This document shows, in pieces, positions 1 to 64,000 of a stretch of DNA of 64,000 bases. How positions within the stretch are numbered: the first letter of the stretch is position 1; each line of letters starts with the position of its first letter. A program made the translations under genes and the position numbers. Source of the DNA: Lutibacter profundi (GTDB lineage: Bacteria > Bacteroidota > Bacteroidia > Flavobacteriales > Flavobacteriaceae); contig NZ_CP013355.1 of the NCBI RefSeq assembly GCF_001543325.1, positions 2,510,001 to 2,574,000 of the forward strand, read 5' to 3'. The notes beneath the pieces were generated by a model that made no database searches, was not told where the DNA came from, and saw only the letters and a program-made list of their open reading frames with translations.

Positions 1-1
1 G

Positions 2-499
2 GCAAATAGTTTTGGAGTTCCACTCCCTGTCATTGCTAAAGCTTTACTAACATTTAGAGGTATTAAGAGGCGTTTTTCATATAAAATAAAAACAGATAAT
101 TTAGTATTGATTGATGATTATGCACATCATCCAACTGAAATTAATGCAGTTGTAGATTCGGTGAAAGAAATGTACCCTTCAAAAAAAATATTGGGTGTTT
201 TTCAACCGCATTTATATAGTAGAACAAAAGATTTTATAACTAATTTTGCTGTAAGTTTATCTCAATTTGATGAACTCATTTTATTAGATATTTACCCTGC
301 AAGAGAATTGCCAATTGAAGGGGTAAGTTCAGCATGGTTATTAAGTAAAATTACTATTGAAAAGAAGCAAATTTCTAGCAAAAAAAAATTAGCGGAAAAC
401 ATATTACAATCTAAAGCTAAAATAATTGTTATGATTGGAGCTGGAGATATAGGTGAATTGGTAGATGAAATTAAAAATAATTTAAGCGTTGAAAGTTAA
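2..499 (+). CDS. murC: UDP-N-acetylmuramate--L-alanine ligase, C-terminal part
   Basis: This is the 3' end of murC; the start lies outside the window, and the reading frame is open from base 2. MurC is the cytoplasmic ATP-dependent ligase that adds L-Ala to UDP-MurNAc in peptidoglycan synthesis. The visible part contains the Mur ligase C-terminal signature DDYAHHPTEI followed by GVFQPHLYSRTKDF, both typical of MurC rather than MurD, E or F. The end overlaps the ftsQ start by 11 bp, and ftsQ, ftsA and ftsZ follow, which is the normal end of a dcw cluster. Identity is firm; only about the last 165 residues can be judged. Confidence 0.95.
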   Translation, partial: ANSFGVPLPVIAKALLTFRGIKRRFSYKIKTDNLVLIDDYAHHPTEINAVVDSVKEMYPSKKILGVFQPHLYSRTKDFITNFAVSLSQFDELILLDIYPARELPIEGVSSAWLLSKITIEKKQISSKKKLAENILQSKAKIIVMIGAGDIGELVDEIKNNLSVES

Positions 500-1211
500 T
501 AGGAATTACATAAAAGGCGTTATTTTATTACTATTAGTAGTGTTTTTATTGGGTTTTTCAAATAAGAAAAACAATCGTAAAAAAGTACGAGATGTTACTA
601 TTGAATTTGAGGGAGGAAACAACCTATTTATGAGTTATCAAATGGTTAATAAATTGTTAATACAAAATGGAGCAACAGTTAAAAACCAAGCAAAATCTGT
701 CATAGATTTACATTTGTTAGAAACAAACGTGCTGTCACACCCCATGGTAGAAGATGCAGCTATTTTTTTAACGATTGATGGTTTGTTGAAAGCGAAAGTG
801 AAACAACGCACACCTATTGCAAGAGTTTTAACAAATTCAAAGAGTTATTATATTGATAAACAGGCTGAAATAATGCCTTTATCAGAGAATTACTCTGCAA
901 GAGTATTGTTAATTTCAGGTGATATAAAAAAGAAAGATATTCCTAAGTTACATTTTTTGGTAACAACTATTTTGAAAGATGAGTTTCTAAAAAAACAACT
1001 AATAGGAGTTCAAAAAATATCAAATGAAGAGTTTATTTTAACAATGAGAGTAGGGAATCAAAAAATATTTTTAGGAAAAATTCAAAATTTGAACCAAAAG
1101 TTCAAGAATTTAAAATCCTTTTTAAGTGAAACAATGACTGATAAAACAATAGATAACTACACATCAATAAATTTAAAATACAACGGTCAAGTTGTGTGTG
1201 CAAAAAAGTAA
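489..1211 (+). CDS. ftsQ: cell division protein FtsQ
   Basis: This 240-residue protein has a short basic N-terminus, one membrane segment (about residues 9-25) and a periplasmic part with a POTRA-like region around residues 35-110 (DVTIEFEGGNNLFMSY). That is the FtsQ/DivIB layout, in which the protein links the early and late divisome in the periplasm. The start is TTG; there is no ATG before the membrane segment, and this start gives an 11-bp overlap with murC. Sequence conservation of FtsQ is weak, so the call rests on topology and on position between murC and ftsA. It is very probably co-transcribed with both. Confidence 0.88.
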   Translation: MKVNRNYIKGVILLLLVVFLLGFSNKKNNRKKVRDVTIEFEGGNNLFMSYQMVNKLLIQNGATVKNQAKSVIDLHLLETNVLSHPMVEDAAIFLTIDGLLKAKVKQRTPIARVLTNSKSYYIDKQAEIMPLSENYSARVLLISGDIKKKDIPKLHFLVTTILKDEFLKKQLIGVQKISNEEFILTMRVGNQKIFLGKIQNLNQKFKNLKSFLSETMTDKTIDNYTSINLKYNGQVVCAKK

Positions 1212-1214
1212 ATT

Positions 1215-2528
1215 ATGGAACACGATGATATTTCAGTAGGACTTGATATAGGAACAACTAAAATTGTTGCTATGATTGGACGTAGAAATGAATATGGGAA
1301 AATTGAGTTACTTGGAACAGGAAAAGCCAAAAGTTTAGGAGTGCATAGAGGTGTTGTTAATAATATAACTCAAACTATTCAATCGATACAAATGGCTGTT
1401 GATGAAGCTATTGCTGTTTCTGGAATTAAAATTACTGAAGCAGTAGTAGGTATTGCAGGCCAACATATTAGAAGCTTACAACACAGTGATTACATTACAC
1501 GTCCAAACGCTGAAGAAGTTATAAATGAAGAAGATTTAGAAAAACTCGAAAAACAAGTTTACAAATTGGTAATGCTTCCTGGAGAAGAAATTATTCATGT
1601 GCTTCCACAAGAATTTAAAGTTGATGGGCAGGCTGAAATTACTGAACCTGTTGGAATGTATGGAGGAAGGTTGGAAGCTAACTTTCATGTAGTAGTTGGG
1701 CAAGTATCATCTATACGAAATATAGGACGTTGTATTAAAAGTGCAGGCTTAAATTTAGCAGGGATTACTTTAGAACCATTGGCATCTGCAGAAGCAGTTT
1801 TAAGTACTGAAGAAAAAGAAGCAGGTGTAGCATTAATTGATATAGGTGGAGGCACTACTGATTTAGCCATTTTTAAAAATGGAATTATACGCCATACTGC
1901 TGTAGTTCCTTTTGGAGGAAACGTAATTACTGAAGACATAAAAGAAGGTTGTTCCATTATTGAAAAACAGGCAGAATTATTAAAAACCAAATTTGGTTCA
2001 GCTTGGCCAGGGGAAAATAAAGAAAATGAAATAGTTTCAATTCCGGGTTTAAGAGGAAGAGACCCTAAAGAAATTACACTTAAAAACTTGTCAAAAATAA
2101 TTAATGCAAGAGTTATTGAGATTATTGAACAAGTGTTTTTAGAAATTAAAAATTACGGATACGAAGAATCTAAGAAAAAATTAATTGCGGGTATTGTTTT
2201 AACAGGTGGTGGAGCTCAATTAAAACACATTAAACAATTGGTTGAATATATAACAGGAATGGATACTAGAATTGGGTATCCTAATGAAAATTTGGCAGGC
2301 GATTCAGATGAGAGTTTATCAAGCCCACAGTATGCAACAGCGGTTGGACTTTTAATGAATGGCTTAAATAAAATAGAGAAAACCAAATTGCAAGAACAAC
2401 AAATTGAAAGTGAATCTCTTCAAGAAGAAAAAGATACCGTAAAAGAAGAAATAAAAGAAGTACCTAAAAAGTCAATTTTTGAAAAATGGGGAGATAAATT
2501 CAGAGATTTTTTAGATAATGCTGAGTAA
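1215..2528 (+). CDS. ftsA: cell division protein FtsA
   Basis: FtsA is an actin-like ATPase that tethers FtsZ to the inner membrane. The 437-residue sequence opens with the phosphate-1 motif (SVGLDIGTTKIVAMIG), has phosphate-2 IDIGGGTTDLAIF near residue 210 and an adenosine motif IVLTGGGAQLKHI near residue 330. The last residues (SIFEKWGDKFRDFLDNAE) form a predicted amphipathic helix, the usual membrane-targeting tail, after an acidic, glutamine-rich linker. It starts 3 nt after ftsQ and ends 36 nt before ftsZ, so it is in the same operon. Confidence 0.97.
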   Translation: MEHDDISVGLDIGTTKIVAMIGRRNEYGKIELLGTGKAKSLGVHRGVVNNITQTIQSIQMAVDEAIAVSGIKITEAVVGIAGQHIRSLQHSDYITRPNAEEVINEEDLEKLEKQVYKLVMLPGEEIIHVLPQEFKVDGQAEITEPVGMYGGRLEANFHVVVGQVSSIRNIGRCIKSAGLNLAGITLEPLASAEAVLSTEEKEAGVALIDIGGGTTDLAIFKNGIIRHTAVVPFGGNVITEDIKEGCSIIEKQAELLKTKFGSAWPGENKENEIVSIPGLRGRDPKEITLKNLSKIINARVIEIIEQVFLEIKNYGYEESKKKLIAGIVLTGGGAQLKHIKQLVEYITGMDTRIGYPNENLAGDSDESLSSPQYATAVGLLMNGLNKIEKTKLQEQQIESESLQEEKDTVKEEIKEVPKKSIFEKWGDKFRDFLDNAE

Positions 2529-2564
2529 AAATTAATTAAAGAAAAAGACTAATAAACATATATT

Positions 2565-4472
2565 ATGAGCAGTTCAGATTTTAACAATATTTCGTTTGAC
2601 TTACCAAAAAATCAATCTAACGTTATTAAAGTGATTGGCGTTGGTGGTGGAGGTAGTAATGCCGTTAATCACATGTATTCACAAGGGATTAAAGGAGTTG
2701 ATTTTGTTATTTGTAATACCGATGCTCAGGCATTACAAAATAGTCCAATTCCTACTAAAATTCAATTGGGAGTTTCTTTAACTGAAGGTTTGGGAGCCGG
2801 TGCAAACCCAGATGTTGGTGAGCAGGCTGCTTTAGAAAACATACAAGAAATTAAAGATATGCTATCTTCTAACTCTAAAATGGTATTTATTACAGTTGGT
2901 ATGGGTGGAGGAACAGGCACTGGTGCAGCTCCCGTTATTGCTAAAGTAGCTCGTGAATTAGACTTGTTAACAATTGGTATTGTAACAACGCCATTTTCAT
3001 TTGAAGGTAAAATGCGGAATGAACAAGCCCAAAAAGGAATTGAAAATTTACGTGAATATGTTGATTCATTAGTTGTAATTAATAATAATAAATTGAGAGA
3101 AGTTTATGGTAATCTAGGTTTTAAAGCTGGATTTTCCAAAGCCGATGAAGTTTTATCTACAGCTTCTCGTGGTATTGCAGAAGTAATTACCCATCACTAC
3201 ACTCAAAATATTGATTTAAGAGATGCTAAAACAGTATTGTCAAATAGTGGAACAGCCATTATGGGATCAGCTTCAGCTTCAGGAGAAAATAGATCTGAGA
3301 TAGCTATTTCAGAAGCACTAGACTCTCCTTTATTAAATGATAATAAAATTACAGGAGCTAAAAATGTATTATTATTAATTGTTTCAGGAAGTGAAGAAAT
3401 TACGATTGATGAAATAGGTGAAATAAATGATTTTATTCAGGCAGAAGCTAAGTCAGATGTAAATATCATTATGGGAGTTGGTGAAGATAAATCTTTAGGA
3501 AACGCTATTTCAGTAACCATTGTTGCAACAGGATTTACTGCAGATCAACAACATGAAATTATCAATACCGACCCCAAAAAAATTATACACACACTTGGAG
3601 ATGATGATCAAGAAGCGACGTACGATTTTGCGGAGAAAAAAATAGACAGACCTTTAGAAAAGAAAATACGTAAGCCTACAAATATTGAAAATAAAATAGA
3701 AGACAAAATAATATATAACTTAGAAGAAGAAAAAGAAGAAGATTTTAAAATTATACCTACAACTGAATTTATTAAGAATATTGATGTAGTTTATGAAGAA
3801 ATTAATTTAAATGTTACTGAGAAAGATTTTGTAATAACTTCTATAACTGCTGAGGAAGAAGAATTTATTGAAGAAAAGGAAACAGAAAATCAAATTTCTC
3901 TTACGTTCGATTTACCTATTGATAAATCTACCAAAAACATTGATTTAGAGGAGGAAACGGTTAAGGTTGAAAATATTGAAGTTTTTGAACACCAAGAGAT
4001 TAAGGCTACTAAAGAAATAGACGAGGATGTTTATTTTTCATTAGAAGATTATGCAGAATTGGAAGATAGTTTAACACAAGCAAAAAAGCCAACACTAATG
4101 AATACAGAAATTGATGATGATTTAAATTTTACACTCCGTTCTAAAAATAATGATAAAATTGATATTAATGAACAAGAAGTAATAGATCATAAAGAAATTT
4201 CTCCATTAGATTTAACAATAGAAGAGTTACAAAAAAGAGCTTCTAAAAGACGTGAAAAAATGAAAAATTTCAATTATAAATTTACAAATAATATCAAGAA
4301 AAAAATTGATGATATAGAAAAAGAACCAGCATATAAGAGAATGGGAGTTGAATTAGATGAAACATCACATTCATCAGAAATTAATCAATCAAGAACAACT
4401 CTTGAAATTGATGAAAATGATGATATCCAATTTAGATCTAATAATTCTTTTTTACATGATAACGTAGATTAA
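2565..4472 (+). CDS. ftsZ: cell division protein FtsZ with a long acidic C-terminal linker
   Basis: FtsZ is the tubulin-like GTPase that forms the division ring. The core (about residues 15-330) carries GVGGGGSNAVNHM and the tubulin signature GGGTGTGAAP. The protein is 635 residues long, far above the roughly 380-400 of E. coli FtsZ. The extra length is a low-complexity linker of about 270 residues, very rich in Glu, Asp, Lys and Ile, ending in a short tail (DDIQFRSNNSFLHDNVD) that probably acts as the partner-binding C-terminal peptide. Long linkers are known in Bacteroidota FtsZ. A terminator follows, closing the operon. Confidence 0.97.
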   Translation: MSSSDFNNISFDLPKNQSNVIKVIGVGGGGSNAVNHMYSQGIKGVDFVICNTDAQALQNSPIPTKIQLGVSLTEGLGAGANPDVGEQAALENIQEIKDMLSSNSKMVFITVGMGGGTGTGAAPVIAKVARELDLLTIGIVTTPFSFEGKMRNEQAQKGIENLREYVDSLVVINNNKLREVYGNLGFKAGFSKADEVLSTASRGIAEVITHHYTQNIDLRDAKTVLSNSGTAIMGSASASGENRSEIAISEALDSPLLNDNKITGAKNVLLLIVSGSEEITIDEIGEINDFIQAEAKSDVNIIMGVGEDKSLGNAISVTIVATGFTADQQHEIINTDPKKIIHTLGDDDQEATYDFAEKKIDRPLEKKIRKPTNIENKIEDKIIYNLEEEKEEDFKIIPTTEFIKNIDVVYEEINLNVTEKDFVITSITAEEEEFIEEKETENQISLTFDLPIDKSTKNIDLEEETVKVENIEVFEHQEIKATKEIDEDVYFSLEDYAELEDSLTQAKKPTLMNTEIDDDLNFTLRSKNNDKIDINEQEVIDHKEISPLDLTIEELQKRASKRREKMKNFNYKFTNNIKKKIDDIEKEPAYKRMGVELDETSHSSEINQSRTTLEIDENDDIQFRSNNSFLHDNVD

Positions 4473-4518
4473 AGTATAGCCCAAAGATGAGTGCCCTTAG
4501 ATAAATTTTCTAAGTTTT

Positions 4519-4567
4519 GGACTCGGAAATCTTTATGATTTTAAAGATTTTCGAGTTCTTTTTTTTT
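4519..4567 (+). terminator. rho-independent terminator after ftsZ
   Basis: An inverted repeat (arms about 4519-4535 and 4542-4558, mostly A/T with a CTCG core, a few G-U pairs) is followed by a run of nine T residues. It ends the murC-ftsZ operon. The sequence TATATTCG overlapping its end (4567-4574) could be the -7 element of the next gene. Confidence 0.85.
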
Positions 4568-4594
4568 ATATTCGCAGAATAAATATAGTAAGTT

Positions 4595-5044
4595 ATGAGT
4601 TTGCAACAAGAGTTAATGGTTAAAATGAAAGAAGCGATGAAATCTAAAGATAGAGTTGCATTAGAATCTTTAAGAGCAATAAAGTCAGAAATCTTATTGG
4701 CACAAACCAAAGGAGGCACTTCTGAAGGCTTAACACAAGATGATGAAATTAAATTACTTCAAAAATTAGTAAAACAGCGTAAAGACAGCGCATCAATATA
4801 CAAAGAGCAAGGTAGAGATGATTTAGCTGAACCTGAATTAGCACAAGTTAAAATAATTGCACAATTTTTACCTGAACAATTAAGTGAAAAAGAGCTAAAA
4901 GCAATAATTTCAAAAATTATGGAAACAGTTGGAGCAACTTCAATGAAAGATATGGGAAAAGTAATGGGGGTGGCTTCAAAACAATTAGCAGGAAAAGCAG
5001 ATGGTAAATCAATTTCAACAGTTGTAAAACAACTTTTAGAATAA
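4595..5044 (+). CDS. GatB/YqeY domain-containing protein
   Basis: This 149-residue cytoplasmic protein matches the YqeY family, which resembles the C-terminal helical domain of the GatB amidotransferase subunit. Typical stretches are the start SLQQELMVKMKEAMKSKDR, then LESLRAIKSEILLA, RKDSASIYKEQGRDDLAE and the tail GKADGKSISTVVKQLL. In GatB this domain contacts tRNA; the role of the stand-alone protein is not established. It has its own promoter region after the ftsZ terminator, and tRNA-Arg begins 11 nt after the stop, so the two are probably one transcript. Confidence 0.9.
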   Translation: MSLQQELMVKMKEAMKSKDRVALESLRAIKSEILLAQTKGGTSEGLTQDDEIKLLQKLVKQRKDSASIYKEQGRDDLAEPELAQVKIIAQFLPEQLSEKELKAIISKIMETVGATSMKDMGKVMGVASKQLAGKADGKSISTVVKQLLE

Positions 5045-5055
5045 ATAAATTAAAA

Positions 5056-5129
5056 GGCCTCGTGGCGCAACTGAATAGCGCACTGGATTTCGGCTCCAGC
5101 GGTTGCAGGTTTGAATCCTGCCGGGGTCA
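5056..5129 (+). tRNA. tRNA-Arg (anticodon UCG)
   Basis: A complete cloverleaf folds here. The acceptor arms GGCCTCG and CGGGGTC pair with one G-U. The anticodon arm CTGGA/TCCAG encloses the loop TTTCGGC, so the anticodon is TCG. The T arm contains the conserved TTTGAATC type loop. CCA is not encoded. Confidence 0.96.
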
Positions 5130-5136
5130 CTATAGT

Positions 5137-5179
5137 AAAAACACAAACATTAGTAAATACTAAGGTTTGTGTTTTTTTT
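5137..5179 (+). terminator. terminator after tRNA-Arg
   Basis: Complementary arms aaaaacacaaac (5137-5148) and gtttgtgttttt (5165-5176) enclose a 16-nt loop and end in a T run. It closes the yqeY-tRNA-Arg transcript. Confidence 0.85.
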
Positions 5180-5371
5180 AAGTGTGTACTTTTTTAATCG
5201 ACTATAAAGTAAGTTATTATAAGGAAAACAATACTCTGTTAAAAAAATAATAATGAAATCCTTAATAAATAACAGATGTTACGTATTACTAAATTGCAAT
5301 TCAACAATTTTAATTATTTAGAGAAGTAATATTAGAATAATCAATTTAAGTGTTTTATTCTAATTTATTGG

Positions 5372-5379
5372 TATCTTTG
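5372..5379 (+). promoter_or_regulatory. probable -7 element of the moaA promoter
   Basis: TATCTTTG matches the Bacteroidota -7 consensus TAnnTTTG and lies 44 nt before the moaA start, in the 240-bp gap after tRNA-Arg. No clear -33 TTTG was found at the usual distance. Nothing else was seen in the gap. Confidence 0.55.
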
Positions 5380-5422
5380 CCTTCTTAAATTTTACACTTA
5401 CTAAAAGTTAAAAGTTTTTATA

Positions 5423-6412
5423 ATGCAGCAATTAACAGATAAATTTGGGAGAAAAATAACTTATTTACGTCTAGCTATTACAGATCGATGTAATTTGCGT
5501 TGTCAATACTGTATGCCTGCTCAAGGAATCAATATTGTTGATAGAAAAGAACTACTTTCTTATAAAGAAATGTATCGTATTACTCGAGTTCTTTCTGAAT
5601 TAGGCGTAAATAAAGTTCGTTTAACAGGCGGTGAACCATTTGTACGAAAAGACTTTGTAAACTTTTTAGAATCGCTATCTTTTAATGATAAATTGGATGA
5701 AATAAATATTACCACAAACGGAGCATTAATTTCCAATCATATAACCAAATTAGAAGCGTTAAATATTAATGCAATTAATTTGAGTATTGATAGTTTACAA
5801 AAAGAGAAATTTGCTAAAATTACACGAAGAGACGTGTTTGATAATGTATACCAAACCTTTTTAGATTTAGAGAAAAGTAAGTTAAAATTAAAACTAAATA
5901 TTGTAATTCAATCGGGTTTTAATACCGATGAGATTATTGATTTTATTGAACTTTCAAAAAACAAAGATATTGCAGTTCGTTTTATTGAAGAAATGCCTTT
6001 TAATGGGAAAGGGCAAAGAGAAATTGAGGAGGAATGGAATTTTAAAAAAATTATAGGTCATATAAATAATCACTACAAAAATGTAGAGCCAGTTCTATCT
6101 AAAAAATCATCTACATCAAAAAATTATAAAATACCAAATTATAAGGGAACCTTTGGTATAATTCCAGCCTTTACGCGAACTATTTGTGGTGATTGTAATA
6201 GAATTAGAATTACAGCAACAGGTATGTTTAAAAATTGTTTATTTGACGGAGGTGTTTTTAACGTAAGAGATTTTATTAGAAAAGGGGCAAGTGATAATGA
6301 ATTGAAAGAACTGTTTATAAATACAGTTCATCATAAGCCTAAAAATGGATTTATAGCGGAAGCATCACGTGGTAATGATATTACAGAAAGTATGTCAACT
6401 ATTGGAGGATAA
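5423..6412 (+). CDS. moaA: GTP 3',8-cyclase MoaA
   Basis: MoaA is the radical SAM enzyme that starts molybdopterin synthesis by converting GTP to 3',8-cyclo-7,8-dihydro-GTP. The N-terminal cluster motif is C23-x3-C27-x2-C30 (DRCNLRCQYCMPA). The C-terminal cluster motif is CGDCNRIRITATGMFKNC, the C-x2-C-x13-C that binds the substrate-side Fe-S cluster. The GEPFVRKDF stretch also fits. At 329 residues it is full length; its C-terminal GG pair (STIGG) matches the family tail needed for activation by MoaC-linked chemistry. moeA follows 47 nt later, but moaC, moaD, moaE and mog are not in the window. Confidence 0.96.
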   Translation: MQQLTDKFGRKITYLRLAITDRCNLRCQYCMPAQGINIVDRKELLSYKEMYRITRVLSELGVNKVRLTGGEPFVRKDFVNFLESLSFNDKLDEINITTNGALISNHITKLEALNINAINLSIDSLQKEKFAKITRRDVFDNVYQTFLDLEKSKLKLKLNIVIQSGFNTDEIIDFIELSKNKDIAVRFIEEMPFNGKGQREIEEEWNFKKIIGHINNHYKNVEPVLSKKSSTSKNYKIPNYKGTFGIIPAFTRTICGDCNRIRITATGMFKNCLFDGGVFNVRDFIRKGASDNELKELFINTVHHKPKNGFIAEASRGNDITESMSTIGG

Positions 6413-6459
6413 ATAATAATTTTTTAAACTAGAATAATCAGTTTCTTAAAAAAAAGAAT

Positions 6460-7656
6460 ATGAATTTAAGCACAGTTAGTGAAGCGTTAAAAATTATTTT
6501 AAATACTTCTGAAAATTTTGGAACTGAAGAGGTTAATTTTTTAGATTCAGTAGGAAGGGTTTTAAAAGAAGATATTATTGCAGATAGAGATTTCCCTCCA
6601 TTCAATAGAGTAAGTATGGACGGAATTGCAATAGCATTTGAAGCATTTAGCAAAGGGCAACGAGTATTTAAAATTGAAGGAGTTCAGGCTGCAGGAAGTA
6701 AACAATTAACATTGCAAAATTCAACAAACTGTGTTGAGGCCATGACAGGAGCTATGCTTCCAATGAATACAGATGTGGTTATTCAATATGAATTATTAAC
6801 TATTGAAAATAAGGTTGCTACGGTAAATACAGATGAAATTAAAAAAAATAAAAATGTTCATTTAAAAGGATTGGATAGAAAAAAAGGGGACGTTTTAATA
6901 CCTAAAAACACTAAAATATCTTCAGCTGAAGTAGGTGTTTTTGCAACTGTTGGAAAAACAATAGTTACAGTTGCCAAGCAACCAAAAGTAATGATAATTT
7001 CAACAGGAAATGAATTAGTTGATGTCTCTGAAAATCCTGCCGAACATCAAATTAGAAGAAGCAATGTTTTTACGTTGGTTTCACTTTTAGATAAATTAAA
7101 AATTAAAACTGAAACAGCACATATTCCAGATGATAAAAATTTACTATTGAGTAAAATTGAGAGATTTTTAAATGAGTATGATGTGTTATTGTTTAGCGGT
7201 GCGGTTTCTAAAGGGAAATTTGATTATATTCCTGATGTTTTAGATAAATTAGGTGTTCAAAAATTATTTCATAGAGTACAGCAGCGACCAGGAAAACCAT
7301 TTTGGTTTGGCAAAAAAGGATTCAAAACTGTTTTTGCTTTCCCTGGGAATCCAGTTTCAACTTTTGTAAGTTGCTTAAAATATTTTTATTCGTGGTATTA
7401 CAAATCTGTAGGTCTAAATTTTGAGAACCAAAATGAAGCAATTTTAAATGAAGATTTTTATTTTAAACCAAATTTAACCTATTTCTTACAAGTTAAAATC
7501 ACCCAAATTAATGGTAACATATATGCAACACCTGTTAAGGGAAGAGGATCTGCAGATTTGGTGAATTTAGTAGATGCCGATGCCTTTTTGGAATTGCCAG
7601 ATAACAGGAGTAATTTTATTAAAGGAGAGGTATTTCCATTAATAATGTATAGATAA
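6460..7656 (+). CDS. moeA: molybdopterin molybdenumtransferase MoeA
   Basis: MoeA inserts molybdate into adenylylated molybdopterin in the last step of cofactor synthesis. The 398-residue protein shows the MoeA N-terminal signature DFPPFNRVSMDGIAI, the VEAMTGAMLP and DVVIQYE stretch of domain III, the nucleotide-fold motif VMIISTGNELV, LLFSGAVSKGKFDYIPDVL, and the domain IV entry FAFPGNPVSTFVSCLKYF. It follows moaA on the same strand, so the two probably form an operon. The metal block starts 80 nt downstream and has its own promoter. Confidence 0.95.
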   Translation: MNLSTVSEALKIILNTSENFGTEEVNFLDSVGRVLKEDIIADRDFPPFNRVSMDGIAIAFEAFSKGQRVFKIEGVQAAGSKQLTLQNSTNCVEAMTGAMLPMNTDVVIQYELLTIENKVATVNTDEIKKNKNVHLKGLDRKKGDVLIPKNTKISSAEVGVFATVGKTIVTVAKQPKVMIISTGNELVDVSENPAEHQIRRSNVFTLVSLLDKLKIKTETAHIPDDKNLLLSKIERFLNEYDVLLFSGAVSKGKFDYIPDVLDKLGVQKLFHRVQQRPGKPFWFGKKGFKTVFAFPGNPVSTFVSCLKYFYSWYYKSVGLNFENQNEAILNEDFYFKPNLTYFLQVKITQINGNIYATPVKGRGSADLVNLVDADAFLELPDNRSNFIKGEVFPLIMYR

Positions 7657-7694
7657 AAGTAAAATAAATACTTAATTTCTTGTAATTTTAACAA

Positions 7695-7731
7695 ATGCAA
7701 CCCAATTGCATTTAATATTTTCTTATTTTTG
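7695..7731 (+). promoter_or_regulatory. metal-type promoter: ATGCA-N7-TGCAT operator plus -7 element (copy 1)
   Basis: A 17-bp inverted repeat (7695-7711: ATGCA, ACCCAAT, TGCAT; outer bases extend the match to AAATGCA/TGCATTT) is followed after exactly 12 nt by TATTTTTG (7724-7731), a Bacteroidota -7 element. The gene at 7740 starts 8 nt later. The same architecture occurs before 17409 and 20428. The repeat covers the expected -33 region, so it could be a repressor operator or an activator site. The regulator is not identified. Confidence 0.65.
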
Positions 7732-7739
7732 ACCTGTTT

Positions 7740-8051
7740 ATGAAATTAATAGTCATCATATTATCAATTTATACGGTTGTTTTAACTGCAATACCGTGTG
7801 ATGATGTATTTATTAATGATAAACAACAGGAGATGTCAATTTCTCAAAGTTCTGATGATGTCAATCACAATACATTTGATTTATGTTCTCCTTTTTGTTC
7901 TTGCGTTTGTTGTGCTAGTTTTTTTACAGAGCAACCTATTTATGATGAAGTTCTTCAAACTAAAATAGCTGTAAAAGAATTGTGTACTTTTAGTAACACT
8001 TCTTTTGCTAATAATTATTTTTCTAAAATTTATCAGCCACCAAGAGTTTAA
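7740..8051 (+). CDS. small exported Cys-rich protein (DUF6660-like)
   Basis: A 103-residue protein with a signal sequence (about residues 1-20) and a Cys-rich middle (LCSPFCSCVCCASFF, about residues 54-68). Small proteins of this kind, annotated DUF6660, are commonly found directly before CzcA/CusA-type pumps in Bacteroidota, as here (73 nt upstream). The cysteines suggest a role in sensing or binding metal in the periplasm, but no function is established. It is the first gene behind the copy 1 operator. The leader is short, so this gene may be nearly leaderless. Confidence 0.75.
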   Translation: MKLIVIILSIYTVVLTAIPCDDVFINDKQQEMSISQSSDDVNHNTFDLCSPFCSCVCCASFFTEQPIYDEVLQTKIAVKELCTFSNTSFANNYFSKIYQPPRV

Positions 8052-8124
8052 GTTATAAAAACAGATTTAAATACCTCCTATTTTTTTAGGAATTATCTAT
8101 TTATAACAATTTAAACTTTTAAAA

Positions 8125-11100
8125 ATGATCAATAAAATCATTCGTTTTTCCATTAACAATAAATTCATTATTGGCTTATTTATCCTTGTACTTATTGGTG
8201 CAGGTACATATTCAATGATGACTGTAAAATTGGGATCAGTACCCGATATTACAAATAACCAAGTACAAGTAATTACCGTTGCACCAAATTTAGGAACGGA
8301 AGATATAGAACAGTTTGTAACTTATCCTATAGAATTAGCAGTAGCCAACTTACCTAGCGTTACAGAATTACGTTCTGTATCTCGTTTTGGGCTTTCAGTT
8401 GTAACCATTGTATTTAAAGATGAAATGGGCACCTATTTACCACGGCAATTAGTGCAAGAAAAATTAACCGAGATACAAGAAGATATCCCAGCGGGTTTTG
8501 GAAAACCTTTTATGGCTCCAATTGCTACAGGTTTGGGTGAAATTTACCAATATTCATTGGTGCCAAAAAAAGGATTTGAACATAAGTATTCACCCTCTGA
8601 TTTAAGAACCATTCAAGATTGGATTGTAAAGCGGCAAATGGCTTTGGTGCCAGGCGTTGTAGAAATAAACTCTTTTGGAGGAAATGTGAAGCAATATGAA
8701 GTTGCTCTAAATCCCAATAAATTAAATAGTATGGGAATTAGCATTAGTGAAGTTTTTGAAGCACTAGAAAATAATAATTCCAATACAGGAGGTGCCTATA
8801 TCGAAAAAAATCATCAAGCTAATTTTATTCGTGGAGAGGGGTTGGCAAGATCAATAGATGATATTAAAAATATTGTTATTGAAAACAATGAAAACACCCC
8901 TATTTTAATTAAAGATGTTGCAGATGCTGTTCGTTTTGGATCAGCTGTTCGTTATGGGGCTTTTACTGAAGATGGGCAAGAATCTGTAGGAGGTCAGGTG
9001 CTTATGTTAAAAGGTGAAAACCCTAATGAGGTCATTAAAAATGTACAAAAACGTATTGCCAATATTCAAAAATCATTACCTGAAGGGCTTGAAATAAAAC
9101 CATTTTTAGATAGAAGTGATTTAATTGCACGTACCACAAGTACCGTCTCAAAAAATTTAATTGAAGGAGCTTTAATTGTAGTATTTGTATTGGTTTTATT
9201 ACTGGGTAGTTTACGTGGAGGATTACTTACAGCATCCATCATCCCGTTATCTTTATTATTTGCATTTATTTTAATGAAAGCAACAGGCGTTTGGGCTAAT
9301 TTAATGAGTTTAGGAGCCATAGATTTTGGGATTATAGTTGATGGAGCCGTAATTATTGTTGAAGGTACCGTACATCATATAGAACAGCGAATTAAAAAGA
9401 ATAAAGGCAATTTCACAGCGCAGGAAATGGATGAATTAAGCTACAAATCAAGTAGTATGATGATGAATTCGGCATTTTTCGGCCAACTTATTATTTTAAT
9501 TGTATTTACACCCATATTATTTTTAACTGGTGTTGAAGGTAAAATGTTTAGACCCATGGCATTTACTTTTGGGTTTGCAGTTTTAGGAGCATTATTATTG
9601 TGTTTAACCTATGTGCCTGTAATGGCATCATTATTTATGAAACCAACTTCACAAGAAAAAAGAACTTGGTTTACAAAGATTGAAGATTGGTTAACAAAAC
9701 TAAGTAATAAAATGATGTCAAGTATTTTTAAAGTCTATAAACCATTAATAGAGGGTGCTTTAAAATTTAAAAAAGCAGTAATAGCTGTTGCAGTATTGTT
9801 ATTTATTATTGCAGGTGTTGTATTTTCTAAAATGGGTGGAGAATTTATCCCAAAATTAGACGAAGGAGATATTGCCATGCAAATTATTATGAAGCCAGGG
9901 AGTTCTTTATCTGAATCTATTAAAATTTCTGAAGAAGTTGAAAACATTATAACTTCTAATTTCCCTGAAGTTAAAACCATGGTTGGCCGTATTGGTGTTG
10001 CAGAAATTCCAACAGACCCAATGCCAATGGATATCGTTGATAGCTTTATCATTTTAGAAAAAGATATGGATAAATGGACTTCGGCAAAAACTAAAGAAGC
10101 ACTGATTGAAAAAATGCAAAATAAGTTAAAAATAATTGTAGGGGTCAATTTTATATTCACCCAGCCAGTTGAATTACGCTTTAATGAATTACTTACCGGT
10201 GTGAGAGAAGATGTAGCTATAAAATTATATGGAAATGATTTGAATGTTTTGGCAACTAAAGCTGAGGAGATGGCAAAAATTATTAAAACCGTTAAAGGGG
10301 CAGCTGATGTACGTGCTGAAGCTACGGAAGGTTTACCACAAATCACAGTAAATTATCAGCGAGAAAAATTGGCTAAATACGGTTTATCTATTAGCAAATT
10401 AAATCAATATGTGAGTGCTGCATTTGCAGGAGCTAATGCAGGAATTATTTTTGAAGGAGAAAAACGTTTTGATTTGGTAGTTCGTTTTTCGAGTGCTTAT
10501 AGACAAAGTATGGATGATTTAAAAAACTTATTTGTCGATTTACCCAATGAAAGCTCTCAAATTCCGCTTAAAGAATTGGCAGATATTAGCTACGGTCCTG
10601 GACCAATGCAAATTTCAAGAGACAATACCTACCGAAGAGTATCTGTTGGTGTTAACGTAAGAGGACGAGATGTAGAATCTATGGTAGAAGAAGTGCAACA
10701 AAAATTAGATGCTGAGCTAGATTTACCCGATGGTTATTTTATTGAATATGGAGGGTCTTTCGAAAATTTAAAACGCGCAAAAGAACGCCTAACAATTGTG
10801 GTGCCTATTGCTCTATTTTTAATATTTATACTGTTGTATTTTGCCTTAAACTCATTTAAACAAGCTACCATGATATATATGGCAGTACCATTGGCAGCAA
10901 TTGGAGGGATTTACTTTTTAGCAGTTAGAGGCATGCCTTTCAGTATTTCAGCAGGTGTTGGTTTTGTAGTGTTGTTTGGTGTGGCTGTTTTAAACGGATT
11001 GGTGTTAGTGAGTCGATTTAATAGTTTAAAATTAGAAGGAATGACAAATATAAAAGACCGTATTTTACTAGCAACAGAAGAGCGATTACGTCCTATTTTA

Positions 11101-12516
11101 TTAACAGCGGTTGCAGCTATAATGGGTTTCATGCCAATGGCAATCTCTGCATCAGCAGGAGCTGAAGTACAAAGGCCTTTAGCAACAGTTGTTATTGGTG
11201 GTTTAATTTCATCAACTTTTTTAACATTATTAGTAGTTCCTGTATTGTATTATTTAGTTGAAAGTAGTTCGCAAAAAAGAAAAGGAAAACAAACGAATAA
11301 AATAAATAAGTCAATAATAACTATTTTAATGTTGGGTTTTTTCTCTTTTGCTGGATTAAATTCCGCTAGGGCGCAAGAGCAAACTAAAAACCTGACTGTA
11401 GAAAAAGCGGTAAGTATTGCTTTTGAAAACAACCCAACTATAAAAGCTGCTAATTTAGAAATTGAAAAACAAGAAAGTCTTAAAAAATCAGCTTTTGATT
11501 TAGATAAAACTACTGTTTCCTATTCAAAAGGTCAGTTAAATTCTGTACAAACAGATTATCAATTAAATATCTCTCAGGATTTTAAATTTCCAACAGTTTA
11601 TGGAATACAATCAAAATTACAAAAAGAGAAAATTGTTTTAAGTGAAGCTTCATTAACACTAAAGAAAAATATTTTAGAACGAAATGTACGAGCTATTTAT
11701 ATGCAATTATGGTATGCGAAAAATAAATTCACATTAATTTCAACATTAGAAAAAGAGTTTGAAAATTTTGCGATTATTGCCCAAAAAAGATTTGAATCTG
11801 GTGAAACAAACTTAATTGAAAAAATAGCGGCAGAGAGTAAACGAGAAGAAGTACGTTTATTAAAATCAGAAGCTAATTTAGATATAGAAAATTTAAGAAA
11901 GCAACTACAATTGTTGCTAAATAGTACTAATTATATAACTATTTTAGATAAGAACTTACAAAAAATACCTTTTAACTTAATTGAAGAGTTAGAGGATGAG
12001 AACCCTATTTTAAAATTGCAAGAACAAGTTGTTACCATTTCAAAAAGGCAACATAAACTAGAGAAATCTAAATTTTTGCCAGATTTATCTGCAGGATATT
12101 TCAATCAACAAATTGATGGGGTTAAAAATTTCACAGGATTTCAGTTAGGTTTAAAAATACCAGTATTCTTTTGGTCTCAAAAAGGAAAAACACAGGCAGC
12201 TAAAAAAAATAGTGAAATTGCTCAAATGAATTATGAGCAAACTAAATTAGATATTTACTCAGTTTTAAAAACAAATTTACAAGACTATGAAAAATATAAG
12301 GCGTCATTATTGTATTATGAAACTAAAGGTTTACAATTAGCTGATACGTTATTTTTATCGGCTAATAAGGCTTACAAAGAGGGTGAAGTAGGTTATGTTG
12401 AATATATAACATCTTTGGAACAAGCCGTACAAATTAAAACAGATTATTTAAGTAAACTTAATTTGTACAATCAAACAGTAATTAAAATAAATTATTTAAC
12501 AGGAAAATTTAATTAA
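8125..12516 (+). CDS. czcA: heavy-metal RND efflux pump fused to an outer-membrane channel (CzcA-CzcC)
   Basis: Residues 1 to about 1045 are a complete HME-RND pump: first membrane helix near residues 12-32, periplasmic porter domains, and the proton-relay helix AIDFGIIVDGAVIIVE with D400, D406 and E413. DFG-x3-D is the pattern of divalent-cation (Zn/Co/Cd) pumps rather than Cu/Ag pumps. Residues about 1095-1463 are a TolC/CzcC-type outer-membrane factor (LTVEKAVSIAFENNPTIKAAN). Between them, residues 1055-1083 look like a full signal peptide: basic KINK, a hydrophobic stretch and a SARA-Q cleavage site. Such fusions are known in Bacteroidota; cleavage into two proteins is my inference. czcB follows. 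Confidence 0.93.
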   Translation: MINKIIRFSINNKFIIGLFILVLIGAGTYSMMTVKLGSVPDITNNQVQVITVAPNLGTEDIEQFVTYPIELAVANLPSVTELRSVSRFGLSVVTIVFKDEMGTYLPRQLVQEKLTEIQEDIPAGFGKPFMAPIATGLGEIYQYSLVPKKGFEHKYSPSDLRTIQDWIVKRQMALVPGVVEINSFGGNVKQYEVALNPNKLNSMGISISEVFEALENNNSNTGGAYIEKNHQANFIRGEGLARSIDDIKNIVIENNENTPILIKDVADAVRFGSAVRYGAFTEDGQESVGGQVLMLKGENPNEVIKNVQKRIANIQKSLPEGLEIKPFLDRSDLIARTTSTVSKNLIEGALIVVFVLVLLLGSLRGGLLTASIIPLSLLFAFILMKATGVWANLMSLGAIDFGIIVDGAVIIVEGTVHHIEQRIKKNKGNFTAQEMDELSYKSSSMMMNSAFFGQLIILIVFTPILFLTGVEGKMFRPMAFTFGFAVLGALLLCLTYVPVMASLFMKPTSQEKRTWFTKIEDWLTKLSNKMMSSIFKVYKPLIEGALKFKKAVIAVAVLLFIIAGVVFSKMGGEFIPKLDEGDIAMQIIMKPGSSLSESIKISEEVENIITSNFPEVKTMVGRIGVAEIPTDPMPMDIVDSFIILEKDMDKWTSAKTKEALIEKMQNKLKIIVGVNFIFTQPVELRFNELLTGVREDVAIKLYGNDLNVLATKAEEMAKIIKTVKGAADVRAEATEGLPQITVNYQREKLAKYGLSISKLNQYVSAAFAGANAGIIFEGEKRFDLVVRFSSAYRQSMDDLKNLFVDLPNESSQIPLKELADISYGPGPMQISRDNTYRRVSVGVNVRGRDVESMVEEVQQKLDAELDLPDGYFIEYGGSFENLKRAKERLTIVVPIALFLIFILLYFALNSFKQATMIYMAVPLAAIGGIYFLAVRGMPFSISAGVGFVVLFGVAVLNGLVLVSRFNSLKLEGMTNIKDRILLATEERLRPILLTAVAAIMGFMPMAISASAGAEVQRPLATVVIGGLISSTFLTLLVVPVLYYLVESSSQKRKGKQTNKINKSIITILMLGFFSFAGLNSARAQEQTKNLTVEKAVSIAFENNPTIKAANLEIEKQESLKKSAFDLDKTTVSYSKGQLNSVQTDYQLNISQDFKFPTVYGIQSKLQKEKIVLSEASLTLKKNILERNVRAIYMQLWYAKNKFTLISTLEKEFENFAIIAQKRFESGETNLIEKIAAESKREEVRLLKSEANLDIENLRKQLQLLLNSTNYITILDKNLQKIPFNLIEELEDENPILKLQEQVVTISKRQHKLEKSKFLPDLSAGYFNQQIDGVKNFTGFQLGLKIPVFFWSQKGKTQAAKKNSEIAQMNYEQTKLDIYSVLKTNLQDYEKYKASLLYYETKGLQLADTLFLSANKAYKEGEVGYVEYITSLEQAVQIKTDYLSKLNLYNQTVIKINYLTGKFN

Positions 12517-12562
12517 AACAACAGAATGTCTTTGGCATTTAATAAATATTAAAAATAATCAG

Positions 12563-13750
12563 ATGAAATATATAATAAAAATTAGCAGCGTATTTTTACT
12601 TCTTGTTTTTTTAGCGAGTTGCCAAAATAAAACAACTCAACAAAACGAAGAAACTAACCAAGAAAGTAGTGAGCATGAAGAAACCACAAATATTGTAACA
12701 CTACAACAAAAACAGTTAGAAGTTATGGATATTGAGTTGGGCACTACCAAACAAGTAAATTTAGGAGCTACATTAAAAGTAAATGGACAATTAGAATTAC
12801 CACCTCAAAAAAGGGCAAGTGTAAGTGCAATTGTAGGAGGTCGCGTAGAAAGTGTGGCTGTAATTGAAGGAGATTATGTAAAAAAGGGACAAATAATAGC
12901 TCAATTAAATAATCCTAAATTTATTACCATGCAGCGTGAATATTTAATAGCAAAAAGTAATTTTTCATTTTTGGAAAAAGATTATTTACGTAAAAAAGAA
13001 TTGTTAAAAGACGGTATTACTTCTCGAAAATCTTTCCAGCAAGCAGAAGCAGCATTTAAAGATGGTAAATCTACGCTAAATGCTACTAAATCAATGTTAC
13101 AAGTGATAGGTGTAAATATTTCAACATTAGAGAACGGTCAAATTAGGTCTTCAATACCAATAGTTTCACCAATTAAAGGATACGTTCAAAGTATAGCCAT
13201 TAATATTGGGAAATTTGTAGCACCAGAGCAAGAAATGTTTGAGATTATTGATAACGAACACTTGCATATTGGATTGAAAGTTTTTGAAAAAGATATTGAC
13301 AAAGCCAAAGTAGGGCAAAAAATTACATTTGCTTTAACAACCAGACCCGATAAAATTTATGAAGCCGAAATTTTTGCTTTGGGTAGCGCTTTTGATATGA
13401 ATACAAGAGCTGTAAAAGTACATGCAAAAATTATGGGAACGCATAAAGGTTTGTTAACAGGGATGTTTGTTGAAGCAAGAATTATAACAAAAAGCAAGGA
13501 AGTTAGAGCACTTCCAAATGGCGCTTTTATTACTGAAAAAGGGTTAGATTATGTTTTTGTTCAAAAAGAAACAAATAAACAGCATATTACATTTGAAAAG
13601 GTTCAAATAAATAGAGGGGTTTCAGATTTAGGTTTTTCAGAAGTAGTTTTTATTAATAAAAAGCCAAAAGATATTGTGTTTGTTACTAAAGGAGCCTACT
13701 ATGTTAACGCAGAATTAAATAAAGGTGAGTTTGAAGAGCATGAACATTAA
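12563..13750 (+). CDS. czcB: RND efflux periplasmic adaptor lipoprotein (CzcB family)
   Basis: This 395-residue protein is the membrane-fusion subunit that connects the CzcA pump to the outer-membrane channel. It has a lipoprotein signal (LLVFLASC, acylated Cys at about residue 20), a barrel-sandwich (biotinyl-lipoyl-like) half VSAIVGGRVESVAVIEGDYVKKGQIIAQL, a coiled-coil hairpin (about residues 118-180), then IKGYVQSIAINIGKFV, the second lipoyl half, and a C-terminal beta-barrel and membrane-proximal domain. It lies 46 nt after the CzcA-CzcC fusion and 23 nt before a P-II-like gene, clearly in the same operon. Confidence 0.94.
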   Translation: MKYIIKISSVFLLLVFLASCQNKTTQQNEETNQESSEHEETTNIVTLQQKQLEVMDIELGTTKQVNLGATLKVNGQLELPPQKRASVSAIVGGRVESVAVIEGDYVKKGQIIAQLNNPKFITMQREYLIAKSNFSFLEKDYLRKKELLKDGITSRKSFQQAEAAFKDGKSTLNATKSMLQVIGVNISTLENGQIRSSIPIVSPIKGYVQSIAINIGKFVAPEQEMFEIIDNEHLHIGLKVFEKDIDKAKVGQKITFALTTRPDKIYEAEIFALGSAFDMNTRAVKVHAKIMGTHKGLLTGMFVEARIITKSKEVRALPNGAFITEKGLDYVFVQKETNKQHITFEKVQINRGVSDLGFSEVVFINKKPKDIVFVTKGAYYVNAELNKGEFEEHEH

Positions 13751-13773
13751 ATAATAACATTAAATTTATAAAA

Positions 13774-14112
13774 ATGAAAGAAATTAAAGCATATATAAAA
13801 CCAAATAAATTAGAAAAAGTAGTTGAAGGACTTAAAGAAAATGGCTTTGAAAGTGTCACGCTATTAGAATGTGAAGGAACAGGTACTTATAAACGAGAAG
13901 ATTCCTTACCTTCGTTAAAATTTCATTTTGCAGATAGTAAAATGATTAAATTAGAGTTAGTGTGCCAAGATGAAGAAGCAGAAAGTGCCATTGAAATAAT
14001 TTGTAAAAACGCTTCTACACCTTATCCAGCAGATGGAATTATTTACATTTCTAATATAAAAGATGTATATAGAATAAAAACATGTAAATCAATAAAAAAA
14101 ATAGATTTTTGA
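13774..14112 (+). CDS. P-II-like protein linked to metal efflux (PII-NG type)
   Basis: The 112-residue protein has the P-II fold pattern: start MKEIKAYIKPNKLEKVVEGL, a central variable loop and the C-terminal strand DGIIYISNIKDVYRIKT. The loop (ECEGTGTYKREDSLPSL) is short and lacks the uridylylated Tyr context of GlnB/GlnK, so a nitrogen role is unlikely. A distinct P-II group, described as PII-NG, is known to sit beside CusABC/CzcABC pumps in many bacteria, which fits this position directly after czcB. Its ligand is unknown; binding of a metal or nucleotide is inference. A Fur-family gene follows after 1 nt. Confidence 0.82.
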   Translation: MKEIKAYIKPNKLEKVVEGLKENGFESVTLLECEGTGTYKREDSLPSLKFHFADSKMIKLELVCQDEEAESAIEIICKNASTPYPADGIIYISNIKDVYRIKTCKSIKKIDF

Positions 14113-14113
14113 C

Positions 14114-14530
14114 ATGAATCTTAATCTAGAAAAAATTTTAGACAAGCATAATGTAAAACCAACAGCAATGCGACTGTTGGTTTTACAATTTCTTTTAACA
14201 GAAAAAGCAGCAATGAGTTTAACTGATTTAGAAAACTATTTTGATAAATCTGATAGAACAACCTTATACCGTACGTTAAAAACTTTTGTGAAGAGCGAAA
14301 TTGCTCATAAGATTGATGATGGTACAGGGGTAACTAAATATGCCTTGTGTGAAGAAAATTGCCATTGCGAAATTGAAAATGATTTACATGTCCATTTTCA
14401 TTGTAAAATTTGTAATGAAACTATTTGTTTTCCAGAGAATAAAATTCCTTACATAAATTTACCTGATGGTTTTTTGGCAGATGACATTAGTTTAACTGTT
14501 ACAGGAATTTGTAATAAGTGTAATGAATAA
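14114..14530 (+). CDS. Fur-family metal-dependent transcriptional regulator
   Basis: A 138-residue DNA-binding protein with the Fur layout: winged helix in residues 1-80 (KPTAMRLLVLQFLL, SDRTTLYRTLKTF) and a metal-binding dimer domain (LHVHFHCKICNETICF and GICNKCNE). The two CxxC pairs form the structural zinc site. The Cys/His-rich stretch CEENCHCEIENDLHVHFHC resembles Zur-type members more than PerR. As the last gene of the czc operon it is a natural candidate for reading the ATGCA-N7-TGCAT operators, but Fur-family boxes are usually longer palindromes, so this is open. Confidence 0.9.
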   Translation: MNLNLEKILDKHNVKPTAMRLLVLQFLLTEKAAMSLTDLENYFDKSDRTTLYRTLKTFVKSEIAHKIDDGTGVTKYALCEENCHCEIENDLHVHFHCKICNETICFPENKIPYINLPDGFLADDISLTVTGICNKCNE

Positions 14531-14573
14531 TTTGCTTAGTTAAGAATATTGCAGTATTATTAATATTAGAAGT

Positions 14574-14596
14574 TGTAATTTGAAAATAAAATTACA
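14574..14596 (+). promoter_or_regulatory. 23-bp inverted repeat before the CsoR-like gene
   Basis: Perfect arms TGTAATTT and AAATTACA separated by 7 nt lie 20 nt before the start codon at 14617, inside the 86-bp gap after the Fur-family gene. The form resembles a Fur/Zur-type operator, but it consists almost only of A and T, so it may be chance. Confidence 0.35.
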
Positions 14597-14616
14597 TTTT
14601 AAGTTAATTAATTATA

Positions 14617-15003
14617 ATGAAGAAACCTGTAAATAAATTGCCGTCAGATTTAGTTTTAGATATTAAAAATAGGCTTAAAACTTTGAGTGGACAAATAAAT
14701 GGAATAGTGAAAATGCTTGACGAAGGTAAAGATCTTGAGCAAATTAATATTCAGTTCAAATCTGTTGACAAGGGTTTGCAAAAAGCACACTATTTATTGC
14801 TAGATGAAGTATATAGAAAAGCGCTTGCCATAGGTATTGTTAAAGCCGTTGATTCATGTCCTGGAGATTGTGGAAGCGAAGATAAAATAGAATACCTAAA
14901 AAATGAATTTCCAACTATTGCATTAACAGATTTAACCGATAAACTTAAAGAAATTCAGTTAATAGCAAATCGCTTAAACCAATACAACGAAAAAAAGTTG
15001 TAA
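14617..15003 (+). CDS. CsoR/DUF156-like transcriptional regulator without the usual metal ligands
   Basis: The 128-residue protein has the all-helical CsoR/RcnR pattern: IKNRLKTLSGQINGIVKMLDEGKDLEQINIQF, then LQKAHYLLLDEVYRKAL. The residues that bind Cu in CsoR (Cys, His, Cys) fall on L40, V65 and A69 here, so the classical site is absent. A CPGDC motif (C81, C85) follows in a C-terminal extension of about 45 residues and may be a replacement metal or thiol sensor. It precedes a thioredoxin-like and MerP/MerT-like gene set and a C-rich possible operator, which suggests local control. The regulator identity is likely, its ligand unknown. Confidence 0.8.
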   Translation: MKKPVNKLPSDLVLDIKNRLKTLSGQINGIVKMLDEGKDLEQINIQFKSVDKGLQKAHYLLLDEVYRKALAIGIVKAVDSCPGDCGSEDKIEYLKNEFPTIALTDLTDKLKEIQLIANRLNQYNEKKL

Positions 15004-15013
15004 AATAATTTGC

Positions 15014-15042
15014 ATACCCCCTCCCATACGTATTCATCTTTG
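15014..15042 (+). promoter_or_regulatory. C-rich possible operator with -7 like element before the thioredoxin/MerP/MerT genes
   Basis: ATACCCCCTCCCATACGTAT (15014-15033) stands out in AT-rich DNA. It has ATAC/GTAT ends and a CCCCC core, like operators of the CsoR/RcnR/FrmR family (TA-rich ends around a G/C tract). CATCTTTG (15035-15042), close to TAnnTTTG, follows directly. The CsoR-like gene ends 10 nt upstream, so the site is well placed for control of 15068 onward. Assignment is inference. Confidence 0.5.
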
Positions 15043-15067
15043 TGCTAGAATTTAAATTGTAGAACTG

Positions 15068-15325
15068 ATGAATAAAAATCATATTGAAATTTTTACAGCA
15101 GGGTGTTCTATTTGTGAACCTGTAGTGCAGTTAGTTAAAGAGACTGCTGGAGCCAATTGTAATATTTCCATTTACAATTTATCAGAACGAAGTTATAATA
15201 ATATTTGTAAGAAATACAGTATTAAAAGACTTCCATCTCTTGTTGTAAATGGAATATTATTAGATTGTTGTAAAAATATTGAGATTACTAAAGAAGATTT
15301 AATTAATGCAGGAATAGGTAACTAA
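15068..15325 (+). CDS. small thioredoxin/glutaredoxin-like protein
   Basis: An 85-residue protein without a signal peptide. It has the thioredoxin-fold order: strand HIEIFTAG, redox motif C13-S-I-C16, helix, strand CNISIYNL, and the cis-proline context KRLPSLVVNG. A second Cys pair (LLDCCKN) near residue 68 is unusual and could bind a metal. It is first behind the C-rich site and 27 nt before a MerP-like gene. Cytoplasmic reduction of a metal-bound or disulphide-bonded partner, perhaps the CsoR-like or MerT-like protein, is a reasonable guess. It is not a full-length thioredoxin. Confidence 0.75.
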   Translation: MNKNHIEIFTAGCSICEPVVQLVKETAGANCNISIYNLSERSYNNICKKYSIKRLPSLVVNGILLDCCKNIEITKEDLINAGIGN

Positions 15326-15352
15326 TTATTAACAAATTTTAAAACTACTAAC

Positions 15353-15712
15353 ATGAAAAAATTATTAAAAACAACACCTTTTTTGGGACTTATACTAACT
15401 ATTTTCCTTTTTGGGCAATTAGGAACCGTAAATGCCCAAAGTAAAACAAGCCACATATATATTAAAATTGAAATAAATGGGATGGTTTGTTCTAATTGTG
15501 CTTTTGGTATGGAAAAAGAATTGAAAAAAGTATCAGGTGTTGCTGATGTGCAGATTCAATTAAAAGAAGGATTGGCGTATATCTCTACGTTAGTAAAGGA
15601 AAAACCTTTAAAAGAAGAGTTAGCATTAATTATTACAAAAGCAGGATTTACACCTGGAAAAATAGAATTTAGTGACAAGCCTTTTGCTAAAGAAAATACT
15701 TTAAAAAAATGA
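15353..15712 (+). CDS. periplasmic MerP-like heavy-metal-associated (HMA) protein, copy 1
   Basis: This 119-residue protein has a signal peptide (about residues 1-28, cleaved after VNA) and one HMA domain: IKIEINGMVCSNCAFGMEKELKKVSGV, with C46 and C49 as the metal ligands. The domain ends with ITKAGFTPGKIEFSDK. Exported HMA proteins such as MerP capture soft metal ions in the periplasm and pass them to a membrane partner. The stop overlaps the MerT-like start by 4 nt (ATGA), so they are translationally coupled. A paralogue lies at 16910. Confidence 0.87.
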   Translation: MKKLLKTTPFLGLILTIFLFGQLGTVNAQSKTSHIYIKIEINGMVCSNCAFGMEKELKKVSGVADVQIQLKEGLAYISTLVKEKPLKEELALIITKAGFTPGKIEFSDKPFAKENTLKK

Positions 15713-16110
15713 AAAATTTAAAAACTGATGTAACAAGCATTTTGTCATTGTTTACATCATTCTCAACTCTTTTGTGTTGTGCATTACCGGCCTTATTAGT
15801 TACTTTAGGCTTTGGAGCTGTTATGGCAGGTTTGATTTCTGATTTGCCTTTTTTAAGAACACTAAGTTTGTATAAAGAATGGACATTTTTTATAGCTACC
15901 CTGTTAATTGGATTTAACTTTTGGTTGGTTTACAAAAAAAAATCACAAAATGTTAATTGTGAAATTCCTGTGAATGGTGTTGAATCTGCTTGTGATACTG
16001 CTTCATATTGGTCGAAAATTATCTTATGGATATCGGCAGTACTTTTGTTTACAGGATTTTTTATGGCTTATTTAGCATTGCCACTCATGAAATTTATGGA
16101 TTCTCTATAG
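15709..16110 (+). CDS. MerT-like inner-membrane metal transport protein
   Basis: The 133-residue protein has three predicted membrane helices (about 12-42, 58-76 and 101-126). The first carries a vicinal pair C23-C24 (STLLCCALPALLVTLGFG), as in the mercury importer MerT. The cytoplasmic loop between helices 2 and 3 holds two more Cys (NVNCEIPVNGVESACDTAS), again as in MerT. MerT takes a soft metal from MerP and carries it inward. However, neither merA nor merR is nearby, so mercury detoxification is not supported. The substrate could be another soft metal. Confidence 0.78.
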   Translation: MKNLKTDVTSILSLFTSFSTLLCCALPALLVTLGFGAVMAGLISDLPFLRTLSLYKEWTFFIATLLIGFNFWLVYKKKSQNVNCEIPVNGVESACDTASYWSKIILWISAVLLFTGFFMAYLALPLMKFMDSL

Positions 16111-16119
16111 AATTTAACT

Positions 16120-16899
16120 ATGAATAAAATAGTAGATATTAAACGAAAATTTTTGTTAATACTTATGCTTATTAACACGATGATTTCATTTGCCCATGAA
16201 CCTATTTATGGGTTAGGCCCAGAAACCTTGCCTAAGCATCTTCATGCAATTGAAATAGGAACATTTATAAGACAAGGGAGATTGGAATACGAGTTAGGAT
16301 ATGGATACGGAATTACACAAAATTTAACAGTACGTATTGATGCTTTAATTAATAATAATGCAGCAACCAGTATTCAAGGGGTAAAAATAAAAACCAAATT
16401 TGCTCTTTGGCGCAAAATGTCACCAGGAGTATTAAAAAGACTTACAGCTATTGCAGCGGTTAAACTTCCTTCAACAACCCAATACAACTCAAATAAAGTT
16501 ACGGCATATACACTAGGGCTTGCTAATGGATATGAATCTCGTAAATGGTATTATTTTTCAGACATTAGTTATACCTACCAACAGGCAAAATTAGGTGTGC
16601 AACCCGGCGCTAATTTGAAATATAATTTGGTAGGAGGTATTAGACCCATAAAATCTGATTATTTAAAACCAGATTTAGTTCTTTTGGTAGAGTTGAATGG
16701 TGAATATAGAGGAGTATCACGTTTAAATAATGTGGAAATTGATAAAACGAATGGCAATACCCTAGCTGTAGCTCCAGGATTTTTATTTAGTTATAGAAAT
16801 ATTATGCTAAAAGGAGGTGTTCAATTTGGTATAGCCAAAACGAAGAATATAAAGAAATTTAAGCCCAACGCAGTGGTGACTTTAGAATATCATTTTTAA
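16120..16899 (+). CDS. predicted outer-membrane beta-barrel protein of the MerP/MerT-like cluster
   Basis: A 259-residue protein with a signal peptide (MLINTMISFA, cleaved before HEPIYG) and a run of alternating strands ending in an aromatic residue (AVVTLEYHF), the usual end of an outer-membrane barrel. The mature N-terminus is His-rich (HEPIYGLGPETLPKHLHAIEIG), which could bind metal. It resembles the broad transporter / Phenol_MetA_deg type barrels. It is 9 nt after the MerT-like gene and 10 nt before the second MerP-like gene. A role as the outer-membrane step for the same substrate is inference. Confidence 0.68.
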   Translation: MNKIVDIKRKFLLILMLINTMISFAHEPIYGLGPETLPKHLHAIEIGTFIRQGRLEYELGYGYGITQNLTVRIDALINNNAATSIQGVKIKTKFALWRKMSPGVLKRLTAIAAVKLPSTTQYNSNKVTAYTLGLANGYESRKWYYFSDISYTYQQAKLGVQPGANLKYNLVGGIRPIKSDYLKPDLVLLVELNGEYRGVSRLNNVEIDKTNGNTLAVAPGFLFSYRNIMLKGGVQFGIAKTKNIKKFKPNAVVTLEYHF

Positions 16900-16909
16900 A
16901 TCTAAAAAC

Positions 16910-17260
16910 ATGAAAAATATAGTAAAAAAAATAATAGTTCTTATGCTTTTAATATCAAATTTAGGAGTTGTTCAAGCAGAAGTTAAAATAAAAAAACTTA
17001 ATCAAACTGGAACATATATAAAAATTTGGGTAGATGGTTTAGCCTGTCCTTTTTGTGCCTATGGTTTGGAAAAACAAATAAAGAGAATTGAAGGAGTTAA
17101 AAATTTGCATATTGATTTAAATAGGGGGTTTATAACGTTCACAGCAATTTCTGAAAAAAAACCAACTGAAGAAAGGTTAAAAAAATTGGTTAAAGAGGCC
17201 GGGTTTGTTGCCAGAAAAATAGAGTACTCAAAAACAGATTTTGTATTAAATGAAAATTAA
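16910..17260 (+). CDS. periplasmic MerP-like heavy-metal-associated (HMA) protein, copy 2
   Basis: This 116-residue protein has a signal peptide (about residues 1-24) and an HMA domain with ligands C46 and C49, the same positions as in the protein at 15353. The motif is changed to GLACPFCAYGLEKQIKRIEGV: the usual Met before the first Cys is Ala and a Pro-Phe pair lies between the cysteines. The ending KEAGFVARKIEYSKTDF also matches copy 1, so they are paralogues. The two flank the MerT-like and barrel genes. The operon appears to end here, before the 148-bp gap with operator copy 2. Confidence 0.85.
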   Translation: MKNIVKKIIVLMLLISNLGVVQAEVKIKKLNQTGTYIKIWVDGLACPFCAYGLEKQIKRIEGVKNLHIDLNRGFITFTAISEKKPTEERLKKLVKEAGFVARKIEYSKTDFVLNEN

Positions 17261-17343
17261 AAATTAAGATAAAAATATACAATTCATCTCAATTTAATTT
17301 TTATATAAAAAACAAATACAATTAGATATAAGAACAGGAAAAT

Positions 17344-17380
17344 ATGCACTTCTGTTGCATTACATATTGATGTACTTTTA
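17344..17380 (+). promoter_or_regulatory. metal-type promoter: ATGCA-N7-TGCAT operator plus -7 element (copy 2)
   Basis: ATGCA-CTTCTGT-TGCAT (17344-17360) is followed after 12 nt by TACTTTTA (17373-17380), one base from the -7 consensus. Repeat, spacing and position match copies 1 and 3. It lies 29 nt before the cytochrome gene. Confidence 0.62.
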
Positions 17381-17408
17381 TTGAATATTAATTATAATAA
17401 GTACAATT

Positions 17409-18113
17409 ATGAAAACAAAAATGAATATAGGTTTCGGTTTATTATTAGCCGTATTAATTGTGTCTGCTTATGGTTTTCAAGGCAACAACTCTAAATCTAC
17501 ATTAAACAATTATGAACCTAAAAAAAAAGAGTTAAATATTACAGGAAGCGAGTTATTTCAAAATAATTGCGCTGCTTGTCATGGAACAGACCGAAAAGGG
17601 AATTTACCAACTTTTCCTTCTTTGGTTAACATTAACCAAAAGTTAAGTAAAAATCAAATAGGCGAGCTACTTCAAACGGGAAGAAATATAATGCCTAATT
17701 TCTCACATTTATCCAGTTCAGAAAGAAATGCTATTGTAGGATTTTTATATGGTGAATCAACTTCATCTGCCGTTGCAACAAAAATTTCTTCAGTAGAAAA
17801 AGGAAAAAACCTTTTTATAGCAAATTGTGCACGTTGTCACCAACCTAATCCCAAAAATTTAAACGGTCAAAATCAAATGCAAAATCAATTGGGAATGGGA
17901 ATGAAACCTCCTGTGCTTAATGGGGTTAATAAATGGGTTAATATTTATCAATTTAAACAAATTTTAAATATGGGGCCTTGTTATATGCCTTCATTTGCTT
18001 CAATGGATAATGAAGATAAAGAAGATATTTATACCTATTTAAGTTCGTTGAAAACGAACTATCAAAGTAATAACAGAATGAGAAGAGGATGCCGTATGGG
18101 GATGATGAGATAA
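17409..18113 (+). CDS. exported dihaem c-type cytochrome
   Basis: The 234-residue protein has a signal sequence (about residues 1-22) and two cytochrome c domains in tandem: C54-A-A-C57-H58 (FQNNCAACHGTDRKGN) and C140-A-R-C143-H144 (FIANCARCHQPNPKN). Met ligand candidates are in NIMPNFSHL and CYMPSFASM. It therefore carries electrons in the periplasm or at the outer face. A Met-rich stretch (NQMQNQLGMGMKPP) and a Met/Arg tail (MRRGCRMGMMR) are odd and could bind Cu or Ag. It is first behind operator copy 2, so it is probably metal-regulated. The redox partner is unknown. Confidence 0.88.
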   Translation: MKTKMNIGFGLLLAVLIVSAYGFQGNNSKSTLNNYEPKKKELNITGSELFQNNCAACHGTDRKGNLPTFPSLVNINQKLSKNQIGELLQTGRNIMPNFSHLSSSERNAIVGFLYGESTSSAVATKISSVEKGKNLFIANCARCHQPNPKNLNGQNQMQNQLGMGMKPPVLNGVNKWVNIYQFKQILNMGPCYMPSFASMDNEDKEDIYTYLSSLKTNYQSNNRMRRGCRMGMMR

Positions 18114-18181
18114 ACGATATTGAAAATATCGGTAAATAAATTATTTAACCTATAAAATAGAATAACTAAAAATTAAAAATT

Positions 18182-18406
18182 ATGTGGTACGAATGTAATA
18201 ATAATTGGCATTATTTTGGAATGCACGGATTTTGGTGGCTCTTTTGGATCATCGCATTAATTGTAATCTTTTTGGTCTTAAAACCATATTTGATTAATAA
18301 AAAAGAAAAAGATTCTTCACTAGAAATTTTAAGACGTAAATACGCCTCTGGTAACATCTCTACTGAAGAGTATGAAGAAAGAAAAAGAATACTTGAAAAT
18401 GAGTAA
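18182..18406 (+). CDS. SHOCT-domain membrane protein, copy 1
   Basis: A 74-residue protein with one membrane helix (about residues 13-38) flanked by aromatic residues (MHGFWWLFWIIALIVIF) and a C-terminal SHOCT motif, LEILRRKYASGNISTEEYEERKRILE. SHOCT (short C-terminal) motifs are common on small membrane proteins and are thought to help oligomerisation; the function is unknown. The N-terminus (MWYECNNNWHYFGMHG) has Cys, His and Met. It is 68 nt after the cytochrome. A close paralogue follows at 18541. Confidence 0.8.
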   Translation: MWYECNNNWHYFGMHGFWWLFWIIALIVIFLVLKPYLINKKEKDSSLEILRRKYASGNISTEEYEERKRILENE

Positions 18407-18540
18407 TACTATTTTAAGTCTTAACTTTAAATACAAATTTCAGTAAAAATTATTATAAACCATTGTTTTAATAAAACAACATTAAAAAACAATTTATTAA
18501 ATTGTAAGCAGATATTATTAAAAAATTAAAATTTAAAATT

Positions 18541-18768
18541 ATGTGGTGGAATGATTGCGATAGTAGAGAATATTTTTATGTCTCACATGGAATTTGGTGG
18601 TTCTTTTGGTTGGCGATATTAGTTATTGCCTATTTAATGCTAAAAGCATATTTAGATAGTAAAAAGGAGAAAGATTCATCTTTAAAAATATTAAAGCGTA
18701 AATATGCCTTAGGAGAAATTTCTACAGAAGAATATGAAGAAAGAAAAAGGGTATTAGAAAAAAAATAG
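18541..18768 (+). CDS. SHOCT-domain membrane protein, copy 2
   Basis: This 75-residue paralogue of the gene at 18182 keeps the start MWW-x-DC, the HGIWWFFW helix entry (about residues 17-40) and the SHOCT tail LKILKRKYALGEISTEEYEERKRVLE. The two genes share most residues from the helix onward and must come from a tandem duplication. The 134-bp gap between them contains a perfect short hairpin (TTGTTTTA / TAAAACAA) without a T run after it. Function unknown. Confidence 0.8.
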   Translation: MWWNDCDSREYFYVSHGIWWFFWLAILVIAYLMLKAYLDSKKEKDSSLKILKRKYALGEISTEEYEERKRVLEKK

Positions 18769-18843
18769 AATACAGAATTTAATATTTTTATAATTGAAAT
18801 TAAAAAAATTAAGTATAAAATAAAGAATTAAACAAATATTATT

Positions 18844-19230
18844 ATGGACTATTATTTCAATAAAATTGTTTCAGGAGATTTTAATCAAACAATAGAAAAA
18901 GTAAAAGAAGTATTAAAAACAGAAGGTTTTGGAGTACTTACAGAAATAGATATTAAAGCAACTTTAAAGAAGAAACTAGATGTTGAATTTTATAATTATA
19001 TAATTTTAGGAGCCTGCAACCCTACCTTTGCATATAAAGCATTACAAACTGAAGATAAAATTGGTACAATGCTTCCGTGCAATGTAATTGTTCAAGAAAA
19101 AAAGCTTGGGAAAATTGAAGTATCAGCAGTAGACCCTGCAGCTTCAATGAACGCAATTGAAAATGAAGCATTAATAAAAGTAGCTTCACAAGTAAGAGAT
19201 AAATTAAAAAGGGTAATTGATAAACTATAA
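18844..19230 (+). CDS. DUF302 domain-containing protein
   Basis: A 128-residue soluble protein matching DUF302: FNQTIEKVKEVLKTEGFGVLTEIDIKATLKKKLD, then YIILGACNPTFAYKALQTEDKIGTMLPCNVIVQ and AVDPAASMNAIENEALIKVASQVRDKLKRVI. The family is widespread next to metal, sulphur and heat-shock genes, and its biochemical function is not known. Two conserved Cys (ACNP and LPCN) are present. It has no signal peptide. It continues the + strand series begun at 17409, 75 nt after the second SHOCT gene. Confidence 0.88.
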   Translation: MDYYFNKIVSGDFNQTIEKVKEVLKTEGFGVLTEIDIKATLKKKLDVEFYNYIILGACNPTFAYKALQTEDKIGTMLPCNVIVQEKKLGKIEVSAVDPAASMNAIENEALIKVASQVRDKLKRVIDKL

Positions 19231-19423
19231 GGTGAAAACCTTGTAATACGTATAGTTTATACCAATTAATTGAAAACACTAATTTGTTAAAAAAACAGAG
19301 TAAACGAGGTAGGGTTTGTTGCACTAAATATGTTTGTATATAAAAGACATTATTACTAAATAGTAAAACTCAAAACAATTACAATAGTTGCTAAAAAAAG
19401 TAGAACTTAAAAAGGTAAATAAA

Positions 19424-19681
19424 ATGAATAATAATAAAATAGTAAAAAGTGTTGAAAATGTAAATAGTTATAATGAGTTAAAATCTGATGCAATATATCA
19501 TATAGGCGAATGTATGGCTGTTAGAGAACAAATAATTAAAAATAAAAATAGTGTAATTATTGCTAAAGTAAATAATTTAGAAATTGCATTATGTGATAAT
19601 GGTAAATTTGAAGAATTGTTAGATAATGAAATTAAGCAAGCCGGACTTTGTTTAGAGAATAAGCCCAATAATTTTATGTAG
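19424..19681 (+). CDS. uncharacterised 85-residue protein in the metal block
   Basis: The frame can be opened upstream at a TTG (19388), but the ATG at 19424 (MNNNKIVKSVENVNS) is the more likely start. The protein is small, soluble and charged, without a signal peptide or membrane helix. It has three Cys (GECMAVREQ, IALCDNGK, AGLCLENK). I do not recognise a family. Position between DUF302 and YceI-like genes suggests it is part of the same response, but nothing in its sequence gives a role. Confidence 0.6.
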   Translation: MNNNKIVKSVENVNSYNELKSDAIYHIGECMAVREQIIKNKNSVIIAKVNNLEIALCDNGKFEELLDNEIKQAGLCLENKPNNFM

Positions 19682-19778
19682 ATTATTATGTAAGTTTAAT
19701 ACATTAAAAAGATAAATAAAAAATAACTAAGAATTAATAGAAAACAGGAATAACTAACATTACTTTAAACCAACAACT

Positions 19779-20327
19779 ATGATTGTGACTATAAAAAATA
19801 TACTTTTCATTTGTGTTATTGTTCTATCCTTTCAAATGGTACATTCTCAAACAACTTATATGACCAAAAAAGGTCATTTAAAAATGGTTGGAAGAGTTAA
19901 TGATAAGCCTGTTATTGCAGAAAGTCATAAGCTTTCAGTATTTTTAGATTATAAAACTAAACAAATAAAAGGAACGCTAGACCTTAAAAGCTTAGTTAGT
20001 AAAATTCCAGAATTAAAAAATTATTTAAAAGAGCAACAACAACCACTAATGGTCTATTTTTCGGGAACAATTCCATCAGATGATTTTATGTCTCAACCCC
20101 ATCAACCTCTTATTTTTAATTGGGAAGTAACGGTTGCTTTTCAAAATAAAAAGTTTAAGGTAATACTTAAAACAACTCTTCAGCATATTGAAGAAGGATC
20201 TGTTTTTTCATGTCGCTTAAACGCTATGGGGAATGTTAATACAGATATAATAGGGCTAAATAAAATAATACCAGATTTAGATAAAACAATTGAAATTCAA
20301 TTTATTCAGTTTATTTTAAGGGTATAA
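19779..20327 (+). CDS. exported YceI-like protein
   Basis: A 182-residue protein with a signal peptide (about residues 1-23, ending MVHSQ) and a beta-rich body that fits the YceI lipocalin-like barrel: HLKMVGRVNDKPVIAESHKLSVFLDYKTKQIKGTLDLKSL, ending IEIQFIQFILRV. YceI proteins bind long isoprenoids or amphiphilic compounds in the periplasm. The match is by pattern only and weaker than for standard YceI, so the family call is tentative. It precedes operator copy 3 by 44 nt. Confidence 0.6.
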   Translation: MIVTIKNILFICVIVLSFQMVHSQTTYMTKKGHLKMVGRVNDKPVIAESHKLSVFLDYKTKQIKGTLDLKSLVSKIPELKNYLKEQQQPLMVYFSGTIPSDDFMSQPHQPLIFNWEVTVAFQNKKFKVILKTTLQHIEEGSVFSCRLNAMGNVNTDIIGLNKIIPDLDKTIEIQFIQFILRV

Positions 20328-20371
20328 AAATAGAATAATTAACAACAAATATTAGAATTAACAATTAACAA

Positions 20372-20408
20372 ATGCACTTCCATCGCATGGTGTCTTTTGA
20401 TAATTTTG
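20372..20408 (+). promoter_or_regulatory. metal-type promoter: ATGCA-N7-TGCAT operator plus -7 element (copy 3)
   Basis: ATGCA-CTTCCAT-CGCAT (20372-20388; one mismatch in the right arm) is followed after 12 nt by TAATTTTG (20401-20408), a full TAnnTTTG match. The P-type ATPase starts 20 nt later. The spacer CTTC is shared with copy 2. Confidence 0.62.
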
Positions 20409-20427
20409 AAAATAAAAATTAGAAATA

Positions 20428-22368
20428 ATGAGTGAAGATTGTAAAGAAGGTTCAGCTTGCGCAGTTGATTATAGTCAAGAAACAAAGAGAATAGATTTCA
20501 ATAAATTTAGACATGAATATGTAATTTCAGCAATAGTTTTTGTGCTGTTGATAATAGGAATTTTGCTAGATTATAATAATTTACTCTTTTTTGATCAAGA
20601 TGATTCTCTTATTTGGTTTTTTGTATTGTATATTGTTATTGGAGGAAAAACCATTATTCAGGCATTAATTTTAATGCTTAGTAGAGATTTTTACAATGAA
20701 TTTGTTTTAATGACCATTGCTACACTGGGAGCCTTTCTTATAAATTCCTATGCTGAAGCTGTTGCGGTAATGCTATTTTATGTAGTTGGTGAATTATTTC
20801 AAGAAGCAGCTGTAAATAAAGCAAAAAATTCCATAGAGGCTTTATTAAAAGTACAGGTAGATGCGGTTACCGTTTTAGAAAAAGGAATACCAGTAATTAA
20901 GCATCCAAATAAAGTTAAAATAGGTCAAATTATTCAGGTTAAACCTGGAGAAAAAGTGGCACTAGATGGTGTGTTAGTTTCTGAATTAGGGACGTTAAAT
21001 ACAGCTGCTTTAACAGGAGAATCTGTTCCAGACAATAAGAAAAAAGGAGAAACAGTACTTGCCGGTATGATTAATATTAATACGCCAATAGAAATAAAAG
21101 TAACTACGAAGTATGCTGACACAAAACTTTCTAAAATTTTAAAACTTGTTCAAGAAGCAACAGGTAGAAAAGCTAAAACACAATTATTAGTTAGTAGATT
21201 AGCAAAAGTTTATACACCAATAGTATTTTGGTTAGCAATTGCTTTAGTTATAATTCCTTATTTTTTTCTTGGTGATGCCTACGTATTTCAAATGTGGTTT
21301 CAAAGAGCTTTAATTTTCTTAGTTATTTCTTGTCCTTGTGCTTTGGTAATTTCAATTCCTTTAGGATATTTTGGGGGTATTGGAGCCGCATCTCATAATG
21401 GTATCTTATTTAAAGGATCAAATTTTTTGGAACTATTAACAAAAGTAGATACCATTGTTATGGATAAAACAGGGACATTAACCAAAGGTGTTTTTGAAGT
21501 TCAAAATATAGTTTCTGAAAATTTTGATAAAGAACTATTGGTAAATTTAACGGCTGTATTAGAAGCTAATTCTACACATCCAATTGCAGATGCTATTGTA
21601 AAATATGCAAATATTACAGACAATAGATTTGAATCATATAATGTTGAAGAGATTTCGGGTTACGGATTAAAAGGGGAAGTTAATAATTACAAAATTTTAG
21701 CAGGAAATGCTAAATTGCTTGATAAATTTAAGATACCTTATAGTGAAAAACTTAAAGAAATTACCGAAACTATTGTAATTATAGCCATTAATGGTGTATA
21801 CGCGGGCTATATTACTATAGCTGACACACTAAAAGATGATGCTAAAAATGCAATCTCGGCTTTACATAGTATTAAAAAAATATCTAAAGTGGTAATGCTA
21901 TCAGGAGACAAACAACTTGTGGTAGATAAAATAGCAAAACAATTAGGAATTGATGAAGCAATTGGAGGCCTATTACCAGAAGATAAAATAAATGAAGTTG
22001 AGAAACTTAAAAAAGAAGGTAGAATAATTGCTTTTATTGGAGATGGTATTAATGATGCACCTGTTATTACAATTGCAGATGTAGGGATGGCAATGGGAGG
22101 TTTAGGTAGTGATGCGGCTATAGAAACAGCAGATGTTGTTATACAAACAGACCAACCTTCAAGAATAGCTACAGCAATAAAAATAAGTAATTCAACTACC
22201 AATATTATATGGCAAAATATTATTTTGGCTCTAGGTGTTAAAATATTGGTATTAATTTTAGGGGCATTTGGTATGGCAACTTTGTGGGAAGCTGTAATTG
22301 CTGATGTTGGGGTAGCATTATTGGCCATTTTAAATGCTGTTCGTCTTCAAAAAATGAAATGGTCTTAA
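20428..22368 (+). CDS. Zn2+/Cd2+/Pb2+-type P1B ATPase (ZntA/CadA family)
   Basis: This 646-residue inner-membrane pump exports a soft divalent metal with ATP. It has the metal-path motif C302-P-C304 (SCPCALVISIPLG), the phosphorylation motif D346-KTGTLTKG, the HP motif (STHPIADAIV) and the hinge GDGINDAP. An Asp in the last helix (VIADVGVALL) is the ligand typical of the Zn/Cd/Pb subgroup. There is no N-terminal HMA domain, only a short Cys pair (DCKEGSACAVD). It lies directly behind operator copy 3, so metal induction is likely. It complements the CzcA-type pump by moving metal from cytoplasm to periplasm. Confidence 0.93.
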   Translation: MSEDCKEGSACAVDYSQETKRIDFNKFRHEYVISAIVFVLLIIGILLDYNNLLFFDQDDSLIWFFVLYIVIGGKTIIQALILMLSRDFYNEFVLMTIATLGAFLINSYAEAVAVMLFYVVGELFQEAAVNKAKNSIEALLKVQVDAVTVLEKGIPVIKHPNKVKIGQIIQVKPGEKVALDGVLVSELGTLNTAALTGESVPDNKKKGETVLAGMININTPIEIKVTTKYADTKLSKILKLVQEATGRKAKTQLLVSRLAKVYTPIVFWLAIALVIIPYFFLGDAYVFQMWFQRALIFLVISCPCALVISIPLGYFGGIGAASHNGILFKGSNFLELLTKVDTIVMDKTGTLTKGVFEVQNIVSENFDKELLVNLTAVLEANSTHPIADAIVKYANITDNRFESYNVEEISGYGLKGEVNNYKILAGNAKLLDKFKIPYSEKLKEITETIVIIAINGVYAGYITIADTLKDDAKNAISALHSIKKISKVVMLSGDKQLVVDKIAKQLGIDEAIGGLLPEDKINEVEKLKKEGRIIAFIGDGINDAPVITIADVGMAMGGLGSDAAIETADVVIQTDQPSRIATAIKISNSTTNIIWQNIILALGVKILVLILGAFGMATLWEAVIADVGVALLAILNAVRLQKMKWS

Positions 22369-22478
22369 AATAAGAGTTGGTTTAATGAACGACTTAAATA
22401 TATAACATTGTAAATTTTTAATTCTAACTTAATCACCTTAGATTTATAGTAAAATAAAAAAGGTAATTATATAGGAAA

Positions 22479-23894
22479 ATGAAAGTTAGAATAGATAAGA
22501 ACGCATATTCAGCATTGTTTTATTTGCAAAAAGAGAATCAATTTAAAATAGGAAACTCGTCTTATAAGCAAAGAATTAATAAATTAAATGCTTTAAAAAA
22601 TGCAGTAGAAAACACATACAAAGAAGCTATACGAAAAGCTATTTATGCCGATTTTAAAAAACCGTTTCTTGAAACAGATTTAACTGAAATTTACCCCATA
22701 ACAAGTGAAATTAAATATGTGAAAAGACATTTAAAATTTTGGATGTCTAAACATAGAGTAGGAACACCTTTAGCCTTAGTAGGCGCATCATCTTGGGTTA
22801 AATATGAACCTAAAGGAGTTTGTTTAATTATTTCACCTTGGAATTTTCCTTTAAATTTAACTTTTGGCCCATTAATTTCAGCAATAGCAGCAGGTAATAC
22901 AGTTATTATAAAACCTTCAGAATTAACTCCAAATATTTCATCAGTTATGTCTCGTATTGTTAAGGAGCTATTTCCTGAAAATGAAGTTGCTTTAATTGAA
23001 GGTGATGTTAAAATTTCACAAGAGTTATTAAAATTACCTTTCAATCATATTTTCTTTACAGGATCACCAGCTATTGGTAAGGTAGTAATGAAAGCAGCAG
23101 CTGAAAATTTAACTTCTATTACACTTGAATTAGGTGGTAAATCACCCACAATAATTGATGAAACAGCTAATTTAGTGTCCGCAGTAAAAAGAATAGCTTG
23201 GGGAAAATTCATAAATAATGGGCAAACCTGTATTGCACCAGATTATATACTTATTAAAGAAGAAATAAAAAATGATTTTTTAGTAGAGCTTAAAAAACAA
23301 TTGCAATTATTTTATACTAATAATCCTTCAAAATCAAAATCCTACTGTAGAATAGTTAATAAAAGACATTTTAATAGACTAATAAATCATTTAAAAAATG
23401 CTGAAGAAAATGGTGTAAAAATTGAGTTGGGTGGGAAATTTAACGAAAATGATAATTATATTGAACCTACTGTAGTTTCAAATTTAACATCTAAAGCATC
23501 TTTAACTCAAGAAGAGATATTTGGCCCTATTTTGCCAATTATAACTTATAAAACTGTTGATGAAGCTATAAATTATGTCAATTCAAAAGAAAGGCCTTTA
23601 GCATTATACATTTATAGTAAGAATAGAAAAGTAGTAAACAAAATTATTAATAATACGAGGGCAGGAAGCACATGTATCAATAATAATGTGTTACAATATT
23701 CAAATCATTATCTTCCATTTGGGGGCACAAACAATAGTGGTATTGGTAAAAGTCATGGTTTTTACGGTTTTCAAGAATTTTCAAATCAACGTTCAGTTCT
23801 AAAGCAGCATATTAAAGGCTCAATAGAATTTTTATTCCCACCTTACACAAGTTTAAAACAAAAACTCACCGATATTACCATAAAATGGTTTTAA
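22479..23894 (+). CDS. NAD(P)+-dependent aldehyde dehydrogenase (class 3-like)
   Basis: The 471-residue enzyme oxidises an aldehyde to the acid. It has the cofactor-binding stretch PWNFPLNLTFGPLISAIAAG, FTGSPAIGK, the general base motif LELGGKSPTI and the catalytic Cys in NNGQTCIAPDY. Length and the direct PWNFP start place it in the ALDH3 type, which often acts on medium- or long-chain aldehydes and may have a C-terminal hydrophobic tail (IEFLFPPYTSLKQ). It lies 110 nt after the ATPase. Its link to metal stress could be removal of lipid-derived aldehydes; this is inference. Confidence 0.93.
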   Translation: MKVRIDKNAYSALFYLQKENQFKIGNSSYKQRINKLNALKNAVENTYKEAIRKAIYADFKKPFLETDLTEIYPITSEIKYVKRHLKFWMSKHRVGTPLALVGASSWVKYEPKGVCLIISPWNFPLNLTFGPLISAIAAGNTVIIKPSELTPNISSVMSRIVKELFPENEVALIEGDVKISQELLKLPFNHIFFTGSPAIGKVVMKAAAENLTSITLELGGKSPTIIDETANLVSAVKRIAWGKFINNGQTCIAPDYILIKEEIKNDFLVELKKQLQLFYTNNPSKSKSYCRIVNKRHFNRLINHLKNAEENGVKIELGGKFNENDNYIEPTVVSNLTSKASLTQEEIFGPILPIITYKTVDEAINYVNSKERPLALYIYSKNRKVVNKIINNTRAGSTCINNNVLQYSNHYLPFGGTNNSGIGKSHGFYGFQEFSNQRSVLKQHIKGSIEFLFPPYTSLKQKLTDITIKWF

Positions 23895-23965
23895 TAACTG
23901 ATTTTAATCATAGAAAAATACATCATATTTTTAGAACTTTATAATAAGTATTTAAATTAGTTATT

Positions 23966-24400
23966 ATGAAACGCTTGGAGCCAGTATCAAAAATAATGAC
24001 GAGAAAGTTAATAACATTAACCTTGTCTGATGATTTATATAAAGCAGAGAAGCTTTTTCTAGAAAATCATATTCGTCATATTCCAATTGTTGAAGATGAG
24101 CATATTATAGGAATGTTAAGCCTTTCTGATTTAAAACGAATTAGCTTTTTAGATTCGTATGATGCCAACGAAATTAAAATAGATAATGCCGTTTACAGTA
24201 TGTTAAGTATTGGTCAGCTTATGGTTAAAAATATAATCAAGATAAATTCTAGTATAACAGTAAAGTCTGTTGTAGAAATCTTATCTAAAAATGAATTTCA
24301 TGCCTTGCCAGTTGTTGAAAATGATATACTTGTTGGTATTGTAACTACTACAGACATATTGAAATATTTATTAAAGCAATATGAATTAGAAGAAAATTAA
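23966..24400 (+). CDS. two-CBS-domain protein
   Basis: A 144-residue cytoplasmic protein made of two CBS motifs: VSKIMTRKLITLTLSDDLYKAEKLFLENHIRHIPIVEDEHIIGMLSLSDLK and LMVKNIIKINSSITVKSVVEILSKNEFHALPVVENDILVGIVTTTDILKYLL. Such paired domains (a Bateman module) bind adenine nucleotides and act as energy or stress sensors. No effector domain is fused. It is the last + gene of the metal block and ends directly against the rpe stop codon on the other strand, with no spacer. Confidence 0.9.
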   Translation: MKRLEPVSKIMTRKLITLTLSDDLYKAEKLFLENHIRHIPIVEDEHIIGMLSLSDLKRISFLDSYDANEIKIDNAVYSMLSIGQLMVKNIIKINSSITVKSVVEILSKNEFHALPVVENDILVGIVTTTDILKYLLKQYELEEN

Positions 24401-25060
24401 TTATTTAGAAGCTAATTTTTTTAAATTACTAATGGTTTCAGAAGGATTTTCACTTTTAAAAACAAAACTTCCTGCAACAAATGCATCAACTCCAGCTTCA
24501 GAAAGTTGTTGTATATTTTTATCTGTAACACCACCATCAACTTCAATCAGTGCTTTTGAGCCTGAGTATGCTATTAAATTTTTAAGTTGCTCAATTTTTT
24601 TATAGGTGTTTTCAATAAAGCTTTGTCCACCAAATCCAGGGTTAACACTCATAATTAGCACTAAATCTAAATCACAAATAATATCTTCTAAAACGGCTAT
24701 AGGTGTATGTGGGTTTAAAGATACTCCAGCTTTCATACCTTCAGCTTTAATAACTTGTACAGTTCTGTGTAAATGAGTACAAGCTTCGTAATGTACGGTT
24801 AAAATATCAGCTCCAGCTTTTTTAAAGTTTGAAATATACCTATCAGGATCCACAATCATTAAATGAACATCCATAGTTTTGGTAGCATGTTTTTTAATGG
24901 CTTTTATAACGGGCATTCCAAACGAAATATTTGGCACAAACACGCCATCCATAACATCAATATGAAACCAATCTGCTTTGCTGTTGTTAACCATTTCAAC
25001 GGCATGTTGTAAGTTGGCAAAATCTGCGGCTAAAATAGAAGGAGCGATAAATTTATTCAT
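24401..25060 (-). CDS. rpe: ribulose-phosphate 3-epimerase
   Basis: Rpe interconverts ribulose 5-phosphate and xylulose 5-phosphate in the pentose phosphate pathway. The 219-residue TIM-barrel protein shows the family motifs IAPSILAADFANL, DWFHIDVMDGVFVPNISFG, MDVHLMIVDPDRYI, VLIMSVNPGFGGQSF and LIEVDGGVT; the His and Asp metal ligands and catalytic Asp residues are in place. It follows rpoD on the - strand but a strong terminator lies between them. Its stop abuts the stop of the CBS gene. Confidence 0.96.
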   Translation of the reverse strand: MNKFIAPSILAADFANLQHAVEMVNNSKADWFHIDVMDGVFVPNISFGMPVIKAIKKHATKTMDVHLMIVDPDRYISNFKKAGADILTVHYEACTHLHRTVQVIKAEGMKAGVSLNPHTPIAVLEDIICDLDLVLIMSVNPGFGGQSFIENTYKKIEQLKNLIAYSGSKALIEVDGGVTDKNIQQLSEAGVDAFVAGSFVFKSENPSETISNLKKLASK

Positions 25061-25097
25061 TTTATTAAGTAGTTATTTTTTACAAAAGTATCATTAA

Positions 25098-25137
25098 AAA
25101 AAGAAAAACGCTCGAAATTTCGAGCGTTTTTCTTTTT
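25098..25137 (-). terminator. strong rho-independent terminator after rpoD
   Basis: A perfect palindrome with 20-bp arms (25098-25117 and 25118-25137): an A/G-rich outer part and the core CGCTCGAAA/TTTCGAGCG. It lies 3 nt after the rpoD stop and separates rpoD from rpe. It reads as a terminator on both strands. Confidence 0.92.
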
Positions 25138-25140
25138 AGG

Positions 25141-26004
25141 TTAACCTAAATATGTTTTTAAAATTTTACTTCGAGAAGTATGTTTTAATCTTCTAATTGC
25201 TTTTTCTTTAATTTGTCGAACACGTTCACGAGTTAAATCAAATGTTTCTCCAATTTCTTCTAGAGTCATAGGGTGTGCATCTCCCAAGCCAAAGTATAAT
25301 TGAACAACATCAGCTTCTCTGGGTGTTAAAGTTTCTAAAGCACGTTCAATTTCAACCTTTAATGATTCGTGTAATAGAGCCCTGTCTGGATTTGGAGATT
25401 CACCTGTGTTTAATACATCATACAAGTTAGAATCTTCACCTTCAATTAAAGGAGCATCCATTGAGACATGACGACCAGAATTTTTCATAGATTCTTTAAC
25501 GTCATTAACAGTCATATCTAGCTTTTTTGCAATTTCTTCGGCAGAAGGAGGTCTTTCATTCTCTTGCTCTAAAAAAGCATACATTTTATTTATCTTATTG
25601 ATAGATCCAATTTTGTTTAAAGGTAATCGTACAATACGAGATTGTTCAGCCAATGCTTGTAAAATAGATTGACGAATCCACCAAACAGCGTAAGAGATAA
25701 ATTTAAAACCACGAGTTTCATCAAAACGCTTTGCAGCTTTTATTAATCCTAAATTCCCTTCATTAATTAAATCAGGCAATGTTAATCCTTGATTTTGATA
25801 TTGTTTTGCTACAGAAACAACAAAACGGAGATTTGCTTTTGTTAATCTTTCTAATGCTTCTTGGTCTCCTGCTTTTATTCGTTGAGCTAATTCAACCTCC
25901 ATTTCGGCTGTAATTAAATCAACTTTTCCAATTTCTTGTAGGTATTTATCTAATGATGCGGTTTCCCTGTTGGTAACCTGTTTTGTAATTTTAAGTTGTC
26001 TCAT
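25141..26004 (-). CDS. rpoD: primary RNA polymerase sigma factor, short Bacteroidota type
   Basis: The 287-residue sigma-70 factor has region 1.2 ([19 protein letters not shown]), region 2 ([38 protein letters not shown], then [16 protein letters not shown]), region 3 and region 4 ([44 protein letters not shown]). It lacks the large N-terminal region 1.1 of E. coli RpoD; about 287 residues is normal for the primary sigma factor of Bacteroidota, which reads TTTG/TAnnTTTG promoters. The start [14 protein letters not shown] is the standard one. The upstream gap holds a short palindrome AGTGTACACT (26036-26045). Confidence 0.95.
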
Positions 26005-26151
26005 TTAAATAGCTAGTGTATGATTGTTTATATAAAGTGTACACTATATTATACGTAGTTATTTTAAAAATGTTACAAAAAGAACTGTATATTATTCTTT
26101 TTTTCTTTTTATTTAGGATAATTAGCTACGTGTTACTATTTTGATAGTAAA

Positions 26152-26292
26152 AAAAAGAGGTCGTCTAAAAAGTAATTATACTTGTCATTTTGAACAAAGT
26201 GAAAAATCTCAACATCTTGATATATAAGTGTTTAATTTCAAAGAGATTCTTCATTTACATTCAGAATGACACTTCTTAGACAGCCTCTTTTT
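26152..26292. repeat. MITE-like inverted-repeat element between pnp and rpoD
   Basis: A 141-bp element with 22-bp terminal inverted repeats (26152-26173 and 26271-26292; 19 of 22 bases match, core GAGG-x2-GTCTAA). A second inner inverted repeat (about 26182-26210 and 26243-26272) pairs TGTCATTTTGAAC... with ...TTCAGAATGACA. The whole forms one long imperfect hairpin and codes for nothing. Its right end is 17 nt after the pnp stop, so it may also stop transcription. It accounts for most of the 305-bp gap. Confidence 0.7.
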
Positions 26293-26309
26293 AGTTTTAA
26301 AAAGAGTTA

Positions 26310-28457
26310 TTAATCTTTATTTTCTTTTCTTTCTTCTCTAGGAGGCCTTGGTAATAATGCTTTTCTAGAAACTTTTTCTTTTCTTGTTTTTGGATCTCTA
26401 CCAAAATATTTTACATCAAAAACATCACCCATTTTAACAACATCAGAAACGTTATTTGTACGTTCCCAAGCCAATTCAGAAATATGTAATAGAACTTCAT
26501 TCCCAGGAGCTTCAGTGTATTCTACTACGGCACCAAAGTCTAACATTTTTATAACTTTTACTTCGTAAACACTGCCTCTTTCTGGTTTGAATGTAATAGC
26601 GTCAATTTTAGCTAAAACGGCATCAATACCATCTTGGTTTGTCCCTAAAATTTCTACAATACCTTCTTCAGTAACTGGGTCTTCGTTGATAACAATAGTT
26701 GTTCCAGTTGCTTTTTGTAATTCTTGAATTACTTTTCCTCCAGGACCAATTAAAGCACCAATGAAATCTCCAGGAATAATTTTAGAAACCATTTTTGGAG
26801 CATGTGCTTTAACATCAGTATTAGGTTTTGCAATTGTATCAGTTATTTTTCCTAAAATATGTAATCTTCCGTCGCGTGCTTGTTTTAAAGCTTTCACTAA
26901 AATTTCATATGATAATCCTTTAATTTTAATGTCCATTTGACATGCCGTAATACCATCGGCAGTACCAGTAACTTTAAAATCCATATCCCCTAAGTGATCT
27001 TCATCGCCTAAAATATCAGATAAAATAGCATATTTATCACCATCAGAAATTAATCCCATCGCAATACCTGAAACAGGTTTTTTCATCTCAACACCAGCAT
27101 CCATTAACGCCATTGTTCCAGCGCACACAGTTGCCATAGAAGATGACCCGTTAGATTCTAACACTTCAGAAACAACACGAACAGTGTAAGGGCAATCTTT
27201 AGAAATCATTCCTTTTAATGCACGTTGTGCTAAATTCCCATGTCCAACTTCACGACGAGAAGTACCTCTTAAAGGGCGAGCTTCTCCCGTACAAAAAGGA
27301 GGAAAATTATAATGTAAATAAAATGTTTCTTCACCTTGGTAAGTTGGCATATCAATTTGGTTTGCTTCTCTTGAAGTTCCTAATGTAACAGTTGCCAAAG
27401 CTTGGGTTTCACCTCTTGTAAATATTGCTGAACCATGTGTTGAAGGTAAATAATCTACTTCACACCAAATTGGTCTTATTTCAGTCGTTTTTCGTCCGTC
27501 TAAGCGTAAACCTTCGTTTAAAGTTAGATTACGAATAGCAGTTTTTTGAGCTTTGTTGTAATATTTACTAATCAAATCTCCATATTCTGCTATTTCTTCT
27601 TCAGTAAAAGTTGCAATTATTTCTTCTTTTACTTCAGAAAAAGCTTGAGTTCTTTCTTGTTTAGAAGTTCCTTTTTTTGCAATGTCATAGCATTTTTGAT
27701 ATGTTGCATCAAGTATTCTTTTTTCTAAATCTTCATTTGTTATTTCAGTTTCATACTCACGAGTCTCTTTTTTTCCAAAAGCTTCGGCTAAAGCAACTTG
27801 TGCAGCACATTGAATTTTAATGGCTTCATGTGCAAATTTTATTGCAGCTGCCATTTCTTCTTCGCTACATTCATCCATTTCACCTTCTACCATCATCACT
27901 GAATCTGCAGATGCACCTACCATCATATCAATGTCGGCTTCCTCTATTTGTGTTCTGCTTGGGTTGATGATAAATTCACCATTAATTCTAGCAACACGAA
28001 CTTCAGAAATGGGTGTTTCAAAAGGAAAGTCACTTAATTGTATTGCTGCTGACGCGGCTAAACCAGCTAAAGCATCTGGCATTACATCGTCATCAGATGA
28101 CATTAACTGAATCATAACTTGTGTTTCAGCATGGTAATCTTTAGGAAAAAGAGGTCTTAAAACTCTATCTACTAAACGCATTGTTAGTACTTCTCCATCA
28201 CTTGGTCTTGCTTCTCTTTTAAAGAAACCTCCAGGATAACGACCTGCTGCTGCAAATTTTTCTCTATAATCTACCGTTAATGGTAAAAAGTCAACGTTAC
28301 TTGCGTTATAATTAGATACGGCTGTACATAATAGCATGGCATTTCCCATCTGTACAACAACCGAACCGTGCGCTTGTTTTGCTAATTTTCCTGTTTCTAA
28401 AGAAATGGTTCTTCCATCTCCTAAATCAATAATTTGTGTAAATACCTTCGGTATCAT
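26310..28457 (-). CDS. pnp: polyribonucleotide nucleotidyltransferase (PNPase)
   Basis: PNPase degrades RNA 3' to 5' by phosphorolysis. The 715-residue protein has two RNase PH domains (first with [17 protein letters not shown], second with [25 protein letters not shown] and [23 protein letters not shown]), the connecting helical domain, a KH domain ([17 protein letters not shown], about residues 575-630) and an S1 domain ([36 protein letters not shown]), ending in a basic tail. It follows rpsO, the usual rpsO-pnp arrangement, with a terminator in the gap. Confidence 0.97.
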
Positions 28458-28560
28458 AAATAATGTTTTAATTAATTAAACAATTGGTTTTAGTTGTTGT
28501 GTTGTATACGAACCAATGAAAAGTTTAATGTATGCTTTTTTTAAGTGTGATAAATTTCAA

Positions 28561-28587
28561 AAAAAAGAGGCAATATTTGCCCCTTTA
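28561..28587 (-). terminator. terminator after rpsO
   Basis: On the - strand, arms AAAGGGGCAA and TTGCCTCTTT enclose a 3-nt loop and run into T residues, 6 nt after the rpsO stop. It probably attenuates read-through into pnp. Confidence 0.82.
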
Positions 28588-28593
28588 TTTTAA

Positions 28594-28863
28594 TTATTTT
28601 CTTAAACCTAACTCTTTAATTATATTACGATATCGAACAATATCGTTTTTAATTAAATAGTCAAGTAAATTTCTTCTTTTACCTACGAGTTTTACCAATG
28701 AACGCTCAGTATTAAAATCTTTACGATTTTTTTTAAGGTGTTCAGTTAAATGATTAATTCTAAAAGTAAATAAGGCAATTTGACCTTCAGCTGAACCAGT
28801 ATTTGTTGCTGATTCTCCGTGTTTAGCAAAAATTTCTGCTTTTTTTTCTTTTGTTAAGTACAT
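28594..28863 (-). CDS. rpsO: 30S ribosomal protein S15
   Basis: The 89-residue protein is full length and has the S15 signature: NTGSAEGQIALFTFRINHLTEHLKKNRKDFNTERSLVKLVGKRRNLLDYL, which binds 16S rRNA helices 20-22 in the 30S platform. The sequence ends in the usual YRNIIKELGLRK. It has a clear upstream promoter and is followed by a terminator and pnp. Confidence 0.98.
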   Translation of the reverse strand: MYLTKEKKAEIFAKHGESATNTGSAEGQIALFTFRINHLTEHLKKNRKDFNTERSLVKLVGKRRNLLDYLIKNDIVRYRNIIKELGLRK

Positions 28864-28927
28864 GCTAACATTAATTTTTATTAATAATTTTTATGTATGA
28901 ATACTGTAAATATCAGTAAACAGCCCG

Positions 28928-28957
28928 CAAATATACTATTATTATTTTGATTAACAA
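28928..28957 (-). promoter_or_regulatory. promoter of rpsO
   Basis: On the - strand TATATTTG (28928-28935) fits TAnnTTTG, and TTG (28955-28957) lies 19 nt upstream as the -33 element. The transcript would begin about 55-60 nt before the rpsO start. Confidence 0.65.
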
Positions 28958-29069
28958 TTAACTATGCAAACAACTTAATTGTTATAAGCCAATTAAACCT
29001 TTTGCAATTGTGTGTGTCAAAGATACATTAAAAGTTAATTTTTTGTTAAACCATTAAAATAATAATCTT

Positions 29070-29921
29070 ATGAAAATTTTAAATTTAAAACTGTTACTAT
29101 TTTTTGTTGTTAGTAGTTTCTTTTTTACAAGTTGTAACAACAGTGATAACATTGATTTATCAGAACCAATATTAACAGAAGAAACAAATATCTTTGTAGA
29201 AGCAGACAATATTTCAGATGAAGTAAATAATGTAATTGATGATTTTTTTGTAGAAGAAAGTTTAGGAGCGCGTTCTGAAGATAATAACACAGGGGGAGTT
29301 CTAGGTTTAGGGTGTATGACTAGAGCCGTAGTTATTGAAGGAACTACAAAAACAGTTACGCTAGACTTTGGAGAAGGGTGCGAATTGCCAAATGGTACTG
29401 TTTTAAGCGGGAAAATTATTTTAATTCACGCTGTTGATACAGATGTTAAGTCGTTAACAATCAAGTATACATTTGAAAACTTTTACTTTAATGAGTTAAA
29501 TATAGAAGGTGAAAATACAGTGGTTCGGGTTAGGGAAAATGAAAATGGAAACCCTCAATCTACATTAACAATTAATATGAAAATCACTTGGCCTGATGGT
29601 GAGTTTGCCTCACGAAGAGGAACTAAAATTAGAGAATGGATTGAAGGGTATAACACAAGAACTTTTGGAGATAATGTGTTTTTAATTACTGGTAATTGGA
29701 CTACTACATTTAAAAATGGAACACTACTATCAGCAACTATTATTGAGCCTTTAAGACGTGAAATGGCTTGTAGATTTATTGTGAGTGGAGTAGTAGAATT
29801 ACAAAAAAATGACAGAAATGGCTTTTTAAATTTTGGAGACGGTAGCTGTGATAATAAAGCGATTTTCACCAACGAAGAGGGTGAAGAATTTGAAATAATT
29901 TTAAGGGGGAAAATGTTTTAG
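29070..29921 (+). CDS. uncharacterised exported lipoprotein
   Basis: A 283-residue protein with a lipoprotein signal (VVSSFFFTSC, lipidated Cys at about residue 21) followed by an acidic linker (residues 22-75) and a beta-rich domain with four Cys (LGLGCMTRAVV, DFGEGCELPNG, REMACRFIVSG, GDGSCDNKA). The even Cys number suggests two disulphides in the periplasm or at the surface. I do not recognise a named domain; similar lipoproteins are common in flavobacteria. It is transcribed away from rpsO and shares a two-way terminator with accD. Confidence 0.8.
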   Translation: MKILNLKLLLFFVVSSFFFTSCNNSDNIDLSEPILTEETNIFVEADNISDEVNNVIDDFFVEESLGARSEDNNTGGVLGLGCMTRAVVIEGTTKTVTLDFGEGCELPNGTVLSGKIILIHAVDTDVKSLTIKYTFENFYFNELNIEGENTVVRVRENENGNPQSTLTINMKITWPDGEFASRRGTKIREWIEGYNTRTFGDNVFLITGNWTTTFKNGTLLSATIIEPLRREMACRFIVSGVVELQKNDRNGFLNFGDGSCDNKAIFTNEEGEEFEIILRGKMF

Positions 29922-29936
29922 TTTTTGAAAAGGAAT

Positions 29937-29968
29937 AAAAAGAGTGAGCTGTAAAAGCTCACTTTTTT
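29937..29968. terminator. two-way terminator between the lipoprotein gene and accD
   Basis: Arms AGTGAGCT (29943-29950) and AGCTCACT (29956-29963) around a 5-nt loop are flanked by A5 on one side and T6 on the other, so it works on both strands. The T run overlaps the accD stop codon (29967-29969). Confidence 0.88.
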
Positions 29969-30827
29969 ATTTTCTAATTGGTAGGTTTTGAATTAAATCT
30001 ATATATAAATTTACTTCTTTTTTTAAATTTTTACGTTCTACAATTTTATCTAAAAATCCATGTTCCAATACAAATTCTGAACGTTGAAATCCAGGAGGTA
30101 ATTCTTTACCTGTAGTATCTTTAACAACTCTAGGCCCTGCAAAAGCAACTAAAGCATTAGGCTCTGCAATATTTATATCGCCTAGCATAGCATAAGAAGC
30201 TGTTGTGCCACCAGTTGTTGGATCTGTACATAATGAAATATACGGTATGCCTGCTTCCGAAAGTTGAGCTAATTTGGCAGATGTTTTTACCAACTGCATT
30301 AAAGAGATAGCAGCTTCCATCATTCTAGCTCCACCTGATTTAGAAATCATTAAAAAAGGGATTTTATGTTTAATTGAATAATCAATTGCACGAGATATTT
30401 TCTCGCCTACAACACTACCCATTGAGCCTCCTATAAAACTAAAATCCATAGCAGCAATAACTAAGTCTTTTCCATAAGATTTGCCAACAGCAGTTCTAAC
30501 AGCATCTTTTAGTTTTGTTTTTTCGTAGGCTTGCTTTAATCTATCCGTATATTTTTTGCTATCGGAGAATTTCAAAGGATCTTTTGAAACCATATTCTTA
30601 TCAAATTCTTTAAACTTATTATCGTCGAAAAGAATTTCAAAATATTCAGCACTTCCAATTCTAACATGGTAACCATCTTCTGGGCTAACATAGAAGTTAT
30701 GTTTTAATTCATCAGTATCTACAATTTTACCACTAGGGGTTTTGTACCATAATCCTTTAGGCACATCTCTTTTATCTTCAGTTGCAGTTTGAATTCCTTT
30801 ATCTTTTCTTTTAAACCAAGATGACAT
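29967..30827 (-). CDS. accD: acetyl-CoA carboxylase carboxyltransferase subunit beta
   Basis: AccD, with AccA, transfers the carboxyl group from biotin to acetyl-CoA in fatty acid synthesis. The 286-residue protein has the crotonase-type core: [65 protein letters not shown] and FAGPRVV. The N-terminal region (FKRKDKG..., [13 protein letters not shown]) lacks the four-Cys zinc ribbon of E. coli AccD; I see no CxxC pair before residue 60, which is usual for some Bacteroidota members. It follows fba, separated by a degenerate repeat. Confidence 0.95.
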
Positions 30828-30876
30828 AACTAGTTTGTTTTAGTTGAAAATGGAAATGTAAAATTACTAAAAAAAA

Positions 30877-31004
30877 TAAAGAGGTAATCTAAAAAGAATA
30901 CTTTTCATTCAGTTTGTAGAATTTTAATCTCTTAAAATATTGAAAATTAACCCAATAAGATTTTTAAATTAATGATTTCAAATATTTAAAAGCAACCTCT
31001 TTAA
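30877..31004. repeat. degenerate copy of the MITE-like element between fba and accD
   Basis: AAAGAGGT-x2-TCTAAAAAG at the left end (from 30878) matches the left end of the element at 26152. The next bases (AATACTTTTCATTC... up to AATCTC) also follow its internal order. The right end AACCTCTTT (30994-31002) closes the inverted repeat, but the rest of that arm has diverged. As at pnp, the right end stands just after a stop codon (fba, 31007). No ORF. Confidence 0.5.
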
Positions 31005-31006
31005 CT

Positions 31007-32074
31007 TTACAATGTATTTACATTATTTAGGTCTTTAAATGCCTGAATTAAACGCTTTTTAAAGGTTATTTCACCCTCACGCAACCATTTTCTAGGGTCG
31101 TAATATTTTTTATTTGGTAAATCAGATCCTTCAGGATTTCCTATTTGAGTTTTTAAATAATCAATTTTAGTTACCATATAATCTCTAATTCCTTCGGTAA
31201 AAGCAAATTGCAAATCGGTATCAATATTCATTTTAATTACACCATATCCAATTGCTTCTCTAATTTCTTCAAGGGTTGAACCTGACCCACCGTGAAACAC
31301 AAAATCTACCGGATTTTCTTCAGTATTGTATTTTTCTTGAATATATTTTTGAGAATTATCTAATATTTTTGGAGTTAGTTTAACATTACCAGGTTTATAC
31401 ACTCCATGAACATTTCCAAAAGAGGCAGCAATTGTAAAGCAATCACTTACTTTTTTAAGTTCTTCATAAGCATATGCAACTTCTTCTGGCTGCGTATATA
31501 ATTTTGAGATATCAACGTCTGAATTATCAACACCATCTTCTTCTCCTCCAGTTATACCTAATTCAATTTCTAAAGTCATATCAATTTTGCTCATTCGTGC
31601 CAAGTAGTTTTTGCAAATTTCTATATTTTCTTTAAGAGGTTCCTCAGATAAGTCAATCATATGTGAACTGAAAAGAGGAACACCATTCTCTTTATAAAAT
31701 TGTTCACCTGCATCCAATAATCCATCTATCCAAGGAAGCAATTTTTTCGCACAGTGGTCTGTGTGTAAAATTACAGGAATCCCATAGGCTTCAGCCAATG
31801 TGTGAATGTGTTTTGCTCCTGCAATAGCACCTACAATAGCCGCTTTTTGATTTTCATTAGACAATCCTTTTCCGGCATTAAATTGAGCCCCGCCATTTGA
31901 TAATTGTATAATTACAGGGGCATTTAATTCTTTTGCTGTTTCTAAAACTGCATTTATAGTGTTTGAACCTGTAACATTAACTGCAGGGATTGCAAATTTT
32001 TTCGTTTTTGCAATTTTAAAAAGTTCTTGAACCTTTTTTCCTGTTACAACTCCTGGTTTAATTGTGTGACTCAT
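31007..32074 (-). CDS. fbaA: class II fructose-bisphosphate aldolase
   Basis: The 355-residue enzyme is a zinc-dependent aldolase of class IIA, close to E. coli FbaA in length. It cleaves fructose 1,6-bisphosphate in glycolysis and runs in reverse in gluconeogenesis. Visible motifs are the zinc ligand stretch VILHTDHCAKKLLPWIDG, FSSHMIDLSEEPLKEN, IELGITGGEEDGVDN, FGNVHGVYKPGNVKL, DFVFHGGSGSTLEEI and KMNIDTDLQFAF. It is a single gene with its own promoter. Confidence 0.97.
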   Translation of the reverse strand: MSHTIKPGVVTGKKVQELFKIAKTKKFAIPAVNVTGSNTINAVLETAKELNAPVIIQLSNGGAQFNAGKGLSNENQKAAIVGAIAGAKHIHTLAEAYGIPVILHTDHCAKKLLPWIDGLLDAGEQFYKENGVPLFSSHMIDLSEEPLKENIEICKNYLARMSKIDMTLEIELGITGGEEDGVDNSDVDISKLYTQPEEVAYAYEELKKVSDCFTIAASFGNVHGVYKPGNVKLTPKILDNSQKYIQEKYNTEENPVDFVFHGGSGSTLEEIREAIGYGVIKMNIDTDLQFAFTEGIRDYMVTKIDYLKTQIGNPEGSDLPNKKYYDPRKWLREGEITFKKRLIQAFKDLNNVNTL

Positions 32075-32113
32075 AATATTTTAAATGTAATTAGTTTAAT
32101 GGTTTTAAGATAA

Positions 32114-32121
32114 CAAAATTA
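32114..32121 (-). promoter_or_regulatory. probable -7 element of the fba promoter
   Basis: On the - strand TAATTTTG fits TAnnTTTG, 40 nt before the fba start. No clear -33 element was assigned. Confidence 0.45.
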
Positions 32122-32191
32122 AGGAAATATACCTTTTAAATAAACGAATAGATAAAAAAAAACGAAAACGAAATAGTTGTACTTGTAATTT

Positions 32192-34702
32192 TTAAAATGG
32201 ATAACTTATACCAAAATTAAAAACTGTTTTTTTGAAATTGTAATTAGTAAACCATTTATTTCCCTTAGGTAAATAGGGCTCATATGTTTTAAACCCTAAA
32301 TCTAACCGTAATAAAATAAAACTTAAATCGTATCTAAAACCAAAACCAGAGCCAATAGCAATATCTTTTAATGAATTAACACCATTAAATTTTGCTTCTG
32401 ATTCGGTTACGGATGAATTTGTAATGTCCCATATATTTCCAGCATCAACAAATAAAGCACCTTTTATGCTATTAATTATCTTAAAACGGTACTCTAAACT
32501 GCTAATAAATTTCAAATTACCAACATTAAATTCTAAACCATTTTTTGTTGAACCAGGACCTAAGTCATATATTCTCCATGCCCTTAAATCGTTTGGGCCA
32601 CCAATAAAATAACTTCTACTAAATGGTATTGCAACAGAATTTCCGTAAGGGATAGCTATTCCTAAAAAACTTCTAAAAGCCAAGACATTTTCTAAAGATA
32701 AATTCCAAAATTTCTTAAATTCTAAATCTGTTCTAAAGTATTGAGCAATAGGTGTTTTAAAAAGTGTTTTTGTGTTATTTGCATCTTTATTTACGGCCAA
32801 TAAATTTGTTAAATTACCAGATGATACAATACGAGCTCTAAAAAAAGAGAAATCAATGTCTTTATAGTTTTTACTGTTGTTATAAGTAAATGTATATGAA
32901 ATAGATGGTACTAATACATCCTCGGTAATAATATTATAGCGTGTTTTTATATTTTGAGCTATTCTAAATTCAGTAGGGTTTGTACTTTCAAAATCAGCAT
33001 TAATATTTGCATCAATAAAATCAATTACATTATTGGTGTTTAGAGTTTGATTAAAATAAGTATTGGCAATAGTTTGAATTTCTATTAATTCAGATTTGTA
33101 AATATTGAAATAAGAATTGGTGTTTAAATTTTTAATAAACTGTGCATTTAATAATTGAAAACTATGTTTTTTTGTTTTCGAAGATTGCCAAGAATAATCA
33201 ATAATTCCAGTAAATTTTTGTTTGTCTAAGCCTATGTTTTTTTGTAAGCTAGTACCAATAGTAAATGTTGTTTTTGGCGATTTTCTTTTAGAAATTATTT
33301 TTTGAGTGCCAAAAGGCAGTAAAAACCGTGGTATTTCTAATGAAATGTCACTTCCTATTTCCCAAGCGTTTAATAGGCTAGTATTGTCTGCTGCATCTTT
33401 TGAGTCTAAAAAAGAACCTTGAATAGAGAATTTTAAAATTTCAGCTCCTTTAAAAATATTTCTGTTTAAAAATGATAGCTTTCCTGAAACTCCAAGTTGT
33501 CTAATATTTGAATGTGTAAGTTCAGTACTAAAACCTATTGAATATTTTTTTAAAGGGGTGAGGTAAATAGAAGCTTCTAACATATCGTTACTTAATTCTG
33601 TATATCTTATATCAACAGATTTGAAATTTTTTAAATTTCTGAGGTGATTACGAGTTAGTTGTCTAGTTTCATCTTTATAAATGGTGTTTGGGGTTATAAA
33701 AACTGAATTGAGTAATAGTTTAGGGTTATATTTTAGTTCCTTATGAGCTAAAAACAAATAGTTATTATAATTTATACTATCGTTAATTGTATTATCTTTT
33801 GTATTGTAAGAGTAATCGGTGTAAATATTTACATTTTTAATTTTTTGAATTTTGAACGGCACATTGGCAATGCTGTCATTAATTATTAAATCAATTGATG
33901 CCTTGTAATTTGATGAATCAGCTTCAAAGGTGATAGCATTTTTATTAAATCTAAAAACTCCTGAGTTTCTATATAAATTAGTAAGTCTATTTTGTTCATT
34001 TACAAATAAAGAAAGTTTAAATTGTTCCCCTTTTTTTATAAAAGAATTGTTTTTGTGAAGCTGATAAATAGAATCCAATATTTTAGATTCAATGGTTGTT
34101 ATAATATGATCTATAGTGTAGGGCTTGTTAGTGTTAATATAATAATTTATTGTTGCTTTTTTATTTTTTAATAGCTGTTTTTTAAAGGCAACGTTAACCC
34201 TAAAAAAGCCTTCGTTATAGTAATGCTGCTTTAAATTATTAACAGTTTGTGTAGCTTTCTTTAGATCTAATATAACCGGAGCTTCACCGTTGTTTAGAAA
34301 CCATTGATGTGTGTTGTATTTAAAATTTCTAATTCCACGTGCTTGTTTTTCTGAAAATACTTTTGCGGTAAAATGATACCAGTTGGGTTTCTTTTGTTTC
34401 CATTTTTCAAAATCTATTTCGAAATTTTTATTACCTATGTTGTAAAAATGAAGAGGAAAAGGAACTCCTAAAACTAACTGATTGGGGCGTTGAATAATAT
34501 AATCGTTTATCTCATTGTCAATATTTTTTTTGTTATTGACAAAAATGGTATTTTTAGTTAGCAAGTATTTACCTTCCGGAACATACTTAATTGTATTACA
34601 CGATGAAAAACTAAAAGTTATACTTAATAGAATTATTAATATTATAAAATTGTTTTTCAATAAATAAGAGTTTAAATTTGTTTCAAAAGTAAACCTTTTC
34701 AA
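32192..34702 (-). CDS. tamL: outer-membrane assembly lipoprotein of the BamA/TamA family (TamL-like)
   Basis: An 836-residue protein with a lipoprotein signal ending at C35 (TFSFSSCNTIKYVPEGKYLL), periplasmic POTRA-like repeats (about residues 40-400) and a C-terminal 16-strand barrel of the Omp85 type (about 400-836). The barrel carries the characteristic FIGGPNDLRAW stretch and ends in FNFGISYPF. Bacteroidota TamA homologues are lipidated and named TamL; with TamB they help assemble or supply the outer membrane. No tamB is seen next to it. The gene is divergent from the methyltransferase at 34739, with 36 nt between. Confidence 0.9.
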   Translation of the reverse strand: MKRFTFETNLNSYLLKNNFIILIILLSITFSFSSCNTIKYVPEGKYLLTKNTIFVNNKKNIDNEINDYIIQRPNQLVLGVPFPLHFYNIGNKNFEIDFEKWKQKKPNWYHFTAKVFSEKQARGIRNFKYNTHQWFLNNGEAPVILDLKKATQTVNNLKQHYYNEGFFRVNVAFKKQLLKNKKATINYYINTNKPYTIDHIITTIESKILDSIYQLHKNNSFIKKGEQFKLSLFVNEQNRLTNLYRNSGVFRFNKNAITFEADSSNYKASIDLIINDSIANVPFKIQKIKNVNIYTDYSYNTKDNTINDSINYNNYLFLAHKELKYNPKLLLNSVFITPNTIYKDETRQLTRNHLRNLKNFKSVDIRYTELSNDMLEASIYLTPLKKYSIGFSTELTHSNIRQLGVSGKLSFLNRNIFKGAEILKFSIQGSFLDSKDAADNTSLLNAWEIGSDISLEIPRFLLPFGTQKIISKRKSPKTTFTIGTSLQKNIGLDKQKFTGIIDYSWQSSKTKKHSFQLLNAQFIKNLNTNSYFNIYKSELIEIQTIANTYFNQTLNTNNVIDFIDANINADFESTNPTEFRIAQNIKTRYNIITEDVLVPSISYTFTYNNSKNYKDIDFSFFRARIVSSGNLTNLLAVNKDANNTKTLFKTPIAQYFRTDLEFKKFWNLSLENVLAFRSFLGIAIPYGNSVAIPFSRSYFIGGPNDLRAWRIYDLGPGSTKNGLEFNVGNLKFISSLEYRFKIINSIKGALFVDAGNIWDITNSSVTESEAKFNGVNSLKDIAIGSGFGFRYDLSFILLRLDLGFKTYEPYLPKGNKWFTNYNFKKTVFNFGISYPF

Positions 34703-34738
34703 GGTATTAACAAATTACATTTTTTTATAATTAAACAT

Positions 34739-35461
34739 ATGAGTTTAAGCAAAAACCAACTAAAATTAATAACGAGTTTACATCAAAAAAAGTACCGAAC
34801 TGTACATAATTTATTTATTGCTGAAGGAACTAAAGTTGTAAATGAGTTTTTAAACTCTAATTTTGAATTAGAACAATTGTTTTGTATTGATATTTCAAAC
34901 TATAAAGATGTTGAAAAAGTAACTCAAATTTCTGAAGGAGAACTAAAAAAAATAAGTTCATTAAAAAAACCAAATAATGTTTTGGGGTTATTTAAAATTC
35001 CTTTAGGAGATTCTTTTAAAAATAAGGGTTTAATTTTAGGGTTAGATGAGATTAATGACCCTGGAAATTTGGGGGTAATTATAAGGTTATGTGATTGGTT
35101 TGGGGTAGCCCAACTTATATGTTCATTAAAAACGGTTGACTGTTATAATTCAAAAGTTGTTCAAGCATCAATGGGTTCTTTAACAAGAGTTTCTATAATT
35201 TATACAAATTTAGAATTGTATTTAGGTAACGCAAACTTACCTAAGTATGCATCATTAATGGAAGGAGAAAATGTTTATAAAAGTATTTTCCCTAAAAATG
35301 CAATTTTAGTAATGGGAAATGAAGCCAATGGGATTAGTGATTCAGTTTTAAAGCATTTAACTAAATCCATAACAATTCCTAGATTTGGGAAATTACAGCA
35401 AACAGAAAGTTTAAATGTGGCAACTGCTACAGCAATTCTATTGAGTGAATTTAAACGCTAA
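34739..35461 (+). CDS. TrmH-family (SPOUT) RNA methyltransferase
   Basis: The 240-residue protein has an N-terminal L30e-like substrate-binding part (LHQKKYRTVHNLFIAEGTKVVNEFL) and a C-terminal SPOUT domain with the three family motifs: NDPGNLGVIIRLCDWFG, LVMGNEANGIS and IPRFGKLQQTESLNVATATAI. It methylates ribose 2'-OH in rRNA or tRNA using SAM; the exact nucleotide cannot be told from sequence. It converges on porT with only 4 nt between the two stops, and no terminator hairpin is visible there. Confidence 0.93.
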   Translation: MSLSKNQLKLITSLHQKKYRTVHNLFIAEGTKVVNEFLNSNFELEQLFCIDISNYKDVEKVTQISEGELKKISSLKKPNNVLGLFKIPLGDSFKNKGLILGLDEINDPGNLGVIIRLCDWFGVAQLICSLKTVDCYNSKVVQASMGSLTRVSIIYTNLELYLGNANLPKYASLMEGENVYKSIFPKNAILVMGNEANGISDSVLKHLTKSITIPRFGKLQQTESLNVATATAILLSEFKR

Positions 35462-35465
35462 GTAA

Positions 35466-36161
35466 TTAATGGAAAGCAAATTTGATGAAAACACCTCTTG
35501 TACCAAAATAATCAATAGAGCCCGTCCATTGACTATTGGGGTTGGTATCCCTAACTAATTCATTATTTATAGCAAAAACACCTCTAATTGATGGTGAAAA
35601 TATGAAGTAGGGTAGGTATAAATCTACGCCTACACCTATTTCATAAGTGAAATTATTTTTTTTAGCTCTAAATTCACCATCAAAATTATCATTTGTATTG
35701 TTTTGGTTGCTAGAAAAATTATAATCATAAGAAATTCCTCCAACAACGTACGACCTCATATTATTTAACCTATTTGTATTGAACTTAAGTAATAAGGGAA
35801 TTCTTAAATATGTTCCATTAACTTTTCGAATACTATCTTTTGCTCCTCCTGTAATATGGGTAAAAGCTAATGTTTTTGTATTGCTTGAAAGCCCAGGCTC
35901 TAATCGTAAACTAATATTTTTATGCAATCTTAAGTCGCCAATTAACCCAACTTCAAATCCTATTGAAGGGCTAACCTCTATAAAGGAATTAGGAGTTTTA
36001 TATGTTATTTTAAAATCTTTTTTGTTTAAACCTAAAAAATAACCCCAAAATATTTTTTGTTTATCCCAATTTTGCTTGTATTCAACAATATCTCTTTTTT
36101 GAGCTAACGTATGTCCAATAAAAAAGAAAACTAAAATTAGTGTGATAAAAAACCGTTTCAT
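35466..36161 (-). CDS. porT: type IX secretion / gliding protein PorT
   Basis: A 231-residue outer-membrane protein with a signal peptide (about residues 1-20, ending HTLAQKRD) and an 8-strand barrel pattern ending in GVFIKFAFH. PorT is required for type IX secretion in Bacteroidota, where it acts in the outer membrane late in protease export. The sequence (FWGYFLGLNKKDFKI, SPSIGFEVGLIGDLRL) and position directly after ubiE (3 nt) match the conserved flavobacterial ubiE-porT pair. No other type IX genes are in the window. Confidence 0.85.
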   Translation of the reverse strand: MKRFFITLILVFFFIGHTLAQKRDIVEYKQNWDKQKIFWGYFLGLNKKDFKITYKTPNSFIEVSPSIGFEVGLIGDLRLHKNISLRLEPGLSSNTKTLAFTHITGGAKDSIRKVNGTYLRIPLLLKFNTNRLNNMRSYVVGGISYDYNFSSNQNNTNDNFDGEFRAKKNNFTYEIGVGVDLYLPYFIFSPSIRGVFAINNELVRDTNPNSQWTGSIDYFGTRGVFIKFAFH

Positions 36162-36164
36162 ATA

Positions 36165-36893
36165 TTACTTTTTTGCTATATATATTGAAGCAACCCCAAA
36201 AGTTTGAGGTTTATTTTCAATAGCTATAAACCCTATTTTTTGCAAAATATTGTTGAAAGCTTCTCCATAAGGAAAAGTAGCAGCCGAGTCGGATAAATAT
36301 TTATAGGCCGATTTGTCTTTTGAAAATAATTTTCCAATTAAGGGCAATATTTTTGTTGCGTAAAAATAATATCCTTGTTTGTAAGGTGTTTTAGTTGGTA
36401 CTGATGTTTCTAGCACTGCAAAAGTGCCTCCAGTTTTTAAAACACGGTATATTTCAGATAATCCTTTTTCTAAATTTTCAAAATTTCGAACACCAAAAGC
36501 TACTGTAATAGCATCAAATGAGTTTTCTTTAAAGGGAATTTTTTCAGAATCTCCAAATACCATTTCAATGGTATTGTCAAGGTTTAATTTTCTAATTTTT
36601 TTTCTTCCAACTTCTAGCATCCCTTCAGAAATATCTAGACCAATTATTTTTGAAGCCTTCGTTTGAGCTAAATTTATGGCTAAATCTCCAGTTCCTGTAG
36701 CAATGTCTAAAATTGAGTTTGGATTTGTTTTTCCAATAATTTCAACAACCTTTTTTCGCCATTTAATATCAATTCCAAAAGAAATCACACGATTTAAGCC
36801 ATCATACTCTTTGGAAATGTTATCAAACATTTTTGCAACTTGTTCCTTTTTTCCAAGGTCTGAATCTTTATAAGGTTTTACTTTTTCGGTCAT
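36165..36893 (-). CDS. ubiE: demethylmenaquinone methyltransferase
   Basis: The 242-residue SAM-dependent enzyme methylates demethylmenaquinone in the last step of menaquinone synthesis, the main quinone of this phylum. Motifs: [28 protein letters not shown] near the start, the SAM site [40 protein letters not shown] and [15 protein letters not shown]. The tail [11 protein letters not shown] is normal. It lies between nfu (5 nt upstream) and porT in one operon; also called menG. Confidence 0.96.
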
Positions 36894-36898
36894 AAGTA

Positions 36899-37795
36899 TT
36901 AATAATTTACAGCAACAACTTCACCTATTTTACCAGGGATTAATTGTTTTAGCATATTTTCTATACCATTTTTTAGTGTTATTGTTGATGATGGACAGCC
37001 ACTACAAGCGCCTTGTAAAATAACATTTACTGTTTGTGTATTTTTATCATAAGATTGAAATAAAATATTCCCTCCGTCAGCTGCTACAGCAGGTTTTATA
37101 TGTTCATCTAAAATACTTATAATTTGCTTAGAAACCTCATCGAGCTCAGAAGTTGTAGGAGTGCTTTTAAGCGGTTGTTTATTTTCTTGCTCAATGGTTG
37201 TTTTAGTAATTACATTTCCATCAGCAATAAATTGTTTAATAAAGCTTCTAAGTTCAATCATTATATCGCTCCACTCAACACTTTCAATTTTTGTAACTGA
37301 CACATAATTTTCAGATATAAATACTTCTTTAACAAAAGGGAAATTAAATAGTGCTATTGCTAAAGGAGTGCCTTTGGCTTCTTTAACATTTTTAAACTCT
37401 AAATCTTTTACAACAAGCTTTTTGTTAGCCACAAATTTCATTACAGCAGGGTTTGGAGTAACTTCTGCGTATAGTTCTAAAGGTATTTTTTGTTGGTTAT
37501 TTTTCTCAGAAATTAAAATACCACCAGTATTTAAAAATTTTTCAATTTGCTCTTTAACCTCATGTTGTACATCGGCCCATTCAACAATTGAAAAACGCTC
37601 TATTGCAATAAAATTTGCTGAAATAAATACGCGTTTTATAAAAGGTAAATAAAATAATTGTTGAGCTAAAGGAGAATCTTTGGCTTCATCAATATTATTA
37701 AATTGATAACTCCCTGAAATGAGTATCCTATCTGTTGTGAATTTTAGGATGGTATTATTAGTTGTACTTTCTATTTTTAAAGAAATTGTTTCCAT
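36899..37795 (-). CDS. Nfu-type iron-sulphur carrier with two N-terminal domains
   Basis: The 298-residue protein has a C-terminal NifU/Nfu domain (residues about 215-298) with the cluster-binding CxxC in [19 protein letters not shown]. Upstream are two copies of the Nfu N-terminal domain (residues 1-95 and 108-195), which match each other at (A)K-x-(S/T)PLA, FPF(V)K-V-FIS and (S)VEW. A single N-terminal domain is usual, and the duplicate is a feature of Bacteroidota members. It delivers 4Fe-4S clusters to apo-proteins in the cytoplasm. First gene of the nfu-ubiE-porT operon. Confidence 0.92.
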
Positions 37796-37812
37796 TTTTT
37801 TAGTTATTTGTG

Positions 37813-37820
37813 CAAAAGTA
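37813..37820 (-). promoter_or_regulatory. -7 element of the nfu-ubiE-porT promoter
   Basis: On the - strand TACTTTTG fits TAnnTTTG and lies 18 nt before the nfu start, so the leader would be very short. Confidence 0.55.
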
Positions 37821-37847
37821 CTAAAACATCTTCTAGTATTTTCTAAA

Positions 37848-37885
37848 AATTAAAAAACGCCTCAATTTTGAAGCGTTTTTTAATT
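37848..37885 (-). terminator. terminator after the FadL-like gene
   Basis: Arms AATTAAAAAACGC (37848-37860) and GCGTTTTTTAATT (37873-37885) are perfectly complementary around a 12-nt loop that adds a further C-T-C/G-A-A pairing. It closes the 39251/37903 operon ahead of nfu. Confidence 0.85.
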
Positions 37886-37902
37886 AAAAATAAAATGTAT
37901 AA

Positions 37903-39237
37903 TTAAATATTTAGTACCAGAGTAGCAGTAAACCTTGAAGTATTTGAGTCTAATTCAGTCGAATTTATCTGGTTATATTGAGGATAAAAATTATAGGATG
38001 CGGTGGTGTTATTATATTTTTGATATGAAAAATCTAATTTTCCTCCTTTAAATTTATATCCTGCGCCAAATGAAAACCCTTCGTAATTATCTGATTCTAA
38101 AGCGTTTTTATAAGGGCTTTTATTTATGTTATAACCACCTCTAACAGAAATGTCTTTAAAGCGCCACTCTGTACCAATACGCAATTCTCCTACACTTTCT
38201 AGATTAGTGCTAAACTCTTGATTTTCAGCAACAAATCTAGCATTGCTTAATTTTGTGTTACTGTAATTTTTGTAAATATAATCCACACTAATTAAGCCTT
38301 GTTTATCAAAAATATAGGCAAAACTTCCCGTTAATTTGCTTGGTGTTCTCAATTTATAATCAAAAGCATTTACCCCTGAATTTTCACTAAAAGTATTTAA
38401 ATCGTTTTCAAAAATAGTAACATCATATTCTGAAAAGTCTTCAGAAAGTGTATACCAAACAGGTGATTGGTAAGCTAATCCAAAACGAATATTATTAGTT
38501 GGTTTAGATATAAAACCAATATTAAAAGAAAAACCGTCACCATAGGTAAATAATTCTTGAGTTTGCGATACGTCAAAGGTGTTTTCATTTCCATCGTTGT
38601 TGTATTCTTCAATAAGTACATTTTGATAATGTTCTATGCTGTATGTGCTAATTGAGGCTCCAACATATAAATTATCATTGTATTGTGAAGCAATAGTGAA
38701 TGAGTATTTATTGTTTTTACCATCAATAAAATTTTCAAAATATTGTCCATCAGAATTTATGTACACAACAGGATCACTATCATAAAAATCAGAAATAGGA
38801 GCAAAACCACTATTGCCACTTGCAGTCCAAAAATTTTCAAAATTATTAATAGTACTGTAATTAAAAGCCAAAGCTACATTGCCCCAATTAGGGCTGTTGT
38901 TTTTGAACACAAAAACGCCACCAGCCTGTGATAAATTTGAGTAATCATTGTCTGTAAGTTCACTATTACCGTAAAAGTTAGCTGTAGTTTGAATATTTCG
39001 TATGTTTAATGAAATTGCAAATTCACTTTTTAAAAACACAGCAGCACCAGCAGGGTTTGTTTCAATAGAAGATAAATCGCCACCTAAAGCTCCAAAAGCT
39101 CCACTCATTGCATTATAACGCGCTGTACCATTTATTTTTTCTTGTGAAAATAGTACACCTATATCATTATAACTTAGGGTTTGCGCACTAGATATGTAGG
39201 TAATGCATAGCATTACAATTAAATACAATTTTCTCAT
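37903..39237 (-). CDS. FadL/OmpP1-type outer-membrane transporter
   Basis: A 444-residue protein with a signal peptide (MLCITYISSAQ) and a long barrel. The N-terminal GTARYNAMSGAFGALGGDLSSIETNPAGAAVF is the FadL/OmpP1 hallmark (NPAG). The barrel ends in TSRFTATLVLNI. FadL relatives take up long-chain fatty acids or other hydrophobic compounds; the substrate here is unknown. It is 13 nt after the Tyr/Gly-rich lipoprotein gene, probably the same transcript. Confidence 0.88.
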   Translation of the reverse strand: MRKLYLIVMLCITYISSAQTLSYNDIGVLFSQEKINGTARYNAMSGAFGALGGDLSSIETNPAGAAVFLKSEFAISLNIRNIQTTANFYGNSELTDNDYSNLSQAGGVFVFKNNSPNWGNVALAFNYSTINNFENFWTASGNSGFAPISDFYDSDPVVYINSDGQYFENFIDGKNNKYSFTIASQYNDNLYVGASISTYSIEHYQNVLIEEYNNDGNENTFDVSQTQELFTYGDGFSFNIGFISKPTNNIRFGLAYQSPVWYTLSEDFSEYDVTIFENDLNTFSENSGVNAFDYKLRTPSKLTGSFAYIFDKQGLISVDYIYKNYSNTKLSNARFVAENQEFSTNLESVGELRIGTEWRFKDISVRGGYNINKSPYKNALESDNYEGFSFGAGYKFKGGKLDFSYQKYNNTTASYNFYPQYNQINSTELDSNTSRFTATLVLNI

Positions 39238-39250
39238 AATATATTATTTT

Positions 39251-40423
39251 TTAATTACGTCTAGCGCCTCTACTTGATGAACTTCTTCCAGATGATCTAG
39301 ATGATGAAGACCTAGAGACTCCTGAAGAAAAAGATCTTGAAGAACTTCTGTTTATTGAAGAGCTACTAGATTTTCTATTTGATGAGTAACTTTTTTTATT
39401 TGAATTAGAACTTTTTCTTATTGTATTCTTTTTTGAGGATTGTATAGGTGGACGTCTATTGTAAATAACATTCCTTGTGTTTTCACGATTGCTATATCTT
39501 CTATTTGAAGAAAATAACGGACTGTCATAAGCCATATTTCTTCTTCTAGAAGAGCGAGTGTTAATAGTTCTACCACCTCTAGGAGTTACATTGTAACTTC
39601 TTGTAGATCGTAGTCTGTTAATTCTGGAATTACTATTTCCATCAATAGATCGATTATTAACTCTTCTTGTATTTGAGTTATTTACATTTCTTCCGGTTGA
39701 TCTTCTTGAAACGTTATTATTTCTAGTTATAGATGATGTACCATACCTTCTTGTATTGGTATTATAAGTTGTTCTTTTCCCATAACTATCATATCTTCTT
39801 AAGTAGTTGTAAGGGTAGTAGAAGTTACCATAAGGGAAAAAAGCACCATAGAGATATGAGTCTGCGAAATAGCCTCCGTAAAGTCCAAAACCACCAAAAT
39901 ATCCATGGCCGTAACCGTAATATCCATTGTAACCATAAAATCTATTCCAAGGAGAATAATAGTTGTTATATCCCCAAGGTGAATAAAAATTATTATAATA
40001 AGGGAAATAATCGAAATACAAAGAATTGTATCCATAAAAAGGATAACCATCATAGCCAGAATTTATATTTACATAAATGTCATTTGAATATTCCCACGGA
40101 GCATTGTAATTTACTTTTGGGTTTAAAGAATCATTTTCATATACAGTATCGTTGTAATAATACTCGTCAATATCAGTAAATGCATCTTCAGCAGTTAAAT
40201 TTTGAAGATCTTCAAGTTGGCGAGTAAAATAATTTTCATCAAAATTAGAGTTGTTTTCAACAATTACTACATTATCCTCATTTTGGTTGTTTGTAGTATA
40301 AATACCATCATCATCATAATTGTAAGCACTTTGATAAGTACCACAAGAATATACACTTGCAATTAATACAAATAGCAAGCCAAGCTTTGAGCGTCTTAGG
40401 TTAATTATTTTTGAAACTTCCAT
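39251..40423 (-). CDS. low-complexity Tyr/Gly- and Ser/Arg-rich lipoprotein
   Basis: This 390-residue protein has a lipoprotein signal (VLIASVYSC, Cys at about residue 27). It then shows three regions: an acidic part (30-100), a Tyr/Gly/Phe/Pro-rich part (about 110-215, e.g. FYGYNGYYGYGHGYFGGFG), and a basic Ser/Arg/Asn-rich part (215-390, e.g. SRSSSSRSSGRSSSSRGA). No known domain is visible. The composition suggests a flexible or self-assembling surface or matrix protein. Such proteins are seen in flavobacteria, sometimes mislabelled as vitellogenin-like. It precedes the FadL-like gene. Confidence 0.78.
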   Translation of the reverse strand: MEVSKIINLRRSKLGLLFVLIASVYSCGTYQSAYNYDDDGIYTTNNQNEDNVVIVENNSNFDENYFTRQLEDLQNLTAEDAFTDIDEYYYNDTVYENDSLNPKVNYNAPWEYSNDIYVNINSGYDGYPFYGYNSLYFDYFPYYNNFYSPWGYNNYYSPWNRFYGYNGYYGYGHGYFGGFGLYGGYFADSYLYGAFFPYGNFYYPYNYLRRYDSYGKRTTYNTNTRRYGTSSITRNNNVSRRSTGRNVNNSNTRRVNNRSIDGNSNSRINRLRSTRSYNVTPRGGRTINTRSSRRRNMAYDSPLFSSNRRYSNRENTRNVIYNRRPPIQSSKKNTIRKSSNSNKKSYSSNRKSSSSSINRSSSRSFSSGVSRSSSSRSSGRSSSSRGARRN

Positions 40424-40528
40424 AATCAGTTGTAGTTTTTATTGTTGAACAATATAAAAATAACTAGTTTTGTCGAAATTAGTATTTTTTATTATAAAAG
40501 GAGCAATATTTGTGCCAAACATTTAATT

Positions 40529-42004
40529 ATGAGTAAGAAATTAACAAAGAGAGAAGATGACTATTCAAAATGGTATAACGAGCTAGTTGTAAGGGCTGAT
40601 TTAGCTGAAAATTCGGGTGTGAGAGGTTGTATGGTTATTAAACCTTACGGATATGCAATTTGGGAGAAAATGCAAGCTGAATTGGATAAAAAATTTAAAG
40701 AAACTGGTCATGAAAATGCGTATTTCCCGTTATTTATTCCAAAATCATATTTAAGTAAAGAAGCTGCTCATGTAGATGGGTTTGCAAAAGAATGCGCTGT
40801 AGTAACGCATTACCGTCTTAAAAATGCGGAAGATGGAAGTGGATTAATTGTTGATCCTGAAGCTAAATTAGAAGAAGAATTAATTGTTAGACCAACATCT
40901 GAAACAATTATTTGGGATACTTATAAAAGATGGATTCAATCATATAGAGATTTGCCTTTGCTAATAAATCAGTGGGCAAATGTTGTGCGTTGGGAAATGC
41001 GTACACGTTTATTTTTACGTACTGCAGAATTTTTGTGGCAAGAAGGCCATACAGCTCATGCAACCAAAAATGAAGCAGTTGAAGAAGCAGAGTTAATATT
41101 AGATATCTATGCCAATTTTGCTGAAAACTTTATGGCAATGCCAGTTGTAAAAGGATTAAAAACAGAGAGTGAGCGTTTTGCAGGTGCTATTGAAACATAT
41201 TGTATTGAAGGTTTAATGCAAGATGGAAAAGCATTACAAGCAGGAACATCACACTTTTTAGGTCAAAATTTCGCAAAAGCTTTTGATGTTCAGTTTACTT
41301 CAAAAGAAGGAAAAAAAGAATATGTTTGGGCTAGTTCTTGGGGCGTTTCAACACGTTTAATGGGAGCTTTAATTATGACTCATTCAGATGATTTAGGTTT
41401 AGTACTTCCTCCAAATTTAGCTCCAATTCAAGTTGTAATTATTCCTATTCATAGAAATGATGAACAGTTAGATGCCATTTCAATAAAAGTTAATGAAATT
41501 GTAAAAGAATTGAGAGCAAAAGGAGTTTCTGTAAAATTTGATAATAGAACAACCTACAAACCAGGCTGGAAGTTTGCTGAATATGAATTAAAAGGTGTGC
41601 CATTGAGAATTGCAATGGGTCCAAGAGATTTAGAAAATGGAACACTTGAAATAGCACGTAGAGATACCCTTAAGAAAGAAAATATTTCTCAAAGTGATGT
41701 AGTTAATTACGTTGAAGTAACATTGAAAGAAATACAAGAAAATTTATACAATAAGGCATTAAATTATAGAGAGAATCATATAACTGAAGTGAATTCATTT
41801 GAAGAGTTTAAAGAAGTTTTAGAGAAAAAAGGAGGGTTTATTTCTGCTCATTGGGATGGGACAGTTGAAACAGAAGAAAAAATTAAAGATTTAACAAAAG
41901 CAAGTATTCGATGCATTCCTTTAAATAATAGCGTTGAAGAAGGAAAATGCATTTTAACAGGTAATAAATCTACGCAAAGAGTATTATTTGCCAAAGCCTA
42001 TTAA
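40529..42004 (+). CDS. proS: prolyl-tRNA synthetase, ProS type 3
   Basis: The 491-residue class II synthetase charges tRNA-Pro. Motifs: [15 protein letters not shown] (motif 1), [32 protein letters not shown] and [16 protein letters not shown] (motif 2), and [17 protein letters not shown] (motif 3), followed by the anticodon-binding domain and the C-terminal zinc-binding-like domain of the eukaryote/archaeon-type enzymes. There is no editing insertion, which marks the short ProS type. The frame is open further upstream to a TTG at 40442, but the ATG at 40529 ([15 protein letters not shown]) is the normal start. Confidence 0.96.
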
Positions 42005-42020
42005 TTTTTTTTTAAAAAGT

Positions 42021-42050
42021 TTTGCAGAACAAAAAATAGTTGTATTTTTG
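42021..42050 (+). promoter_or_regulatory. promoter of tRNA-Glu and rpsT
   Basis: TTTG (42021-42024) and TATTTTTG (42043-42050) are 18 nt apart, a full Bacteroidota -33/-7 pair, 41 nt before tRNA-Glu. Confidence 0.75.
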
Positions 42051-42091
42051 CATCCGCATTAACGAAATAGAATCGTTAATTTATATATAAT

Positions 42092-42163
42092 GGTCCGTTC
42101 GTCTAGGGGTTAGGACGCCAGGTTTTCATCCTGGTAACAGGGGTTCGATTCCCCTACGGACTA
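42092..42163 (+). tRNA. tRNA-Glu (anticodon UUC)
   Basis: A complete 72-nt cloverleaf: acceptor arms GGTCCGT and ACGGACT, anticodon arm CCAGG/CCTGG with loop TTTTCAT giving anticodon TTC, and T arm GGGGTTCGATTCCCC. CCA is not encoded. It shares a promoter with rpsT, which starts 23 nt later. Confidence 0.97.
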
Positions 42164-42186
42164 CAAAATTTAATAAAAATTTAGAA

Positions 42187-42438
42187 ATGGCAAATCATAA
42201 GTCAGCATTAAAGAGAATTAGAAGTAATCGCGTTAAGCAAATAAGAAATAAATATCAGCATAAAACAACACGTAATGCTGTTAGAAATTTGCGAGCATCA
42301 ACTGAGAAAAAAGAAGCTGAAGAGATGTTTCCAAAAGTAGTGGCGATGCTTGATAAATTGGCTAAAAGTAATATTATCCATAAAAATAAAGCAAGTAACA
42401 TAAAATCTAAGTTAGCAAAGCACGTAGCAACGCTATAA
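42187..42438 (+). CDS. rpsT: 30S ribosomal protein S20
   Basis: An 83-residue basic helical protein with the S20 pattern: MANHKSALKRIRSNRVKQIRNKYQHKTTRNAVRNLR near the start and IHKNKASNIKSKLAKHVATL at the end. It binds 16S rRNA early in 30S assembly. It is transcribed with tRNA-Glu, and a terminator follows. Confidence 0.97.
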   Translation: MANHKSALKRIRSNRVKQIRNKYQHKTTRNAVRNLRASTEKKEAEEMFPKVVAMLDKLAKSNIIHKNKASNIKSKLAKHVATL

Positions 42439-42465
42439 TTTTTTATTAAATAAAATATTTTAAAG

Positions 42466-42491
42466 CATCCTTATCTAAAGGATGTTTTTTT
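42466..42491. terminator. terminator between rpsT and rodA
   Basis: Arms CATCCTT and AAGGATG around a 5-nt loop are followed by seven T residues on the + strand, so it ends rpsT. It also lies after the rodA stop on the - strand, where the flanking A-rich stretch gives a weaker signal. Confidence 0.82.
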
Positions 42492-42523
42492 GTTTGGTAA
42501 AATTTAAATTTTATCTCATAATT

Positions 42524-43795
42524 TTACCATTCATAAGATCGGTTGGCATCTAATCGTATAAAAATAAAGAGTAGCACTGTAAACCCCCAAAGTGCGGAAC
42601 CTCCATAGCTAAAAAAAGGTAAAGGAATTCCTATTGTTGGTAATAATCCAATAACCATTCCAATATTTATAGCAAAATGGGTAAAGAATATGGCTGCAAT
42701 ACTATAACCATATACTCTGCTAAATTTAGACTTTTGACGTTCTGCAACATGGATTATCCGTAGTATAAAAAAGATAAATATAAGTATCACAAAAACGCTG
42801 CCTAAAAATCCCCATTCTTCACCTACTATAGTAAATATATAATCAGTTTGTTGCTCGGGCACAAAATCTCCTTGAGTTCGTTCGCCCTCCAAAAAACCTT
42901 TTCCTGTTAATCCGCCTGATGCTATTGTTATAACAGATTGATTTGTATTGTAACCAATACTCTTAATATCTTGTGTTTTACCTAATAAAATATTAAATCT
43001 ATTTCTATGACGTTGTTCAAAAACGTGATTAAACACAAAATCTACACTAAAAATAAAAAAAATAGATATTAGATAGATACTCAAAACTTTAATCCACCCC
43101 TTTTTTAAAGCTTTTTGTCTATAAAAATAAATAAGTATTATTATAAAAAATATTGTTACTCCTATAATAGTATTTAAATAGCCAAAAAAGAGTGTTATTA
43201 TAAATAAAATCACGAGCGTAAACCCTCCAGTAATATAATAAATAGGCAATCCTTCTCTATATAAAACAAAAAGAAAAGCTGTATAGACTATCGCTGACCC
43301 TGGGTCTGGTTGAAGAACAATTAAAAAAGCAGGGAAAAATAAAATAAGTGATGCCTGTAATTGAGTGTTCCATTTTTTTAAATTAAACTGTTTATCACTT
43401 ACTAATTTAGCTATGGCTAATGCGGTTGCAGCTTTTGCAAATTCTGAAGGTTGAAGGCTAAACCCACCAAGATTATACCAGGAAGTGGCACCGTTAATAT
43501 TTTTCCCAAAAACAAAAAGTCCTATTAATAATACTAAACTACTGAGATAAATAATAGAAGCATATCTTTCATAAAATTTTGCATCAAACATTAATATTAA
43601 AAGAATTATAGGAAAACTTAAGATAATCCAAATAAGTTGTTTACCATATTCAGTAGAGAAGTTTATTAGACTGAGATGATTATCTGTAATAGTGGCAGCA
43701 TAAATATTAATCCACCCCAAAAAAATTAAAATGAAGTAGAAGAGGATTAGAGACCAATCAATTCCATAAAAGATATTGTTTTTTTTAATTCTCAA
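42524..43795 (-). CDS. rodA: rod-shape peptidoglycan polymerase RodA
   Basis: RodA is the SEDS glycosyltransferase that polymerises lipid II for side-wall growth, working with PBP2. The 423-residue protein has about ten membrane helices, the family stretches GATSWYNLGGFSLQPSEFAK and QPDPGSAIVY, the catalytic-region loop with EQQTDYIFTIVGEEWGFLGS, and the C-terminal IGIPLPFFSYGGSALWGF. A region between the middle helices (about residues 185-270) is larger than in E. coli RodA, as seen in other Bacteroidota. Its start overlaps the end of mrdA by 11 bp. Confidence 0.95.
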   Translation of the reverse strand: MRIKKNNIFYGIDWSLILFYFILIFLGWINIYAATITDNHLSLINFSTEYGKQLIWIILSFPIILLILMFDAKFYERYASIIYLSSLVLLIGLFVFGKNINGATSWYNLGGFSLQPSEFAKAATALAIAKLVSDKQFNLKKWNTQLQASLILFFPAFLIVLQPDPGSAIVYTAFLFVLYREGLPIYYITGGFTLVILFIITLFFGYLNTIIGVTIFFIIILIYFYRQKALKKGWIKVLSIYLISIFFIFSVDFVFNHVFEQRHRNRFNILLGKTQDIKSIGYNTNQSVITIASGGLTGKGFLEGERTQGDFVPEQQTDYIFTIVGEEWGFLGSVFVILIFIFFILRIIHVAERQKSKFSRVYGYSIAAIFFTHFAINIGMVIGLLPTIGIPLPFFSYGGSALWGFTVLLFIFIRLDANRSYEW

Positions 43796-45641
43796 TGGTT
43801 GTATTTTCTATTAATTGTTTATTGTATTCTTCTTGTAAACTTCCATTTAACATTCTCGTTTCTACCCAAGGCTTTGTAATTTTACCCGTTAAATATTTCT
43901 CAATCATTAAACTAGCAATTGGGCCAGCCCATCTTGAACCCCAATATCCATTTTCAATAAATACAGCAATGGCAATTTTAGGGTTGTCTTTTGGTGCAAA
44001 TGCAATAAAAACAGAATGATCTTGACCATGTGAATTTTGAGATGTTCCTGTTTTACCACAAATTTCAATACCTTTAACTCTAGATGATCTTGCAGTACCA
44101 TTAGGATTCTCAAATACGTCAAATAAGCCTTCAATTACAGGATTAAAATATTGTTTGTCAATTGTTGTATATTTTGGTTTGGTAAATTTTTCGTCTAGTT
44201 TTTCTCCTTTGATTTTTTTAACTATATGTGGTGTGAAATAGAAACCTCTATTGGCGATAGCAGCTGTCATATTTGCTAGTTGAATGGGTGTAGTTAATAT
44301 TTCACCTTGGCCAATGGCATTAGATATTGTTGTAACAGCTCTCCATTTTCCATTTGGATAATACCTATTGTAGTAATTCCCATCTGGAATCAACCCTTTT
44401 TGCCCAACAGATAAATCATTATTTAGAAAATTCCCCAAGCCAAAACTTTTTGCATGTTTACTCCAAACACTCATTCCTTCGAAAGGAGTAGGGTATTTTT
44501 CTATAACTTTTCGATAGGCATTAGAAAAATAACTATTACAGGAGCGGTATATTGCTTTATTTAAATTAACAGGACTTCCATGTGTTCCACAATGACATTT
44601 CATAAATGCTTCTTTTCTAGATCCGTATCTATATCCTCCAAAACATCTAAAGGTAGTATTAGTATCTAAAACGTGCTCCTGTAATGCTGCTAATGCTGAA
44701 ATAATTTTAAAGGGTGATCCTGGAGGGTATTGAGCTTGTAAACCTCTGTCTAGTAGTGGCTTATTTATGGTGTCTAAATAAAGTTTTGTAAAGTTTTTTG
44801 AACGCTCTCTGCCAACCATTAAATTAGGATTATAAGTTGGAGAGGAAACCATTGCTAATATTTCTCCGGTTGATGGTTCTATAGCAACAACTCCTCCACG
44901 TTTATTTGCTATTAGAGCTTCTCCGTACTGTTGTAATTTAGAGTCTATTGTTAATGTTAAATCTTTTCCGGGGATAGGTAGTGTGTCATAAACTCCATTT
45001 TTGTACGGTCCTATTTCTTTGTTGTACCTATTGCGTTGTATATATTTCACCCCTTTTGTTCCGCGTAAATATGCTTCATAGGTTTTTTCTACACCAGCAG
45101 TTCCTATTAATTCACCTAATTGGTAATATGGGTTTTTACGAATCATACGTTCATTTACTTCACTAATATAACCTAATACATTTGGAGCAGAATTTATAGG
45201 GTATTCTCTTAAAGATCTTTTTTGAATATAAAACCCTTCAAATTTGTACATTTTTTCCTGTAAATAAGCAAAATCATTTTTAGAAAGTTCAGCTAAAAAA
45301 ATTGAAGGAATTCTCGTTGAGTAGTTCCTGGCTTTATTCATTTTTTTTATAAAATCATTTTTAGTAATTTTCAATAAAGAACAAAACTCTAGGGTGTCAA
45401 GAGGTTTAACTTCTCTTGGTATAACCATAATGTTATAAGAATGTTGATTTGCAACTAGCAAAACACCATTTCGGTCATAAATATAACCTCTTTCAGGATA
45501 ATTATAAGTAATTTTAACTGCCGAATTGTTTAGTGCAGAAATAGTATATGAGTTGTCTAATAGTTGTAAATAAAAAAGACGCAAAATATAAATTATTCCA
45601 ATAAAAATAATTATAAAAGACAATAAACCAGTTCTTTTCAT
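43785..45641 (-). CDS. mrdA: penicillin-binding protein 2 (peptidoglycan transpeptidase)
   Basis: The 618-residue class B PBP crosslinks peptidoglycan as partner of RodA. It has one N-terminal membrane helix, the dimerisation domain, and a transpeptidase domain with the Ser motif (S-x-x-K in QYPPGSPFKI), the SCN-type motif (YRSCNSYF) and the KTG motif (ICGKTGTSQN). The early pedestal motif PERGYIYDRNGVLLVANQHSYN is also clear. It starts directly after mreD and overlaps rodA, so all five rod genes form one operon. Confidence 0.96.
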   Translation of the reverse strand: MKRTGLLSFIIIFIGIIYILRLFYLQLLDNSYTISALNNSAVKITYNYPERGYIYDRNGVLLVANQHSYNIMVIPREVKPLDTLEFCSLLKITKNDFIKKMNKARNYSTRIPSIFLAELSKNDFAYLQEKMYKFEGFYIQKRSLREYPINSAPNVLGYISEVNERMIRKNPYYQLGELIGTAGVEKTYEAYLRGTKGVKYIQRNRYNKEIGPYKNGVYDTLPIPGKDLTLTIDSKLQQYGEALIANKRGGVVAIEPSTGEILAMVSSPTYNPNLMVGRERSKNFTKLYLDTINKPLLDRGLQAQYPPGSPFKIISALAALQEHVLDTNTTFRCFGGYRYGSRKEAFMKCHCGTHGSPVNLNKAIYRSCNSYFSNAYRKVIEKYPTPFEGMSVWSKHAKSFGLGNFLNNDLSVGQKGLIPDGNYYNRYYPNGKWRAVTTISNAIGQGEILTTPIQLANMTAAIANRGFYFTPHIVKKIKGEKLDEKFTKPKYTTIDKQYFNPVIEGLFDVFENPNGTARSSRVKGIEICGKTGTSQNSHGQDHSVFIAFAPKDNPKIAIAVFIENGYWGSRWAGPIASLMIEKYLTGKITKPWVETRMLNGSLQEEYNKQLIENTTIEN

Positions 45642-46154
45642 TTATTTCTTTTTAGTAAATAAAACAATACCTAATACACTTAAAGTTATGGTAAAAATAC
45701 TTGTAACAATAGTATTATAAAATACAGATAAAAAAGCATTAAAACTAAAATATTCTAAACTAAATACTATAAAGTGGTGTATTAGTGTTAAAGTTGTAAT
45801 GTATAAAAATGTTTTACTAAAGGGTATTGATCTAAGATTAAAAAGAAGAAAATCAAAATCAGATTTTCTCAAAATTGTTTTAAGTATAGGAAGTCTTACA
45901 AAGGCAATAAATAATGTTGCTGCAGCATTAACACCTCCTGAATCTGAAAAAAAATCGACTGAAAGACCTAATAAAAAACTACCAATTAAAAGTAAACTTT
46001 TATTTTTTCTAAAAGGGAATAGGAATACCCATATAATGTAAATAAAGGGATTGATATAGCTAAATAAGTTAATATGATTTAAAACTAATACTTGTAAAAG
46101 TACTAAACCAATAAAACGAATACTATTTAAGCCTATTGAATTATTCATTATCAA
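45642..46154 (-). CDS. mreD: rod-shape protein MreD
   Basis: A 170-residue inner-membrane protein with about five hydrophobic helices (IGLVLLQVLVLNHINLF, FIYIIWVFLFPF and so on). MreD sequences are weakly conserved, so the assignment uses topology, length and place between mreC and mrdA. It works with MreC in the elongasome. The start overlaps the end of mreC by 14 nt, and the stop abuts mrdA. A second Met two residues in (MNNSIG) is an equally good start. Confidence 0.85.
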   Translation of the reverse strand: MIMNNSIGLNSIRFIGLVLLQVLVLNHINLFSYINPFIYIIWVFLFPFRKNKSLLLIGSFLLGLSVDFFSDSGGVNAAATLFIAFVRLPILKTILRKSDFDFLLFNLRSIPFSKTFLYITTLTLIHHFIVFSLEYFSFNAFLSVFYNTIVTSIFTITLSVLGIVLFTKKK

Positions 46155-46974
46155 CTTGTTGTTCTAGATTTTTTTGTTCAATTTTTTGAAGATTTTTTAT
46201 TACCTCAACATATCCAATAGCACTCATATCATTAAACAACAATACATTTATTTTCTGATATTGATTATTTTCAAATGTAAAATCTTTTATAATTCCTACA
46301 TTAATACCTTCAGGGAATATAACTGATTTTCCACCTGTTACAACGGTATCTCCAATTTTAAGTATAGCTTGTCTAGGGATATCAACAATTTGTGTGATGT
46401 TATAATCTTCTCCATTCCAAATTAAAGTGCCAAAGTGGTTGCTGTTTTTTAAATGTACATTAATTTTAGAATTTTCATTTAAAATAGAAATAACAGTTGA
46501 ATAATTGGAGGATGTATTTTCAATTACACCAATTATACCTTTGTTGTTTATTACACCTAAATCAGAGATTAAACCGTGCTTAGTTCCTTTGTTTAGAGTT
46601 AAGGTATTATTTCTTTTTGTATAATTATTATTTATAATTTTAGCGCTGTAGTATTGATATTTTTGAAAATATTTTAAAGAATCAATTACCGTAAAAATTT
46701 CTTCAGTAGGATGATCTATTTGTTTTTGTTCTAGTAAATTTTTTAATCTTACATTTTCTTCACTTAAAATCTTATTTTCAGATTTTAAAAGAAAATACTC
46801 ATTTATAGAATTAACTTTATTATAAATTCCTCCACTAATAAAATTTGCAGAATTGACAAATTTACTTGTGTGATAAGAATGATGTTGTACAGTAAAAATT
46901 ATAGCTAAAATTTCCAGCAATAAGAACAGCAGAAAGTATCTGAATTTTTTAATAAAATAAATTATTTGCTGCAT
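46141..46974 (-). CDS. mreC: rod-shape protein MreC
   Basis: The 277-residue protein has one N-terminal membrane helix (about residues 11-29), a coiled coil (about 60-85, LLKSENKILSEENVRLKNLLEQ) and a periplasmic beta-domain with the MreC pattern NNTLTLNKGTKHGLISDLGVINNKGIIGVIE and GDTVVTGGKSVIFPEGINVGII. It connects the MreB cytoskeleton to PBP2 and RodA. It starts 22 nt after mreB. Confidence 0.94.
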   Translation of the reverse strand: MQQIIYFIKKFRYFLLFLLLEILAIIFTVQHHSYHTSKFVNSANFISGGIYNKVNSINEYFLLKSENKILSEENVRLKNLLEQKQIDHPTEEIFTVIDSLKYFQKYQYYSAKIINNNYTKRNNTLTLNKGTKHGLISDLGVINNKGIIGVIENTSSNYSTVISILNENSKINVHLKNSNHFGTLIWNGEDYNITQIVDIPRQAILKIGDTVVTGGKSVIFPEGINVGIIKDFTFENNQYQKINVLLFNDMSAIGYVEVIKNLQKIEQKNLEQQVDNE

Positions 46975-46996
46975 ATATTAACGATAGAAAGTTAAA

Positions 46997-48025
46997 CTAT
47001 TTCATCAATACATTTTTGTATTTTTCAAGATCTTTTAAAGCAATTCCGGTACCTCTAACAACCGCTCTTAAGGGGTCTTCAGCAACATAAACAGGTAAGT
47101 CGGTTTTTCTAGATAAACGTTTGTCTAAACCTCTAAGCATAGAACCTCCACCGGCTAAATAAATACCTGTATTATAAATGTCTGCTGCTAATTCAGGAGG
47201 TGTTTTTGAAAGCGTTTCCATTACTGCATCTTCAATACGTAAAATAGATTTATCTAAAGCTTTTGAAATTTCTCTAAAAGAAATTTGGATTTGCTTAGGT
47301 TTACCACTTAACAAATCACGTCCTTGTACTAGCATATCTTCAGGAGGGGTTTCTAAATCTTCAGTAGCAGCTCCAACTTGAATTTTTATTTTTTCAGCAG
47401 TTCTTTCACCAACATATAGATTGTGTTGCGTTCTCATATAATAGGCTATGTCAGAAGTAAAAACATCTCCGGCAACTTTAACAGATTTATCACAAACAAT
47501 ACCTCCTAAAGCAATTACGGCAATTTCAGTTGTACCTCCTCCTATATCAATTATCATATTTCCTTTTGGTTGCATTATATCAATCCCAATACCTATAGAG
47601 GCAGCCATTGGTTCATGGATTAAATAAATTTCTTTTGCATTCATATGTTCTGCAGAATCTATAACTGCACGTTTTTCAACTTCCGTGATTCCTGAAGGAA
47701 TACAAATAACCATACGTAATGATGGAGTGAAGAATCTTTTTTTGATACTTGGAATATTTTTGATAAATTCCTTTATCATTTGTTCCGAAGCTTCAAAATC
47801 GGCAATTACTCCATCTTTTAATGGCCTAATTGTTTTTATGTTTTCATGAGTTTTTCCTTGCATTAAGCTTGCGGCTCTGCCAGTTGCAATTATTTTACCG
47901 GTAGTTCTATCTCTTGCAACAATTGATGGGGCATCAACAATTACTTTACCATCATGAATAATAAGTGTATTTGCAGTACCTAAATCAATGGCAATGTCTT
48001 CGGTCATAAAATCGAAAAAGCCCAT
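46997..48025 (-). CDS. mreB: rod-shape cytoskeletal actin homologue MreB
   Basis: MreB is an ATPase that forms membrane filaments directing side-wall synthesis. The 342-residue protein begins MGFFDFMTEDIAIDLGTANTLIIHDGKV, with phosphate-1 motif DLGTANT, phosphate-2 IDIGGGTTEIAVI (about residues 160-172) and the adenosine motif IYLAGGGSMLRGLDKRL. The start gives a short amphipathic N-terminus that fits membrane binding. First gene of mreBCD-mrdA-rodA. Confidence 0.97.
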   Translation of the reverse strand: MGFFDFMTEDIAIDLGTANTLIIHDGKVIVDAPSIVARDRTTGKIIATGRAASLMQGKTHENIKTIRPLKDGVIADFEASEQMIKEFIKNIPSIKKRFFTPSLRMVICIPSGITEVEKRAVIDSAEHMNAKEIYLIHEPMAASIGIGIDIMQPKGNMIIDIGGGTTEIAVIALGGIVCDKSVKVAGDVFTSDIAYYMRTQHNLYVGERTAEKIKIQVGAATEDLETPPEDMLVQGRDLLSGKPKQIQISFREISKALDKSILRIEDAVMETLSKTPPELAADIYNTGIYLAGGGSMLRGLDKRLSRKTDLPVYVAEDPLRAVVRGTGIALKDLEKYKNVLMK

Positions 48026-48063
48026 ATATATTAATTATTTTAAATTTTAAAATCGGAATCTCA

Positions 48064-48071
48064 CAAAGTTA
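48064..48071 (-). promoter_or_regulatory. -7 element of the mreB operon promoter
   Basis: On the - strand TAACTTTG fits TAnnTTTG, 38 nt before mreB and just after the purH stop (48078). No terminator hairpin is visible between purH and this site. Confidence 0.5.
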
Positions 48072-48077
48072 CTAAAA

Positions 48078-49604
48078 TTAGTGTTTAAAATGACGTGTTC
48101 CTGTAAATATCATTGACATTGCGTGTTCGTTACAATAATCAATTGATAATTGATCTTTAATTGAGCCTCCAGGTTGAATTATTGCTTTAATTCCAGCATT
48201 ATCTGCAATTTCAACACAATCTGGAAATGGGAAAAACGCATCACTTGCCATTACAGCTCCATTTAAATTAAATTTAAAGTGATTGGCTTTAGTAATAGAT
48301 TGATTTAAAGCATCAACACGGCTAGTTTGACCAGTGCCACTTGAAATTAACTGTTTGTTTTTCACCAAAACAATTGTATTTGATTTGGTATGTTTACATA
48401 TCTTAGACGCAAAAAATAAATCTTCCATTTCTTTACTTGTAGGTTCTTTTAAAGTAGAAGTTTTGGTAACGCTAATATCATCTGTTTTGTTGTCCTTATC
48501 TTGGAAAAGAATGCCATTAAGTGCAGTTCTATATTGAGTCTTTGGTAATTCAATATTTTTTTGAACTAAAATAATTCTGTTTTTCTTACCTTTTAATATT
48601 TTTAAAGCTTCACTGTTAAAGCTTGGAGCAATTACAACTTCGCAAAAAAGTTTATGTATTTCATTAGCGGTTTCAACATCAATTTCTTTGTTTGAAATTA
48701 AAACACCACCAAAAGCAGAAATAGGATCGCCTGCTAAAGCATCTAAATAAGCTTGTATAAGCGTATCTCTTTGAGCTAAACCACAGGCATTATTGTGTTT
48801 TAAAATGGCAAAAGTAGGAGTGTCATTTTTAAATTCTTGAATTAAATTTACAGCAGCATCAACATCTAATAGGTTATTGTAAGAGAGTTCTTTACCATGA
48901 AGTTTTTCAAATAAAGCATCTAAATCACCAAAAAAGTACCCTTTTTGATGAGGGTTTTCTCCATAGCGTAGTGTTGAAACTGTATCAAAACTTTCTCTAA
49001 AAGCGAGTTTTTCTTTATTCAAATAATTAAAAATAGCACTATCATAATGACTAGAAACAGCAAATGCTTTTGCTGCAAATTTTTTGCGTTGTTCTAGTGT
49101 TGTTTCACCATTAGTTTCAGTAATTATTTGCAAGAAATTATGATATTGATTTATTGAAGAAACGCAAATAACATCTTTAAAATTTTTTGCTGCAGCTCTA
49201 ATTAGTGAAATACCGCCAATATCAATTTTTTCGATAATGTCTTCTTTAGAAGCACCACTTTTAACTGTTTTTTCAAACGGATATAAATCAACAATTACAA
49301 TATCAATTTCAGGAATTTCATATTCTTTTAATTGTGATAAATCATCTTCATTGTTGCGTCTGGATAATATTCCTCCAAAAACTTTTGGGTGTAGTGTTTT
49401 TACTCTACCTCCTAAAATAGAAGGATATGAAGTTAAATCTTCAACAGGAACAACATGAATGCCTAGATTTTTAATAAATTTTTCAGTCCCTCCAGTTGAG
49501 TATATTGTAATGTTGAGCTCTGCTAGTTTCTTAACAAGAGGGGCTAAGCCGTCTTTGTGAAAAACTGAAATAAGTGCAGATTTAGCTTTTTTAGTAGTGT
49601 TCAT
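48078..49604 (-). CDS. purH: bifunctional AICAR transformylase / IMP cyclohydrolase
   Basis: PurH performs the last two steps of IMP synthesis. The 508-residue protein has the N-terminal IMP cyclohydrolase domain (SVFHKDGLAPLVKKLAELNI, STGGTEKFI, GGRVKTLHPKVFGGIL, DIGGISLIRAAAKNF) and the C-terminal transformylase with FAILKHNNACGLA, DPISAFGGVLISN and SDAFFPFPDCVEIA plus the end MIFTGTRHFKH. The catalytic Lys-His pair (LKHNN) is present. Single gene with its own promoter. Confidence 0.97.
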   Translation of the reverse strand: MNTTKKAKSALISVFHKDGLAPLVKKLAELNITIYSTGGTEKFIKNLGIHVVPVEDLTSYPSILGGRVKTLHPKVFGGILSRRNNEDDLSQLKEYEIPEIDIVIVDLYPFEKTVKSGASKEDIIEKIDIGGISLIRAAAKNFKDVICVSSINQYHNFLQIITETNGETTLEQRKKFAAKAFAVSSHYDSAIFNYLNKEKLAFRESFDTVSTLRYGENPHQKGYFFGDLDALFEKLHGKELSYNNLLDVDAAVNLIQEFKNDTPTFAILKHNNACGLAQRDTLIQAYLDALAGDPISAFGGVLISNKEIDVETANEIHKLFCEVVIAPSFNSEALKILKGKKNRIILVQKNIELPKTQYRTALNGILFQDKDNKTDDISVTKTSTLKEPTSKEMEDLFFASKICKHTKSNTIVLVKNKQLISSGTGQTSRVDALNQSITKANHFKFNLNGAVMASDAFFPFPDCVEIADNAGIKAIIQPGGSIKDQLSIDYCNEHAMSMIFTGTRHFKH

Positions 49605-49626
49605 AAGCAGTGTTGTTGGTGTTAGG

Positions 49627-49634
49627 CAAAGCTA
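49627..49634 (-). promoter_or_regulatory. -7 element of the purH promoter
   Basis: On the - strand TAGCTTTG fits TAnnTTTG, 22 nt before the purH start. No clear -33 match. No PurR-type operator was recognised. Confidence 0.5.
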
Positions 49635-49675
49635 ATAATTATCAACAGTAAAGCAATATTAAATTGGTATTAATT

Positions 49676-49837
49676 TTATTTAGTATTTTTAATTTTCCCA
49701 TAAAAACTATTGACCATTTCGCTATAGTTTTCAGAAGTGTGTTTAGGTTGAGATTTACGTAGTATTTTATTTAAAAAAGGGATCTTTTTTAATAAGTTTT
49801 TATTTTTAACACTATTTTTTTGTTGAGTTTTTTGCAT
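49676..49837 (-). CDS. small basic 53-residue protein of unknown function
   Basis: An open frame ATG-TAA lies alone in the 319-bp gap between purH and the GAF gene. The predicted product has 53 residues, starting MQKTQQKNSVKNKNLLKKIP and ending NYSEMVNSFYGKIKNTK. It is very basic in the first 30 residues and has an aromatic second part. It has no signal or membrane helix. The amino acid mix and flavobacterial codon use look like a real gene. I do not know a family; the pattern (NYSEMVNSFYGKI) would be a good search query. Confidence 0.55.
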   Translation of the reverse strand: MQKTQQKNSVKNKNLLKKIPFLNKILRKSQPKHTSENYSEMVNSFYGKIKNTK

Positions 49838-49923
49838 TTGTTGGGATGTATTTTATTAAAAATTAATCAAATAAAACGTATCTAATTCACAGCAATATTT
49901 TTCAAAACAAATATAACACTATT

Positions 49924-50376
49924 TTAAAATAGAAGAGCTACTTTTTCACATACAAATTCAAGTAATAATTCATCATCTTTTGTAAATGGATTAACAGTAT
50001 GGGAATCAATATCAATTTGACCAATATTTTCTCCATTTACTAAAATTGGAATTACAATTTCACTTTTTACCTTAAAACCACAAGAAATATAATTTTGCTG
50101 CGCTTTTACATCTGGAACTATAAAATTTTGATTACTAATAGCAACTTGACCGCAAATACCTTTTCCAAACGGAATTAATGTATGCTCAGTAGGTTCTCCG
50201 GAATATTCAGCTAGTTTTAATTCTTTTTTGTCACCGTTTTTAAAATAAAAACCAACCCAATCATAATAATTAATTTCTTGCTTTAAATAATTACAAATAG
50301 ATTGAAGTTTAGCAGAAGTGGTATTATCTCCTTCAATAATTAATGTTATGGATTTTTTTAATTGAGGAATGTTCAT
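49924..50376 (-). CDS. GAF-domain protein, probable free methionine-(R)-sulfoxide reductase
   Basis: The 150-residue single GAF domain has the fRMsr pattern: DWVGFYFKNG, IPFGKGICGQVAISNQNFIVPDV, YISCGFKVKSEIVIPILVNGENIGQIDIDSH. It reduces free Met-R-sulfoxide in that family. The E. coli enzyme uses C84, C94 and C118; here the equivalents of C94 (C75) and the catalytic C118 (C99) are present, but the C84 position is not Cys. So activity with a two-Cys mechanism is likely but unproven. It is divergent from xrtF with 39 nt between. Confidence 0.85.
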   Translation of the reverse strand: MNIPQLKKSITLIIEGDNTTSAKLQSICNYLKQEINYYDWVGFYFKNGDKKELKLAEYSGEPTEHTLIPFGKGICGQVAISNQNFIVPDVKAQQNYISCGFKVKSEIVIPILVNGENIGQIDIDSHTVNPFTKDDELLLEFVCEKVALLF

Positions 50377-50415
50377 ATAAATTTGTAGTTTTATGCAAAA
50401 TTAAAATTCTTTTTT

Positions 50416-50952
50416 GTGCAAAGTAATAAAACAGTAATATTCTTTTTAATTAAATTTTTTGGAGTGTATTTTCTGTTGTTTTTAATATATTCAGTTTATT
50501 TAAGTAAAAATCAAAAAACGGAAGGTGTTTTTGCTTGTGCTCCCATAACTAATACAGTTGCAAAACAAACTCAATTTTTAGTAAATAATATGGGGTATAG
50601 TGCTAAAATTGAACAAAATACAAATGAAGTTTCAATAAATTTATTTATAAATAATAAGTTGGTAGCTCGTGTAATTGAAGGATGCAATGCATTAAGTATT
50701 ATTATTTTGTTTATTTCCTTTATTGTTGCTTTTGCAAGTAACTTTAAAGCAACTTTTTTATTTATTGTTATAGGAAGTTTACTCATATATTTTGCCAATA
50801 TTTTTAGAATTGCTATTATAGCAATTGCATTGTATAAATATCCTGAATATCAATATTTTTTGCATGATATTTTATTCCCAGTACTAATTTATGGTATCAC
50901 GTTTTTACTTTGGTTTGTATGGGTGCAAAAATTTTCAAAATTGAAAAAGTGA
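50416..50952 (+). CDS. xrtF: exosortase XrtF
   Basis: An integral membrane cysteine protease-transpeptidase of 178 residues that handles C-terminal sorting signals. The exosortase triad is present: C90 (EGCNALS), R131 (NIFRIAIIAI) and H151 (YFLHDILFPV), spread over about five membrane helices. The XrtF form is restricted to flavobacteria and is followed, as here, by an XrtF-associated protein. The start is GTG (50416), the only start that keeps the first helix whole. No protein with a recognisable sorting signal is in the window. Confidence 0.88.
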   Translation: MQSNKTVIFFLIKFFGVYFLLFLIYSVYLSKNQKTEGVFACAPITNTVAKQTQFLVNNMGYSAKIEQNTNEVSINLFINNKLVARVIEGCNALSIIILFISFIVAFASNFKATFLFIVIGSLLIYFANIFRIAIIAIALYKYPEYQYFLHDILFPVLIYGITFLLWFVWVQKFSKLKK

Positions 50953-51371
50953 AAAAAAAGATTCAAATATTATTAATTGTATTTTTATTTTTATTACTAA
51001 TTGCTGTTCGAGTTTTTATACAACCTTATTTCTACGATCCTTTAATTGAGTATTTTAAAAATGATTATTTACATGCGGCAATTCCAAATCTAGATTTTTC
51101 TAAATTTTTTCTCAATGTGTTTTATAGGTATACTTTAAATGCTATAATTTCATTAGCAATTATATACCTTTTCTTCAATAAGTTAAAAATTATATTTTTT
51201 TCAATTAAATTTTATATAATTGCTTTTGTGATTTTTAGCTTGGTACTTTTTGTATTTCTGAGATTAGATTTTGATTATAAATGGATATTTTATACTAGAA
51301 GGTTTTTAATTCAGCCTCTATTTGTGTTTTTATTATTGCCTGCATTTTATTATCAACAATTAAAAGAATAA
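50949..51371 (+). CDS. exosortase F system-associated membrane protein
   Basis: A 140-residue membrane protein with about four helices (QILLIVFLFLLLIAVRVF, LNAIISLAIIYLFF, FYIIAFVIFSLVLFVF, LIQPLFVFLLLPAFYY) and the conserved NYLHAAIPNLDF-like stretch (NDYLHAAIPNLDFSKFFLNVFYRY). This is the standard neighbour of XrtF, role unknown. I chose the GTG start at 50949, because it gives the usual 4-nt overlap (GTGA) with xrtF; longer starts at 50910 (TTG) or 50919 (ATG) run deep into xrtF. Confidence 0.85.
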   Translation: MKKKIQILLIVFLFLLLIAVRVFIQPYFYDPLIEYFKNDYLHAAIPNLDFSKFFLNVFYRYTLNAIISLAIIYLFFNKLKIIFFSIKFYIIAFVIFSLVLFVFLRLDFDYKWIFYTRRFLIQPLFVFLLLPAFYYQQLKE

Positions 51372-51415
51372 AATATTTTTATTACTTTAGGCAGCTAATT
51401 AATAAATTAAAAATT

Positions 51416-51706
51416 ATGAAAAAAACACTTTTTATAGTTGTTGTAATTTTTTCATTTTCACTTTTATTTACGGCTTGTAAAGGAGATAAAAAGGAAGGTG
51501 TTAAAGAGGTAAAAGCAACTGAAGAAATGAAAATTGAAGGCCATGAAAATCATGACCACGAAACTAAAAAAATGGCTTCAAAGGTTGTATATCAATGTCG
51601 AATGGATTGCGAAAAAGGGAAAACATATGATAAAGAAGGGAATTGCCCTGTTTGTAATATGCCTTTAAAAGCAAAAATGGTTAGTCCTGAAGAGGTGACA
51701 GAATAA
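51416..51706 (+). CDS. lipoprotein with a heavy-metal-binding domain
   Basis: A 96-residue protein with a lipoprotein signal (SLLFTACKGDKK, Cys at about residue 21), a His-rich middle (EGHENHDHE) and the heavy-metal-binding motif YQCRMDCEKGKTYDKEGNCPVCNMPLKAK, a variant of the YTCPMHP...CPxCGMxL domain found with Cu/Ag efflux adaptors. It probably binds metal in the periplasm. It is 44 nt after the XrtF partner, possibly in the same transcript, and is separate from the main metal block. Confidence 0.85.
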   Translation: MKKTLFIVVVIFSFSLLFTACKGDKKEGVKEVKATEEMKIEGHENHDHETKKMASKVVYQCRMDCEKGKTYDKEGNCPVCNMPLKAKMVSPEEVTE

Positions 51707-51712
51707 AAAGAA

Positions 51713-51759
51713 ACAAAAATATAAAACCTATTATATTTAAAGCGGTTTTATATTTTTGT
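51713..51759. terminator. hairpin terminator between the metal-binding lipoprotein and the OmpA-like gene
   Basis: Sixteen-base perfectly complementary arms (51713-51728 and 51744-51759) around a 15-nt loop. The right arm overlaps the last four codons and stop of the - strand gene at 51748, so this hairpin ends both converging genes. Confidence 0.82.
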
Positions 51760-54192
51760 TACAATAAATTCAGTTCGCCTGTTTATTGCATGTTCAGCGT
51801 CAGAGCATTTTACATTATTTTTACATTTATTAAGTAATTTAGTTTCTCCAAAACCAGTAGCTTTTATTCTGGTTGAATCAATTCCTTTTGAAATTAAATA
51901 ATCTTTTGTTGCATTAGCTCTTTTTATGGATAGTTGTAGATTATAATCATCAGGGCCTCTGCTATCTGTATAATAATTTATTTCTATTTTAATAGAAGGG
52001 TTCTGGTTCATATTATATATCACTTTATTTAGTTCAAGCTTAATTTCATTATTAATTTTAAATTCATCCAACCCAAATATTATTGGTTTGGTCTCAATAT
52101 ATTTAATACCATTTTTCTCTTTAAAAGGTATTATAGGTTCTATGCTAAGGTCTAAATTGTAATCTAAATTATTTTTAACTGACAGTAAAATGTTTTGTTT
52201 TGTTTTCGTGTAATTTAATTTTGTTACAAAAACAGTGTAAGGTTTACCGCATTTTGCATTAAAATAAAAAGCTCCTATAGAGTCTGTTAACGTTTGTTTA
52301 ATTTGTTTAGTGTTAAATTTTAGTAAAATAGAAGTGTTTGGGATGGGGTTATTTGTAATATTTTCTCTAACCACTCCTTTAATATAATTTTCACAGGTGA
52401 GAGGTTCAATGTCAATATTTAAGTTTAAAATTTGATTATTATGAGTATCAGTTTTAAGTTGAAATGATTCTAAATAATTATTCTTAAAAACAGAAAGTTT
52501 ATACGTTGAAGAGCAATTTAATTTAAATGTATAAACCCCATCTTTCCCAACGGTATATGAACTAATTACATTGTTATTTTGATACAGAGAAATTGAGGTA
52601 TTTGGAAGTGGTTTTTTTGTTGTCTTATCTCTAATAATTCCGGTAATTGTTTGATTGCAATCCTTTTTTTCTAAATTGAAAGTAATGCTATTGGTTGTGT
52701 TTCTAACTTTATTAATTGATAATTTTATAGAATTTGATTTATATTGTTTGTGTTCTGTTACAATTTCATACTTAGAAGCACAATTAACATTTAATGAAAA
52801 TTTCCCATTCGCATTCGTTGAAGTTTTTAATACTTCATTACCTCTTTCAATTAAAAGAACTTGAGAGTTAGCTATGGGGAGTTTTGTTAACTTATCTAAA
52901 ACAATTCCATTTACAGTTTGGCTACAATCTAACAAATTAAGCTCAATAGTTTTATTGAGTGTAATACTTCCTGTGTCTTCTGTTTTAAAATTAATTATAG
53001 AAGTAAAGTATTTACGGTTATTTGCAATAATTTTATAGCTAGAATTACAATTTAAACCAAACGAAAAAGTACCATTACCATCGGTAATTATTTTCTTTAT
53101 TTTTTTACTTCCTTCAAACAAAGTAATTTGAGTGTTAATTAAGCGAGCCTTTGTTTTTTTACTTATAACCATTCCATTTACAACCTGTTTACACAAGTTT
53201 TCTCCTAAATAAATATCATGTTTTGTGCAAATTTTATCTAAAGAGGAGGTTTTGAAGTTAATTGATTTTATAAAATTTCCATCTTTAAAAACGCTTAACT
53301 CATAGTTTAAATTACAGTTTACTTTAAATGAGTATGAACCATTTTTATTAGTTTGAAATGATTTAATTTTAGTATTTTGATAATATAATGAAACCGTACT
53401 GTTTGGTATAATTTTATGTGTATTTCTATCTAAAACAACTCCTGAAATTTGTTGGTAACAATCATTCCTTTTTAAAAATAAATCTTTTTTCAAATGAAAA
53501 TAATTAGGTTGTTTATTTTCAATATAATCAGTCAAAAAATAATAAGAATCATTAAAATAGTATGGTTTACTTGCTATAATTTTATAGTTTGTAACACATT
53601 GGAATTTAATAAAGTAACTGCCATCATTTTTAATTTTGAAGGTTTCAACCTCAACATTGTTGATATAGAGTTTTAAGATGGCACTTATAGGTTTTTTAGT
53701 TTCTTTATCAAAAATATTACCACTTATTGTTTGAATACATTCAGGCTCTAAAACAAAATCATGAACAATTATTTTATTGTTTTGTGATGTTGTTTTAAAT
53801 TCGTAAATATCATTTATAAAGTTTAATTTATGAGCTTTAATGTAATAATTGGTGTTGCACTTAATTTTAAAATTAAAAACACCATTTACTCCAACTTTAA
53901 AACTTTTATTTTCTTCTCCATTTAAGTAAAGAGTTACAGTGGTATTATTGATGATTTCTCTTGATAATTTATTGCTTATTTTTCCTGTTATTGTTTGATG
54001 ACATTCTTCCTCTACTTCAAATGTGCGAGATTGAAAAGTAATTGTATCTACTTTGTTGTTGAGTTTTTTTTCTAAAGTAATTTGAGTATAATTTAAATTA
54101 TTAGCACATAAGGCTGTAATTTGTTTCACTTCACGTTTAGCGTACAAATTTACAATCAAAATAAAATACACAGCTAATTCTAAAGGCTTCAT
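51748..54192 (-). CDS. OmpA-family protein with seven Cys-bearing carboxypeptidase-regulatory-like repeats
   Basis: An 814-residue exported protein. After a signal-like N-terminus (residues 1-18) come seven tandem beta-sandwich repeats of about 85-93 residues from residue 64. Each starts C-x-Q-x-(I/V)-x-G, continues with (I)PNTxVxLY and G-x-(Y/F)xF, and has a second Cys before a Y. The seventh starts CENYIKG. Two Cys per repeat suggests disulphide-locked domains. The C-terminal OmpA domain (about 700-814: YYTDSRGPDDYNLQLSIKRANATKDYLISKGI, ending RRTEFIV) binds peptidoglycan. A surface or envelope tether is likely; the ligand is unknown. Confidence 0.85.
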   Translation of the reverse strand: MKPLELAVYFILIVNLYAKREVKQITALCANNLNYTQITLEKKLNNKVDTITFQSRTFEVEEECHQTITGKISNKLSREIINNTTVTLYLNGEENKSFKVGVNGVFNFKIKCNTNYYIKAHKLNFINDIYEFKTTSQNNKIIVHDFVLEPECIQTISGNIFDKETKKPISAILKLYINNVEVETFKIKNDGSYFIKFQCVTNYKIIASKPYYFNDSYYFLTDYIENKQPNYFHLKKDLFLKRNDCYQQISGVVLDRNTHKIIPNSTVSLYYQNTKIKSFQTNKNGSYSFKVNCNLNYELSVFKDGNFIKSINFKTSSLDKICTKHDIYLGENLCKQVVNGMVISKKTKARLINTQITLFEGSKKIKKIITDGNGTFSFGLNCNSSYKIIANNRKYFTSIINFKTEDTGSITLNKTIELNLLDCSQTVNGIVLDKLTKLPIANSQVLLIERGNEVLKTSTNANGKFSLNVNCASKYEIVTEHKQYKSNSIKLSINKVRNTTNSITFNLEKKDCNQTITGIIRDKTTKKPLPNTSISLYQNNNVISSYTVGKDGVYTFKLNCSSTYKLSVFKNNYLESFQLKTDTHNNQILNLNIDIEPLTCENYIKGVVRENITNNPIPNTSILLKFNTKQIKQTLTDSIGAFYFNAKCGKPYTVFVTKLNYTKTKQNILLSVKNNLDYNLDLSIEPIIPFKEKNGIKYIETKPIIFGLDEFKINNEIKLELNKVIYNMNQNPSIKIEINYYTDSRGPDDYNLQLSIKRANATKDYLISKGIDSTRIKATGFGETKLLNKCKNNVKCSDAEHAINRRTEFIVTKI

Positions 54193-54359
54193 TTTGCAAT
54201 ACTATTTTAACTATTTCAAAATTATGCTAATAAAAAATAATTATAATAATTCTGTTTGGGGCTTTAATTTTAAACCATAATTTAAAGGGGCAAAAATATA
54301 AATAGAGAGGATTATGTACATAAATATATAATCTATTTTTACAAGAATCAAATTTTTTA

Positions 54360-54387
54360 TTGTAAAAACTATTGATTGTTAGTTTTG
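54360..54387 (+). promoter_or_regulatory. probable promoter for the barrel/DUF3179 pair
   Basis: TTG (54360-54362) and TAGTTTTG (54380-54387) are 17 nt apart. They lie 62 nt before the ATG at 54450, in the 257-bp gap after the divergent OmpA-like gene. Nothing else was seen in that gap. Confidence 0.5.
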
Positions 54388-54449
54388 TAAACTAAATGGT
54401 AAGGAAGATTCAGTTAAAGCGACTTACTGTATACTAAAAAGTGTGCTTA

Positions 54450-55424
54450 ATGAATTTAAAAACAATTGTATTCCTGTTAGCATTTATTTTACCATTTAAT
54501 TTAATAAAAGCACAGACTTGCTGTTCAGGGGGTATTCCACTTTCAAACAATATTGGTATGGCTATTTTAGAAACAGGTACAACTCAAATAGGTGTAAATT
54601 ATGATTATAACAATCTAAACACTTTAAATAATGGTTCAAATAAGCTTGATGATGATTCTAGATTGAGAATTACACATTCTATATTGGTAAATGCTAGCTA
54701 TGCTATAACGGATAATTTTTCTATTGAAGGGTTATTTACTTGGGTAAATCAAAGAAGAAAAATAACCCAGTTTGGAAATGAAAATTTAGATCAAACTTCG
54801 GGAATTGGTGATGGCCTTTTGCTAATTAAATATAATTTTTCAGATATATTAAAAAATAAAGTAGCTATAAATATTGGTATTGGTACTAAAATACCTTTTG
54901 GATCATCAACACAAAAAAATAATCAAGGAATTATTTTAAATGCTGATTTACAACCGGGAAGTAATGCTTGGGACATTGTTTATTGGTCTTCATTTTTATC
55001 AAGTTTTAACTTTAGACCTACTTTTAATATTTCATCTAGGTTTATTTATAGAAGTACAGGAACAAATAGCTCGTATTTTGGTGATAGTACCTATAAATTT
55101 GGAAATGAATTTCAGGCTTTTATTGGATTTTCAGATCAGTTTTTATTTTTAAAAACAATGTTGTATCCAAGCGTAACATTTAAATATAGAAATGCTATTC
55201 AAGATAAAATAGGTGGGTTTAATCTAGAAAATACAGGTGGAAATTGGCTTTTTATTATTCCAAATATTTCAATAAATATAGGGACTAATATTGTTTTTTA
55301 CACTAGAGCTGAGTTGCCAATTTACAGTAATATTGATGGCACCCAATTAACGCCAACATACAGGTTAACTTCAGGTATTTTATTTACAATAAGACCTCCA
55401 AAACAATTAATAAATTTAAATTAA
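54450..55424 (+). CDS. predicted outer-membrane beta-barrel protein
   Basis: The protein has 324 residues from the ATG at 54450; a GTG 9 nt upstream is also in frame. It has a signal peptide (FLLAFILPFNLIKAQ), a mature start with TCCSGGIPLSNNIGM (vicinal Cys pair), and a barrel pattern such as IEGLFTWVNQRR, NIGIGTKIPFGSS, TFKYRNAI and a final TSGILFTIRPP. I do not know the substrate. It is 6 nt before a DUF3179 lipoprotein, so the two are one operon. The CC motif at the N-terminus suggests a thiol, haem or metal context. Confidence 0.75.
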   Translation: MNLKTIVFLLAFILPFNLIKAQTCCSGGIPLSNNIGMAILETGTTQIGVNYDYNNLNTLNNGSNKLDDDSRLRITHSILVNASYAITDNFSIEGLFTWVNQRRKITQFGNENLDQTSGIGDGLLLIKYNFSDILKNKVAINIGIGTKIPFGSSTQKNNQGIILNADLQPGSNAWDIVYWSSFLSSFNFRPTFNISSRFIYRSTGTNSSYFGDSTYKFGNEFQAFIGFSDQFLFLKTMLYPSVTFKYRNAIQDKIGGFNLENTGGNWLFIIPNISINIGTNIVFYTRAELPIYSNIDGTQLTPTYRLTSGILFTIRPPKQLINLN

Positions 55425-55430
55425 CTAATT

Positions 55431-56528
55431 ATGGTAAAACAGGTATTTTATTTTTCAGTTTTAATGCTATTTCTTATTTCTTGCGGAGGAAATAATAATA
55501 TTTTAGGTTCAGATTCAACAGATTTAAACAATAATGATAATACATTTGATGGCAACACCTCAAGAGATTGGTTAATTCCTGTTTCTGAAGTTAAAGATGG
55601 AGGCCCTGGAAAAGATGGAATACCTTCAATAGATACTCCAAAGTTTATAGATGCAAATGATGCAAACGCCAATTTTTTAAAGGATGAAGATTTAGTTATT
55701 GGAATTGTAAAAAATGGCGAAATTAGGGCTTATCCTCATAAAATTCTCGATTGGCACGAGATTGTGAATGATAATTTTAATGATGATTTTATTACAATCA
55801 ATTATTGCCCTTTAACAGGCACAGCATTTGGTTGGAATAGTTTTGCTGATGGTGCTAAATCTACATTTGGTGTTTCGGGTTTATTATACAATACCAATTT
55901 AATTTTATATGATAGAAGTACTAGTAGTTATTGGTCTCAATTAAAGTTAAAATGTGTAAATGGTATTTTAATTGGTGATGAGCCATTATTAGAAAATGTG
56001 GTTGAAACTAATTGGAAAACTTGGAAGGCATTATATCCAAACACAAAGGTTCTAAGTATAGATACTGGATTTTCGAGAGATTATAATAACTACCCATACG
56101 GTGATTATAAAACTAATAATGATTTTTTTCTTTTTACAGCATCACCTTCAAATGATGCTTTGCCAAATAAAGAAAGGGTATATGCAATTTTAGATAATGA
56201 TATTTCAAAAGTATATCAATTTCAAAAATTTAGTGGAGGAAAGGTAATAAAAGAGGTGTTTAATGGTAAAGAATATTTAGTAGTGGGAAATGAAAATTTA
56301 ATTTATTCTTTTGAGTTAAATTTAAGTCAGTCTAATTTAAATTATCAATATGACTTTAATAATTCAGAAATTTTTTTTAAAGATAATGAGGGTAACAAAT
56401 GGTCTATTTTTGGAGAAGCTTTAGAAGGTCCTAGAGTGGGAGAAAAATTAAAAATTTCAAAATCTGTTGTAAGTTTTTGGTTTGCTATTGCCGCTTTTTA
56501 TCCAAATCCTGAGATATATACAGAATAA
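55431..56528 (+). CDS. DUF3179-containing lipoprotein
   Basis: A 365-residue protein with a lipoprotein signal (LMLFLISCGGNNN, Cys at about residue 18) and a DUF3179 domain: GIPSIDTPKFIDANDAN, ILDWHEIVND, YCPLTGTAFGWN, FGVSGLLYNTNLILYDRSTSSYWSQL. The conserved CPLTGT Cys and DWHE His look like a metal or cofactor site, but the family has no proven function. It follows the barrel gene and is closed by the terminator shared with groEL. Confidence 0.9.
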   Translation: MVKQVFYFSVLMLFLISCGGNNNILGSDSTDLNNNDNTFDGNTSRDWLIPVSEVKDGGPGKDGIPSIDTPKFIDANDANANFLKDEDLVIGIVKNGEIRAYPHKILDWHEIVNDNFNDDFITINYCPLTGTAFGWNSFADGAKSTFGVSGLLYNTNLILYDRSTSSYWSQLKLKCVNGILIGDEPLLENVVETNWKTWKALYPNTKVLSIDTGFSRDYNNYPYGDYKTNNDFFLFTASPSNDALPNKERVYAILDNDISKVYQFQKFSGGKVIKEVFNGKEYLVVGNENLIYSFELNLSQSNLNYQYDFNNSEIFFKDNEGNKWSIFGEALEGPRVGEKLKISKSVVSFWFAIAAFYPNPEIYTE

Positions 56529-56567
56529 AATACCTTGCTTGTGTTTATATTTTAAAAGTTTTCTAAA

Positions 56568-56598
56568 AAAAATCCGATGTAATTTACATCGGATTTTT
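56568..56598. terminator. two-way terminator between the DUF3179 gene and groEL
   Basis: Arms AAAAATCCGATGTA (56568-56581) and TACATCGGATTTTT (56585-56598) are perfect and enclose a 3-nt loop. Both strands end in a T run, so it stops both converging genes. Confidence 0.92.
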
Positions 56599-56611
56599 AT
56601 TGAATTTATAT

Positions 56612-58267
<1,656 letters not shown>

Positions 58268-58546
58268 TTAAACAATTGCTAAAATATCAGCTTCTCTCAT
58301 AATTAAATATTCAGTACCTTCTAAAACTAATTCAGTACCCGCATATTTCCCAAATAAAACAGTATCACCAACTTTTACAGTCATTGGTTCGTCTTTTGTT
58401 CCGTTACCAATTGCAATAACAGTTCCTTCTTGTTGTTTTTCTTTTGCTGAATCAGGAATTATTAATCCTGAAGCTGTTGTTGTTTCTGCTTCAACAGGTT
58501 TTACTAAAACTCTATCAGCTAATGGTTTGATATTAATTTTACTCAT
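58268..58546 (-). CDS. groS: co-chaperonin GroES
   Basis: The 92-residue co-chaperonin caps GroEL. It has [44 protein letters not shown], the mobile loop (TTASGLIIP) and the end [13 protein letters not shown]. It is first in the groESL operon. Confidence 0.97.
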
Positions 58547-58590
58547 TTGTAATTAGTTTAAAATTTATTAATTCTGTGAATTAAGCTTAC

Positions 58591-58622
58591 CAAAAGTATG
58601 CCAATTCAGTAAAACTGACAAA
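58591..58622 (-). promoter_or_regulatory. promoter of groES-groEL
   Basis: On the - strand TTTG (58619-58622) and TACTTTTG (58591-58598) are 20 nt apart, a Bacteroidota -33/-7 pair. The spacer contains a small inverted repeat CAGT-TTT-ACTG. No CIRCE element (TTAGCACTC-N9-GAGTGCTAA) is present. A TGGCA in the spacer gives only a weak sigma-54 likeness. Confidence 0.62.
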
Positions 58623-58650
58623 TGTACTTTTTAATTGAATTTAGAATAAA

Positions 58651-58685
58651 AAAAATGCCAACGTGTCATTTTCGTTGGCATTTTT
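58651..58685 (-). terminator. terminator after secG
   Basis: Arms AAAAATGCCAACG (58651-58663) and CGTTGGCATTTTT (58673-58685) are perfect around a 9-nt loop, with a T run on the - strand. It lies 21 nt after the secG stop and ends the lptE-secG operon before groES. Confidence 0.92.
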
Positions 58686-58706
58686 AGTTGTGATTTTTAT
58701 GAATTT

Positions 58707-59054
58707 CTATTGAGCTGAATCTTTCAATGTTGTACTAGTTGCAGGCTGTTGTGCAGGAATATCTTGAATTTCTCTATTCTCAATAGTATTTTGAATTTCT
58801 GAACTTGTATCAGCTTTACCCGTTATTGGAGCTGCAAAATTTGACAATAAAATTAATGCTAATAGAACAATAGATAAAGTCCAAGTACTTTTATCTAAAA
58901 AGTTAGTGGTGTTTTGAACTCCACCTAAAGATTGAGTTCCTGTACCTCCAAAAGAAGAAGATAACCCTCCACCTTTAGGGTTTTGTACCATAATAATTAA
59001 AATTAGCAAAAATGCTACTATCATAATTAGAACTAAAAATAATGTGTATGTCAT
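58707..59054 (-). CDS. secG: protein-export membrane protein SecG
   Basis: The 115-residue SecYEG subunit has two membrane helices (about residues 3-20 and 55-76) with the conserved loop MVQNPKGGGLSSSFGGTGTQSLGGV and a variable polar tail. It assists protein translocation. Its start overlaps the end of the gene at 59051 by 4 nt, so the two are translationally coupled. Confidence 0.94.
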   Translation of the reverse strand: MTYTLFLVLIMIVAFLLILIIMVQNPKGGGLSSSFGGTGTQSLGGVQNTTNFLDKSTWTLSIVLLALILLSNFAAPITGKADTSSEIQNTIENREIQDIPAQQPATSTTLKDSAQ

Positions 59055-59797
59055 GACTTATTACTTTGTAAAATTTTTATTGCTTTAATTCGGTCTGCAA
59101 AGAAACCACTTTTTTCTGGATATTTCAAACTTAAGATGTGATATGCTTTAATGGCATTTTCATACTTTTTTTGTTCTAAATACACTTTAGCTAAAGTTTC
59201 GGTCATTAAGCTATCATTTGCAGTTGAACTTTCAGGTGAAATATCAATGTTCTTTGCTGTTTTGTCAATTGCTTTTATTTTAGGATTGATTTTGATAAAT
59301 GTATCTATAATATTAGATTTAGTTGTCTTTTTTTCTTCTCTAGTAATTGGCTTTTGTGTAATTAACTGCATCCACTCATTAAATGAATGGGGTTCAGTGC
59401 TATTAAATTGTATGGGCTTTCCTATTTCTAATACTTGAGTTCCTTCAATTGTTTCTTTTTCAGTATTCAAATTTTCGCTTAGAACGGTATTTGTTATTTT
59501 TTTATGTAGAATTTTAATATTTTCTTGCGGTTTAATTTCAGAGGTGTTTTTTTTTGTAAAAATTGGAGATGTAATAAAGTTAAAAAGTACTTCTCTATCA
59601 ATAGTATATGCGGCAGTTTTTTTTAGTGATGTATTGTATTTGTAGCTATTGGTTTTATTTAACCCTTTTAACAAAAGGGATCTTGCCGATTGAAAGTAAG
59701 GGAATTCAGATATTATTTCCTCTAATTTCAACGTTTTAGAAGTATCAATATTTTCTGGGTTTTGTAGTATAAGTGTAAAATCGGTACTATTCATCAT
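59051..59797 (-). CDS. TPR-like protein of unknown function between lptE and secG
   Basis: A 248-residue soluble protein. The C-terminal part (about residues 200-245, SLMTETLAKVYLEQKKYENAIKAYHILSLKYPEKSGFFADRI) is a TPR-like pair of helices. The N-terminal part (FTLILQNPENIDTSKTLKLEEIISEFPYFQSARSLLLKGL) is conserved in Bacteroidota genes at this locus. The linker is Thr/Lys/Glu-rich. Its constant place between lptE and secG suggests a role in envelope assembly or export, but no function is known. Confidence 0.8.
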   Translation of the reverse strand: MMNSTDFTLILQNPENIDTSKTLKLEEIISEFPYFQSARSLLLKGLNKTNSYKYNTSLKKTAAYTIDREVLFNFITSPIFTKKNTSEIKPQENIKILHKKITNTVLSENLNTEKETIEGTQVLEIGKPIQFNSTEPHSFNEWMQLITQKPITREEKKTTKSNIIDTFIKINPKIKAIDKTAKNIDISPESSTANDSLMTETLAKVYLEQKKYENAIKAYHILSLKYPEKSGFFADRIKAIKILQSNKS

Positions 59798-59798
59798 G

Positions 59799-60305
59799 TT
59801 ACCATTTAGCTACAGAAGCATTAAAAATATCTTGTGTAATTCTTTCTAGTATTTCATTAAGAGCTTCATCTAATAAGCCGCCAGTTAGTTGTGCGTTTGC
59901 GTCAAAATCATAAAAATGAGAAAAAGTTTGTTCAAAATTATCTTCTTCAACTTTATTGTTGTAAAAACGAACATTTACAGTCACTGTTAATCTGTTTTGA
60001 GCAGCTGTTTGTTGTGCTGTTGCGGTCATAGGATTAATTTTATACCCAGTAATTTCTCCTTCAAATTGTAAATCACCGCCAGATTTTACTAAATCTAAAT
60101 TTGTTTGCTGTAGAAATAAATCTTGAAGACGTATTGTAAACTCTTGACTTAGTACGGGTTCAATTAAAACTGCATTGTTTGGGAAATAATCTATTTGTAC
60201 AGTTTTTACATCTGGATGTAAATTTGTTCCTGTAAACGAGTAAATACCACAACTTTGAATGGTAATTACAAACAGCATTAATAATATGTAATTATTTTTT
60301 TTCAT
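59799..60305 (-). CDS. lptE: LptE-family lipoprotein
   Basis: The 168-residue lipoprotein has a signal ending FVITIQSCGIYSF (Cys at about residue 19) and the LptE-like fold: NLHPDVKTVQIDYFPNNA, DLQFEGEITGYKI and RLTVTVNVRFYN. With LptD it inserts lipopolysaccharide into the outer membrane. It ends 1 nt before the gene at 59797 and is followed by secG. Confidence 0.88.
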   Translation of the reverse strand: MKKNNYILLMLFVITIQSCGIYSFTGTNLHPDVKTVQIDYFPNNAVLIEPVLSQEFTIRLQDLFLQQTNLDLVKSGGDLQFEGEITGYKINPMTATAQQTAAQNRLTVTVNVRFYNNKVEEDNFEQTFSHFYDFDANAQLTGGLLDEALNEILERITQDIFNASVAKW

Positions 60306-60370
60306 TTAAATGTATTAAACTTTTTTATAGAAATAAGTAAAAATCAAATTCAAAGTTACTTATTAATAAG

Positions 60371-61627
60371 TTATAAATTGTATTGTTTTATTTTACGATA
60401 TAATGTTCTTTCTGAAATACCTAACTCTTTTGAAGCTAACTTTCGTTTACCATTGTTGCGCTCAAGTGATTTTTTTATCAATTCAATTTCTTTTTCTTGA
60501 ATTGATAAACTTTCATCAGCATCAATAGTTTCAGCAAATTCATAGTTATTGTCTTTATTATCATCATCATCATCATCATACCTTTCGTTAATTCTAACAA
60601 CTTCAACTTGATTTTCATCTTGTTGGTTTAAGGTGTTTTCTTCTTTGTATATTTTTTTAATTAGATTTTTATTGTCCTCCTGAACTTTATTTGTATCACC
60701 ACTTTCCATTAAGTCAAGTGTTAGTTTCTTTAAATCGTTAATATCATTTCGCATATCAAATAAAATTTTATACATAATATCTCGTTCATTTGCGAAATTG
60801 TCATTTGAATTTTTGTGTTCAATAACCGAAGGTAAATTGCTTCCCTTACTTGGAAGGTATTGCAACAATTTTTCTGCTGTAATTTCTCTTTGTTCTTCAA
60901 CTACAGATATTTGTTCGGCAATGTTACGTAATTGGCGAATATTTCCTGGGAAATTATAATTTTCTAAAACTTTTACAGCATTTTCAGTAAGTCTAACTGT
61001 AGGCATTTTATATTTTTGAGCAAAGTCTGCAGCAAATTTTCTAAATAATAAATGAATATCACCTAACCGATCACGTAAAGGAGGCAAATGTATTTCAATA
61101 GTGCTTAACCGATAGTATAAATCTTCTCTAAATTTACCTTTGTTTATAGCTTGTTGCATATTTAAATTTGTGGCAGCAACAATACGAATATTTGTTTTTT
61201 GTACTTGAGATGAACCAACTTTAATAAATTCACCATTTTCTAGTACACGTAATAATCTAACTTGTGTGGTTAATGGTAATTCACCAACTTCATCTAAAAA
61301 AATGGTACCGCCATCAGCTACCTCAAAATAACCTTTTCGTGCAGTTGATGCACCTGTGAATGAACCTTTTTCATGTCCAAAAAGTTCACTATCTATAGTC
61401 CCTTCAGGAATAGCACCACAATTAATAGCAATATATTTTGCGTGTTTTCTGTGAGATAAATGATGAATAATTTTAGGAATACTTTCTTTACCAACGCCAC
61501 TTTCTCCAGTAACTAAAACAGAGATATCTGTTGGAGCAACTCTAATAGCTTTTTCCAAAGCTCTATTGAGATGAATATCATTTCCAATTATTTCAAAACG
61601 TTGTTTTATTACTTGTAGAGATTCCAT
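60371..61627 (-). CDS. sigma-54-dependent transcriptional activator without a receiver domain
   Basis: The protein has 418 residues from the ATG at 61627; a TTG 21 nt upstream would overlap miaB and is less likely. It is an AAA+ activator: Walker A (VTGESGVGKES), ELFGHEKGSFTGAS, where the sigma-54 loop motif GAFTGA reads GSFTGA, Walker B (GGTIFLDEVGEL), sensor RIVAATN, and a C-terminal Fis-type helix-turn-helix (KRKLASKELGISERTLYRKI). There is no receiver or other input domain. An acidic linker (YDDDDDDNKDNNYEF) sits between the AAA+ core and the DNA-binding end. Its signal and targets are unknown; it lies just upstream of lptE, after miaB. Confidence 0.93.
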   Translation of the reverse strand: MESLQVIKQRFEIIGNDIHLNRALEKAIRVAPTDISVLVTGESGVGKESIPKIIHHLSHRKHAKYIAINCGAIPEGTIDSELFGHEKGSFTGASTARKGYFEVADGGTIFLDEVGELPLTTQVRLLRVLENGEFIKVGSSQVQKTNIRIVAATNLNMQQAINKGKFREDLYYRLSTIEIHLPPLRDRLGDIHLLFRKFAADFAQKYKMPTVRLTENAVKVLENYNFPGNIRQLRNIAEQISVVEEQREITAEKLLQYLPSKGSNLPSVIEHKNSNDNFANERDIMYKILFDMRNDINDLKKLTLDLMESGDTNKVQEDNKNLIKKIYKEENTLNQQDENQVEVVRINERYDDDDDDNKDNNYEFAETIDADESLSIQEKEIELIKKSLERNNGKRKLASKELGISERTLYRKIKQYNL

Positions 61628-61631
61628 AGTG

Positions 61632-63064
61632 TTAAATTCTTTTTCCAATGAGCGTTGCAGATGTACAATCTTCGATAAAAACGGTTACAAAATCGCCAAT
61701 TTTTTCATTTCCTTTTGGGAAAACAGCAACGGCATTTTGTGAATTTCTACCTTTCCAATGGTTGTTAGATTTTTTTGATGTTCCTTCAATTAATATTTCT
61801 ACAGTTTTTCCAATAAATTTTTCTAAACGATACAAACTGTGTTTTTGTTGCAATAAAATTATTTCGGCCAATCTTTTCTTTTTTGTTGAAAGAGGAACGT
61901 TGTCTTCCATTTTTTTTGCTGCAGGAGTTCCAGGTCGTTCAGAATAAGCAAACATAAAACCAAAGTCGTATTTTACATACTCCATTAAACTCAATGTTTC
62001 TTTATGTTCTTCTTCAGTTTCGCCACAAAACCCAGTCATTAAGTCTTGAGATAAAGCACATTCTGGAATTATTTTTCTAATGTTATCTATTAATTCTATA
62101 TATTCTTCACGGGAGTGTTGACGATTCATTCTATTCAATACTGTTGTACTTCCTGATTGTACAGGTAAGTGAATATATTTACATATATTTTTGTGTTTTG
62201 CCATGGTATGAATTACATTTAATTTCATATCCTGTGGATTTGAAGTTGAAAAACGAATACGCATCTTTGGAAACGAAGTAGCAACCATGTTTAATAATTG
62301 GGCAAAATCTACAGCGGTAGTTTGTGCAATTTCAGAGGCTTTTTTAAAATCTTTTTTTAAACCTCCTCCATACCAAAGGTAGCTATCTACATTCTGACCT
62401 AAAAGAGTTATTTCTCTATAATTTTTACTATAAAGTTCTTTAATTTCTTCTAAAATGCTTTTAGGGTTTCGGCTTCGTTCACGTCCACGAGTAAAAGGAA
62501 CAACACAAAATGTGCACATATTGTCACAACCTCTAGTGATTGAAACAAAAGCAGAAACACCATTACTATTTAATCGAACTGGAGAAATATCAGCATAGGT
62601 TTCGTCTTTAGATAAGATAACATTTACAGCATCTCTTCCTTCACTTATTTCTTTTAATAAATTAGGTAAATCTCTATATGCATCAGGACCTACAACTAAA
62701 TCAACTATTTTTTCTTCTTCTAAAAATTTCTCTTTTAATCGTTCGGCCATACAGCCTAAAACACCTACTTTCATAGTAGGGTTTATTTTTTAATGGCATT
62801 GTATTTTTCTAAGCGCTTGCGAACGGTTTGTTCTGCTTTTTCTCTAATGGAGCAAGTGTTTACTAAAACTAAATCGGCTTCTTCTAATAAATGGGTAGTG
62901 TTATACCCTTGTTCTGAAAGAATTGAAGCAACTATTTCACTGTCATTCAAATTCATTTGACAGCCATAACTTTCTATATATAACTTTTTAGAGTTACCTT
63001 CCTTTTGTTGAGTTAAAAGTGCTTGCCCTTGTTTTTTTTCTTCTATTATTTTTTCGCTACTCAT
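61632..63064 (-). pseudogene. miaB: tRNA-2-methylthio-N6-dimethylallyladenosine synthase MiaB, frameshifted
   Basis: MiaB adds the methylthio group to i6A37 of tRNA. The gene is split into an N-terminal frame (63064-62783, with YGCQMN and NTCSIRE) and a C-terminal frame (62774-61632, starting MKVGVLGCMAE, then CDNMCTFCVVPFTRG, the radical SAM site, and the TRAM end). Adding one base to the six-A run at 62786-62791 (- strand) joins them as ...[16 protein letters not shown]..., the sequence expected for the family. So one base is missing. It may be a sequencing error, a real mutation, or a site of slippage. All other parts are intact. Confidence 0.9.
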
Positions 63065-63084
63065 ATATCCTTATTATTCGTATG

Positions 63085-63092
63085 CAAATATA
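63085..63092 (-). promoter_or_regulatory. -7 element of the miaB promoter
   Basis: On the - strand TATATTTG fits TAnnTTTG, 21 nt before the miaB start. TTTG (63115-63118) lies 22 nt further upstream as a possible -33 element. Confidence 0.6.
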
Positions 63093-63155
63093 AATAGTTT
63101 TTCCGAAAGGATGACAAATTGGCAGAATTTTAACAAAGAATTTGTAATTTATTAA

Positions 63156-63764
63156 TTAGGTTAAATTGGAAATAGCCCATTTTAACAAACTGTTGTTTTC
63201 TTTAGGAAGAAGTAGTTTTTTTGAAATATTGTATCTATGATTTCTAACCGTTTTAGATGAAATGTTTAAAGTTTCTCCTATCTCAATACTATTATATCCA
63301 TTTGCTATTTGTTGGGTAATTTTTATTTCGGTAGGGCTAAGTTTGCTGAGTGAAACACTTGTTTTATGAGAATTTAAATTTATTAAATTTAATGCTAAAT
63401 GAACTGCAATTGTTAGTTGTTTTTTGCTAAAGGGTTTTAAAATATAGTTTAATGGAGCAACTTTTTTTATACTAGAAATAGTTTTAAAATCATTAAAAGC
63501 AGTCACAAAAATTACTTCAACAAAAGGATTTGTTTTTTTTAGTTGAGTTACAAAATCATTTCCGTTTTTTGGAGTACACAAATTAATATCACATAAAACC
63601 AATTGGGGATCCCAAGTACTTGTTATTATTTTTGCCTGTTTGTAGGTGTTAGCAATTTTTGTATTTCTAAAACCTTCTTCTTCTAAAATTTCATAAATAT
63701 CTTGAGCAATAACAAATTCATCCTCTAATACAAGTATTTTAAATGTATTTATAGTTGAATTCAT
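63156..63764 (-). CDS. response regulator with receiver and LuxR-type HTH
   Basis: A 202-residue DNA-binding response regulator. The receiver domain (residues 8-125) has the acidic pair E14-D15, the phosphorylation site D59 (LVLCDINL), the Thr of IFVTAF and the Lys of YILKPFSKKQL. The C-terminal helix-turn-helix (about 140-202) is LuxR-like: LSPTEIKITQQIANGYNSIEIGETLNISSKTVRNHRYNISKKL. A histidine kinase gene ends 27 nt upstream on the same strand, which gives a complete two-component pair. Targets are unknown. Confidence 0.92.
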   Translation of the reverse strand: MNSTINTFKILVLEDEFVIAQDIYEILEEEGFRNTKIANTYKQAKIITSTWDPQLVLCDINLCTPKNGNDFVTQLKKTNPFVEVIFVTAFNDFKTISSIKKVAPLNYILKPFSKKQLTIAVHLALNLINLNSHKTSVSLSKLSPTEIKITQQIANGYNSIEIGETLNISSKTVRNHRYNISKKLLLPKENNSLLKWAISNLT

Positions 63765-63791
63765 TTTTTTAGTTTGAGGTAAATATATAAT

Positions 63792-64000
63792 TTATTTCAT
63801 AAATGGTAAAACAAATTTATAAGAGGTTCCTTTAGTAGAATTTAAAGTTATTTCACCATTTAATTGTTGTGTCATTCCTTTAATTAGTTGAATGCCTAAT
63901 GAATTTTTTGATTGTTTTGATGAATCAAATCCAATACCATTATCAGTTATTTCTATATAGTAGTAATTGTTTTTGCTATAAAATACAATAGTTATTTTGG
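63792..64000 (-). CDS. sensor histidine kinase, C-terminal end
   Basis: The frame is open to the window edge and codes the end of a HATPase domain: YYYIEITDNGIGFD (the N/G1-type box), then SLGIQLIKGMTQQLNGEI and KGTSYKFVLPFMK. The LGIQLIKGM form is typical of HisKA_2/HWE or LuxR-linked kinases. The rest of the protein, including the sensor, is outside the window. It is upstream of and probably transcribed with the response regulator at 63764. Confidence 0.88.
   Translation of the reverse strand, partial: KITIVFYSKNNYYYIEITDNGIGFDSSKQSKNSLGIQLIKGMTQQLNGEITLNSTKGTSYKFVLPFMK

Follow-up and report, generated by a model that had tools for sequence, protein, structure and literature searches.

Within the window, i.e. 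the 64,000-nucleotide stretch of the Lutibacter profundi genome analysed here, three putative promoters of metal-related genes each carry a 17-bp dyad, the boxes, -7 elements and genes mapped below being located on the + strand. A dyad search identified box 1 (ATGCAACCCAATTGCAT, 7695..7711), which occupies the class 1 place as a putative operator 5' of a DUF6660-CzcA-CzcB-PII-Fur gene row, as well as box 2 (ATGCACTTCTGTTGCAT, 17344..17360) and box 3 (ATGCACTTCCATCGCAT, 20372..20388), the latter two being class 2 sequences and box 3 containing one mismatch (TCGCAT). Exactly 12 nt past the respective box lies a -7 element, i.e. TATTTTTG (7724..7731), TACTTTTA (17373..17380) and TAATTTTG (20401..20408). 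The consensus of the Bacteroidota primary sigma factor consists of a -7 element TAnnTTTG and a -33 element TTG/TTTG about 19-20 nt upstream of it; TATTTTTG and TAATTTTG match TAnnTTTG exactly, the final letter of TACTTTTA being A. The arrangement described in the original prediction, three dyads (the third with one mismatch) each 12 nt before TAnnTTT(G/A), is present in the window.

The first gene past box 1 encodes a small Cys-containing DUF6660 protein (7740..8051; PF20365, 38.6 bits, cut-off 27), followed by a CzcA/CusA-type RND pump fused to an OEP domain (8125..12516; TIGR00914, 1162 bits, and PF02321), a CzcB/CusB-type periplasmic adaptor (12563..13750; PF16576, TIGR01730), a P-II-like protein (13774..14112; PF00543) and a Fur-family metalloregulator (14114..14530; PF01475, 30.3 bits, cut-off 23.1), our candidate reader of all three boxes. 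Box 2 precedes a c-type cytochrome with two haem-binding domains (17409..18113; PF13442 in two stretches) and box 3 a P1B metal ATPase (20428..22368; TIGR01512, 474 bits, cut-off 313.5), for which a Cd-family model ranks next after the general heavy-metal model. The profile matches agree with the gene assignments made earlier for the small Cys protein/CzcA group, the two-haem cytochrome and the P1B ATPase, the operon limits of the box-led gene rows being putative.

The original prediction held that identical spacing in three promoters is hard to explain by chance, a statement that the genome of L. profundi itself supports weakly. The dyad alone, allowing up to one mismatch, occurs three times in the window compared to a shuffle mean of 2.77, and 91 times genome-wide (2.97 Mb), three of these being exact; the reversed pattern occurs 40 times in the same genome, containing a CpG and therefore not being treated as a fair control. 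Combining the dyad with the promoter geometry results in 0.57 expected and three observed sites genome-wide for one fixed offset (P 0.02) and in 1.13 expected sites if two offsets are allowed (P 0.11). The three spaced dyads are thus weakly significant within their own genome, and the chance argument is weaker than originally believed. An exact copy at 457281 falls within a 517-aa ORF that, judged by reading its sequence, reads like a helicase, and for five own-genome dyads with up to one mismatch (2913277, 457281, 2708515, 149567 and 180528) no metal-export gene was recognised downstream, the flanking ORFs being judged by reading.

The question of chance is settled by conservation across genomes. 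The search of related flavobacterial genomes that had been proposed as a check shows the box geometry to be conserved: TGCAM-N5-TTGCAY-N11/12-TAnnTTT is found at 131 sites in 95 of 249 genomes of the family, compared to 10 for the reversed pattern, this count and the 6 obtained in another set drawn independently of Fur being eye counts from tables. Six scrambled dyads give at most three sites at any offset, in offset counts that are not de-duplicated and in which some class 2 boxes are read from the opposite strand at offset 11. Although the window count equals the shuffle mean and the in-genome P values are modest, we regard the probability that the box arose by chance or through the AT-richness of the genome as practically negligible; judged from these comparisons, this reading is already refuted by conservation.

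The conserved boxes do not occur as many equal copies at unrelated genes, 111 of the 131 having a listed relative of the Fur gene 14114..14530 at a distance of up to 12 kb, and 20 having no listed Fur gene nearby. Both fur and box are present in 83 of the 249 genomes, fur only in 25, the box only in 12 and neither in 129, corresponding to an odds ratio of 36; fur is counted here among the matches listed, which reach down to about E 3e-39, weaker Fur relatives being counted as absent. The box is kept upstream of orthologous metal genes. Among the 150 listed CzcA matches, on which these tallies rest, an exact box accompanies 57 of the 78 genes that have Fur no more than 9 kb away, compared to 2 of 16 in the close CzcA group without Fur nearby and 0 of 56 in the other CzcA group. 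The box-bearing CzcA genes without a nearby Fur gene belong to G232 and G147, both fragmented assemblies. Of the 21 CzcA-near-Fur loci lacking an exact box, 20 were fetched, 19 having a box with one mismatch and one a box with two; the best match in each has a spacing of 11, L227 having an equal second match at 13. The unfetched locus is G202, in which the CzcA match begins at base 265 of the contig. These distributions suggest the presence of the box following Fur and not the pump.

Since the loci L059-L138 were collected via the Fur gene, we tested the linkage on genome sets chosen independently of Fur. It reaches six other families of the phylum, resulting in seven in total, and in the phylum sample an exact-pattern box lies within 12 kb of 20 of 43 listed Fur genes. 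In relatives the gene order is fur-box-P1B, box-P1B-fur, box-fur-P1B or fur-box-CzcA, showing that the box travels with the genes. The box 1 position is kept 5' of orthologous CzcA genes in the relatives' loci; in the Lutibacter loci L059 and L060 the equivalent of box 2 sits directly 3' of fur and 5' of the cytochrome gene, and L059 has a perfect box at the place of box 3, 5' of P1B. In 16 of 80 Fur-anchored loci the 1.5 kb 3' of fur contain no class 2 box, even allowing one mismatch. The proposal of one regulator site common to the three metal promoters is therefore strongly supported by conservation and by linkage to fur, and the box very probably represents the switch by which a Fur-type sensor controls metal export.

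Comparison of the boxes suggests the 17-bp dyad WTGCAM-N4-RTTGCAY as a candidate operator consensus. At positions left free in the search, all 105 distinct boxes have A or C at position 6 and a purine at position 11, so that on the opposite strand the right half is GCAAY, fitting the RNNNY rule of Zur; a purine at position 11 is also present in 21 of 26 other dyads of box loci. The left half fits RNNNY less well, with a pyrimidine at position 7 in 86 of 105 boxes compared to 19 of 26 other dyads of the same loci. An earlier tally (purine 11 in 114 of 115, pyrimidine 7 in 95 of 115) was based on a set including boxes read from the opposite strand, and as the cleaner sets are not clearly above other dyads, we dropped the position 7 pyrimidine as half-site evidence. 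The spacing of 12 nt, claimed as fixed, stands for all three window boxes but not for the family, in which a spacing of 11 predominates upstream of CzcA operons and one of 12 downstream of the fur gene; across families it amounts to 11 or 12. Among the 47 distinct boxes located 3' of fur, NAnnTT follows at exactly 12 in 43, of which 18 have a drifted -7 element. TTG at a gap of 19-20 is found in 1 of 29 box promoters. Non-box promoters of the own genome have TTG at 18-21 in 11 of 114 and at 13-16 in 15 of 114 cases, i.e. no clear -33 peak, so that little can be concluded from box promoters lacking it; mixed loci showed a small TTG peak at 19-20, but 526 kb of own-genome sequence did not, and the missing -33 element was dropped as support.

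The 14114 product is predicted to have a Fur/Zur fold. The structure prediction (pLDDT 85.1, pTM 0.77) shows a winged-helix and dimerisation-domain fold, its best structural matches being Fur/PerR/Zur chains, many of them at full length. Residues H65, C79, C83, H92, H94, C97, C100, C105, C133, C136 and R53 are invariant among 89 sequences, the CxxC pairs C97/C100 and C133/C136 of the structural zinc site thus being present in 89 of 89. H65 and C79 align with the sensor residues His77 and Cys88 of E. coli Zur, whereas the alignment, being off by 3 at the CxxC, assigns no counterparts to the sensor residues His96 and Glu111. The Zur equivalog model PRK11639 of NCBIfam scores 26.2 bits, below its cut-off of 167. 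R53, found in 89 of 89 sequences, aligns with the arginine of the Zur YR motif, and Arg65 of Zur is described as DNA-contacting (PMC4219657).

Of the two regulators named in the original prediction, the Fur-family protein is the right candidate, as the box tracks its gene. That another DNA-binding protein reads the box, either the CsoR-like product of 14617 or an unlinked regulator, we consider rather improbable. The CsoR gene is located inside the block, the box is present in 10 of 14 genomes with a CsoR-like protein (Fisher P 0.011), and the 20 boxes away from any listed Fur gene would fit such a reader. Against this, a CsoR-like protein is present in those 14 of 249 family genomes only (E 1e-5), is missing from 85 of 95 box genomes at the same threshold and occurs at just 2 of 80 Fur-anchored loci, which dismisses it as a general regulator, and the linkage of box and fur extends over seven families. 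In MerR operators the dyad is located between the promoter elements; the dyad here is placed upstream of this position, arguing against a MerR-type operator. Riemerella ZntR is annotated as a MerR-family protein in PMC11960050 and is not the same protein.

These data support a model according to which the Fur-family protein 14114..14530 would bind the 17-bp dyad as its operator, one dimer spanning the -33 region and ending 11-12 nt upstream of TAnnTTTG. The metal-loaded form, with Zn/Cd or a similar thiophilic ion, would switch on the efflux promoters from a fixed position through contact with RNA polymerase, substituting for the -33 element, and as fur is encoded in the first gene row behind box 1, the protein would control its own gene too. 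We infer direct binding, the identity of the metal and whether regulation is positive or negative. Binding by the Fur-family protein with activation of efflux from the -33 region by its metal-loaded form is our preferred, if far from certain, reading, favoured by the exact spacing of 12 in 43 of 47 post-fur boxes despite the drifted -7 elements and by metal-loaded Zur activating an exporter gene in Streptomyces. The main rival assumes the same operator and protein, a metal-free or unliganded dimer repressing at -33 and being released by metal, which we consider the less probable of the two. It is consistent with the box occupying the -33 region, i.e. the place expected to be bound by sigma, with autorepression being natural for a fur gene within its own operon and with C. 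glutamicum Zur repressing two exporters from a site over -35 (PMC6103462). A simple repressor, however, would not need the 11/12 spacing that is kept across families even with a degenerate -7. Moreover, Fur-family proteins normally bind DNA in the metal-loaded form. Classical repression by the metal-loaded protein, for a reason unseen so far such as another metal acting as co-repressor, is this family's default mode and is exemplified by Nur, which with nickel represses sodF from a promoter-overlapping box; it appears highly unlikely here, because the targets are CzcA and P1B exporters and shutting off export at high metal makes little sense.

Among the known systems closest to this one, the box of Nur, the nickel-responsive Fur-family protein of Streptomyces coelicolor (tTGCaa-N5-ttGCAA), is alike in its 17-bp frame, TGCA half-sites, centre distance, promoter overlap and Fur-family reader, the latter being proposed here; the right half differs (TTGCAY versus TTGCAA), and the likeness is restricted to box architecture, as the present targets are exporters instead of sodF, in another phylum and at a strictly kept distance from the Bacteroidota -7. 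S. coelicolor Zur acts at zitB as a metal-loaded activator of a metal exporter, as proposed here, but there are 8 nt between its 7-1-7 motif and the downstream -35, and oligomers spreading upstream are required for full activation, whereas a single 17-bp box covers -33 in our system. Xanthomonas campestris Zur likewise activates a CDF exporter gene (PMC6103462), from a GC-rich site of 59 bp that does not resemble its Zur boxes, in contrast to the compact conserved dyad described here, and the Corynebacterium glutamicum Zur site resembles the present placement over the exporters' -35 region but is a 10-1-10 direct repeat through which Zur represses while its sensor sites are unpopulated. E. coli Zur places two dimers on a long operator and represses uptake, unlike the present single-box exporter system.

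Our literature search, judged from titles and abstract openings among the matches listed and with subscription papers mostly outside its scope, recognised no account of the box or of a Fur-controlled efflux block, and the words 'Bacteroid' and 'Flavobacter' are absent from the main text of a 2018 review of Zur regulons. We give even chances to the more specific proposal that a metal-loaded Fur dimer activates directly and in strict phase from one 17-bp TGCA-N7-TGCA box over -33, replacing the missing -33 contact and switching on RND and P1B export together with its own gene across Bacteroidota families, which would make it a sensor of metal excess with a fold known mainly from repressors that respond to metal shortage. 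If true, many Bacteroidota would have a metal-export regulon that can be named and whose operator can be recognised in the sequence, and a Fur-family protein would be seen to sense excess metal from one set position covering the -33 region. This makes the general question testable whether a Fur-family dimer can activate transcription by replacing an upstream promoter element.

The three promoters of the metal block contain a 17-bp dyad (ATGCA-N7-TGCAT, the box) at 7695-7711 (box 1), 17344-17360 (box 2) and 20372-20388 (box 3, one mismatch), each being followed by 12 nt and then by TATTTTTG, TACTTTTA and TAATTTTG, respectively. The window sequence thereby confirms the original prediction of three dyads with a common 12-nt spacing to the -7 element ahead of metal-block genes, i.e. 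those for DUF6660 and for a fusion of a CzcA pump with an outer-membrane efflux domain (box 1), a two-domain cytochrome c (box 2) and a P1B ATPase (box 3). The dyad centre is located approximately 20 nt upstream of the TA, at the place expected for -33. Pump and efflux (OEP) domain occupy one ORF (8125-12516), most CzcA relatives among the matches listed having open frames of approximately 1430 to 1515 codons, and the gene row of the RND system includes one for a P-II-like protein (13774-14112), flanked by the adaptor gene and fur.

The prediction also considered the common spacing hard to attribute to chance, for which the genome of L. profundi alone gives weaker ground than assumed. The dyad with up to one mismatch is ordinary on its own (3 in the window vs a shuffle mean of 2.77), and one of three exact genomic copies (457281) lies within an ORF. 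When TAnnTTT(G/A) is required at a single fixed offset, 3 sites are seen in the genome vs 0.57 expected (P 0.02), P being 0.11 with two offsets permitted. The claim therefore needed other genomes, and it is conservation of the box across them that supports it.

Searching 249 genomes of the family, a set chosen independently of Fur, for TGCAM-N5-TTGCAY-N11/12-TAnnTTT gave 131 matches, distributed over 95 genomes, vs 10 for the reversed control pattern (table counted by eye). Fur genes were found in the same genomes using alignment A2; 111/131 boxes have a Fur gene among the matches listed no more than 12 kb away, and on this basis 83 genomes have both fur and box, 25 fur only, 12 the box only and 129 neither. 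CzcA was searched as well, the 150 matches used, among those listed, comprising 94 close relatives (at least 1380 bits) and a weaker group of 56. Among the matches listed, an exact box is present within 1.5 kb upstream in 57/78 close CzcA genes with Fur within 9 kb, in 2/16 without, and in 0/56 of the weaker group. Twenty of the 21 exceptions near Fur were fetched, showing a box with one mismatch in 19 and with two in 1, and in each the best match has its -7 element at exactly 11 nt (L227 has an equal second match at 13). The box is thus found in related genomes upstream of orthologous CzcA genes near Fur, and by these counts, together with the mismatched boxes, it tracks the Fur gene rather than the pump. 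The second CzcA of the L. profundi genome (G000:C1:380057-383191; 58% identical) is unlinked to this Fur gene or to an exact box.

Eighty loci with flanks of up to 10 kb were fetched with the Fur-family protein as anchor (alignment A1). With up to one mismatch in the dyad, TAnnTTT occurs at offset 11 in 60 cases, at 12 in 31 and at any other offset in at most 8, counts not being de-duplicated; six scrambled dyads gave at most 3 at any offset. Gene maps show two classes of box. Class 1 (typically TTGCAACACCATTGCAT, mostly 11 nt) stands ahead of DUF6660-CzcA-CzcB-(PII)-Fur, and class 2 (ATGCACTTCCRTTGCAY, 12 nt) lies 3' of fur, ahead of P1B or other metal genes. Lutibacter locus L059 has the order two boxes, DUF6660, CzcA, CzcB, PII, Fur, box, cytochrome, SHOCT, DUF302, box, P1B, resembling the window without its CsoR-thioredoxin-HMA-MerT stretch. 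Its tandem boxes 5' of DUF6660 (3203 and 3521) have spacings of 11 and 12, L060 being alike. At L112 (7392-10400) a class 1 box is followed by a small Cys protein gene and a TonB-dependent receptor-like gene in place of CzcA, then fur; loci such as L113, L118 and L124, with a box approximately 2.6 kb 5' of fur, may resemble it.

In 64/80 loci a box (at most one mismatch) lies 3' of fur. Among 47 distinct such boxes, TAnnTTT stands at exactly 12 nt in 25 and NAnnTT in 18 more, NAnnTT occurring 12 times at offset 13 and at most 5 times at all others; the spacing is thus retained even where the -7 element has drifted. The class 2 box often begins at the fur stop codon (offset -1 to 3; e.g. L108, L112, L097), the operator overlapping the end of the gene for its supposed regulator.

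Of the two regulators proposed originally, the Fur-family protein (14114-14530) is favoured, as the box follows its gene; the CsoR-like protein (14617), present in 14/249 family genomes, is disfavoured as the general regulator by its absence from 85/95 box genomes. In the window a CsoR-thioredoxin-HMA-MerT-like-HMA stretch (14617-17260) separates fur from box 2; in L059 and L060 the box lies directly 3' of fur. L068 and L105 carry the CsoR and thioredoxin genes at another place. The stretch appears to be a cassette acquired or lost as a whole.

In a sample of 296 genomes from across the phylum, Fur relatives scoring E 1e-35 or better occur in 37 and boxes in 30 (reversed pattern: 6 matches, counted by eye). 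Within 12 kb, 23/36 boxes have such a Fur gene and 20/43 Fur genes a box, the linkage covering the window's family and six others. Twenty further loci were fetched. Four came from the family and 16 from the phylum search, an exact pattern match near Fur being present in 13 of the latter and absent from 3. In these loci the box precedes P1B, CzcA, DUF6660 or fur itself, regardless of gene order. The gene-map scan showed no site in 2/20: L202 has an exact box immediately 3' of fur without recognisable -7 element, and the L208 region (L228) a two-mismatch site. Taken together, these 100 loci contain 121 distinct exact boxes, 92 of them with TAnnTTT 11 or 12 nt away. A second, lower-scoring Fur-relative group has its own adjoining box (L205, 8263; L206, 8781; variants e.g. 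TTGCAAACCGGTTGCAT), and Fur and box may have been duplicated jointly.

The box shares a 17-bp frame with the Nur box, printed as tTGCaa-N5-ttGCAA in the available text of PMC3919588. In that of PMC4219657, a Zur monomer reads R-N-N-N-Y, and the contacts (G7, A11', A12, A15, A16', G19', A20, G24') suggest one dimer on RNNNY-N3-RNNNY. Mapped on the box, the two half-sites would run from G3 to position 7 and, after three bases, from position 11 to C15. Position 11, which the search pattern did not fix, is a purine in 105/105 distinct boxes vs 21/26 other dyads of the same loci, and position 7 a pyrimidine in 86/105 vs 19/26, without clear excess; the right half thus fits fully and the left half mostly, which we give modest weight.

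Since fur sits in the gene row after box 1, the circuit is probably autoregulatory, with operon limits as predicted from gene order. A metal-loaded Fur-family dimer would activate from the box over the -33 region, a mode we incline towards, as it would explain the rigid phasing, the drifting -7 element, the conservation of the sensor residues and the fact that the targets are exporters; precedents are S. coelicolor zitB (PMC5472717, available text) and X. campestris (section 7 of the review PMC6103462). Repression by the unliganded dimer, for which the same section offers C. glutamicum, would explain the overlap with -33 and appears to us a less probable mode. A clear -33 TTG is also lacking from sampled promoters of the L. 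profundi genome, so its absence does not help to choose between the modes.

Precedents exist for the fold, for a Fur-family protein at exporter genes and for the dyad type; what we did not recognise among the papers listed by searches of the open-access literature is their combination, a single compact box that keeps a fixed distance to the -7 element of Bacteroidota and occurs in several of the phylum's families at promoters of RND, P1B and associated genes.
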